From contig WELB01000298.1 of assembly GCA_009602725.1 (NCBI GenBank), forward strand, positions 50,613-98,598: 47,986 nt of DNA, in the 5' to 3' direction. Positions 1 to 47,986 of the stretch are shown here, one piece after another. Made by a program: the position numbers and the translations under genes. This DNA is from Spirogloea muscicola (Eukaryota > Streptophyta > Zygnematophyceae > Spirogloeales > Spirogloeaceae). Position 1 is the stretch's first letter. Every line of letters begins with the position of its first letter. Under the pieces are notes generated by a model, which saw only the letters and a program-made list of their open reading frames with translations, was not told where the DNA came from and searched no databases.

Positions 1-385
<385 letters not shown>

Positions 386-415
386 AAAGGCAGGGAAAGG
401 CAATCGGTGAAAGAC

Positions 416-1050
416 CAACCACGAGCTGCGGCGTGTCGACGCGGAGTGCGCTCAGGATGCGGTACAGAGCCGCAAAGACCAGCGGATGCGCGTAACCCCG
501 CAGGCCGGCGCGCCACTCCCACGTCAGCTCCCCATACCTGCACCGCCCACAGACGCAGGACGAAAGCAATTTGGTCTCTGCGAGCAGCAGACTCTCAGGT
601 CGCTCGCGCTCCAGCCGCCTTCGCCGCTGGCATTGCCAGTGAGCACCGCAGCCGGCGGCCGCAGAGCTCAAATAAGAGGATCGCTTTGGCTTCTGAGTTC
701 TGTTACGCATCGGCGTGGAGGCTCACCCGAAGGCCAGGCGGTGCGCCACCTCGGTGCACTGCCAGTACTCGTCGGGGTTGAAGAAGGTGCGCACCACCAC
801 CGCGTTGGCCAGCCTGCGCCACAGCGGGCCCCGCGATCAGCGGGCGCGAGCCAGGGCTTTGACGGCAATGGCGGATGAGACGGCGGCGGCGGCGGCGGCG
901 GACCTGAAGGCCAGGAGCTTCGCGAAGAGGGGCCAGCCGGCGCGGCACGCCGTGGGCTCCGGCGACGACGCCGACGTCGCCGTCGTCGTCGTCGTCCTTC
1001 CCCTGCTCCTGCTGCGAGGCCGAGGGCGGCCGCCGCTGGCGCACAGCCAT
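416..1050 (-). CDS. PIGB: GPI mannosyltransferase 3 (PIG-B/GPI10), 5' exons only
   Basis: Family GT22 ER-membrane enzyme that adds the third mannose to the GPI-anchor precursor. Two exons are clear: 813-727 reads ANAVVVRTFFNPDEYWQ then EVAHRLAFG, and 537-416 continues YGELTWEWRAGLRGYAHPL and RVDTPQLV. These match the family signature (NPDE-W, then LTWEW-AGLRGY-HP). The phase across the intron is correct (FG|YG). A preceding exon ends at 904 with PLFAKLLAFR and joins in phase to LANAVVV. The start codon is unresolved: the only nearby ATG (1050) is in another frame, so an extra small intron or an indel is likely. The gene runs off the window into the (GA)n tract. It is divergent from RF1 with under 200 bp between them. 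Confidence 0.85.
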
Positions 1051-1228
1051 GGCTGGCGCAGGTCCAGGCTCGCAGCCCCCACGGCCTGGCTCCTGCCTCC
1101 TGCCTCCTGCCTCCCTCCCTCGGCGGCTTGGGGTAGGGGTTTGCGGCTGGCAGGGTTTAAGGGAAAAGGGGAAGGGGTTGTAGGGGAAGGGTTTAAGAGG
1201 GGGCTGTGGCTTCTCCACCCCCCGGCCC
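1051..1228. promoter_or_regulatory. probable bidirectional promoter between PIG-B and RF1
   Basis: The interval separates the divergent 5' ends of PIG-B (minus) and RF1 (plus). It holds G-rich tracts with GGGTTTAAGGG-type, telo-box-like repeats around 1145-1200. In plants telo-boxes (AAACCCTAA) are enriched upstream of translation-related genes, which would fit RF1. No TATA box was recognised. The role is inferred from position. Confidence 0.4.
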
Positions 1229-4066
1229 ATGTGGCCCCGCGTCGCCGCCGCGGCCCGCCGCGCCGCGGCCCTCCGCGGGCTGGCCGGCAGAGGTGCGCTC
1301 CCCCCCGCAGCCCCTTCCTCTCAGTTGATGATCCGACTTCGATTCTGGCGCCGTGTCGCCTGAGCTGCCATGACCATCCAACCCCTGCCGCTTGCCAGCC
1401 GACGCCGCCAGCGGCACCGGCGGCGAGGCGCTGCCGTCTGCGCTGCTGCGGGGCCTCGAGCAGAGGATGGCCGCGGCGGAGGCCCGCCACGCGGAGCTGT
1501 TCCGCACACTCCTCCACCAGCAGGCGAGTGCCCACCAGTGCTGCCAAGACTGGGCTCCCCACTGCCATCGCCGCCGCTACTGCCTGGGCTTCGCCACTGA
1601 GGACCACCGCCAGCGCCCCAATCGCCGCCGCAGGGCAGGCCGCCCTCGGAGGCTGCGCGCGCCGGCCGGGAGCTGGGCGCGCTGGAGGGCCTCCTCGCGC
1701 GCATCCGCACGCTGCGCGCCGCTGTGCAGGTGCGTTCAATATTGATATAGCCTAAACCCCTGACCCCTAACATGTGCTTAATCTGTTCAATCCATTATTC
1801 ATTTCCCTGGACAGGTCAAACGAGGTCAAAGGGCTACATTAGCACTTTTCTTTAGGGAGGGGCCAACTGTATGTGGTTGTTATGGTGAAGCTTAAGGGTC
1901 AAGACTCAGAAGAAGTTGTCAACACAAACGGCTTCTGCTGGCAGGAGGCCGAGGAGCTGGCGCAGATGGCTGCCGACCCGGCGGAGGACCCCGAGCTCCG
2001 CGCCGCGGCCGCCGAGGACCTGGCAGTGGCCGCCGCGCCGCGCCGCGACGCTCTGCGCCGCGAGGTGCTCGCCGTGCTGCTCGACAGCGACGGCGGGGAC
2101 GGTGCCGGCGCGGCAAGTGGGTGCATCCTCGAGGTCCGGGCAGGTGAGTCATTCACCGTCGCAGCGCTCGCCGGCGCCCAGAGCCCAATAATCTCCTGAT
2201 TTGAGAGAGCACCATGGACGTTTGTGATAGTCCTCAGCTCTTAAATGTTTTCGCTATTATTGACGTTTTCCTTGACAATGGTGGCGCGCCACAGGGACCG
2301 GCGGCGAGGAGGCGTCGCTCTTTGCCATGGACCTGTTCCGCATGTACTCGCCCAGTCTCAGTCTCAGTTTCGCTCTCAGATCGTAACCTCGCCCAGCTTG
2401 GCCGCGACGTCGAGCTAGATTGCCGCCGCGCTGACGCCGCCCATCACTGTGGGCGCCCTTGCCGTGCAGGTACGAGCGGTACGCTGCGCGCTGCGGGTGG
2501 GCAGCCGACGTCCTCAGCATTGCTGAGTCCGAGACCCGGGGCTATAAGGTCAAGCTCTCTGGCTGAGCTTGCATGAGTCATGTATGAGTCGTGAGCTCGA
2601 GTTGCAGACCCACTCAGCGGCGCTCATGCCCAAGGCCAGCGGAGTCACGCCGCCAGCCTGCTGCCCCGTGTGCTCGCAGGAGGCCAGCATGGCGGTCTCA
2701 GGCAACGGATCCTTCGCCCGGCTGCGCTTTGAGAGCGGCGTTCACCGCGTGCAGGTCGGGCGCCGTCTCTCTCCGCCTCCGCTGGTCGTCCGTCTCGCCT
2801 CATCGCCGTCCTGTGTGATGTTTGATCGTTCATTTGGGTCCATCAGCCGGCGTCCAGCGAGTGCCGAGCACCGAGAAGAGCGGGCGCGTGCACACGAGCA
2901 GCGCCTCGGTCGTCGTCCTCCCGGAGGCCGATGAGGTTCCCGTCCCACCCTCCATCCTCTCTATCTCTTCTCCCTCTCTTCCCCTTCTCCCAGCCTGACG
3001 TGGTTGCTAGCCGGCAATCAAATTGTCACTGCCACAAGATACTGCATGACCAATGCTTACCTGCAATACGCATTGTTACTGCCACAAGATACTGCATCAC
3101 CATTGCTAATACCCGCATTATGAAGCGTTAGAGTGGGTCCATTGCCGCCCTGACAGATGATGGGTGTGCCTCCCTTGGCGAGGCACCCCGCAGGCTGATG
3201 TCGAGCTGCGGGCAGAGGACGTGCGCATAGACACGTACCGCAGCGGCGGTGCAGGCGGGCAGTCGGTCAACACCACCAGCAGCGCTGTGCGCATGACGCA
3301 CGTGCCCACGGGTGTCACCGTCGCCATGCAGGACGAGCGTTCGCAGCACCAGGTGCACCTGGATGCTGCAGCCATGGGTCACCAATCATCACTAGTTTGA
3401 AAAGCCTATGCCCCTATATCACTGAAATATGTTAACACTTTGACCTTCATCACACCCTGGGTTTAAAACGTTTTCAACCTGCCTGGAGAGGTCCTGACGC
3501 TGCCGCTCAGCCACTAGCTGACATCCCAACTTAAAAGCGGCGACTTGTGGCCACCTTGGCATCGCTGGCAGCAGCCCAGCATGTGACTGGGCAAGTGACG
3601 CACAAATGTGGGTGTTGTCGGTGCTGGCACAGAACCGTGCAAAAGCGTTCAAGGTGCTCCGTGCGCGGCTGTATGACCTTGAGCGTCAGAAGCGCGCAGC
3701 CTCACGCTCACAGCTGCGGCAGAATCAGGTGCAAGAGTTGTAAAGCTCATGTGCTACCACTGGCTTATCCAACAATTACTCCTTACAATTACTTCCTTGA
3801 GTTCCAAACTGATTGTATACTAGCCTAAACTTGAGCTGTTCTAAAAATTTTATGCACCGCAGATTGGTTCTGGGGATCGATCAGAACGCATTCGCACGTA
3901 CAACTTCCCACAGGGCCGTGTGACAGACCACCGCGTGGGCCTCACACTACACTCACTCGAGAGTGTGCTGGCCGGTGAGGATGCGCTGGACGCTTTTGTG
4001 GACGCACTGACCGCGCAACGGGAGCTGGAGGGCATGCGGTCGCTCCTGCACGACATGCCTGATTGA
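1229..4066 (+). CDS. prfA: organellar peptide chain release factor 1 (RF1)
   Basis: Class I release factor that reads UAA/UAG on mitochondrial or plastid ribosomes and triggers peptide release. Eleven exons join in phase: 1229-1292, 1399-1523, 1634-1729, 1945-2143, 2295-2343, 2470-2548, 2680-2754, 2858-2935, 3194-3352, 3633-3728, 3863-4066, giving 407 residues. The N-terminus [21 protein letters not shown] is Arg/Ala-rich and lacks acidic residues, as expected of an organelle-targeting peptide. The codon-recognition tripeptide PST (about 232-234, PxT of RF1 rather than SPF of RF2) and the catalytic GGQ (about 276-278, codons at 3254-3262) are present. The C-terminal exon carries [18 protein letters not shown], a family hallmark. 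Intron 2 appears to use a GC donor (CAG|GCGAGT). Whether it goes to plastid or mitochondrion cannot be told. Confidence 0.96.
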
Positions 4067-4997
4067 AGCAAGCCAGGGTGTGCCTAGGCGCACTGCCGTA
4101 TAACCTGTTCTCCTCTCAATACTTGTCTAAGGTGTGAACTGCACATGCCAAGGACCGTTGAGTAACATGTTTCTGTTACGGCTCAATCACGTCTAATTCA
4201 AGCCCATTTGAGCCCCAGGCGAAACTGGCAACACCCCAGGACTAGACAAACCACGGGCACGACATCGATAATGGGCCTAATGCTGGGGCTTTACATGTAA
4301 AAGGGTAGCGGGCAAAGTAAGTGCCATGCATGGAGGAGAGAGGGGAAGGCAGCAGGAAGCCAGAGCCGCCTGGCACTCGAGCCGTTGACCCCTCTCCCTA
4401 ACAGCCGGCCAGGATCTCGACCAACCAATAAGCTAACCTGACAAATATAGACAGAACTCCTCCTCCAGCAAAGCCCACATCGCACAAAGAAGGGAGGTTG
4501 GAGAATGGTGGGAGCGGGGAGGGAGGACAAGGGAACCATAGCGGGTGCCTTTCTTGTGCGAATCTCTCTAACGTGGCAACGCTGGAAATATGAGGGGAGG
4601 CAATGTGAAGGAGACAACCTGGACGATTCAACACACTATAGTACTATAGAAGATGACGTATTGATGTATATGCACGCGTCAGGGAAGTCGGGCGGGGGGG
4701 CGCACTGAGGAGAGAGACACACAGGCAGTGAGCTGCCATCCCACGTACTCTGGGTCCTGTTGCACAGGGCTGAGCAGCTGCTTGTGTCAACAGCGACATC
4801 AGTGGACTTGCAGGCAACTGAGGCTGACCACATCCCTTGGCGGCTGAAGCTGGCCATTCGCAACTTGGGTGCAGTTGTGATTCGACGAGGAAGCTGAGTG
4901 GAGGAGGATGTTCCCAGGCAGACGCCTCCAGCAAAGCCTTGCTTTCACAGCCACGGAGCAGTCTTGTGGTATGCAGCAAGGAGACGACATAGTATTT
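4067..4997. other. convergent intergenic region, 3' UTRs
   Basis: Between the RF1 stop codon and the stop codon of the minus-strand response regulator. No coding signal, repeat or RNA gene was recognised. It should contain both 3' UTRs. Confidence 0.6.
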
Positions 4998-6743
4998 TCA
5001 CTGGAGTGACATGACGCTGTCAAAGTCGGTGTTCATTTCCCCATCAATGAGCGCCGCTGTTTCAGGGTCCTGTCCAAAGTGCACAGCAGTATGTTGCCCG
5101 TGTGAGTACTCCCAGACCACCAAGACAACTAATCTCCAAGACAACTAAGTACACGTGGAAAGGTAGATACAATCTGCAGGAGGACATTTCAGGAGGTTCC
5201 TGGACCCTGATTCATCTACTGACTCTTACAGGTTGTAAGGACCAACACCAAACATCATATGGGCAATTCTAAAGCAGACAAGTCATTTTGTAGACCCAGC
5301 AGGGCTTATAGCAGCTGGCAGGTAGAGCAGCAGTTTTGGGCACAACCTGCAGGAAGAACATGTTGATGATGTCATCTGACGCTGTCTCAGCAAGGCCCAG
5401 GCTGAGCTGGCTCTCAAGCTTGGGGGCTTGGTCAAGAACAACGTGGTGATCCATGACAGCTTGGCCCTCAGGCAAGGTAGAGGACCTTTCTGCACTGCTG
5501 TCTACTATACTAGGGACCGGCCCTGCTGCAGCGGCCAGCCTGCTGGATGGTAGAGAGTCTTGTGGATAGCTGAGTGGCGGTGCTTGCACTGTCTGATATC
5601 TCGCATTGTTTTCCTGCTCATGAAGCCAATGGCAAATGCAACAATGTGTAAGCACTAGGCTAGTACTGTTACACATAAGAGGATGGCATGAAGATTTCGG
5701 AATCTGGTCTCTCATGTCCACCCACTATATATTCTAACCAAAGTCACGAAGTGCTACTGACTGAATGAGGTGTTTATCCAGACCTGCAGCGACGAGATAG
5801 CCAGCTCCTCGTTCATGTGGTCGGCGAGGCCCACAACTGCTTGCTGGTGCCACGACTGTCTGACATCCATGTCCGGAGACAAGCTGCTGGAGTTACCAGC
5901 GTAGCCAGTCGGCATGCTCCTTGGCAACCGCAAGTGGCCATCGTCTGGTCCGTAGGGGCTCAGGCCAGTATGAGAGCCACTAGCTGACTGCTGATGTAGG
6001 CCCATATTGCCCAGAGTATGGATGTCACCAGGAGGTGCCTGCTGTTGGCTTCTCTGGAGCGCGGCTGCCTGCAAGCTCTCCAGGCCACCAGGTCGCGCCA
6101 ACACCTCGGCAAGCTGCGCCTGAGTGATGCCCTGATAAGTGCCACTACCGGTTACCGCTCCTCCCATCCGTGCACTTGGACTGCCCCTTGTCTGACCAGC
6201 CATCTTGCCCATCGAACCCTGCAAAACGCCCGGTTGGATCCCCAGACCCTGAGCCGTCCCAGCCCCACCTAACTGGGCCAGCTGCTGCTGGTGCAATAAC
6301 TGCAGCAGCAGTATGTTCTGGTTCAGTGTGGCACTGCTGCCTGTGGCTTCCAAGCCTGGCAAGACGGGTGTGCAGCCCACGCGGCCCCGCAATCCACCTC
6401 CTTGTCCAAGAACTTCATTTGCATGCTCAGAAGCGAACTGCTGCAATGCCGTGTAGCCAGCGATGTCACTATCATCGTACGACGCGCCGCCTGCTCCCAA
6501 CTGGCTGACGGTGGCCAGATGCTGACGTGCTCTTCTCTCGAGTTCAGAGCTCGCTTGCAAGCCATGTAAGCTCCCCACCTGACTTCCAACCATGGGTACA
6601 CCGGGACCCGCCTGGGCAGCCGCCACCTGAAGCTGGTGATGGTATTGGAGCTGTTGTTGCTCCTGGTGCCTCTGCTGCTGCTGCTGCTGCTGCTGCCTCT
6701 GTTGCTCATGTTGCCTCTGCTGCTGCTCCTGCTGCCTTTGCTG

Positions 6744-6777
<34 letters not shown>

Positions 6778-6802
6778 TGCTGCCTCTGCTGCTCTTGCTG
6801 CC

Positions 6803-6836
<34 letters not shown>

Positions 6837-9800
6837 ATCTTGCTGCTCCTGTCTTTGCTGGAGCTGGGCATGCATCAGAAGTGCCTGGTCAAGGGTGAGG
6901 TTTCCAGCTCCTGCTCCGCTCCTGATACTCATTCCAGTGGGCTGCCAAAGAGAATGCAAGGAGCTTTGAGAGGCTTATGTGAAAGGGAGTGCTTGCTATC
7001 ACCAATCACAGCCTCAAGAAACCACCTTCTACTTACACAGGGCCTGCTACTGCAGAAGGAGCTGTGTGCTCGAAGACTATGATAGACAAACATCGTCATC
7101 TAGGGTATTCAACCAGAGAACATGAAGAAGAGCACAGGGCCGTAATGATGGCTACACCACATGCAATCAACTCCTGGTATTTTCCAAGTATCAGCTACCA
7201 AGATATGCAGACTCATCAACTCCTTCGGAAGATGTGACCTGCCGGTGCAACTTGCCTGCAGGGTTGCCATGGCTTGTGCCGGAAGTTGCTGCCCACCAGT
7301 GACAGGGGCTTGATGCTCCTGCAGCAAGTCATAGGCTGGTGAAGGTGAGGGTGAGGTGTTTGCAGAACTTGTAGCAGGCCTTCCCATAGTGCTATCAGGA
7401 GTGCCGCTCTGCGAAGGGGCCGCGGATACACCGGAGCCGTTGCTCTGCAGTTGAGGGGCTACCCCACTGAGCCGCTTCAAGTAGAGGCGATACTTCTGCA
7501 TCACCATACAGGAAGTACAGAAATGATAAGTAGCATTGAAGAGTCGAACAACCTTGTCTAGGGTAGATTTCAGACTGCAAATGCAACCTCAACATACTCT
7601 TCATCCCACTTCCATTGTTCTACGAAAAGGCGTCTCATACAGCCAGGCTTTGCTGTGAATAGACTGGTTGTCAAAATGAACAACTTACCTGCAAGTGGCT
7701 GGCAACGTTCTCGCGAGTAAGACCAGACACGTTCATCATCTCCAGCACCTTTTTGGGCACAGCCTCTGGCAAAGAAGACAAGTCTCTCTTCATATACTGC
7801 TAGCAAGAAGACCGATACATCCTATGAAGTGGAGCATTTATCAGATTGTATTCATTCTTGTCAAGTCCTGCTAGCTGATGCAATCATTTGCTCCAGCTAG
7901 GTCCCTCAAGTTGCCCACCTTGAGAATCCTATCCACCATAGATAAGCCTCATCTCGTGACATCCAACGAGCATCTAAAGGATTCAAGACTTTGAGGATGT
8001 GAACATTTCCCCTGACCTAACAAGCAAGGAAGCTTACTGTCAATGCCTAGCTGGTTCACAGCATTCACAAACTGCTGATGAAGCTCCACAGACCAGACAA
8101 CACGCGCTTTCTTCAGAGCTCCAGGATCATTATCATCTTCATCAAACCCAGTATGCTCCCCCTCCTCCTGTCATAGAGCAGCGCACTGCTTCAGAAAGAG
8201 TGACTTGCACCTCAAAGTGCTTGCTTAGAGCCAGCCATCCACTTCGACCACCTCATCAGGATCACAGGCAGCATGCCCATTTGAGATATTCACATAAAGT
8301 CAGTTGGCCACTCGAGATTGTGGTTGCTTCAGCTCCTGCAGCACATGGTCGAGCATTCATCCAAAAAGGGTGCTTGTGTCAAGTCCATCTCCGCAGCAAA
8401 TAAGACTTTTAGATATCTGAAGCAGGTCCGCATACCTTTGCCGATCCTGTCACCTGGACTCCTTCCTTGCGCTTCTTATTTAAGCTGTGCTTGCTCGCCG
8501 ACACAGTATCTTGATCAGCAGAAGAAGTGAAGTCTCCTTCGTCATCCCTTCTCCTTCCAGCATCTTCAATACTGCCAGCTGCATCGTCCCCCTGTCATAA
8601 ACACAGGCAACCCACAACGCATTCACTTGAATTAACATGCCAACTCAAGCTAACTGCGAATAACTCTCATAGCCATTCCCTTCGTGACGCAGCAGCTCGC
8701 AGTGACCCGTTGTTGCCTACAAGCTCATAGACAGCAGCATGCACCAAAAGCCTGGAACCTGATTAAAACCTCACCTTATTGTCCTGTTTCTTCTTTCGAA
8801 GGACATGCTGCCAGATGTTTCGCAGCTCTTCTATACGCACTGGCTTGAGGAGATAATCACATGCACCATGTGTGACTCCCTTCATGACTGCAGAGGTCTC
8901 ACCATTAGCAGACATCACTGCCAAAACAGACAGCAAATCGTGTAATGTCACACATGAAGTATTACTGGCTTCATACATGTGGGTCAGCTTGTCATGATGC
9001 ACACTACATGCAGATAAGCATGTGCGTGCACTGCTTCACATACACATACATGAGTCATCTAACAATGCACAAGACACAGGGAGAACTCACTGATCACAGG
9101 AAGATCCATCTCCAAACCAACTAACTCAAGGAGCTTGAAGCCATCCATGTCCGGCATGATCACGTCACTAATGACTAGGTCATAAGCATCCTTGTTCTCC
9201 CTCAACTTTTGAAGTGCAGTAGTTGCCCTCGTGCAGGATGTCACTGCAACACAATGCATATGCCTGTCAGGGCCCAGGTCTCCAGCATAGTGCAAGTCCT
9301 GATCCTTTTGCTGCTAGTCGACCCTCACGGTCACAGCCTCAAATAGCGTCTGACCATCTTAACTCCCGTGGCAGCATCTGCTCTTACTTGTGTGCGGGGT
9401 CTCTGTCAAGTAAAGACTACCTACTATATCCAGGACAGCCCATAGGTCAGCCCAGGTCTAAGTAGTACAAATAGGGGTCATCCAGCCGACCAGGTTGGAC
9501 CAAATATCCGAAGACAAGTTAATGTTCAAGTATCGATAATGTTTCAGATAGAGCGCCGTTATGGCTGCGGCTGTGGCTTCTGGGTACATAACAACAGCAA
9601 GGCAAATCGCGAACGAAGTCACAGTCAAGCCAGAGTGCGTGGCTGGTCATGCTGACCGTGATAGTTGCACTTGCGCAGCATCTTCTCCAGTATGATGAGG
9701 CACGAGGGATCGTCGTCCACAACAAGGACGCGCATCCCAGCCGGGAATGGCAGTTGCTCCACAGGCTCCACCTTGGGAGTCGCCATCTCAACAGCCTTCC

Positions 9801-9906
9801 CCGCCCTGTCTGGTCCGACAGCCGGTATCACACCGGACGACCTGCTGCCGCTGCCGCCGAAGTAGCTGCTGTTGTAGCCATTCTGGTACTCGGTGACGCT
9901 TGCCAT
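4998..9906 (-). CDS. type-B response regulator (receiver + GARP Myb-like), poly-Gln rich
   Basis: Nuclear DNA-binding output protein of a His-Asp phosphorelay; in land plants this class mediates cytokinin responses. Ten exons join in phase: 9906-9657, 9243-9091, 8917-8775, 8591-8454, 8167-8038, 7765-7689, 7495-7239, 6921-5784, 5613-5347, 5108-4998, giving 887 residues. The receiver domain (about 57-175) has the acidic pocket DDD64-66, phospho-acceptor D110 in [11 protein letters not shown], and K159 in YLLKPVR. An acidic linker with a basic KKRK patch follows. The GARP/Myb motif (about 246-306) reads [20 protein letters not shown], then [23 protein letters not shown] and [10 protein letters not shown] large exon then encodes a Q-rich region. 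The C-terminus has DDIINMFF and an acidic end ([14 protein letters not shown]). The exon 10 acceptor is weak. The promoter lies partly in the sequence gap. Confidence 0.96.
6660..6855 (-). repeat. CAG/CAA repeat encoding poly-Gln in the response regulator
   Basis: Imperfect CTG runs on the plus strand read as long glutamine blocks (Q with R, E and H interruptions) in exon 8 of the response regulator, near the start of its transactivation region. Interruptions by CCT/CTC triplets suggest an older, stabilised tract. On the plus strand the same bases give spurious Leu- or Ala-rich ORFs. Confidence 0.95.
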
Positions 9907-10104
9907 GCAAAGCAGGGAAGCGGCAGTGGCGTCCGTGAGAGCGCCGAGCCCTGGCGCCTCTGAGAACCAAGGCTTCGGCGCAGCGGCAGCCGTGCCGAGG
10001 GCGGGGCTACATCCGCTTCGTCGCGACGGCCAAGGAGAGCGGCGGCGGGAGAGGCGCGCGCCGGCGAGCTCAGCGCCGCGGCGGCGGTGGCGGCGAGGCG
10101 GGCG

Positions 10105-10947
10105 NNNNNNNNNNNNNNNNNNNNNNNNNNNNNNNNNNNNNNNNNNNNNNNNNNNNNNNNNNNNNNNNNNNNNNNNNNNNNNNNNNNNNNNNNNNNNNNN
10201 NNNNNNNNNNNNNNNNNNNNNNNNNNNNNNNNNNNNNNNNNNNNNNNNNNNNNNNNNNNNNNNNNNNNNNNNNNNNNNNNNNNNNNNNNNNNNNNNNNNN
10301 NNNNNNNNNNNNNNNNNNNNNNNNNNNNNNNNNNNNNNNNNNNNNNNNNNNNNNNNNNNNNNNNNNNNNNNNNNNNNNNNNNNNNNNNNNNNNNNNNNNN
10401 NNNNNNNNNNNNNNNNNNNNNNNNNNNNNNNNNNNNNNNNNNNNNNNNNNNNNNNNNNNNNNNNNNNNNNNNNNNNNNNNNNNNNNNNNNNNNNNNNNNN
10501 NNNNNNNNNNNNNNNNNNNNNNNNNNNNNNNNNNNNNNNNNNNNNNNNNNNNNNNNNNNNNNNNNNNNNNNNNNNNNNNNNNNNNNNNNNNNNNNNNNNN
10601 NNNNNNNNNNNNNNNNNNNNNNNNNNNNNNNNNNNNNNNNNNNNNNNNNNNNNNNNNNNNNNNNNNNNNNNNNNNNNNNNNNNNNNNNNNNNNNNNNNNN
10701 NNNNNNNNNNNNNNNNNNNNNNNNNNNNNNNNNNNNNNNNNNNNNNNNNNNNNNNNNNNNNNNNNNNNNNNNNNNNNNNNNNNNNNNNNNNNNNNNNNNN
10801 NNNNNNNNNNNNNNNNNNNNNNNNNNNNNNNNNNNNNNNNNNNNNNNNNNNNNNNNNNNNNNNNNNNNNNNNNNNNNNNNNNNNNNNNNNNNNNNNNNNN
10901 NNNNNNNNNNNNNNNNNNNNNNNNNNNNNNNNNNNNNNNNNNNNNNN
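10105..10947. other. assembly gap (843 N)
   Basis: A run of undetermined bases between the response regulator 5' flank and a LINE 3' end. The sequence directly after the gap is the last codons and 3' UTR of a LINE copy, so the gap probably holds the rest of that truncated element. Confidence 0.99.
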
Positions 10948-11145
10948 ACCCTAGCCTCTCTGATTTGCGGCTGCTTAGCAGGGGTTACTGAGTAATTTGT
11001 AGCTGCTTTCTTTCTTTGTGTGCTTTGGTTTCTTAGCGCTTCCTCTGGCTTCCTCTGGCCCCCTTCTCGTTCTTTGTTCATTCTTTTTTGGGCTGGCTTG
11101 TCCAGCCCCTATCCTCAATGGGCGAGCCCTTTCTTCCCCCCCTAG
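10948..11145 (+). mobile_element. LINE family C, 3' end with hairpin tail
   Basis: Starts with the end of a LINE reading frame (LSDLRLLSRGY-like end, here followed by a stop near 10989). It continues through a 3' UTR that is almost identical to those at 21597-21780, 42845-43035 and, inverted, 25624-25778. It ends with the GGGCTGG-CTTGT-CCAGCCC hairpin (11090-11108) and the CTCAATGGGCGAGCCC tail. This is the usual shape of a 5'-truncated LINE copy. Confidence 0.85.
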
Positions 11146-11149
11146 GTTG

Positions 11150-11500
11150 AGCATCCTGAGGTCGAGAGTTCGACTCCGCTTACTGAGCGGGTCAGCTCAG
11201 CAGCATTCTGATGTACTATCTGTCAATGTGCTTAGCTATGTACTTTAGGCCAGCCCAATATGGGATGGCGAAACCGTTGAGGCCCTCCATCACTCAACAC
11301 AAACTCTGCTTTGGGAGGGAGCTGATTTCTTTCCTGCTGGCCCATGCAAGCATCTCGGCCCTTCTTGTCCTTTCCCAAATTTGCGGGCTCCGTTGGACCT
11401 TGTTCTTCATTTGTGCGCTGGCTGTTCCCAGGCTTCGCCCCCCTGTGATTACTGAGAGGGTCAGCTGAGCAGCAGGTGCTGTACATTTGTATTTCAACGA
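11150..11500 (+). mobile_element. LINE family A tail fragments and a tRNA-T-arm-like motif
   Basis: Two short stretches, 11176-11240 and 11445-11495, resemble the 3' UTR just after the stop codon of the full-length LINE at 42338 (TTACTGAGCGGGTCAGC then a GATGTAC element and AATGTGCTT). Just upstream, GAGGTCGAGAGTTCGACTCC (about 11160-11179) resembles a Pol III B box or tRNA T-arm. A related motif occurs at about 19921-19940. No full tRNA fold was found. Confidence 0.6.
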
Positions 11501-12050
11501 GTACATCTCCTTCTTCTGCAGACATTGCAGCCACCACCATCGCCACCACCATCGCAAAACTGTCATTCCCTTGCCTATTACTTTGAGCTTCGAGCAATGT
11601 CTACTGAGAGGCTCAAGCAGTCCTCTTTAGTCAACTCGGTCGCAGGTTCTGGAGTCAAGGGACCCTGCTGTAAGGTCAGTGGCGTTTGAGGCATAAGAAG
11701 GACCTCAAAGCCACCCCTGAGAATGCCAGATGCCGGCTGAAAGAGAAGCCGTCATGATTGGAAGCAGACGCTGCAAGATCACAAGCCCTGCAGAGTGAGC
11801 ACAAGTGGGAGCAACAGACGCATGTATACTAATTCTTTTGGGTTTATGCAGTGGAGTCTCGTGCAGTTGATGAAGGGCATGCTACTCTGGGCTGTCTATA
11901 CACTCCCTTGCCAAGTGGTCTCTCTGAGACCACTTGGCAGAAGTAAGAGCTGCGCTAAGTGCCTGTCCCATGGTCATGGTGGGGCAATGGTTGGGAGGAC
12001 TGGTTTGCAGGACAGCGCTTTATAACCCAGACCATAATACAGTGTTGTGC
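11500..12050. other. intergenic, no gene recognised
   Basis: Downstream flank of the metallophosphoesterase. It contains a short CCACCACCATCG triplet-like patch (about 11530-11555) and a long perfect hairpin (listed separately). No coding exon was recognised. Confidence 0.5.
11909..11939. repeat. perfect 14-bp inverted repeat with 3-nt loop
   Basis: TGCCAAGTGGTCTC, loop TCT, then GAGACCACTTGGCA. The two halves are exact reverse complements. It lies about 110 bp beyond the stop codon of the metallophosphoesterase, so it could be a 3'-end RNA hairpin of that transcript or part of a small-RNA precursor. The function is not known. Confidence 0.9.
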
Positions 12051-14964
12051 CTATCCACGTCTCAGCTTGTTGTAGGATCCCTCAGATTGCACCTGCCCTA
12101 TGCTGTACTTGAGGTCCTTGGACACCTGCAGTGTCCCCGGGTGGACCCAAACCTCTTCCACTCTCATCACACCTTCTGGGCCCAGCTCCACCAGCGTGAA
12201 TTGCCGCTCCTTGGCGGCAGCCATGGACGGATCCAAGCCCAGCCCTCTGCCTTTGTGTGCGTGCAAAGAGAGACCGCAGTTGGCAGTGGACTCCAGCGGC
12301 CCATCTCGGAGCCTGGGAACGACTGCAGCATTCAGATACATGGTCCTCCTGGCGCTGTCCATCACAGTCATCTCCCGTAAGCCTTGCTTTTGTGCTAAGC
12401 CCTTGTGCATGTGGCCAAAGACCACGAGGGGCACACTCCTCCTCAAGGAGGGGCCCACAATCTGATCAATCGCCATCTTCAGGTCTGCATAATAGCAACA
12501 ATCGGGGAGCTCAATCTGGTCAGCGTCAGCAGGAACAGAAGCGTGAGTAGTGCCATTGCCCTTGCTATAAATTGCAGGCAACTGTGTTGAGCATCTTAGC
12601 CAGTGGACTCGCCATACACACTAGACCAGCCCATCTTCCAGCTCTGCCAGTGTGAGTGGCTGCTTCAGATATCTCAGTCAAGCTGAGCTGCCGCGATACT
12701 ATCAACTCCCATTCAGCATTGCAAGCATGCAGAATAAATTCAGGGTGGTGCACTTTTGGGTATTGTTAAGATGCATGAAGAACGATGCTGACCAGGGTCG
12801 CCATGGTCGCCTCCAGGCGGTGCTCGCCAAGATCCCCAATCCCTTCCACAGATGGACCTTGGCTCCTCACCGAGTCCTGGCATTGGGTTTGAAAAGAAGG
12901 ACTGAGCAGACGGCTGAGTGATTGCCTTCACTGAATCTTGTGTTGCACGAAATTAAGTGTTTGTTCTGCTAGCTTGACATCTTTTCAAGACTCTAATCAT
13001 CATGGTCTGCTAGACAACTGTTTGACAACAGCAAAAAGGCCATATCTGCCGTTGAATATCAGTGAAAACTGCAAGACCTAGTGGCCCGTTGTGTGCCAGG
13101 AGGATGAGCAAGTGGTCCTCTGGAGCAGCTTTTGCGGATTGTGTGATAAGCTGGGCACTGTCCTCAAAGCTCCGAACTCCAAACCTGCTTCAAGGCACTG
13201 TCAGATGTACTGGAGAACAACTTCGAGCTTGTAGTCACCTTCTTACAGCAGCTCTGGAGGTCTGTGCCACCAGGTGCAGAGTGGACAGGGATTCATAACT
13301 TCGAATTCTAATTCAATAGCTTCAAGAGTGGCTTAGATTGAGCCGCGAAGGATTGCAAATGGACCTGCTGCCATAGAATGCACTGTTGCCTTCACTCCAG
13401 GTGCTCCCACCATATGAAAATGGCCTCCCTCCCACCACACTCAGCTTTAGGTGCGAGAAGTCGAGTCGTCTGAAGCCCACATGCGACTCCCCAAGTCTGC
13501 CATCACGAGGAGCTTGGAGCATAAGACCGATGGACAACATCGCAACAATGAGTGTGAGCACTGCTGACAGCAAACATTGTATCCACGGCAATGTGGGCAA
13601 GGATCAGGTATAGTCCATTGATGAGCACCTAAAAGAAAGATCATCTGCTGAAATGGCAGTAATTGCAGCAGCCAGGAACCCACAAGGAAGTCAAGGAAAC
13701 TGCTCACAGATGTAGTTGCCGCTGCACGTCATCCTGGCCTCCCGTCCTGCAAGCAAGCATGGGCCAGAAATAGTTCAAGGAGTCAGTGTACAGCAGATGT
13801 TTGGGGCTTGCAGAGAGGAACTCACAGGGCATATAAGCCTTGGAAAGGACTTCCGAACTGGCCTGCAGGGCGTTGAGCTTGTCCACCAGCAGTCGTGGTT
13901 GCCCAATACGACGGCCTTGGGCAGCAGCAGCTCGCTCACCTGTCTCACCAGCTCGACATTCTCGTCGCCGAAATCACCTGTGTCAGCCGGCAGGGGTGCA
14001 GACGATGTAGAGGGCCTTGTCATTGCAGACTCGGTGCAGAGGCTTGACATCAGCCTGGACGTTTGCAATTGCAAACAGACTGTGCCCTCAAGAGCTTGCA
14101 ATGCAAAGGAGGTGGAAGCCCTTGCAAGAGCTCACTGGTGAGCTAGTTACTAGTACTTGCAATCGGTATGCACTAGTGCATTCGATTACAGAAGCTGAGG
14201 ACCCAAAATAAGATCAAGTACACAGGGTGTAGCATCTACGCACCTACAAAGAGGACCAGGTCCACCTGCGGCGGTCCTTTGCGAGGCACGACAACGGAGC
14301 ATGTCAGTCCTAAACAGGATCTGCAGCAGGCTAGCAAGCTTCCAAGGGACTTCGACTTATAGACTACAGTTCATCGGATGGACCCAACGCTGACAGGCGC
14401 AGGCAGGTGATAGTGTTTATGTGAAATTCCCGAAGCATGTCACTTAACAAGAGTGGTAAACTCATGAGCTAATTATGCTTCAAACGCTATGCTCAGACAC
14501 GGCAAGCTGACGGACGTGAGTTGCTGTGGCGCTGCTCACGTTCAGGGCGGCGAGGGCCCGACCGTCGGCCTCCGCGTCCCACATGTCGTGCTGCGCAGCC
14601 CAGCAGAGGATCAGTCGACGTCTGACTGCCAAGGTCCCAGCTCTGAGTTGACTGGCCAGCACCGCCAAGCTGCGCTCACCACGTCGCCCACAATCGCGAT
14701 CCTGGCGCTCGGTGCAGCGGCGCTGTGAATTCCGGGAGCCTCCATGTGGGCTGCGCTTGGGCTTAAGTGTCTCCTCCTGCCACTGAGGTGCGCACGGAGC
14801 TCCGTCGAGAGCGCCGGCCCTCGTTGGAGTGCGCCTCTTGAGGCCACACTGCAGCCGCCGCCGCCGCCGCCGGTTGCACACCAGACTGGCTCCAGCAGTG
14901 CAAGTCCACTGCCTCTGGACCCTGCTGCAGTAGAAGTCACTGTGACTAGCCGCGACATTGCCAT
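12051..14964 (-). CDS. calcineurin-like metallophosphoesterase, plant/cyanobacterial type
   Basis: Binuclear-metal phosphohydrolase resembling the cyanobacterial/plant family modelled as TIGR04168; its substrate is not known to me. Exons in phase: 14964-14680, 14590-14540, 14265-14244 (22 nt), 13977-13826, one ending at 13365, 13184-13078, 12876-12793, 12484-12051. The start of the fifth exon (about 13530-13470) and the join to exon 4 are unresolved. Metal-site motifs appear in family order: IVGDVHDMWD (exon junction 1/2), VGDFGDEN, GNHD (about 145-148), LSVVGGRPFS, LLAHNGPLGLG, CGRDWG, GDHGDPD, then VVFGHMHKG. The C-terminal exon ends VQSEGSYNKLRRG. The first about 85 residues before the first motif could be a transit peptide. 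The family match is firm, but the middle of the model is provisional. Confidence 0.88.
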
Positions 14965-15247
14965 CCCATAGCTGAGAGGTATGCGGCACACACGTGGGTC
15001 ACAGTGATACTTGTTACTGGAGCTAAATGGCGTGTAGCAGTGACATGGTATATCAGGAGAGAAGGCGTGCGGGGTACATAATAAATGGAGGGAGGCCAAA
15101 TGAAGAGATTCTAACAGGGGCTAAGGTTAAAGAATTGAAGATACATCTACTAGGGGACTCTAGTACTCACAGTGAGCAAACATGTAACGACAGACTGATC
15201 TGGGAAGCCGGAGCACCACCGCGCAAAGCCAGTGGCCAGGCGTAGTG

Positions 15248-15620
15248 CGCAGCCAGCAGCTGTATGCTTTTCTGGAAGGGTCTTCTACTGGACGACTCTT
15301 TCTTCTTCAGCCCTCTACGGCCCTTCAGGAACCTTGTCCATACTTTTCGGGCTGGCCTTCTACAGCCCTCGTCTTCTTTCGAAAAGCCTACTTCTTCTAC
15401 GCTGTTGTATTGCTAGAGCCTGGAATCGCTGCAGAGAAAGTGAAAGAAGCATTCTGTGACAAGCAACCAATGCCTGCGGGACGCTAGTATGCCCCAAGCT
15501 ACCGGCCCGACTGCGACGGCATGCGTCTACCAGCTGGACCAGGCGATGGAGGAGGGAGGACCACTTCATAAAGTAGCCGCCATAGAGCACGAATAGAAGT
15601 AGTCTCCCAATAGGAGAAGA
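15248..15620 (-). mobile_element. LINE family B C-terminal fragment with a nested insertion
   Basis: On the minus strand it reads LYGGYFMKWSSLLHRL, then RRSRAGSLGH and LSLSLQRFQALAIQQ. This matches the LINE segment at 20740-20950 (YGGYGTKWSALLHRL, RRSRAGSLGHSS, LSLSLQRSQALAI). The reading is interrupted at about 15260-15401 by a 142-bp insert that carries the GGGCTGGCC hairpin module. CTGT flanks both edges. Past the insert the LINE sequence resumes briefly. Confidence 0.8.
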
Positions 15621-16674
15621 GGAGTGAACCTCGCTACAAGGACAGTGTCTTCTTCTGTAAAAGACGTATATGCAGTAATGACATAGCCCACACAGCGCAA
15701 ACTCTTGGACTGTTGCAAAACGTCCAAGGTCATGACAAGCTTGCTCTCCTCAACGTAGACGACCAATTGAATACTATTGGATCATGGGCAACATTGTGCA
15801 TCAACAAGTGTGAAGGGTGACAAATTTTCTTAAATCTTGAGCACTAGCCTTGCTAAGTCAGAAGACATGCTCTTTGTCCTGTCAAACATGAAGCAAAGCA
15901 AGCAGATCGATGGTCTCAACTGCCACGTGCCTCCAGCAAGTGCAATACATTTTGAAGACCACGTTGTGCTCGCTCTTCATGGTGCATAATAGTTGCCTTA
16001 TACACTGTCAATGTAAAGCCTCAAAACTGACTACGATTCTGCTGCATGAGTGCTGTAGTCATGGATTTTGACATTGCCAGTTGAAGGCTAGGACTTGAAT
16101 TTAACATTTAGGCAAAAACTGTTTCCACTTTCTGCAAGCTTTTGACCCAAGGGCAACATCTATTGTACTTAACACACGAGTCTGCAGAACTGATTGTCAT
16201 GCCTTGGATGACTTGCAACAAACGACCGGCAACGTACCCTTACCTAAGCAATCTGCAATTACAAGGCATGGGCTACAGTGCAACTACCTGATGGTCCACG
16301 TACTCTGCCTTCCATAATGTCCAACAGAAGATGCCAACTTGCTTCGTTGTGGATAAGTATGACTCCCAGACGCTGAAAGACTTGACGATGGCCTTCTGAT
16401 GCGTGTCAATGGATGACTACTTGCTGCAACAGATGCCTTTTGACCTGTCATTTGATCAACTTGGAGCCACAGATCTCATGCCTAATTGCTGCGACTGGGT
16501 CACGTATCTGCCGTCAGCCGATTACTGTCATGGTTTGAACAGCACTAGGGAGCATGTGCCTATGTGGGTACCTTGCGGATGAAATCAAAGCTTGCTTGTC
16601 GCTGAAGGTCGTGAAAGTACGGCAGAGAAAAGCGATGGATGCCATAAAGCTCACATCTCAGACTCCTCACAAGA
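15621..16674. other. intergenic, AT-richer, no gene recognised
   Basis: Downstream of the CTD phosphatase. No ORF in either strand showed family features, and no repeat of the kinds seen elsewhere in the window was recognised. Confidence 0.5.
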
Positions 16675-19606
16675 TCATACTTTACTTTCTGGCGCTTCCA
16701 CGTGTGCCTCGTTGTGAACATTCGATGCGGTTGCCTCCATGGCTCGTGCACCATCACCATTGCTTATGTTGGGCATGTGTGCCGTGCTCGCAGCCTTCAC
16801 ACTGTCTGGCTCCATGCCATCCTGCCTCTTGCCGTCCAAAGGCTGCTGTGGTTCCATGGCTCCATTGCTTCCCAGCAAGGACAGTGGTTCATGCTGGCCC
16901 TCTGCTTCAGCAACCGCCTCCTCCTCCGCGACCTCCTTGGTCTCCGTGGCCAGAAACTGCGCTACCGGCTTCGTCACAAGCCCACTTGCCACAGGGAAGT
17001 CGGCCTCCGGGACCCTCCTCCAGAGAGAACGGCACCAATGGAGCCAGTCTGGGTGTACAAGGTAATGGCCGTGCCTCAGCGCCCACTGTGCCTGTTGAAC
17101 AATATTTGTGCTTAGCAGGTCCTTAGCTCACATTAATCTCAGGTCTGTCCACGCGGCTGTCTCAGGTCTGACACGGCTTTAATTAGTGCTCAAATTTGCA
17201 AGTAGCATGAAGTTGAAAGATCCAATGTTTGCAGGTTCAAGTGTCAGCAGGGCTCAGTGTCTCACCTTCTCGGTCCCTTTGTCCAAGGCGATGACATGGG
17301 AGGTGCGCGCATCCACCTGCTGGGAGCAAACAGCTCCCAGCTCCTCGGCCAGTCGCCACGACGGGTGTGCTGCAGAGTCCCGCGTGTCAGAGGGGAAGAC
17401 CCTGCTGAAGACGACGTGGCAGCCGGACAAGATGTTCTGCCGCTCGTTTCTGAGCACCTGCTGCCATGAACAGGCACAATATTTATCTTGGGGTCTTTAT
17501 GATGACTCCGTAAGCAACATTTGCAGAAGCAGCCCAGGCTCCAAGAGGTAGATGCAGGCCTTGGAGCGGGCATGATAGCTAGGCCACAGTGAAGCAACAA
17601 ACCTCACGAATGTCGCGCGTCCTACCTGAAGCGAGAGTAGTCACACCCCCCTCCTACACGGCACAGCTCGAACAGACACCACATTAGTCTGCAGCCCGGT
17701 CCTCCTTAAGATGAAGCTTAAGCTTAATTGGCTAGAATAAGGTCAAGACCAAGGGTACATGCATGTCGGACAGCACCTGATCTGATTGCAACAAGCAACG
17801 GAAAGGGAGTTTTCTTCAATGGTAACATATCGGCTCCAAATGGGCAGCTTGCAATGCCTGACTCTAGTCGTGTCCGGCAAATACTGCAATGTTCGTCACT
17901 GCCCTTCTGCTTTGCAGGGCTAGCCAATGAAGCATCTCACAAACCTTTGCAGGGTTGTGGAAAAAGGACTTGTGTAGCCTTTTGAGCAGGTCCAGGATTG
18001 AGACAAAAATGCCCGAGGACGCGCTCTCATCCAGGTGCTGCTCCACGAGGGAGGCGCCGGACAGGCCAAATTGTAAACGGGAGGAGCGAAAGAAATGATA
18101 GCGCTCCACGCCAATGAGGTTGGACCGGTGTCCTGGCCAGACCTGCCTCACAAAATACACAGCAGACAGCAAGCTCAGCAGCAATTTACGCAGTATGTCA
18201 GCATTCTGCAGCAGAGGAAAGTCTTGGTTTCAATAAAGATGAAGTAATGAACGCCGTCTGACCAACTAGACAGAGTCACTGACCCACAAGAAAATGCTTG
18301 CTCATGCATATCAAGCAAGCAAGCACTCTAAACAAAGCCAGGCCAAGAGACACAAACATGTTCAGTGTCGTCAAGGATGAGGACTGCCGATTCAGCGCCG
18401 AGGACAACATCCAGGTCTTTGATGCTCTTCCTTGTTGAGTCGCTCTGTGAAATGACGCGATCACCGAAGATCCTCCCAGAGGGGTCCAGCAGCCGGGCCA
18501 TGGTGGAGGCATAGATACGCTCGCCCATTGTGTATACATAGAGCTGGAAGAGCTTGCTGGCCTCAGTCAGGAAATGGAAGACGCCCGGCCGGAGTTTGGT
18601 CCACAGATTGAGATGCGGCAGCCGATGCAGCTCGACTGAGACTGTAGACACAAAGAGAAGCGTGAATGGGCAGATGCTCAGCGCGACCACCACTGCGGAG
18701 CGCGGAACGCTGCAGAGAGAATCATCTCATGGAATTACTGCTGGTGGAGTAGTCTAGTGTCAGGCTTGCCACATAGCACTCATACTCTAGTAGAGACATA
18801 AGCTCCAAAACAGCAGGCTATGCAGCCAATGATCTTGCTGTGCTGAACCCTATATCTGCTTGACAAGCCCTTTGCACAAGAACTGCATGCATGACGAGTG
18901 GCTGTCGAGCTGCTGTCCACCGTGCGACGAGGTAGATGGCTCGGGAGGGTACAGCCGCTCCAGGTAGGCAACGTCGTCGTCGTGGATGTCACAGAGACGG
19001 GACGAATTCAGGAGCGTGTGGTCGAGGTCCAGCACAAGGTAGAGCCGCCGCTCCGCGAGGAGCCTCTCAAGGTCCGTGTTCCGCAGCCTCCCAGCCTCCT
19101 TCTCGCTCACCTCCAATCCCTGAAGTCACATACAAGGCTTTTCTCTCAAGGCAAATGTAGAATCTAGTGCTTCTGCTGGAGCTTGACTTTCCAGTCTGCT
19201 TGTCTGAGATACTTGAAAATCATATTGAGAGCGAGCATGAGGATATGTTGTGACTGAAATTATCATACAACATCTCGAGCACAACTGCCAGCAGCTCATC
19301 CATGGTCAGCCCAATATGGCCAACTAGCCATGGGGCAGCTCTCAGCCAGCTGACTGTGACTTGAAGGTCAACTGAGACACTGGCGCACGGACTCGACTGG
19401 CAGGTCGAGGAGGCGTACCGCGTGGATGTACGTGAGTGCCACGCCAGGAGGCCCGGCGTCTGCTTCTTGCCGCAGCTCGCCGCAGCGGATGCACACGCCC
19501 CACATGAAGCCCGGGTGCGGCGGGCACGCCTCCGCCGCAGCGCCGGCACTGGCGGCGCTTGTGCCTGCTGATGGCGCCACGAGCTCCCAGCTCCGAGCTT
19601 CAGGGT
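16675..19606 (-). CDS. FCP1: FCP1-like RNA polymerase II CTD phosphatase (CPL3/CPL4 type) with BRCT domain
   Basis: HAD-family Ser phosphatase that dephosphorylates the C-terminal domain of RNA polymerase II in the nucleus. Exons in phase: about 19606-19419, 19119-18921, 18641-18358, 18142-17945, 17457-17266, 17085-16675. The N-terminal exon carries CPPHPGFMWGVCIRCG, a Cys pattern of plant CPLs, then ALTYIHA. Catalytic LDLDHTLLNSS (DxDxT) is in exon 2. Exon 3 has LWTKLRPGVFHFL, LYVYTMGERIYA and LILDDTEH. Exon 4 has VWPGHRSNLIGVERYHFF. Exon 5 starts a BRCT domain (ERQNILSGCHVVFSRVFP, then GAVCSQQVDARTSHVIA) that is completed by LVHPDWLHWCRSLWRR in exon 6. An acidic tail follows. An in-frame stop at 19622-19620 precedes exon 1 with no ATG after it, so the true start is in an unrecognised upstream exon. 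Confidence 0.93.
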
Positions 19607-19739
19607 TTTTGGGTTTTGCTCAAAGACGCACCAACAGACAAACAATGGCTTCTCGTCTCTTCACGCAGCCCAGCTCTTGGTGGACTGTACGTGCGACCAT
19701 TGCAGTCTGACACACCGCCACGCATGCTCCTTAAACTCC

Positions 19740-19830
19740 ATACCATTTAAACCCAAAATATCCCATATCCTAGATCAGAATCCTAAACCCTACATCCTAA
19801 AGCCTAAACCCTAGCATCTAAGCCCTTTTG
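19740..19830. repeat. degenerate telomere-like CCCTAAA repeats
   Basis: Several variants of CCTAAACCCTA occur upstream of the CTD phosphatase (for example CCTAAACCCTACATCC and GCCTAAACCCTAGC). They resemble the plant/algal telomere unit and plant telo-box promoter elements. They could be 5' regulatory or decayed interstitial telomeric sequence. Confidence 0.7.
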
Positions 19831-19894
19831 TAAAGCCGGCCTGGGGCTGCGAGGAGCTCCCGCAGAGAGACGCATGCGAATGAGGTCTAACGCT

Positions 19895-20080
19895 TAGACT
19901 TGGAATTAGGATTCAGCGTTTGAGGTCGAGGGTTCGACTCGGAGCTGTGCTTCGGAGGCCTCCTGGGCACGGAGGGGCGGGCTCACGCGGCGCTGCAGGG
20001 CCGCCGTCCTCGGCCGCCATCCTCGCCCTCTTCGGGCCCCGGGAGCTGCCGGCCTCGGCTCCGCCGTAGCGCGTGGAAGG

Positions 20081-20112
<32 letters not shown>

Positions 20113-20290
20113 AACCGTCGCNGCCGCCGCCGCCGCCGCCGCGGGCACGGCGGCCTGGCCCTAATTAGGGCGCGCGAGCCTAGCCCTATCTGGACTAGGG
20201 CAGCTTCCAAATTAGAGGCAATGGTTTTTCCCCCAGCCCTGTCACTCTCTTGCCAATGAGCGCAAATGACTGTGCCGCCGGCAGCCGACA
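19895..20290. other. GC-rich non-coding stretch with GCC repeat and one ambiguous base
   Basis: Contains a tRNA-T-arm-like TTGAGGTCGAGGGTTCGACT (about 19921-19940), a (GCC)n tract at about 20083-20143 with an N at 20122, a CCCTAATTAGGG palindrome at about 20159-20170 and a short TAGCCCTA...TAGGGC inverted pair just after it. No gene was supported. Ala/Arg-rich ORFs here are by-products of the triplet repeat. Confidence 0.55.
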
Positions 20291-20299
20291 CTTCGCCAG

Positions 20300-20415
20300 C
20301 TGACTCCTTACGCCACTTCCTTTCGGGCTGGCCTCCCTCGCAAGCCATTCCCATAGAGAGAAAGTGCTAGAAAAAAGGCTGGCAAAGCCAGCTCAACAAC
20401 AATGGACAATGTCCA
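20300..20415. repeat. hairpin-module pair in inverted orientation
   Basis: A plus copy (TTTCGGGCTGGCC around 20320-20333) faces a minus copy (GGCTGGCAAAGCCAGC around 20377-20392, then CAATGGACAATG). They are separated by CATAGAGAGAAAGTGCTAG. This is the same facing arrangement seen at 25536-25700 and 38005-38165. Confidence 0.7.
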
Positions 20416-21060
20416 AGGCCAAAGAAAGATGTGCCAAAAAAACGTGGACGTGGTGACCACCGACGCCTTCGACCGCTCGACAGTTATCATGCGGCCATGG
20501 AGGTGCCGGGCATTATGCCGGTACTCCAGAAGCGTGGCAGGCCTTACGTCAGGCGTCTGGATGTGGTGGCCACCCCCCGGAGTGGTGGGCCTCGTCTTCT
20601 CCTCGACGTCGTTCTCATCGACGCATTCCAACCAGGGGCACCCACACCGACTGTGCCAGGTTGGGCGACACATCACGCAGAGAGGAAGAAGGAGAGGCAC
20701 TATAGTGACCACCCCAGGGCGACCACTTCTTCCCATGCGCCATGGACATCTACGGCGGCTACGGAACGAAGTGGTCTGCCCTCCTCCATCGCCTGGCACT
20801 GCATGTCGATGCCCGCCGACGTAGTCGGGCGGGTAGCTTAGGCCATTCTAGCGTCCTGCAAGCCATAGTTGCATGCTTTAGAATGCGGTTATCGTTGAGT
20901 CTGCAGCGCTCTCAGGCACTCGCAATCCACCAGAGTGCTGGTCGTGCATTAGCCCAGGCTAATGGCTTGAGCCATTAGCCAAACCACCGTGGGGGTGGTT
21001 TGGCTCCTCAGTATAACTTGTCAGATATGCATGTGCTCACTCGGGGATATTAATGTCCCC
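20416..21060 (+). mobile_element. LINE family B, endonuclease-domain fragment
   Basis: Reading frames with small shifts encode GIMPVLQKRGRPYVRRLDVV, GGPRLLLDVVLIDAF, ERHYSDHPRATT, YGGYGTKWSALLHRL and finally LSDMHVLTRGY plus stop. These line up with the restriction-like endonuclease region and last residues (SDLYVLTRGY) of the full-length LINE at 38571-42338, but the sequence is clearly a different family. Two stacked perfect hairpins lie near its end (20960-21005). Confidence 0.85.
20960..21005. repeat. two adjacent perfect hairpins
   Basis: TAATGGCT-TG-AGCCATTA (about 20960-20977) abuts AGCCAAACCACC-GTGGG-GGTGGTTTGGCT (20977-21005). Both stems are exact. They fall just before the last codons of a LINE family B copy and are absent from the related copy near 35110. 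Confidence 0.85.
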
Positions 21061-21079
21061 CTTAGCCAGCTCATTACCC

Positions 21080-21780
21080 ACTTGAAATGACATTTGTAAG
21101 GCTAGAATCGGCCTCCCTTTCAATTTCATGCGCACCGCGCGCCTTCTCCCACCCAGCCCAGTGTGCCACCAAGGCTGGGTATGCGGTCGCCGGCGCCGCT
21201 CGCGCCAAGGAGCTCAAATACGCTGACCATCCGCCAGCAGACAAGTTCTTCCCGTTGGCCATAGACACCCATGGGGCTCTGGGCGCTCGGTGGCTCGAGC
21301 TGCTCACCCAGCTCGCCCGCCACACCACCGCCCGTCGCTTCCATGGGGAGCCTGTAGACTTCCCTGCAGCAGGGTCGCTGGCGCAATTGTATCGCATGCG
21401 CCTGGCCGTCTCGCTGCAGCGGTCGATGGCCCGTGCGCTGCACCTTCGTGCCGGCCGGGCTCTTGCTGCTGCCTCTGGCTCTGGCCAGGGGACCCACTTT
21501 CAGGCCCCCTTTCTGGCCCCCTTCTCGTTCTTTGTTCATTCTTTTTTGGGCTGGCTTGTCCAGCCCCTATCCTCAATGGGCGAGCCCTTTCTTCAGGACC
21601 CTAGCCTCTCTGATTTGCGGCTCCTTAGCAGGGGTTACTGAGTGATTTGCAGCTGCTTTCTTTCTTTGTGTGCTTTGTTTTCTTAGCGCTTCCTCTGGCC
21701 CCCCTTCTCGTACTCTGTTCATTCTTTTTGGGCTGGCTTTTCCAGCCCCTATCCTCAATGGGCGAGCCCTTTTCCTCTTA
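21080..21780 (+). mobile_element. LINE family C, 5'-truncated copy with complete 3' end
   Basis: An uninterrupted frame (21087-21641) encodes the C-terminal part of the LINE endonuclease region (LKYADHPPADKFFPLAIDTH, GALGARWLELLTQLA, RMRLAVSLQRSMARALHL, AGRALAAASGSGQGTHFQ). It ends with LSDLRLLSRGY and TGA. A 93-bp hairpin module sits in frame before the last 14 codons. The 3' UTR carries a second module (about 21697-21780), shared with the copies at 11056, 25624 (inverted) and 42930. Confidence 0.88.
21504..21596 (+). mobile_element. 93-bp hairpin module inserted in a LINE reading frame
   Basis: The insert begins GCCCCC after TTTCAG and ends CTTCAG, so a CAG or TTCAG-like duplication flanks it. 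It contains the GGGCTGG-CTTGT-CCAGCCC stem-loop. The related LINE end at 42800-42860 runs GTYFQEHSLSDLRLLSRGY without it and serves as an empty site. The length is exactly 31 codons, which keeps the frame open. Confidence 0.88.
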
Positions 21781-21889
21781 AAAAAGGACTACGCTACCAA
21801 ACACGACATCACACTAGGGAAGCTCAGTACCCGCGTGTGAGCAACATCAGGTCAGATATGAATCTTACAAAAGTATTTCATCCTTCTTG

Positions 21890-21965
21890 CTTTTCGCATA
21901 TTCCGGCCTTTCCGGACCTTGTTGATGCCTTCTGGGCTGGCCTCTCACAGCGATTCCGGTCAAAC
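21890..21965 (+). repeat. hairpin-module copy
   Basis: TTCCGGCCTTTCCGGACC, then TTGTTGATGCCTTCTGGGC and TGGCCTCTCACAGCG. It is close to a consensus also seen at 15315-15376, 25400-25455 and, inverted, 34835-34890. A further partial copy is at 22375-22405. Confidence 0.8.
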
Positions 21966-22514
21966 AACCCAAAGGCTATTTGGAAGTAATGTGGTTGTTG
22001 CTGATGAAATGCGATAGACTAGTCTGGTCTTGCTTGAGACGAGCAACAATGCAGCCTCTTGTCATAAGCTTTTAGCCGCCACAAATAGCAAGTGCGAGGT
22101 CAGGTATAATAATCTTACCTGGCAGCATAAGTCTTCTCCAACGCACCACAGGGCGCCAATTCAATCAACCAGAATGCTTCTGCCACCAAGGCGTTGCTGA
22201 TGCCAAGGTTCAGATGAAATAGCAATGCTACAGCTCTTTCATTCACTTGGGACTTGCACTACTGGCCTTGATTTTGCCTGCTCTTGCAGGCCCTTCACCA
22301 AGGAAAAGGGCACGATCTAGCACATTGGTCGCCTCCTAGCTGCCACCGATGAGCGACGAGGTTCCCATCAACTAAGAGCCTTCTGGGCTGGCCAATCACA
22401 TGCATCTACTGGAATACAATAGGAGTTTCTCTCTCCACAAGGGTCAGTTTCTGTTGGCGTCTTTGTGCAGCTCCACACATGGTAGTTGCATCATCCCCGT
22501 TAGCACGCCTGCTG

Positions 22515-22865
22515 CTAGCCTCCGCAAGCATACGTCAAGCCGCCATTCCCATATTGATGCCCCCATAATGTGACATCTTCACACATTCGGTTGCAATCCA
22601 CTTCGTGTTCATGCCATAGCAGGCCAAGCAGTAATTGCTTCTCTCTCCCTATCATTGTGCGCAGGAGTGAAGGTAAGAATGCACTGCTAAGGAGGAGGTG
22701 GGTGGACGGCAGTACCACGTAAGTAGATCGAAGGCCTAAAGCTGACAGTAGGGATAAGCTAGGACCATGCAGGACCAACTTCACAGATGTAGTCATTGAC
22801 CAGAAAGCATTCCACCGCAGGTAGTTTTGGCACCTGAGAGCAAGACCATGCAGTATGTGTGACAC
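22515..22865 (-). pseudogene. unrecognised ORF in the left arm of the inverted repeat
   Basis: A 116-codon frame reading HGLALRCQNYLRWNAFWSM, then VVLPSTHLLLSSAFLPSLL, RTMIGREKQLLLGLLW and CEDVTLWGHQYGNG. The right arm (about 27730-27990, plus) carries the same coding sequence with stops and shifts (SQNYLRWSTFWWMTTSV). This shows that both descend from one coding segment of unknown family. Further outward the two arms share a second possible segment (NALVAEAFWLIELAPCGALE in the left arm). Confidence 0.5.
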
Positions 22866-23379
22866 GAGCTTCTACTTGTTCATGGATTCAACATATACCA
22901 AATGCACAATAATTGGCCCAATTACGACAAAGACCCTCAGTATATATGTTGCTGCCTCCTCTATGAGGTACTGAACAGTGCAACTTCAACGAATTGAAAT
23001 CTCTATGCAGTGTCAAATGTACGGCAAGGAGATGTGCTCTTTCCCTATTATATCATCACAAAGAAACGTGCAAGCTGTGCTCGCAGCAGTCAAGGACAAG
23101 AAGGGACAAGAGGGAAGCATGCACCCAGCTGTGAGCTTCGAAGACCATAAACTGGAGAGGAGGACGCAGAAGCTACATTGCTGTGCCACGCATACTGGAT
23201 GTGAAGTGTGTCTACAGGGGCCCTGATGACGGTAGCCTGCCACTACTGTAATTTGCTTCGCCTGAAGCTGATGCTGCTGGATAGCTAAGCGCGCTTGCAG
23301 GTCCGCCGTGCGGTGTCGGCCAAGTATAGTCGCCATCGCAGGCCCGCAACCTCAGACCTGAGCCTGGAAGCCGTAGCCT

Positions 23380-24315
23380 GCGCCGCCAGCGCATCAACTT
23401 GCGCTGCTGGCGGCACAGCTGTTGCTGCCCCGTCAGGTCTCGGCAGCAATCATCAAGGTAGACAGCCTGCTGGTACAGAGCTCTCGCATTACGCTGCTGC
23501 GTGCTTGATGCTCTAGTTGGGCAAGGTCCTCCAGCATTCGCAGGCCCCACGCGACTAATTGGTCGCGCTCCAAGGCCATCTTACATACCCTCGCCAGGCA
23601 TCCGCAAGGTGTACGGCTTGCTCTGCCTTGAGACGCAGCAGCATCGCCTTGTCCAGCGCCTCAGCAGGAAGCAGGCGGCCCACCATGCAGCCTCTGCCGA
23701 AGTGGCAGGAGTGGTGCTTGCAGGCGCTGCACTCCATGGCGTCAACAGCCGTCACAGCCCCTGGCGCCGGTAACGAGCTTCCACAGGCCGAGGTCGGCTC
23801 TCCCGGCGCGCTTCTCGGCGCTGAGAACGGCGGGCAAGCAGAGACGCCGCGTTCCCAGCGCCGAGAAGCGCGCCGAGCGAGCCGACGTCGGCCTGTGGAA
23901 GCTCGTTTCCGGGCGCCAGGCGCTGTGACGGCCAGCTGTCAACGCCACGAAGGGCAGCGCCTGCAAGCACCACGCCTGCCATTACGGCAGAGGCTGCATG
24001 GCGAGCCGCCTGCTTGTCTCGCCGAGGCGCTGGACGAGGCGATGCTGCTGCGTGTCAAGGCAGAGCAAGCGGTACACCTGGCGGATGCCTGAGAGAGGTA
24101 TGACGGGGAGACGGCCTTGGAGCGCGACGAGTTAGTCGCGTGGGGCCTGCAAATGCTGGAGGACAGTGCCCACCCTCAGAATTACGCGCGCAGCAGAACA
24201 GAGAGGAGGCCAGAGCTCTGTACCAGCAGGCCGTCTACCTTGATGACTGCTGCAGAGACCTGACGCGGCGGCTACAGCTGTGCCGCCAGCAGGCGCAAGC
24301 TGATGCGCTGGCGCC
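23380..24315. repeat. inner palindrome 1 (coiled-coil coding segment against itself)
   Basis: Bases 23380-23830 are the inverse of 23850-24315, around a core of about 20-30 nt near 23840 (GGCGCGCTTCTCGGCGCTG faces CAGCGCCGAGAAGCGCGCC). Both halves encode the same coiled-coil segment on opposite strands: EALDEAMLLRVKAEQAVHL (plus, about 24025-24085) and EALDKAMLLRLKAEQAVHL (minus, about 23670-23610). RALYQQAVYLDDCCRDL is also found on both strands. Confidence 0.85.
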
Positions 24316-24359
24316 TCTTGCGAACGCGGCGGGCGCAGGCGGCACGGGGGCTCACTACG

Positions 24360-24690
24360 CGACCGCAGGCGGCGGCGGCGGCGGAGGCGGCGGCGGCGGC
24401 AACGGCGGCGGCGGCGGAGCGTCTGCCAAAGGAGGGGAATGAGAATGAGAGAATGGAGGGGGGAGGGCTGCAGGCCCGGGTTCCCGCGCAGGCCGTTGCC
24501 CCGGCCGCGGCATTGGCCCACGGATCCGATTTGGTGCGCCCAGGCCCCCTCGTGCCCCTCTGCGATCGAAGGCCCTCCCCGCACGGCCCGAGCGGCCCCG
24601 CCTTGGCCTCACGGCCCGTCCGCCCGCGCTCCTCGGGCACCAGGCCGAAGAAGGCCTGCCCCGAGGCCGCACGTCCGACCTGTAAAAAGA
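24360..24690 (-). pseudogene. Ala-rich N-terminal coding segment, left-arm copy
   Basis: On the minus strand it reads FGLVPEERGRTG, then KSDPWANAAAG, followed by an Ala run encoded by a GCC repeat. The right arm (25850-26130, plus) has CGLVPEERGQPEG, ESDPWANASAA and a longer Ala run. It appears to be the N-terminal part of the protein whose coiled-coil segment forms the inner palindromes. Family unknown. Confidence 0.5.
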
Positions 24691-25624
24691 TCACAACAGC
24701 TCATCCAACTGAAGGCCAGGGCTGTGAAATGCTAGCCCAAAAGCCAGCACTGACACTTGAGTCGAGGTTTAGTGCCAGCAGAACAGTGGGCGTGTCACGA
24801 CAAGGTATGTTCACGGATCAGCATCGGCAAGCTGCTGCCAGCTGGTCTTCAGTATTCCTGTCCCTCATCTTCGGCAATTGCCGGATGCCCGAGGTCCGCC
24901 GCTTCGCTGTCGAGACACCGGAAAAGTAGGCCCAGGGGAAGGCAATCTCTAGAAGACTTGCGTCTTTTTAGCTCAAAGTCCCATCTTTGCGGGGGCGGAG
25001 ATGGTCAGTGCATTGGGATCAATACCCCCAGAGAAGAGGAAGAAACAAGAAACATCTAACGAGATTGTGCTGAAGTTTCCCAATGAACCTTGTGTATCTC
25101 TGTGTGGCTGGCCTGACAGGGCGAGGCTTTCTCGCCCTCTGCTTATTTCATGCAATTGCTCACTAGTGATAGTTGAGCGTCCACTCACAGAAGTGTCAAA
25201 GAGAGTAGGTCCGCCTTCTCTGCACGGACTTCCGGCCCTTTCAGACGTTGCTCAGTCCTTGCGTGCAGGTTGCGCCTTGGCTGCTTCTCCGTCTTCCGTC
25301 AGGGCAACGCTTTTCCGCCCTCTACTTATTCTTACCTGCACTTGCTGACAAGGAGTTATCGAGCCCCCACTTGCAGAAGTCATGGAGGATACTTCCTGCT
25401 CTTTCGGCCCTTCCGGCCTTTGTGAAGTTCTTTGGGCTGGCCTAACAGCCACTCCCTTACATCGGAGGGCTTTTCACCTTCTTGGGCTGGCCTTCACAGC
25501 AACAAAGGGGCCTGCTACACGCTTGTAAGCTCCTCCGAACTTTTGTCGATTCCTTTTGGGCTGGCTTTTCGCAGCCCTTGCCCCCATTGGGAGTGCCACT
25601 TCTTCTCAGCCATTGCCTTACATT
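24690..25624. other. spacer of the large inverted repeat, rich in hairpin modules
   Basis: Contains hairpin-module copies or relatives at about 25095-25150 (a GGCGAGGCTTTCTCGCC stem), 25395-25455, 25470-25505 and 25536-25615. The last faces an inverted LINE tail. No gene was recognised. Confidence 0.6.
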
Positions 25625-25778
25625 GAAAGAAGAAGGGCTCGCCCATTGAGGATAGGGGCTGGAAAAGCCAGCCCAAAAAAGAATGAACAAAGTACGAGAA
25701 GGGGGCCAGAGGAAGCGCTAAGAAAACAAAGCACACAAAGAAAGAAAGCAGCTACAAATCACTCAGTAACCCCTGCGA
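25624..25778 (-). mobile_element. LINE family C 3' UTR, inverted, 5'-truncated
   Basis: The reverse complement of the 3' UTR at 21620-21780, from just inside the stop codon (GGGGTTACTGAGTGATTTGT) to the CTCAATGGGCGAGCCC tail with hairpin. It meets a plus-oriented hairpin module (25536-25615) head-on and so forms a facing pair. Confidence 0.85.
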
Positions 25779-25824
25779 TTGAAAAAAGCTGATTCTCATA
25801 TGTTAGCGGCGTTTGCGGCCTGGG

Positions 25825-26057
25825 CGGACGTGCGGCCTCGGGCCAGGACTTGTGCGGCCTGGTGCCCGAGGAGCGCGGGCAGCCGGAAGGCCGAGGCGGG
25901 CGCTTGGCGAGGGGGCCTTCGATTTTCTCTTCTGATAGCAGACCGGGGCCGGAGCTGCCCGGGAGCGTCGAATCGGATCCGTGGGCTAATGCTTCGGCCG
26001 CGGCAACTGCCTCGCCAGACGGTGGTGGTGGCTCCTCCACCACCACAGCCGCCGCCC

Positions 26058-26094
<37 letters not shown>

Positions 26095-26450
26095 GTTCGC
26101 GCAATCAGCCCCCTTGCCGCCTGCGCCGCCGCAGCAGCCCTGCCAGCTGCCTGCCGCCGCCACCGCCGCCGCCCCCGGCGCTGTTGCTGCTGCGACATCG
26201 CCTCCGAAGGCAGGGCCGAAGCCTTGCCCCCAGCGCCGCTCCCGACGCCGCCGCCGCGAGCGAGCCATGGCGTCCGGCACCCTGGGCCCTGCCGCCGAGT
26301 GGAAGCTAGTTACCGGCGCCATGGGCTGTGACGGCCAGCTGTCGGCGCAACGAAGGGCAGCGCCTGCAAGCACCACGCCTGCCGTTTCAGCAGAGGCTGC
26401 ATGGCGCAGCCAGCGCATCGACTTGAGCCTGCTGGCGGCACAGCTGTAGC
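25825..26450 (+). pseudogene. Ala-rich N-terminal coding segment, right-arm copy
   Basis: An open frame from about 25850 to 26448 encodes CGLVPEERGQPEG, SDPWANASAA, a (GCC)n-encoded Ala run at about 26058-26095, further Ala/Pro-rich sequence, then WKLVTGAMGCDGQLSAQRRA. It ends (LSLLAAQL, stop) where the frame crosses into the antisense half of inner palindrome 2, so the coding unit has been cut by that palindrome. Not recognised as any known domain. Confidence 0.5.
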
Positions 26451-27020
26451 TGCCCCGTCAGGTCTTGGCAGCAGTCATCAAGGTAGACTTCCTACTAGTA
26501 CGAAGCTCTGGCATGCTCTGTCAAGCTGCGCGCGTAACGCTCGAGTTGGGCATTGTCCTCCAGCGATCTCAGGCCCCACGCGACTTACTCGTCGCGCTCC
26601 AAGGCCCTCTCCCCGGCATAGCGCTGCCAGTCCTCCGCCAGGTGTACGGCTTGCTTTGCCTTGAGATGCAGCAGCATCGCTTCGTCTAGCGCCTCGGCGA
26701 GACAGCAGGCGGCCCGCCATGCAGCCTCTGCCGAAGTGCTGGACGAGGCGATGCTGCTGAATCTGATAGCAGAGCAAGCCGTGCACCTGGCGGATGCCTG
26801 GCAGCGGTATGCTGGAATGCGCCTTGGAGCGCGACCAATTAGTCGCGTGGGGCCTGCATATATGCTGGAGGACAGCGCCCAACTCGAGCGTTACGCGCGC
26901 AGCAGGGCAGAGCAAGCCAGAGCTTTGTACCAGCAGGCCGTCAGGATGACTGCTGCCAAGGCTTGACGGGGCAGCTACATCTGTGCCGCCAGCAGGCGCA
27001 ACTTGATGCGCTGGCGGCGC
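26405..27020. repeat. inner palindrome 2
   Basis: Bases 26405-26698 are the inverse of 26735-27020, with a loop of about 36 nt holding CGCCATGCAGCCTCTGCCG. It is the counterpart of inner palindrome 1 in the other arm. Both end at the same boundary (a GCGCATC...GGCGGCACAGCTGT block), so the palindrome existed before the large inverted duplication. Confidence 0.85.
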
Positions 27021-27280
27021 AGGCTGCGGCCTCCAGGCTCGAGTCTGAGATTGCGGGCCTGCAATGGCAACTATACTTGGCCGATAGCTGCACGGCGGAC
27101 CTGCAAGCGCGCTTAGCTATGCAGCAGCATCAGCTTCAGGCGAAGCAAGAAAAGGAGTTGCAGGCTATTGTCGTCAGCGCCACCTTAGATACACGTCACA
27201 TCCAGTATGCGTGGCACAGCAATGTGTTCTTTGCGTGCTCCTCTTTTATTGATGGCCTTCAAAGGAGGGCGTCATGTACT
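26735..27280 (+). pseudogene. coiled-coil protein segment (repeat-borne)
   Basis: With small frame changes it reads LDEAMLLNLIAEQAVHLADA, QLERYARSRAEQARALYQQA, then from 26963 LTGQLHLCRQQAQLDALAAQ, SRLESEIAGLQWQLYLADS, TADLQARLAMQQHQLQAKQE. The spacing of L and A residues with alternating charges is that of a long coiled coil. The inverse copies at 23220-23560 and 24020-24310 encode the same protein. A TE-encoded structural protein or an amplified host gene family are both possible. Confidence 0.55.
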
Positions 27281-28450
27281 TACTACGATTCTGTGCTACT
27301 TTCGACTCGTCCTGTCAGGAGTCATGCCGCACACTGCATATCAGCCATTTTGCTCTTGCGGGTCAGCCTCATACGGCCAGCAACTTTCTGAAGGCCATTA
27401 TTACAGCTGGGGATGCATGCTTCCCTCTTGTCTTCTCTTGACTGCTACGCTTGCAAGCTAGCACCGACTGTGCTACTGCATGCTTGAGCCCGTCAGCAGC
27501 AAGGTATTCTTGTGACATTTCCATTTCCATTCCAGGAAAAGAGCGCATCTCCTTGCTGTACATGTGACACTGCATAGAGATTCAACGTGTTGACGTTTCA
27601 CTGTGCTAGTACCTCATAGAGGAGGCAGCAACATGATAAGTGAGGGTCTTTGTTATAGCTGGTCCGATTATCATGCATGTGGTGTAGGCCGAATTCTTGA
27701 GAAGACTTTGTGCCACGCATAATGCATGGTCTTGCTCTCAGGTCCCAAAACTACCTGCGGTGGAGTACCTTCTGGTGGATGACCACATCTGTATTGCTGG
27801 TACTGCCTGTTCCTAGTTGATCCCTATGGGCCCAGAGATCCTCAGGCCTTGAATCCTACTTGTGTGGTTCTGCCGTCTACCCGGTTCCTCCTTCGTAGTG
27901 CATCCTTTCTTCACTTCCGCATAGTAGTAGGGAGAAGAAAACAGTTACTGATATGGCATGAACACGAAAGTGAATCGGACCGCAAATGTGATGATGTGAC
28001 ATGATGGGAGCTGTGGGAAAGGCGGCTTGATGGATGCTTGGAGAGGCTAGCAGCAGGCGCCCCAACAAGGATGGCGCGGCGCGTGGAACTGGCACAGAGA
28101 CGGCGATGAAGACGGCGATGGAAGTTGACCCATGTGAGAGCTCCCAGTGAAGGACCTCAGCGCTCATCGGTGGCGGCTAGGAGGTGCCAAGGTGCTAGAT
28201 CGTGTCATTCTCCGTGAGGGTGAATGGCCTGCAAGAGCAGTCAAGCGTAAAGGCAGTATTGCCAGTCCCAAGTGGATTGCGAGAGCTGTAGCAATGAGGT
28301 TTCTTGTTTGAACCAAGGCATCAGCATTGTCCTTGATGGCAAAGCGTTACGGCTTGATATGGTGCCCTGTGGACGCTGGAGAGGATTATTGCTGCCAATC
28401 AGGCTGTCATCGCTGACCTCGAACTTGCTTTTGCGGCAGCGATTTGGACA

Positions 28451-28797
28451 TCTGACCCAAGAAAAGCGCCTTGAGTGGGGGGTAACAACCCTGTTGCCGC
28501 CAGATTTGACTCCCTGCCGTAATGTGGCCAACAGCGGCAGTGGCAGCCTATCACAAAATGAAGTGAAATGGGAGACGGCTCTTGAAGAGCCAAATCCCTC
28601 TGGTGGTGGTGATTGAAGCGCTTGCCAGTGTGACTTTCCACCTTGCAAATGCCAATGCATGCCATTGCAAGGGCCTGAGACTCACATAGGACGTTGATCT
28701 CGTGGCCTGTGAAGTTGTCCCGCCTGCTTTTTGGCAGCCCAGGCAGCTTTTGTGGTGCAGGATAGGCGGAAGCATCGTTGCAGACCTGTTGGCAAGG
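28451..28797. other. short intergenic, 3' flank of the GCIP gene
   Basis: Between the right arm of the palindrome and the stop codon of the GCIP-like gene. No independent gene was recognised. Confidence 0.5.
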
Positions 28798-30848
28798 TCA
28801 CAAACCGTCTAGCGCATTTACAAAGTCTGTCGCAGCAGCTCGGCATGCGCCGACCGCAACGTCAAGCTTCTCAAGTGCGGTGTTCGTCGCAATGGAGGAC
28901 AGCTCCGAGGCCTCGGCGAGTGCCCTGGACCGACCCAGGGCTGCAGCCGCCTCACCAAGAGCCCCTGCTAGATCCCGCGCATAGCGCCGCAGCTCGGCGT
29001 CGTCCTGTGGCGGATACAGCGACGCGCCCAGCTCATCGACCGCCCGGGACGCTGCCCGAGTGTGGTCCAGCGCGGCCTCCAGGTCGGCCGCCACGGGCTC
29101 CGGGGTGCCACCTCCTGGCGGCCAGGCGGAGACAGCGTACAGCAACTGCTTGAGCGCGCAAGGACGAGCTCGCACAGAGCACGGGCGCCTGCCACGCGCT
29201 CCAGGTCGCCGTCGTCAAAGTCCCCCTCAAAGTCCTGCACCTCAAAGTCGTCAGTCAAGTCCTCGTCCGCATCAGCATGGGCAGCCGCGGCAGCCATGGC
29301 AGCCTCTTTCTGGTCCTCGCTGCCACCACCGCTGCCACCGCTTCTGTCCTCCTCCCTTGTGCTGACCGTGCATCTGGCAGCAAAGTTGGCACTGAGCTCC
29401 ACACTGCTGCTCTCCTCTCTTTGGTCACCGTTGTCACTGTTAGTGACATCGTCGGCACCATTTGCTGCCCTTGGCGGACGCGCAGCTGGCTGGCCCATCT
29501 CTCCCATCTCGCGTACGACGTCGCGGACGGACGCCGCTAGCTGTGCCACCTCCCTCCCGACCGCTGCTCGATTGTCAGCTGGCAGCAATTTCGCCACCTT
29601 GCAGGCACTCCACACACGGCCCACAAACACCGAGAGGCGCCCTGCTGCCTCTGAAGAACTGCCGCTCTTATTGCTGCTTGTTGCAAGCCCTGCACCGGCA
29701 AGGCAGCAAGAGTAGCATGAAGATTAGAGAAATGCTGCGCACGTACTTGTTTCACAGACTGCTCCAGCTTGATAGTGGATGCCACTCAAGGTCTATGTTA
29801 AAGGCATATCTTAGGTCTGAGCACTAACACATGCACTCAAAGAGCCAGACTGAAGAACTGTGAATCCTCAGGACAACGAAGCCACAATATGTATGAAAGT
29901 AACTCATCCTGCTGCTGGCGAGCAAGCACGATACGTCCCAATGGCTGCGGCAGCAGGTGGCAGGCACTACCCTGTGGGGTCGCTTCGGCAGCGACAGCGG
30001 AAGCCGTGTAGATGAGGGCCAGGCATTCCTCCACCACGGCAGCGGCAGCTGCGCGCTGGGCCGCCAGCAGCGTGCGGCCGGAGCCAGCGGAGGTGCCATG
30101 CAGAGCCACGATGAGCCCGACGGCGGCCGACGTCAGCGCCGCAACGGAGCTGGTGCAGGCCTGCAGGCCAAGCTCGTCGGCCATGGAACCGCAGCACAGC
30201 GCCACTGGGGCAGACGACGACGGCAGGCCAGTGTCAGCGTCAGCGTCACCGCATGCCGCACTGTTGTAGTTGGCGGCAAGGATGACGGCATTGAGGACAC
30301 ACCCTAAACCCCTAATACCCTAAACCCTAACCTGAACCCTAGAGTGCTAGGAAGTAAGAGTCTGGCGCTAATGACAAGGGGAGGGCAGTAAGTGGGCTTT
30401 ATTACTTTTAAGTGAGGGTTTAGTCTTTAAAGGGCTCAGGGTTAGGAGTCAGGGCTCAGCGACAGCGAGGGCGATACCTTGATTGCTGCTCCTGACGACG
30501 GCCTCGACGGCCTGGAAGCTCTCGGCCCGCGAGGCGCTGCTGCCTCCGGCGGGCGCAGGCTCGTCCAGCAGCTGCGCGCGGGGGCGATAACATAACTTAA
30601 CATAACATAATGTAACATAACAACGGCGGCGATGAGCCCACAACACTGGGCCGCCATCGCGGGGCCGCCGGCTGGGGCTCGAGAGGAGGAGGCGTGCAGG
30701 GGTTAAGGATAGAGGGGTTCAAGGGGGGACTGACCTCGAGGGCCTCCCGGAGCCGCAGCGCGGCGCCCGCACAGAGCTGCGCGCGCGCGGCGGCGGCATC
30801 GCCGGCGATTGTGGGCGCCGGCGGCGCACGCCTCGATCCCCTGGCCAT
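28798..30848 (-). CDS. cyclin-D1-binding protein 1 homologue (GCIP family), one-base frameshift
   Basis: Conserved eukaryotic helical protein (GCIP/CCNDBP1) linked in animals to cyclin D and cell-cycle control. Exons in phase: 30848-30735 (MARGSRRAPPAPTIAGD...LREALE), 30571-30478 (LLDEPAPAGG...RSSNQ), 30303-29971 (VLNAVILAANYN, GRTLLAAQRAAAAAVVEECL), 29689-28798. The last exon has GRLSVFVGRVWSACKVAK, ADNRAAVGREVAQLAASV, RDVVREMGEM, an acidic stretch, then ASLYPPQDDAEL. These match the family's V-W-AC, NRAAV and LYPP motifs. The exon changes frame near 29150-29163 between CELVLA and LKQLLYAVSAW. One missing base would restore 477 residues, so an assembly error or a recent loss-of-function indel is likely. 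Confidence 0.85.
30302..30347. repeat. telomere-like repeats forming an intron 3' end
   Basis: Plus strand CCCTAAACCCCTAATACCC, then TAAACCCTAACC. On the minus strand this is a run of TTTAGGG-like units directly before exon 3 of the GCIP-like gene. The AG of a TTTAG|GG unit appears to serve as the splice acceptor (exon starts 30303). Confidence 0.8.
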
Positions 30849-31158
30849 GGCTGCTGCCGCCGCCGCTCCTCTCGCAACCGGCCGCCACGGAAGCCGCTGA
30901 GCGCGACCCGCCTGCTGCAATGCACCTCAGAGCTTCCACCTCCTCTGCTTGGTACGCGCTGTCTTGTGAGCAACTTCGCGACAATGCGGCGGCGGCGGTG
31001 GCGCCGGGCCCTGCACCGCCTCCGCTGCTTTCAGCAGCCAGCAAGGAGCTGCCGAGAGCGGCAGTCTCACAAGCGCGAGAGCTTGCGTCCTGTGTCCATC
31101 CCCCGGCGGCGACAGCGGCGACTGCGAGAAGCGGGCTGCCCTGAGTCCTAGCGCCCTG
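30849..31158. other. GC-rich upstream flank of the GCIP gene
   Basis: 5' flank of the GCIP-like gene. Short Arg-rich ORFs occur on both strands, for example from ATG 30983 on plus (MRRRRWRRALHRLRCFQQPA), but none shows a recognisable domain. Confidence 0.4.
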
Positions 31159-31677
31159 ATGGCGAGCTGCCCGCGAGCTAGCTTCACGGCTCTCGCGCGG
31201 CGGGCCTCGCTTGCGCCGCCAGTTGCCTGCTGCCAAGGACCGCCGCGGCCTCAGGCCCAACGCCGTGGTGCGCCTGGCAGGCGGAACTGCAGCTGGGTGT
31301 CGCTGGAAGATGTGAGTGAAGAGAAGAACTGGGTGTCGCTGGAAGATGAGAAGTGCTCGCCCATAGAGAAGAGTGTCTGGCAAAGCCAGCCCAAAAAGAA
31401 TGGACAATATGTGAGTGAAGAGAAGAATTGGGTGTCGCTGGAAGATATGAGTGAAGAGAAGAACTGGGTGTCGCTGGAAGATGTGAGTGAGGTGAAGAAC
31501 TGGGTGTCGCTGGAAGATGCGAGTGAAGGAACGGCGCTGCGCAGCACGAGTGGTCTCCGGGCGTCGGCAAGCACTGTCAATGTGCGTCTGAAGACCCTCT
31601 TCCATAAGTCCACAATACCTGATCGATTCAGACTTGACCTGATCGATTTAGACGTGACACGAGACCCATCGACTTAG
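31159..31677 (+). CDS. hypothetical ORF with 12-residue tandem repeats
   Basis: An open frame of 172 codons starting at ATG 31159. Its middle consists of five or six units of NWVSLEDVSEEK encoded by a 36-bp minisatellite. One unit is interrupted by an inverted hairpin module (31350-31412), which is read in frame as EKCSPIEKSVWQSQPKKNGQ. The C-terminal 45 residues are unrelated to the repeat. There is no recognised family; it may be an ORF opened by the repeat rather than a real gene. Confidence 0.3.
   Translation: MASCPRASFTALARRASLAPPVACCQGPPRPQAQRRGAPGRRNCSWVSLEDVSEEKNWVSLEDEKCSPIEKSVWQSQPKKNGQYVSEEKNWVSLEDMSEEKNWVSLEDVSEVKNWVSLEDASEGTALRSTSGLRASASTVNVRLKTLFHKSTIPDRFRLDLIDLDVTRDPST
31290..31527. 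repeat. 36-bp minisatellite
   Basis: The unit GAACTGGGTGTCGCTGGAAG followed by ATGTGAGTGAAGAGAA is repeated about five times with few changes. A hairpin module is inserted after the second unit. Confidence 0.92.
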
Positions 31678-31864
31678 TGCCGGTCCTAGAAGAAGAGCTG
31701 TGTCGCTCCTAAAAGCTGTGTCGCTCAGCTCAGCTGCAGATTGTGATTTCAGAAAATTCTAGGTTTTGCGCATGCATTTTGAGATAGAGTGTACGAGACC
31801 CAGACTCGAGAGCATGTAGTAAATGAATGGCAACCACCAGAGGCTCCCCTGGAAAGGCCACGAA

Positions 31865-32586
31865 TCAGCAGCAGCGTGCAACCGGCTGGCCACCTGCCAG
31901 AGCGGCGAGGTTCTTCCAAGAGCAGGCCACCGATGCCACATTGCCGCCCCACGCCGTGAACTTGCCCTGGTGAGGGCCCTTTGGTGAGACCTGGAATGAT
32001 CGCCCGTACCGCGAGGATGCTAGCATGGCAGCTGTCTGCGCGTCGACAGGGACTTGCTCGCCCTTGTCGAAGTAGCGCACGAGATCCAGCATGAAGGTAT
32101 CCTCACAACCAGGTATAGAGCCGCCGTAAGTCGCCACCTGGACAAGGGCGAACACAGAGGCCAATGTCACCATGAAGCCCAGTGACAGGCGCAGAGTCAA
32201 AGGGAGGCTATCGCATAGAGAACACATTTAACATCACAATTCCAAACCAAATCTGTAGCATCCACAGACTTCCCAAAACATCTCCAGAACAGGAGGCAGC
32301 CATCCACTTTTCATGGGGTGTCAGGGTCACCACAACATTATACAGCCACAGCTTTCAAAATAGAAGCAAGAATGACATGGACGACTACCAAGCCAAGTAG
32401 GTAGGAGCTACAACATGATTTGCGTGAGGGTTAGGACCTTGACCTGGCCGTAGTCCTCGGGGAGGTCCTCCTGATCCTCCGGGGAAAGCTTGATGGCACG
32501 CACCGTAAGGCTGTAGAACCAAATAACGCCGACTTGGCGCTTAATGTTTGCGTTGTTGACCTCTAGGCGCCGCTCAGTCATGACAC
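31865..32586 (-). pseudogene. arsM: arsenite methyltransferase (ArsM/AS3MT) C-terminal fragment, left copy
   Basis: Two exons on the minus strand: about 32586-32444 reads VMTERRLEVNNANIKRQVG, FYSLTVRAIKLSPEDQED, DYGQ; 32138-31865 reads VATYGGSIPGCEDTFMLDLV, then VPVDAQTAAMLASSRYGRSF. In AS3MT the matching C-terminal region runs from about GDCRFVSATFRLFK through CQVIYNGGITGHE to EETAAILKNSRFA. The SAM-binding domain is missing, and the fragment is truncated even before GECLSGALY. It lies head-to-head with a second copy. The function would have been methylation of arsenite; this fragment cannot do it. Confidence 0.82.
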
Positions 32587-32616
32587 CCGTGCAGAATTAT
32601 GGAGCTATGCCCGCAG

Positions 32617-33421
32617 GTTTTGTACGGTGAGTGCCTGAGTGGGGCCCTGTACGTGGAGGACTTTCGGAGGCTCATGGCATTAGCAGGCCTTGGAGCGTGG
32701 GGTGTTGTAACCGAGCGATGCCTGGAGATTAAGAATGTGGACATTGAGCACCAAGTTGGTGATATCAAATTCTACAGCCTTACTGTGCGCGCCATCAAGC
32801 TTCCTCCCACCGACCAGGAGGACATCCTCGAGAACTATGGCCAGGTCGGAATCCTGCCCTTGCCTCTTGAGCGTGTCAGCTCTCAATCTGCTTGGCTTGA
32901 ACAAGCTGTGGGTCAGAAGCAGTGCATGCGATGATAGGTATTACGGATTAATAGCTGTGCCCGGAAGACCATGCGGCGATCCTAATGTCCTGGATCATTG
33001 CCTCCTCTTCTAGGCACTTCTTTAGAAGTCCTTGAATGCTACAAATTGGTCAACGACTCCTGCCTGCTTCTTGCGGTAGCCTTGTCAATTGATGCATCTG
33101 TCACTGGCTTCATGATGAGGTTGGCAGCTGAGCTTCGCCCTTGTCCAGGTGGCGGTCTACGATGGTTCCATTCTTGGGTGTGAGAGTACCTTTGTGCTGG
33201 ATACTGTGCGCTCATTTCCTAAGGACGTGCAAGTCCCTGTGGACGCAGTTACGGCCGCCATGCTGGCATGCTCAAGATACGGGCAAGCGTTCCAGGTCTC
33301 ACCAAAGGGCCCGCACCAGGGCAGGTTCACGGCGTGGAGCAGCGGTGTGGCCTCGGTAGCTGGCTCTTGGACGGGCCCTGCCGCTCTGCCAGGTGGTCAG
33401 TCGGCTGCACGCTGCTGCTGA
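32617..33421 (+). pseudogene. arsM: ArsM/AS3MT C-terminal fragment, right copy
   Basis: Exon 32617-32844 (acceptor CCGCAG) reads VLYGECLSGALYVEDFRRLM, GVVTERCLEIKNVDIEHQVG, FYSLTVRAIKLPPTDQED, ENYGQ. Exon 33149-33421 reads VAVYDGSILGCESTFVLDTV, VPVDAVTAAMLACSRYGQAF, then SPKGPHQGRFTAW and a stop. The order matches the last third of AS3MT (GECLGGALY, VIGDCRFVS, VIYNGGI, ETAAIL). The exons join in phase 0 and are intact, but the N-terminal methyltransferase domain is absent, because the inverted left copy occupies the place where it should be. Either a gene fragment or the 3' exons of a gene broken by rearrangement. Confidence 0.85.
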
Positions 33422-33950
33422 CTCGTCCCCGTTCTGGAGGAGCCTCTGGTGGTTGCTAATTGGACACCACGTGCTACGTCTGCATCTCCTTGGAACTCCA
33501 TCTCGAAATGCATGTGCAACATGGAATGCTCTAGTTATGCAGTCTGCAGCTGAGCAACACAATTCAGGGACTGGACCAAGTCCGACGGTCTTCACTTACT
33601 GCTGACTGTTGTGGCAGTTATCGATGAGTTCTGAGGGTCCTGAAAGCATTGTGTCGGCCGGTGCCAACATTTGTTGGATAAATACAGAAGTAGGAAGTTG
33701 CTCTACCGGATCCTCCCGAAGGGCTTTGACTAGCACACACTGGATACACTGCAACATCGGTGCAGCAGAAAGCATCGTCCTCCATAAGCCACCTTGTCGC
33801 CTTGGCGACGCAAGGAAGACCTCAAGAAAACGAGTCACTTTCTAAGCATAATCATCGCACCAACGCCGCTTCAGCAGCAATGGCGTAATCGCGCAGCAAG
33901 TGAATTGAGGAGTACTACAGCTCCTCTAGAGTCTCAAACCGGTTCCCTTG
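33422..33950. other. 3' flank of the ArsM fragment, nothing else recognised
   Basis: The first about 130 bp are still homologous to the inverted left copy (GGAGCCTCTGGTGGTTGC in both). After about 33560 no gene or repeat was recognised. Confidence 0.5.
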
Positions 33951-34180
33951 ACCGCATGTAGGTGCGTCAGTTAATTGGTCGCAATGGCTGGTTGACCCGT
34001 TTGGCAGCGCTTTTGTCGCCCATCTGCCGTTACCACCATGGCAGGCTTGACCAAAAGTCTGACCGTCTGGCAGAGGCTGCTGCTCTCTAAGACAAGAATA
34101 AAGCCATGCTTTTGGTTAGGACTACCGTGGATTCTGCTGCAACTGCCGCAGTTTCTACTGGCATTAATAGGTTGGTAAGG
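33950..34180 (+). pseudogene. fragment of the rhodanese gene (intron 3, exon 4, intron 4)
   Basis: Resembles 36483-36720 base by base: GGTTGACCCG, GCTGGCAGCG-like stretch, CCATGGCAGGCTTGACCAAA, TGGCAGAGG and a GCTGCAACTGCCGCAG end. The exon (in the intact gene LTKNRDILAEVAARFAKTDN) is broken by shifts and a TAA here. It is followed directly by a LINE fragment. Confidence 0.75.
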
Positions 34181-34184
34181 TGGC

Positions 34185-35215
34185 AGCGGGGCTTCCTCAC
34201 TATGTGGTCAAACGCTCTGCCGATATACAAGTCCCTTCGGCTCTCGGACGACCTGTTTCTTCCAGCGCTGCATCACCACCTCGGCCACCCCCCCCTTTGC
34301 CTTGCTGGCATCCGCCGACGCAAGTGTGGCCATGTTGCCGATAATAAGCTCGCTATAGCTGCGCACATGCTGAGGTGCGTTGAGGGGGGTGAGCGCATTG
34401 CCACAACTTACTCAGATATACTATTGTTGGAAATGTGCGCAAGCGGGGTGTTATCCAGCAATAACGGTGTCCGGCATCATGCCAATCTCCACAAGGCGCG
34501 GCAAACCATGCGTGCAGCGATTGGATGTGGTCGCCACCCCCCGGTGTGGTGGTCCTCGCCAGCTCCTGGACGTGATACTCATGGACGCATACAAGGCTGG
34601 AGCACCCAAGTCAACCGTGCCTGGGTAGGCAACGTCCAGCGTGGAGGGCAAAAAGGAGAGGCGTTACAAGGACCACCTCCAAGACCACTTCTATCCGAGC
34701 GCTATGAATGCTGACGGTGGCTATTGTTGGTCCTCCCTCATCCAGCATCTGGCTTGACTGGTTGACGCGCGTCGTCGAAGTCGGGGGGGCAGCTTGGGGC
34801 ATACTAAGAACGGCTCTTTCAGTGGACGGCAATAGCTGTGAGAGGCCAGCCCCAAAGGAATGTACAGGGTCTGAAAGGGCCGGATGGCGCAAAAAGCAGG
34901 ATACTAGTCACCAAGACGTCAGCAAATGGGCTCTCAATCGATACTAGTCAGTTAAGTGCAAGTCAGAATAAGTAGAGGGCGAAAAAGCGTCACCATGACG
35001 GCACACTAGCATTCCGCAGGCATTAGTTTGCATGTTACAGAATGCGGCTGTCGCTTGATTTGCAGCGCTCGCATGCTTTGTCTATGCATCAACGTGCTGG
35101 TAGTGCTCTCAGTCAAGGCACTGGCTTCCATGGCGGCGCTCCGGCTCCCCAAGTTAGCTTGTCGAATTCGTATGTGCTCACCCGTGGGTACTAACGTCAC
35201 ACTGTTAGCTTTAGC
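34185..35215 (+). mobile_element. LINE family B C-terminal copy, interrupted
   Basis: Encodes, with shifts, the C-terminal zinc knuckle (CGHVADNKLAIAAHMLRC), ISTRRGKPCVQRLDVV, GGPRQLLDVILMDAYKAGAP, and ends near SYVLTRGY. It matches the copy at 20416-21060. A 202-bp insert splits it at 34806-35007. Confidence 0.85.
34806..35007 (-). mobile_element. nested 202-bp insertion carrying the hairpin module
   Basis: The LINE B sequence GGCATACTAGC is split. The left part ends GGCATACT (34798-34805) and the right part resumes after GGCACACT (35000-35007), an imperfect 8-bp target duplication. The insert contains the inverted module GCTGTGAGAGGCCAGCCCC, then AAAGGAATGTACAGG and TGAAAGGGCCGGA. No coding capacity. 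Confidence 0.8.
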
Positions 35216-35337
35216 CACCTTAGCTTAGGTGCTTCGTTTTATGTAGCCTTATCCTTTTTGCATTAGTTTTTGCCGGAACAATGTATCGAGTTTGGCCTCC
35301 CTTCCATATCATGCGCACCGCGCGCCTTATGTTCTTT

Positions 35338-35530
35338 GCACCAGAAAGCCGGTCGAGCCTTAGCTGGTGGCACAAGAGCTTGTCAACTACTGTCCGGTGT
35401 TAGGGCATCAGTTAGCGACCTCTGTGTGCTGACTCGTGGTTACTGAGCGGGTCAGCTTAGCGGCAGGTGATGTACATCTGTCAATGTGCTTGCCTTTTGT
35501 ACTCTCTTTTGTACTTGGCCACACGGGCGC
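35338..35530 (+). mobile_element. LINE family A 5'-truncated copy
   Basis: Matches 42235-42420 of the full-length element: AAAGCCGGTCGAGCCTTAGC, GACCTCTGTGTGCTGACTCG, GGTTACTGAGCGGGTCAGC, and the AATGTGCTTGCC tail. Only the last about 35 codons and the 3' UTR are kept. Confidence 0.88.
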
Positions 35531-35549
35531 TCCATCACTGATTACACAG

Positions 35550-36100
35550 TCCACCTTTCCGGAGGCACAGGAGCTCCGCCCAGACGGCACCCCCAGCCGC
35601 CGGCCGCGGCCGAGCGCCGGTCGCCATGGCGGCGCCCCACTTCGGAAGCGGCGGACTTGGCTCGGAGCTCGCCTCGGCCGGCGCCAACCCATCGTACGAG
35701 GACCGACCTTGCCCACCACCGCTTGCGCAGATGCCTGACGGGCCCATGAAAGCCTCAGGATATCCTCCACCATCGTGGCGGCCTGTGCTTGGGCACGGTG
35801 TCGAGCCCCGTCCGCGCCTGAATAAAGGAGCAGCTCGTGTCTGGTGCTGCTGAGGACCCTCATACTCGCCCCATGCACGACAGCGACTCTTGGGCGGCAG
35901 AGCCCATGCCAAGTAGAGGCAACTTGCCGCTCTACTGACACAGTGTCTCTGCGTCAGGCACTGAGACCGGCTAATACTTTCAGTGCAGGGTGGCAGACTG
36001 CACTTTTTGGCGTGCCTTTGCTGCGCTTGCGGGAGGGATGTATTGCTGGCAGCGTAACAAGAAATGTCCTTTCTCCTCCTAGTTTCCCTTTCTTGCTGGA
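35550..36100 (+). repeat. duplicated aquaporin-like 5' region (exon 1 and intron 1)
   Basis: Similar to 43430-43900, the 5' end of the aquaporin gene. An ATG at 35624 opens MAAPHFGSGGLGSELASAGA followed by NP and GTACG, against [24 protein letters not shown] and GTACT there. Intron blocks such as GTAGAGGCAA, GCGTCAGGCACTGAG and a GGGATG...CTGGCAGC stretch are shared. The region is directly upstream of the rhodanese and may supply its promoter or first exon. I could not find an in-phase splice into rhodanese exon 2. Confidence 0.75.
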
Positions 36101-36120
36101 AGCGGCTTGAGTTTGTGGAG

Positions 36121-37047
36121 CTCCCACTGTGGTGGTGCCGTGCAGCGCGCCCCTCCAAAGTCGTCCCGGAAGCGGTGCGGTGACCATTCGCAGCGTGCCT
36201 GTCAGTGTCGCAAACAAGCTCATGGAAGCTGGCCACCAGTACCTTGACGTGAGGTCAGTGCACTCCCCCTCCCTCAACCCCCCCCTCTCTTCCCCCTTGT
36301 GTTCAAGCCCACTGCCGTTCGGGCGGGCAGCTTCTCCAATACGATGGTGCTGACATCTGCCGAAGTACGGGGGCAACTGCAGATCGGAGGAGAACTTCAA
36401 GGCTGGTCATGCGCGTGGCGCTGTCAACGTGCCGTATTTGCACAGCACGCTCGACGGTGCACTTCCCTCAGAGCGTCCGCCCGCAGGCGTACGGGCAGTC
36501 CCGCTGTCGGGTTGACCCGCTTAGCGGTGCTGTTGTCGCTCATCTGCTGCTGCCTCCATGGCAGGCTTGACCAAAAATCGGGACATCTTGGCAGAGGTTG
36601 CCGCACGCTTCGCCAAGACCGACAACATTCTGGTGGTGACTAACATTTCCATCGATGCTGCTGCTACTGCTGCAGCTGGCAGCTGACACCGACGGCCCAA
36701 TGAGGTGGTGACATGTCCTCACTGGGTGCTGCGGTTGTTGCCGTTGTCACCACTGCAGGGCTGCGGGAGCGGGGGACGGTCGAAAAAGGCAACTTTTGAC
36801 CTCCAGACTGCTGTGTGTCAACCGAGCCCCTCCCACCCCTTCCTCCCCTCCTCCCCTCTCAAGCGCTCTGCCTTGCAACCCATATTCATGTGATGTGAGC
36901 TCGTCAGATGTCATGTAGCTGCTGTACAGCTGATGTGTTTAAATGACAACTTGGCAGGAGGACATGGTGATGGACATTGACGGCGGCTTTGCCGCATGGC
37001 GCGATAGCAGTCTGCCTACTGAGGCCCCGCAGTTGCAGCAGGAATGA
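36121..37047 (+). CDS. single-domain rhodanese (STR/HAC1-like)
   Basis: Rhodanese-fold enzyme; plant relatives include thiosulfate sulfurtransferases and the arsenate reductase HAC1/ATQ1. Exons: one beginning near 36121 and ending 36253, then 36383-36486, 36565-36635, 36759-36812, 36958-37047, all in phase. Visible motifs in order: RSVPVSVANKLMEAGHQYLD plus VR; NFKAGHARGAVNVPYLHSTL; LTKNRDILAEVAARFAKTDN; the active-site loop GCGSGGRS with the catalytic Cys; MDIDGGFAAWRDSSLPTEAP. The last two match the family's C-x-SG-RS and GG-AW-LP motifs. Intron 3 seems to use a GC donor (CAG|GCGTAC), chosen because it alone keeps phase. The N-terminal exon is unresolved; a TGA at 36108 closes the frame upstream. 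A broken partial copy lies at 33950-34180. Confidence 0.9.
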
Positions 37048-37690
37048 GATTGGAAGCCGACGCCCTTGCGGCCTCCGAACATTGGCGGCGATTGCTTAGA
37101 ATATATGCAGATACAAGGCTGCATGTGCCACTTTAGAGATGCTGTTCCAGAAGATCATGCAGAGAGTTCTGCGCTTGTAAGGGTGCTCACAGAAGCTCCA
37201 GCGGCGCCACGCCCTCATATCAGCCTGATTGTCGTTCTGAGTCTAAATGTGTATCCTAGGCTTGCGCGCCATAAGGATCTTGCCTTGGGCGATGAGTAGT
37301 TAGTTCCTCGAGAGAGGAGCCTATTCTCCTGTACTTGCTTGCCCATCGACACGCCTGGATATGTTGGCTGTATGTTCGCGTGTCACTTTTCAAAGTAGGC
37401 AATGCTTATGCAACCGAAAATGAAGGAAGCTGGCCGGCTCTTGCCGGGCACGCGCCTTGCCTTTGTGCAAGGCCAGAAGGCACTGTGCCAATCGCTACAT
37501 GTGTGCACTTTGATCTGAAGACTGTGATGCGAGTTGCTGATTTCTTGCAAGATTGTGAAGGTTTGCCATGATGCGGAGACAAAACCGTGATGTGGCCACT
37601 GTTGTTGGAAGATCAGCAGGGGCAGTCAGTATGTCATTTAGAAAAAGATGAGGTGACACCCAACAAGCGTGTACCAGCTCTTTGTTGTAC
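37048..37690. other. 3' flank of the rhodanese gene, nothing recognised
   Basis: No further exon or repeat was recognised up to an inverted CCCAACAA...TTGTTGGG pair near 37660-37710 at the edge of a LINE-tail copy. Confidence 0.5.
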
Positions 37691-38185
37691 CAGTTCTTTG
37701 TTGGGTGCTTTGAGTGTCAGTGCTTCGCCTGGCCCCCTTCTTCTTGGGCTTCTTGTACTCTGCTCATTCTTTTTTGGGCTGGCTGTTCCAGCCCCTATCC
37801 TCAATGGGCGAGCTCTTTCTCTTTGAACCTTTGCTACTGAGTCCAACAGCTGCGACTACCTCCGCGCGGAGGCGCATCTAGAGGCTGGTGGAAAGCAGGG
37901 CGCCGAGACAAGATACTACAGCTCAGGATGGACCGGAAGCTCATGACAGGTCATGTGCCACAGGTCCAAGTGTACGCTGGAGCAACACATCCTGGTCATG
38001 AGCTTTTTCAGGATTGGCCCCTTCGAGCCTTGTCAATTCTTTTCGGGCTGGCTTCTCACAGCCCTTGCCCCCATTGGGAGAAGAAAGTGCTCGCCAACTG
38101 AGGATAGGGGCTGGAAAAGCCAACCCAAAAAAGAATGAACAGAGTACGAGAAGGGGGCCAGGGGAAGCGCTAAGAAAGTTTGGGA
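37690..38185. repeat. hairpin-module cluster: tail copy, then a facing pair
   Basis: A plus LINE-C-type tail with hairpin is at about 37725-37825. A plus module (about 38005-38085, TTTTCGGGCTGGC then CCCCCATTGGGAG) meets a minus LINE-C tail (about 38085-38185, GAGGATAGGGGCTGG). This creates another inverted pair like that at 25536-25778. Confidence 0.8.
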
Positions 38186-38189
38186 GTGC

Positions 38190-41100
38190 TACTTTCTTCT
38201 TTTGCAGGGGCGCGCGCCCTGCTTAGGGTAGGGTGGGGGGTACTCTTGCCGTGAGCATCTCGGAAACGCACGGGACGGAGGTGGGCGGTGGGGACCGGGT
38301 AACTTCTGCGAGCAGCTTCCTGGGAGTGTGGCCGCGGGGGTCCGAAAGCGTGGGGGGAAATGGAGTGGGCGAAAGCGTGGGGCCCCGGCTCTCCCAGCTG
38401 TCGGGTACAGAATCAGCCGCGGCGGCCCGCCCGGCCGGCCCCGCCTTCCAGAAGCCCCACCCGCCCGCCCGCCCAGCCGACCAGCCCCCAGCTGCCGTGC
38501 CTACAGGTCTCCGCCGCCGTCCGCTGCCCGCTGACTCGCGTGCGCCAGCGCCCCCGCCGGCCCCGACGCCATGCTGGGGGCTGCTAAGAGCCGAGGCGGC
38601 TCGCGCAGCTCTTCGCTTCGGCGCGCCGCTCGCTCTTACGGCACCCGCAGCACGACTGCTGCGTCGAGGGCCGCCACTGCGTCAGGGGCCACCCTGCCCA
38701 TCCTCCCAGCGGCCCCTCCAGCTCCTCTCCCTCCCCCTGCTGCAGCGGGTGCGGAGGCCGCCGCGAGCGAGGGTCGCAGCCCTCAGATTGTGCGCACGCC
38801 TGTGGCGACCACGACATCAACGTCGACACCGGAGCCCGAGTTCCTTGGCGTCGGAGTGTCTGCGCCTGTCGAGCAAGCCCAGCTGCTTGCACATCCAAGC
38901 TCGGCCACCTCGGATGCAGACTCCGAAACTCCGAACATGGACCCGCGAGTTGGCATTGTCGTCAGCCCACCACGATCAAGTGATTCCCCCACCTGGCGGC
39001 CTTTGAGTTTGTTGGCTCTGCTCCGTCCCTCTCCCCCCCCAGCTCCACCCTTGCACTCTCCAGTTCATCCCCCAGTGCCCGCTCCGGAGCCGCCACCGTT
39101 GCTCCCTCTACCTCCTCTGTTACCTCTACCTCCGCCGCCGCCTGCGCGGGTTGTGGAAAGCTGTCATCAAGCCGGAAGCCGCCCTGGACCCGGTCGCCGT
39201 CGGCAGGGCCGCTCTTCTCAACAGCGCCCAGCCCGCACTGGCCTCGGAGAAGCCCCAGCCACGCGGGTCCCCTGTCCGGGCTGCCAGCGCCGTTACCGCC
39301 CAAGAGGATTGCCAGTCCATGCTCGTTCATGCCAGAACCAACGAAACCGCGAAGAGCAGGCAGCAACGTCGCACCTGCCGGGCTCAGCCCGTCCTCCACC
39401 ACCTCCCTCTCCCGAGAGCTGGCACTGGGCAGCAACAGTGGACCTCCTTCCCCTCCTCATCCCCGACGGGCTCCACAACCTCCGCCACATTCCCAAGTGG
39501 GCACGACGTGGGTGCTGCAAGGTGCTGACGCCCATCCTCTCACGCGTGGAAGCTGACCCTCTGGACGAGGCGGCCTGGGCGCTGTACCTGCTCTTCCCCA
39601 AGCTCGTGCTTGGCCCTCTTCCCTCCTTTGGCGTTGGTGGCCGCAAATGCCTTCAGGACAGATTGGCTCGCTTCGCCAGCGGCAAGTGGGAGGAGCTGGC
39701 TCAGCAGCGTGCAGCAGCCGCTCGGGTCGCGCTCTCAGAACGACGTGCACGTGGAGGCACCCGCAACCAGCCCTCTCAACAGTCCATGATTGGCAACCTA
39801 GCGCGTGCAAGACGCTTTGGCAGAGCAGGAGAGCTCTCTCGAGCCGCTCAGGCCCTCTGCCCCGACCCCTTGGCAGCAAACAATGAGGCCACTGAAGCCA
39901 CCTTGCGCCAGCTGCATCCTCCTCCTCAGCACCCTCTTGAGCCCTGGGTTGGCGAGCTCCCCACTCCTCTTGAACTTTCAGCAGATGCGCTCCGCACGGC
40001 CCTCACCAAAGCCCCCCGAATGGTGTCTGGAGGCCCTTCTGGATGGCTCTTCGAGCACCTACGGGACATCTTCCAAAATGGAGACGAAAGAAGCTTCTCT
40101 CTGCTCCTCTCCACCTGCCGGCACATCACCAGAGCCACCATCCCCCCCCGCATCGCCGACGCTCTCAACTCCAGCCACCTGCTGGCCCTGGCCAAGCCGT
40201 CAGGTGGTGTCAGGCCCATCGCCATGACAGAAGTAATAATGCGGCTGGTGACCAAGGCTTTGTGCGGCGAGCTAAAGTCCCAGCTGTCCACCCATTTTGC
40301 ACCCCACCAATTTGGTGCTGGCATGTCCTGCGGGGCAGAGGCCCTCGTCCACGGGATCCGCGCAGCGCTGGATGTCAACCCATCACACATGGTCCTTGGA
40401 TTGGACATAGCCAATGCATTCAACACTGTGGAGCGCAACGCCATCATGGAGGAGCTGCGTGATCACTTCCCCTCCTTAATCCCCTATTTCCTCATGGCCT
40501 ATGGCCGGCCAGGGCGGCTGCTGTGGCGTTCGGAGGAGTCTTGGACGACCTTATGGTCCACAACTGGCACACGCCAGGGAGATCCCCTCAGCCCCATACT
40601 TTTCGCCTTGGCACATTCCCGAGCACTACGGCGCACCCAAAGCCTGCACCCGAACCTCCTCTTCCCCTCCTATGCAGACGACACACATATCGTCGGCCCA
40701 CCGTCAGAAGTCATGGCGGCTTATCCCTTGCTCGTACACGAACTGAGCACAATGGGCCTGCGGGTCTGCCCCACCAAGAACGTGGCATGGTCACCACGCC
40801 CCCTCCCCACCAACCTCCAGCTCCCACCAGGCTGCCAGACCCCTGCCAATGGGCTGGCTGTTCTCAAAGTTCCCCTTGGCACACCATCCCACATTGCGGA
40901 GGACTTGCGTGAACGCCTGCAGCAACACCTTGCCCCCCTTCCCTCCCTTCCCCTCCTCGGAGATCCGCAGCTGGCGCTGGCCATCCTTACTCGCTGCATC
41001 GGTCAACGAGCTGGCTACCTGCAGCGGACAGTCGCCCCAACGGACATGGTGGGCGAGCTGTACAAGGAGTTCGACACCTCCCTCCGGCAAACCCTGGCTT

Positions 41101-42420
41101 CCCTGATTCAACACCCATCCTTCCCCTCACCTTCATCCTCCCTGCAGGCATCCCTTCCCACACGAATGGGCGGCCTGGGCTGCCGGTCACTTGAACAGAC
41201 GGCGCAGGCAGCCTTTCTCGGTTGCTGGCACCAGGTTGCCTCCCTTCTTCCCTTGCGCTTCCCTTGCCTGGCCGGCCCTGCAGCCGAGGTGGAGGAAGGC
41301 TCCTTGGCATTCCAAGTACAACTGAGGAGCATCCGGGAGTCAGCACTCGGCTCCTTCCCGTCCCTACAACCCCTCCTCACCCCCTTCTCAGCGCTTGCTC
41401 AAGCACCAGACAAAGCGGCACAGGCCAGACTCGTTGCGGCAGTTGAGGACGAGCGTCGCAAGGCGTTGAGGACGATGCCGGATATCAAGACCAATCCAAG
41501 GAGTCTGGCACGTCTCACATCGCTCGCAACGCCTGGGGCAACGGATTGGCTCACCACACACGCAATCCACAACGCTTTCAAAATCAGCCCTGAAGCATTC
41601 CGGACGCTTCTCCAGCTGTTCCTGGGCCTGCCCCCGACCTGCCTGATTGGAGTAACTCAGTGTGAGTGTGGCTTCCGTACGGAGGGCGGAGACCTAGCCA
41701 CCCACATGCTGCGGTGTCCCACAGGCCCTGAGGTGGTGGGCGTCCACAATCTCCTACGGGACGCCCTGGCGGGCTTGATGCGCGACGCCGGCTACCGCGC
41801 CATCGTTGAAGTGAGCAATGTAATGCCCATCACCACGGATTCCCAGGGAGGCCATCACCGTCGCACCCTGGACATTGTGGGTGTACAACCTGGCGGAGGC
41901 CCACGAGCTTTGGTTGATGTGGTGGTGACTGAGGCATACAAGAGTTCCGCTTCCACACACATTGCTGGCCACGCAGTGGGAGGTGCTGAGCAGAAAAAGC
42001 TCCGACACTACTCAGACTACCCCCGCAGTGACCACCTCCTCCCGGCCGCAATCGACACTTTCGGCTGCTTGGGTCCTCGCTTCCATACCCTACTCGAGAA
42101 CATAGCGAGTCTGGGATATGCACGACGCGAGGATATGCTCCCAGCCCAGATGGGTATGCCGGCAGCCTATCTGTCATTTCTGCGACGTCGAGTGTCAACC
42201 TGTCTGCAACGAGCTCAGGCGTATGCTCTGCATCAGAAAGCTGGTCGAGCCTTAGCTGCTGGCACAAGAGCTAGTCAATTGCCGTCCGGTATTCGAGCGT
42301 CAGCTAGCGACCTCTATGTGCTGACTCGTGGTTACTGAGCGGGTCAGCTTAGCAGCAGGTGACGTACATTTGTCCAATGTGCTTGCCTTTGTACTTGGCC
42401 ACACATGGCCTCCCCATCTC
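38190..42420 (+). mobile_element. full-length non-LTR retrotransposon, LINE family A
   Basis: Covers a GC-rich 5' UTR (about 38190-38570), one intact long ORF and a 3' UTR starting ACTGAGCGGGTCAGC. Its last about 180 bp recur as truncated copies at 35338-35530, 11176-11240 and 11445-11495. The exact ends and target duplication could not be fixed, because both sides are covered by other repeats. An unbroken ORF suggests recent, possibly current, activity. Confidence 0.88.
38571..42338 (+). CDS. LINE polyprotein: zinc finger, reverse transcriptase, restriction-like endonuclease
   Basis: A 1255-codon intact frame. Residues 1-230 are Ser/Ala/Pro-rich. A C2HC finger (C235, C238, H250, C254: CPGCQRRYRPRGLPVHARSC) is followed by the reverse transcriptase, with KPSGGVRPIAMTE, LGLDIANAFNTVERNA, TGTRQGDPLSPILF and the catalytic YADD at 701-704. 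A C-terminal knuckle CECGFRTEGGDLATHMLRC (C1031, C1033, H1045, C1049) precedes a PD-(D/E)xK-like nuclease: LDIVGV with D1101, VDVVV with D1116, and K1142/K1143 in AEQKKLRHY. The layout, one ORF with an N-terminal zinc finger and C-terminal RLE but no APE nuclease, is that of the R2/HERO/NeSL/Utopia-like superfamily. ATG 38571 was taken as the start because the frame is open from there, but a later start is possible. Terminal residues are SDLYVLTRGY. Confidence 0.95.
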   Translation: MLGAAKSRGGSRSSSLRRAARSYGTRSTTAASRAATASGATLPILPAAPPAPLPPPAAAGAEAAASEGRSPQIVRTPVATTTSTSTPEPEFLGVGVSAPVEQAQLLAHPSSATSDADSETPNMDPRVGIVVSPPRSSDSPTWRPLSLLALLRPSPPPAPPLHSPVHPPVPAPEPPPLLPLPPLLPLPPPPPARVVESCHQAGSRPGPGRRRQGRSSQQRPARTGLGEAPATRVPCPGCQRRYRPRGLPVHARSCQNQRNREEQAATSHLPGSARPPPPPSPESWHWAATVDLLPLLIPDGLHNLRHIPKWARRGCCKVLTPILSRVEADPLDEAAWALYLLFPKLVLGPLPSFGVGGRKCLQDRLARFASGKWEELAQQRAAAARVALSERRARGGTRNQPSQQSMIGNLARARRFGRAGELSRAAQALCPDPLAANNEATEATLRQLHPPPQHPLEPWVGELPTPLELSADALRTALTKAPRMVSGGPSGWLFEHLRDIFQNGDERSFSLLLSTCRHITRATIPPRIADALNSSHLLALAKPSGGVRPIAMTEVIMRLVTKALCGELKSQLSTHFAPHQFGAGMSCGAEALVHGIRAALDVNPSHMVLGLDIANAFNTVERNAIMEELRDHFPSLIPYFLMAYGRPGRLLWRSEESWTTLWSTTGTRQGDPLSPILFALAHSRALRRTQSLHPNLLFPSYADDTHIVGPPSEVMAAYPLLVHELSTMGLRVCPTKNVAWSPRPLPTNLQLPPGCQTPANGLAVLKVPLGTPSHIAEDLRERLQQHLAPLPSLPLLGDPQLALAILTRCIGQRAGYLQRTVAPTDMVGELYKEFDTSLRQTLASLIQHPSFPSPSSSLQASLPTRMGGLGCRSLEQTAQAAFLGCWHQVASLLPLRFPCLAGPAAEVEEGSLAFQVQLRSIRESALGSFPSLQPLLTPFSALAQAPDKAAQARLVAAVEDERRKALRTMPDIKTNPRSLARLTSLATPGATDWLTTHAIHNAFKISPEAFRTLLQLFLGLPPTCLIGVTQCECGFRTEGGDLATHMLRCPTGPEVVGVHNLLRDALAGLMRDAGYRAIVEVSNVMPITTDSQGGHHRRTLDIVGVQPGGGPRALVDVVVTEAYKSSASTHIAGHAVGGAEQKKLRHYSDYPRSDHLLPAAIDTFGCLGPRFHTLLENIASLGYARREDMLPAQMGMPAAYLSFLRRRVSTCLQRAQAYALHQKAGRALAAGTRASQLPSGIRASASDLYVLTRGY

Positions 42421-42439
42421 TTAATATACACGCATTTCC

Positions 42440-43140
42440 ACTGCGGCTGCTTAGCAGGGGCTTCTGAGTGTCTCGCAAAGAGACGCTTCCAGGAGAGGGC
42501 GGTGGCTGGAAGAAAGGAAGTGCGCGCCCATAGAAGAAGAGGGGCTGGCAGAGGCCAGCCCGAAAAGAATGAACACATGTCGAAGGGGCCAAGCAAATGC
42601 GCTGAAGTTAGCTCAGCTAGCTTCTTAGCTACTTAGCTTCCCCTTGTGCTTTAGCGCTTTCCCTGGCCCCCTCCAACATCTGTTCATTCGTTTCTCTGGG
42701 CTGGCCTCTCCCAGCCACCACGCTCTCTTCGAAGCGTCTTCCTTCTCCACTGCTCCGTCAGAGCTGGGCTGAGGCCTCTCTGTCTCTCTCTGTGCCTCTG
42801 GCTCTGGCCAGGGGACATACTTCCAGGAGCATAGCCTCTCCGACCTGCGCCTGCTTAGCAGGGGTTACTGAGTGGTTAGTAGCTGCTTTGTTTTTTCTTG
42901 TGTGCTTGTCATTTCTGCTGCTTCGCCTTAGGGCTTCGCCTGGCTTCCCCCCCCCTCTTCTTGTACTCTGTTCATTCTTTTTTGGGCTGGCTGTTCCAGC
43001 CCATAATCTCAATGGGCGAGCCCTTCTTCTCTCACCGCCACCGCTGCGCCTCCGGGCCCCCTTGTACGTTCCTCTGGGCTGGCCTCTCACAGCCATTGCC
43101 GTCCATTGGGAAGAGCTGCTCTTCCTCCGCGTCCGTGCTC
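42440..43140. repeat. cluster of hairpin modules and a LINE C tail
   Basis: From left: an inverted module (about 42515-42590, GGGGCTGGCAGAGGCCAGCC); a plus module (about 42660-42745); a LINE C end without the in-frame insert (42791-42870, the empty site) with its 3' UTR and hairpin (to about 43035); and another plus module (about 43055-43135). A more decayed relative is near 43325-43395. All lie directly upstream of the aquaporin gene. Confidence 0.82.
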
Positions 43141-43518
43141 ACTTCCAAGCGCCTCGTCGTTCGTTCCTCTGGGGCTGTGGCCTCTCGCCGCCACTGCGGG
43201 AGCTGCCCCTCCTTGCGCTCCGCTGCTGATCACCCCGACTTGCGGCTGCTGTCTGGAGGTTCCATCTGAGCTCCAGGTGGATGTAGCCACTCGCATAGCT
43301 GTGTGGCCTTGCGCCTGTCGGCCCTCTGGACCTTCAAACATTTTCTGGGCAGTTCAACCACAGCCATCGCCTTCTACTGGAAATGTCTTCCTTTTGTCCA
43401 CTGGCCTTCCGCAGCCTCGACCCCTCCACTCCATGTGCACTACGGCCGCCCCGCGCTCACTGCCGCCCCCTGCTCGCCAGCAGCCGACCCTCCTCGCTGG
43501 AATCCGCGGTCGGGCGTC

Positions 43519-45829
43519 ATGGCGGCGATTCGCGACGATGGCGGCAGCGGCGGGCCAGGCTCGGAGCTCGCCCAGGGCGGCACCAACCCCTTGTACTCAG
43601 CTTGACCTGCCCCGGCCACCGCTTGCTTGAGGACCGCACACGGGCTCAATGCACTGGCGTCGACTCTCGGCATCAGAGCCCCTGCCGAGTAGAGGCAATG
43701 TGCCAGCAGACGCCCCTCTCCCTGCACAGCTTTCTTGCGTCAGGCACTGAGTCCAGCTGACATTATCAGCGCAAGGTGGCGAGCCTGCAAGATTCTTCGT
43801 GCCTCTCCTGCAGACGCACATCCCTGCGACCAAGGGATGAATATTACGCTGGCAGCCTCACATGAATCAATCGTTTCTCCTTCCTGGTTCTGACACCCAC
43901 GGAGTGTGAGTTTCTTGTTGCAGGAAGGGGCGGCCCACCAGGGATTACAGTCCCGTCGCGACTGTGCCTTTCATTGATGATGCGGAGCTGGGCAAGTGGT
44001 CCCTGTATCGCGCCTGCATTGCCGAATTCATGTCCACATTGCTGTTTCTCTACTTCGCCGTCCTCAGCATCACGCATTATAAGGTACTGTGCTACTTGCA
44101 GTTGGAAAGTTCCGCCTTTGATGCCGGTCAATGTTCTGGACAATCTCACAAAGTATGAACGAGGTCTATCCCATTCTCTGCAGTCTTCTAACAGTCACAA
44201 ATCTACTTGCATACTGTTGTGACTTAATGGATTCAATACAAGCAGTGGCATCGACGCAAGCATTGGCGTCAACAAGTGCCCGGACAGAGCCTGCTGCATG
44301 CTCGGGAGCTTCTTCAGTTGGCCTTTCCAGCACGACTCACCACACACTACGCTCATGGAAGCTGACGCCTCACTTACCTTGCAGGACACGCCTGGTGTTA
44401 GTACTGGAAGCTACGGCGTCGCAACAGTCTTCGGCCTCATCATTTTTGTCCTTGTCTTCTGCACAGCGGGCGTGTCAGGTCCTCGTTGATACCTTTATGT
44501 TTGTGCATATTCGACTCGCCGCATTCTCGTGACGGCGGCATTGTGTGCCATATTGTGCCATTGTGTGGCGATCTGTCTGGAAGTTGGATACAAACATGTG
44601 CAGGTTTGTCATGTCGACTTCTTTCTTTGACACAGGTGCCCACTTGAACCCGGCTGTGTCACTGGCCATGCTGATGGCCCGGCGGATATCTGTCACCCGC
44701 TGGTTCCTGTACACTATCTCCCAGATGCTGGGAGCGACTGTAGGTGCTGGCATTGTAAAAGGCTTGCACAAAACTGGTAAGCCTAGACCTGGAGTGAAGT
44801 ATATTCATGGACCCTTCAAGGTCGTGGCTACTGAGGGGAAGGCATTGCTGACATACACATCTGCCGCTGGTAGCTTGCAATGCAGTGCTTGGTGGTGCCA
44901 ATTTCGTGCAACCTGGGTACAGCAATGGAGCGGGACTAGCAGCAGAGATTATCGCCGCCTTCCTGCTCGTTTTCGTTGTCTTCTCTGCCACGGACCCAAA
45001 GCGAGCTGCCCGTGATGCCCACATTCCAGTGCGTTACCGTGCTTTTTGGGTTTGCTCTTGCACTGAAGCTGCACTGATCTCGTCCCCAATTTTGATAGTC
45101 AAATATTTTCCTTGACCCTTTCGGGCCTGCAATTTGTGGCATCGCCTGTCTTGACTGTGCATGCTGTAGTGAAAGACTTCTAAAGGCTGGCACTGACGAG
45201 TGCTTCCGCTGATCTCAGTACTTTGGCAGGATCTCCACAAGCATCTCGGTGCACTGAGAGCTCTTGTGTGCAACTTTTGGAGACTGCCAATGTGACATGA
45301 ATAAGATGGTAATTGCAGGCTTTGGCTCCGCTCGCCATTGGCTTCACGGTATTTGTCATCAGCATCGCTACTGCGCCCGTGACCGGCAGTGGCGTAAATC
45401 CTGCTCGCAGCTTTGCATCTGCCGTAATTGCTGGCTCTGACAAGGTTTGGGACGACCATGTGAGTATCAAGATCCCCGCTTCTTCAGGAACTTCTGCTAT
45501 ATATGCTGATGGCTATTTTGGGGCCAGCAGTCTGCTGATAAGATTGTTCAATAACTTCCAAAGCTTCGTCTCCACTACGAGTTTTTATCACTCGCCTCCC
45601 TGAGTTCGAGCTTTGCTACCACCTGCCCACAGTCTGGCTTGCTATCAAAGAGTAGATTGATCATTGAGTCATCTGAAAATGGCTTCAGCTCGTCTAATGC
45701 TCCCCTTCTTTGTGCTCGCAGTGGATTTTTTGGGTTGGACCTTACATAGGAGCACTTCTTGCTGTCTTGTACTACGAGTGTGTCATCAAACTCGGGGCTT
45801 TTAGGACGATGCAGCGATTCAGGCAATGA
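43519..45829 (+). CDS. aquaporin (MIP family, PIP-like)
   Basis: Six-helix membrane channel for water and/or small solutes. Seven exons in phase: 43519-43592, 43924-44083, 44385-44478, 44636-44776, 44886-45028, 45319-45459, 45722-45829, giving 286 residues, a normal PIP length. Exon 2 has the PIP-like [20 protein letters not shown]. Both NPA boxes are present: AHLNPAV (N114) and SGVNPARS (N231). Helix 2 reads [14 protein letters not shown]. By alignment to AQP1 the ar/R filter is F94, S219, S228, R234, where plant PIPs have F, H, T, R. Exon 1 ([20 protein letters not shown]) was chosen because its GT donor joins exon 2 in phase. A diverged copy of exon 1 and intron 1 lies upstream of the rhodanese at 35550. 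The last exon ends [11 protein letters not shown]. Confidence 0.94.
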
Positions 45830-47165
45830 CGAAGTTCCAAGCAGGTAGGGAGAGGCTTCATCTCCACTCTGAGGTTGATGGAAAACTGCATATTGGAAGA
45901 AGCAATCAACGCATTGAGTTATTTGACAGTAGCGGGGAATATTCACTCTTTAGGAGCAAGTGCTTCTGACAGCGGAATTTGTCGTGGTTGGGTGTTGCAC
46001 ATTCGCCATTCTCACACACTGGTGGCTCGCTCAGAATGGAAGACCTTAAGAGTGTCAACACGTTCGTAGGAAATGGGAGATAAACTTAACGTCAGATAGA
46101 ATGAGCAATAAGAGGCAACCAACCATGGAGCCGTCACGAAAGAGCCTGTCTTCTTTTACTTGCAAGAACCAGCTAGGTATGTGGTACCCGTCATCAAATT
46201 GATGCTTGCTCCTTGATGTATGTGGCCATCGACACCGACAGACCGTAGTAAACAGTGCGCTGCTCAAGACTGCATAATTAGAAGCAAACAGAAGTTGGCA
46301 TGTTATTGTACTAATGGTCAAGGTGGAACCCGAGGATAAGTAATAAAAGGATTGACTGTGCTATTTCACACAGTCATCCGAAATGTAGTAACTTGAACTT
46401 TTGAAGTGGTTACATCAAGTCGGAATAATCAGCTGGCTGCTGCTCCTACTTTCACATACACTTACCTAGAAGCTTCTCGTCTGCTTCTTGTCCTTACAGC
46501 CACTCGGCAACAACTTCTCCAACAGACAGATGGTCTCACCATTTTCGTCACTTCATTTGTATGCTATTTTATGCTGACGTTCTGATGCCAGACATAGCAG
46601 TAGTTCTCTTGCCATTGGGCAACATAATCACATGTTCTTCATTGCTTACCTTCCACTGAGAAGCATGACATGCTATGCTCGAGCTAGGAACCGCATTACA
46701 CTTGCACATCAATCATGCAAACCAGCATGTCAAACATTCCTGCTTCAATTGCCACTACTGACAATCTCCTCTTGGTCTGAGCAGTAAACCATCACTCCTT
46801 GTTGTGTCGGCCCCTCCACACGTTCCCTGCCCACTATGCCCACATTTTCAGTAAGCCCTTTGCCCCATGATTCAGTACAATGTGGCGAATCTATGTGACG
46901 AGGCAGCGCCTCTTCCTCTTGCAGCGCCTCTTCCTCTCCAAGATTCAGAAGCGGGGAGGAGCTCCTGGCGCATCACAGTCTGCCCCCATCATGTGCTATG
47001 CCAGGAGCTCCCACCTTCCGCTCTCGAGAAGAAGTAGATAGGCTTCAACAGAGGCTGGTGGCCATGGCCACGGCCGTCGTGAGGCGCGCGTTCAAGCAGC
47101 AGTCGAGAGTAAGGCTAAACACCATCAAGGCCTCGTGTTGTTGTTGTCCGCTACAGCGAATCTCA
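45830..47165. other. intergenic, no gene recognised
   Basis: The 3' flank of the aquaporin, then AT-richer sequence. Short ORFs only; none shows family features. A near-repeat of GCGCCTCTTCCTCTTGCA / GCGCCTCTTCCTCTCCA occurs around 46906-46942. Confidence 0.5.
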
Positions 47166-47986
47166 TCACGGAGCTGACGGCTCGACACTGCGCTCGCATA
47201 CGCGCCCTGTGAAGAACATGGCGCAGGCGCGGGAGGAGCCTCCTGACAGTAGACCGCGACCACGTCCAGGTCTGCGGCCACTACCGGAGATGGCGGCGGC
47301 TGGGCCCCGCCGGCTCGGTGGAACGGGCTTCCTCAGCCGTTGCGGCGGCGAGCAGCTGTCGCTGCCTCCGCCGACCCGCCCGTCGCGGCGGCGGCGGCGG
47401 CGGCGGCGGCGGCTGCGGCGACTTGTACGCGGAGGTGAAGACGTGCTGGCCAAGCGAGAAGACGTCAGGGAGGAGCCACTGCGTCGTCGCGGGGCTGCCG
47501 AGCGAGTCCATGGCCGTGAGCGTGGCAGGCGCGGCGGCCATGGAGGGGGGGGCCTCCGGGGCCTCCGCCGGCATCCGCGCGCGGCGGCGGCGGCGGCGGC
47601 GGCGTGCGTGGGCTCGCTGAACGAGTCGCAGAAGCCGCCGAGCAGGAAGTCGAAGTTGAAGAACGAGCCGGACGGGCAGCTTGCCCTGTACAGGGACACG
47701 GAGTTGAAGCAGAAGCAGTATGTGTGGCAATCGGGGTCGTCCAAGTTCTTCACCAAGCCGTTGCCCTGCCACATGCAAGCAAGCGAAGGTGATCAGCATG
47801 CAGCAGCTAGTGCTCGAGTAGAGGCTGCATGGAGGAGCTGTCCACGCGAGCTCAGGCAGGTCAAGCGGATGAGGAAGGTATAGGCCTCTCACCGAGTTGG
47901 CGCAGCAGTCGTTGTCACCGGCCGGTACCACTGGACACGAGCTGGGTGGCGTTGGGTTGTCTGGCGGCGGAGGGGGGAACACCGGG
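47166..47986 (-). CDS. Cys-rich, possibly chitin-binding (CBM14-like) extracellular protein, partial
   Basis: Minus-strand gene cut by the window end. Exon ending at 47893 reads PVFPPPPPDNPTPPSSCPVV and PAGDNDCCANS. The next (from 47765, acceptor GGCAG) continues in phase with GNGLVKNLDDPDCHTYCFCF, LYRASCPSGSFFNFDFLLGG, FCDSF. The spacing DC-x2-YC-x-C ... C-x2-G-x2-FN ... C recalls a peritrophin-A/CBM14 domain, and the Pro-rich stretch recalls algal cell-wall proteins. After an Ala run encoded by a GCC repeat, this frame becomes Arg/Pro-rich. Another frame (MPAEAPEAPPSMAAAPATLT, LGSPATTQWLLPDVFSLGQH, then poly-Pro) looks more protein-like, so an indel in the repeat is possible. Family assignment is tentative. 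Confidence 0.4.

Follow-up and report, generated by a model that had tools for sequence, protein, structure and literature searches.

The window analysed here, 47,986 nucleotides of Spirogloea muscicola contig WELB01000298.1 (C298), carries two 3' remnants of arsM lying head to head, followed by an intact rhodanese gene and an intact aquaporin gene (Table 1). A first-pass annotation had already placed these three gene families side by side, listing two ArsM C-terminal fragments, an intact rhodanese domain with a partial copy, and an intact aquaporin without the PIP-type filter His. Each of these features was recovered, and their linkage recurred on a second contig, C50; the annotation had missed both the diverged copy on C50 and a LINE-type retroelement in the window.

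Table 1. Features of the arsM-rhodanese-aquaporin region, in window coordinates; M1 and M2 are arsM copies on C50.
Feature	Position	Strand	Details
ArsM fragment A, final exon (counterpart of exon 7)	31865..32137	-	frame runs to a stop; homology with exon 7 in B, M1 and M2
ArsM fragment A, truncated counterpart of exon 6	32444..32587	-	begins within the exon, on the 3' side of the Cys224 site
A/B junction	32588..32589	.	early exons of C50 missing here; C50 collinearity resumes at 32589 = C50:712451
ArsM fragment B, exon 6	32617..32844	+	retains Cys224 equivalent; ortholog of C50 M1 exon 6
ArsM fragment B, exon 7	33149..33421	+	ends in stop codon
Partial rhodanese copy, exon 3 and flanks	33978..34151	+	72% to the corresponding part of the gene
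Rhodanese exon 1 + intron 1 block	35618..36084	+	homologous to 43511-43889, two pieces at 72% and 68%
Rhodanese gene, six exons	35626..37047	+	35626-35693, 36146-36253, 36383-36456, 36565-36635, 36759-36812, 36958-37047; loop CGSGGRS in exon 5
LINE-type (non-LTR) retroelement with reverse transcriptase	38535..42338	+	RVT_1 E 1e-18
Aquaporin exon 1 + intron 1 block	43511..43889	+	homologous to rhodanese 5' end
PIP-type aquaporin, seven exons, filter F-S-S-R	43519..45829	+	43519-43592, 43924-44083, 44385-44478, 44636-44776, 44886-45028, 45319-45459, 45722-45829

Genes and gene remnants in the window

Fragment B matched solved ArsM structures (4kw7, E 1.8e-21), and fragment A is homologous to B (69% over 887 aligned bases). 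As ArsM we counted proteins with a SAM-binding domain and at least three of the four conserved Cys residues, the latter (44, 72, 174 and 224) as set out in the consulted part of PMC5552862. With one of these residues retained in B, none in A and a SAM-binding domain in neither, both fragments fall outside this definition.

The rhodanese gene has GT/AG splice sites and an open frame of 154 residues encoding a single domain (Pfam PF00581, E 1.5e-13, 51.5 bits against a cut-off of 22.2). Its best solved relative, bearing the PDB title 'senescence-associated family protein', was 1tq1 (E 9.7e-31, query residues 5-116 of 122), which we take to be Arabidopsis STR16/At5g66040; the catalytic-loop Cys is aligned, identifying the product as a rhodanese domain protein with a catalytic Cys loop. 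The aquaporin gene encodes 286 amino acids with an MIP domain (PF00230, E 2.6e-69) and both NPA motifs, and its best PDB match was 3cn6 (E 1.7e-84, 286.6 bits), presumably a spinach PIP; the domain and the proximity to PIPs among solved structures assign it to this family. Given dN/dS values of 0.22 for the rhodanese and 0.24 for the aquaporin, both genes look maintained in the window. The retroelement, of which the genome holds further copies, sits between them. Scanning the window for Rfam families (gathering threshold) and tRNAs yielded none.

A diverged second copy on contig C50

Comparison with C50 covered the 36.2 kb of the window that follow position 11791, and 22.9 kb of this proved collinear in inverted orientation, at 81-88% DNA identity that extended to introns. 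In the same order as in the window, C50 carries a broken arsM (M2), a near-complete arsM on the opposite strand (M1), the rhodanese and the aquaporin; the LINE-type element has no counterpart at the corresponding site. Judged by these alignments, the neighborhood exists in two or more diverged parallel copies, the window holding one of them; they may belong to different subgenomes, haplotypes or strains. The partial rhodanese copy is also present on C50, where 711047-710867 matches the same part of the gene, and it is therefore old.

M1 has GT/AG exons and all four catalytic Cys of CmArsM, and aligns through query residues 5-330 (E 5.5e-89, Cys 4/4) with 4fr0, which we assume to be the ArsM of Cyanidioschyzon; it has the SAM-binding domain and Cys residues of an ArsM. 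The gene is near-complete, although its first identified exon contains no ATG. M2, in turn, is broken by a frameshift in exon 3, and its Cys224 equivalent is replaced. Throughout the genome, all eight C-terminal arsM matches fell on C298 or C50; of the eleven N-terminal matches, nine fell on C50, the other two being a lone exon-1-like piece on C54 and a weak match on C5.

The window remnants are best read, from their alignment with C50, as a head-to-head locus of the C50 type that is missing its early exons, not as the product of amplification. Recent local amplification as the source of A and B was rejected, their dS being 0.79 versus 0.175 between B and M1 (dN/dS of B versus M1, 0.138 over exons 6-7). 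Nor could A be treated as a simple ortholog of M2: its orientation fits the slot of M2, but it is nearer to M1 and B (69-70%) than to M2 (62%), and by this divergence A is a separate, older paralog. The proposal that the region had been amplified and then decayed is accordingly not supported as the main event, loss of early exons from the head-to-head arrangement offering the better explanation.

As the C50 aquaporin contains an in-frame stop and the window has no functional arsM, the intact trio exists in neither copy. The locus would thus have decayed reciprocally, arsM being lost from the window and the aquaporin broken on C50, a pattern bearing on gene loss after hybridization or duplication. 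Such counts of fragments and losses would say little about biology if the window contig represented a degenerating haplotype or another strain in the culture, or were in part an artefact of assembly, which we consider very unlikely. Such parallel copies are a common feature of the assembly, as seen from another PIP gene present on C7, C21 and C37 (86-87% across 2.4-3.0 kb; the two comparisons with C37 add 0.5 kb at 71-72%) and from window positions 12000-14390, which match C36 at 91% and C50 at 89%; moreover, the evidence for the M2 frameshift, for the stop in the C50 aquaporin and for the junction of A with B comes from assembled sequence and not from reads. However, collinear matches flank the arsM slot on both sides, and gene models and conservation are coherent, which counts against this reading.

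A shared 5' end and an altered pore filter

The rhodanese and the aquaporin, two unrelated neighbors, have a first exon and intron in common. A genome-wide DNA search with this leader block returned six matches, all of them at the rhodanese and aquaporin on C298 and C50, and none of 2,000 shuffles scored as high as the rhodanese-aquaporin pair. The idea that the leader is native to PIPs was withdrawn: the leaders of the C7, C21 and C37 PIPs resemble that of the cluster aquaporin only by eye, gave no match in tblastn searches at E up to 10, and were equaled by 141-190 of 2,000 shuffles. The first-pass statement that all three loci show partial duplications holds only if the duplicated part of the aquaporin is taken to be its first exon and intron. 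The common 5' end may give the rhodanese and the channel related expression, and offers a concrete example of a 5' end duplicated locally, one that lends itself to testing.

In a comparison of five PIP copies, the filter reads F-S-S-R in those on C298 and C50, and F-H-T-R in those on C7, C21 and C37. The cluster aquaporin hence departs from F-H-T-R by His to Ser at H5 and Thr to Ser at LE1.

A possible link to arsenic

A link between the neighborhood and arsenic is plausible. In the proposed pathway, the rhodanese would reduce arsenate to arsenite, ArsM, now supplied by the other copy alone, would methylate arsenite, and the altered PIP would let neutral As(III) or methylated species through. 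We tentatively regard it as possible that a small arsenic-handling neighborhood, in which arsM is joined by a plant-type single-domain rhodanese and by a PIP with a changed filter, exists here in two or more diverged copies, of which the window is one. The first-pass arsenic interpretation gains from the linkage on C50, the near-complete M1 and the altered filter, and loses its amplification-and-decay component.

Rhodaneses and aquaporins have many roles outside arsenic metabolism. The chance that the genes are incidental neighbors, with rhodanese and aquaporin tied by local duplication and serving sulfur, redox or water and solute functions, and arsM adjacent by coincidence, comes close to even. 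The leader duplication joins rhodanese to aquaporin while bypassing arsM, and the 'arsenic' families were chosen post hoc, after the window had been seen. According to the consulted part of a survey (PMC7826186), arsM occurs in all nine algae covered but outside their arsenic neighborhoods, which likewise counts against an arsenic role. Chance adjacency fits less well with arsM being found at no other locus, exon-1-like pieces aside, with a filter change specific to the cluster aquaporin among the PIPs examined, and with a linkage kept in both diverged copies, though the latter represents one ancestral arrangement. A genome search for an ACR3 exporter with TIGR00832 gave no match; we rejected this result as evidence because a search of the same kind with PF00581 found one place and missed the known rhodanese of the window.

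Should the arsenic reading be correct, an arsM-containing neighborhood would join the two already described from green algae, and the channel would illustrate how, in nature, two changes in the filter convert a PIP into a metalloid channel; should it be wrong, what remains is a decayed segment of an ordinary kind whose aquaporin is unusual. A fuller version, which we consider unlikely, is a third kind of green-algal arsenic neighborhood next to the sole arsM that the genome search detected, in which rhodanese and PIP would be diverged second copies of ordinary genes with a common first exon and intron, F-S-S-R would pass arsenous acid or methylated arsenic, and reciprocal loss would have split the set between two parallel copies, both of them needed.

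M1 resembles the Cyanidioschyzon-type ArsM in its alignment with 4fr0 and all four Cys, from which the window fragments differ by the missing SAM-binding domain and three or four missing Cys. The arsenate reductase HAC1 has a rhodanese fold. The window rhodanese reads GCGSGGRS and thus lacks the ACR2-type HCX5R motif, as does HAC1 in the consulted part of PMC4251824, a weak likeness common to other rhodaneses. Over query residues 5-116 of 122, the window protein is similar to the plant single-domain sulfurtransferase 1tq1, but its loop is CGSGGRS instead of CQSGGRS (CQSGKRS in a paralog on C29), which counts against the arsenic reading, and its leader exon is shared with the neighboring aquaporin. 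The aquaporin agrees with solved and algal PIPs in MIP domain, NPA motifs and match to 3cn6 and differs in the two filter positions; Coccomyxa PIPs, in the portion of PMC3111385 consulted, are almost identical to land-plant PIPs save for a Cys at the third position. Finally, the green-algal arsBHC and ArsJ-GAPDH-PGK neighborhoods are, like this locus, small arsenic-related clusters in algal nuclear genomes; as described in the consulted part of PMC7826186, both are without arsM, whereas the present locus, with no exporter detected by an insensitive search, combines arsM, a rhodanese and an aquaporin.

A second copy of the region on contig C50

The window (C298:50613-98598, in an assembly of 153 Mb and 471 contigs) is intron-rich. 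Comparing it from position 11792 on with 50 kb of a second contig, C50, we found eight inverted collinear blocks of 81-88% identity, which cover 22,894 of 36,195 window bases. Collinearity is interrupted at 20.1-26.1 kb, where the sequence is rearranged or repetitive, in the arsM slot and at 38.2-43.1 kb. In the last of these intervals, a LINE-type retroelement (38535-42338), whose long open frame holds an RVT_1 domain (E 1e-18), has no counterpart at the C50 site; its start is covered at no fewer than about 35 places in the genome, the window's own included, and a 1-kb query that also held another repeat gave at least 63 match pieces, with 40 of 1,301 candidates scored. Positions 1-380 are a perfect (GA)190 dinucleotide repeat.

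Coordinates of the arsM, aquaporin and rhodanese features and of the collinear block ranges
Feature	Location	Orientation	Structure or basis
ArsM fragment A	window 32587-32444, 32137-31865	opposite to B	starts inside equivalent of B exon 6
ArsM fragment B	window 32617-32844, 33149-33421		last two exons; solved ArsM C-termini, E 1.8e-21
arsM gene M1	C50: exons 2-7 at 713608-711612, exon 1 ending 713896	minus	GT/AG sites, open frame
arsM gene M2	C50:716989-719194	plus	frameshift in exon 3, Cys224 equivalent gone
Rhodanese gene	window, last base 37047 (by arithmetic)		corrected model: six exons, GT/AG sites, 154-residue open frame
Aquaporin gene	window		gene model: seven exons, 286-aa open frame
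Collinear range	window 11792-20138	inverted	C50 740.0-731.1 kb
Collinear range	window 26098-31308	inverted	C50 725.7-720.5 kb
Collinear range	window 32589-37688	inverted	C50 712.5-706.2 kb
Collinear range	window 43134-47420	inverted	C50 705.6-701.1 kb

Parallel copies, which may be subgenomes, haplotypes or mixed strains, are common in this assembly. A second PIP gene occurs on contigs C7, C21 and C37 with 86-87% mutual identity over 2.4-3.0 kb, comparisons with C37 adding 0.5 kb at 71-72%, and this threefold presence is a sign of parallel genome copies. Likewise, window positions 12000-14390 match C36 (91%) and C50 (89%), and one flank of the window matches C172 (83%) and C50 (78%) over its initial portion. 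Positions 28000-31300 have a full-length counterpart on C50 only (80%); parts of this stretch are related to C127, C89, C36, C66 and C43, and an open frame at 28971-29723 (minus strand) holds a GCIP_N domain (PF13324, E 3.1e-12).

arsM remnants and their counterparts

The first-pass annotation had described two C-terminal ArsM pieces, and exon reading together with the match of fragment B to solved ArsM C-termini confirmed both. Searching the genome with the C-terminal arsM exons gave eight matches, divided equally between C298 and C50; the N-terminal part gave 11 (nine on C50, one on C54 and a weak one on C5). On C54 (238901-241900) an isolated piece of 110-126 bp resembles exon 1, with 77-79% identity to that exon of the C50 genes M1 and M2, and neither search matched any other arsM exon on that contig. 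Aligned to the solved ArsM 4fr0, M1 has all four Cys residues of CmArsM, as listed in the available text of PMC5552862. No in-frame ATG occurs in the first identified exon of M1, which leaves the start of this gene uncertain.

Fragment B is the ortholog of M1 (dS 0.175, dN 0.024, ratio 0.138 over 149 codons). The collinear match restarts at window 32589, equivalent to C50:712451, just upstream of exon 6, and the earlier arsM exons are therefore missing in the window. Fragment A is a separate paralog, with 69-70% identity to B and M1, 62% to M2 and a dS of 0.79 to B. Since the branches of B (seven synonymous and three nonsynonymous changes) and M1 (seven and two) carry similar, if small, numbers of changes, exon loss in B seems recent when set against the divergence of window and C50. 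The arsM remnants most probably reflect loss of early exons at a locus that C50 preserves more fully.

Rhodanese, aquaporin and their common leader

Also borne out were an intact rhodanese, an intact aquaporin that has lost the PIP-type His, and a partial rhodanese copy (174 bp at 33978-34151, 72% identical to rhodanese exon 3 and its flanks). Between window and C50, the rhodanese differs by a dS of 0.171 and a dN of 0.038 (ratio 0.22), the aquaporin by 0.093 and 0.022 (ratio 0.24); in a simple simulation scattering the same changes, as few nonsynonymous changes arose in one and none of 1,000 runs, respectively. Window and C50 each carry an intact rhodanese. An in-frame stop interrupts exon 2 of the C50 aquaporin, so the intact aquaporin is the window copy.

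The best solved relatives, sulfurtransferase 1tq1 and PIP 3cn6, are presumably both plant proteins; together with the many introns of the window, this makes a green alga the probable source. The catalytic loop reads CGSGGRS in the window rhodanese, CQSGKRS in a paralog on C29 and CQSGGRS in 1tq1. A rhodanese family search of the genome found one further place, on C224, and missed the window's own gene. In the alignment to the best solved PIP, at what we take to be filter positions H2, H5, LE1 and LE2, the window aquaporin keeps Phe (H2) and Arg (LE2), whereas Ser replaces both His at H5 and Thr at LE1. The C50 copy has the identical filter, and the three other PIP copies compared, on C7, C21 and C37, carry the standard residues Phe, His, Thr and Arg. 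More distant MIP matches lie on C55, C90, C22, C9 and C17.

The rhodanese and aquaporin genes are homologous across their first exon and first intron (35618-36084 in the former, 43511-43889 in the latter), the alignment falling into two pieces of 72% and 68% identity. In the window pair this leader similarity reaches about 7 bp upstream of the ATG; between the window rhodanese and the C50 aquaporin it reaches 53-57 bp upstream. All six matches of a genome DNA search, which more diverged copies could escape, lie at the rhodanese and aquaporin genes of C298 and C50. The leader peptides are clearly related, their score being reached in none of 2,000 shuffles. The PIP leaders on C7, C21 and C37 look similar by eye; they gave no tblastn match at E up to 10, and their likeness is not significant (141-190 of 2,000 shuffles scored as high).

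A possible arsenic role and known systems

The anatomy, the second copy, gene conservation, filter change and common first exon and intron are established. In the proposed arsenic role, the rhodanese would reduce arsenate, M1 would methylate arsenic and neutral arsenic species would pass the altered PIP, whose filter may admit arsenous acid. The original idea of an amplified and decayed arsenic-handling neighbourhood is supported in part: the three gene families are neighbours and their linkage recurs on C50, but the arsM remnants read as early-exon loss. Linkage of arsM, rhodanese and aquaporin is present in both copies but counts once, because both descend from one arrangement; as the 'arsenic families' were picked after the region was seen, it carries no claim of significance. 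Incidental proximity of the three genes is about as probable as an arsenic role. A genome search gave no match for the exporter ACR3, which shows nothing, because the same kind of search overlooked the window rhodanese. Within the open-licence literature, we found no paper pairing arsM or arsenite methyltransferase with an aquaporin in green algae.

A survey of nine algae reports, in the available part of its text, two arsenic neighbourhoods and arsM homologs in all nine species, located outside those neighbourhoods (PMC7826186). HAC1 is described, in the accessible portion of PMC4251824, as being without the HCX5R motif of ACR2; the window rhodanese resembles it in this respect, an absence that other rhodaneses would share. 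According to the sections available of PMC3111385, Coccomyxa PIPs nearly match the land-plant filter, their third position being occupied by Cys, and the filter of OsNIP2;1 is G-S-G-R, so the Ser at H5 of the window aquaporin has a parallel in this silicic-acid channel.
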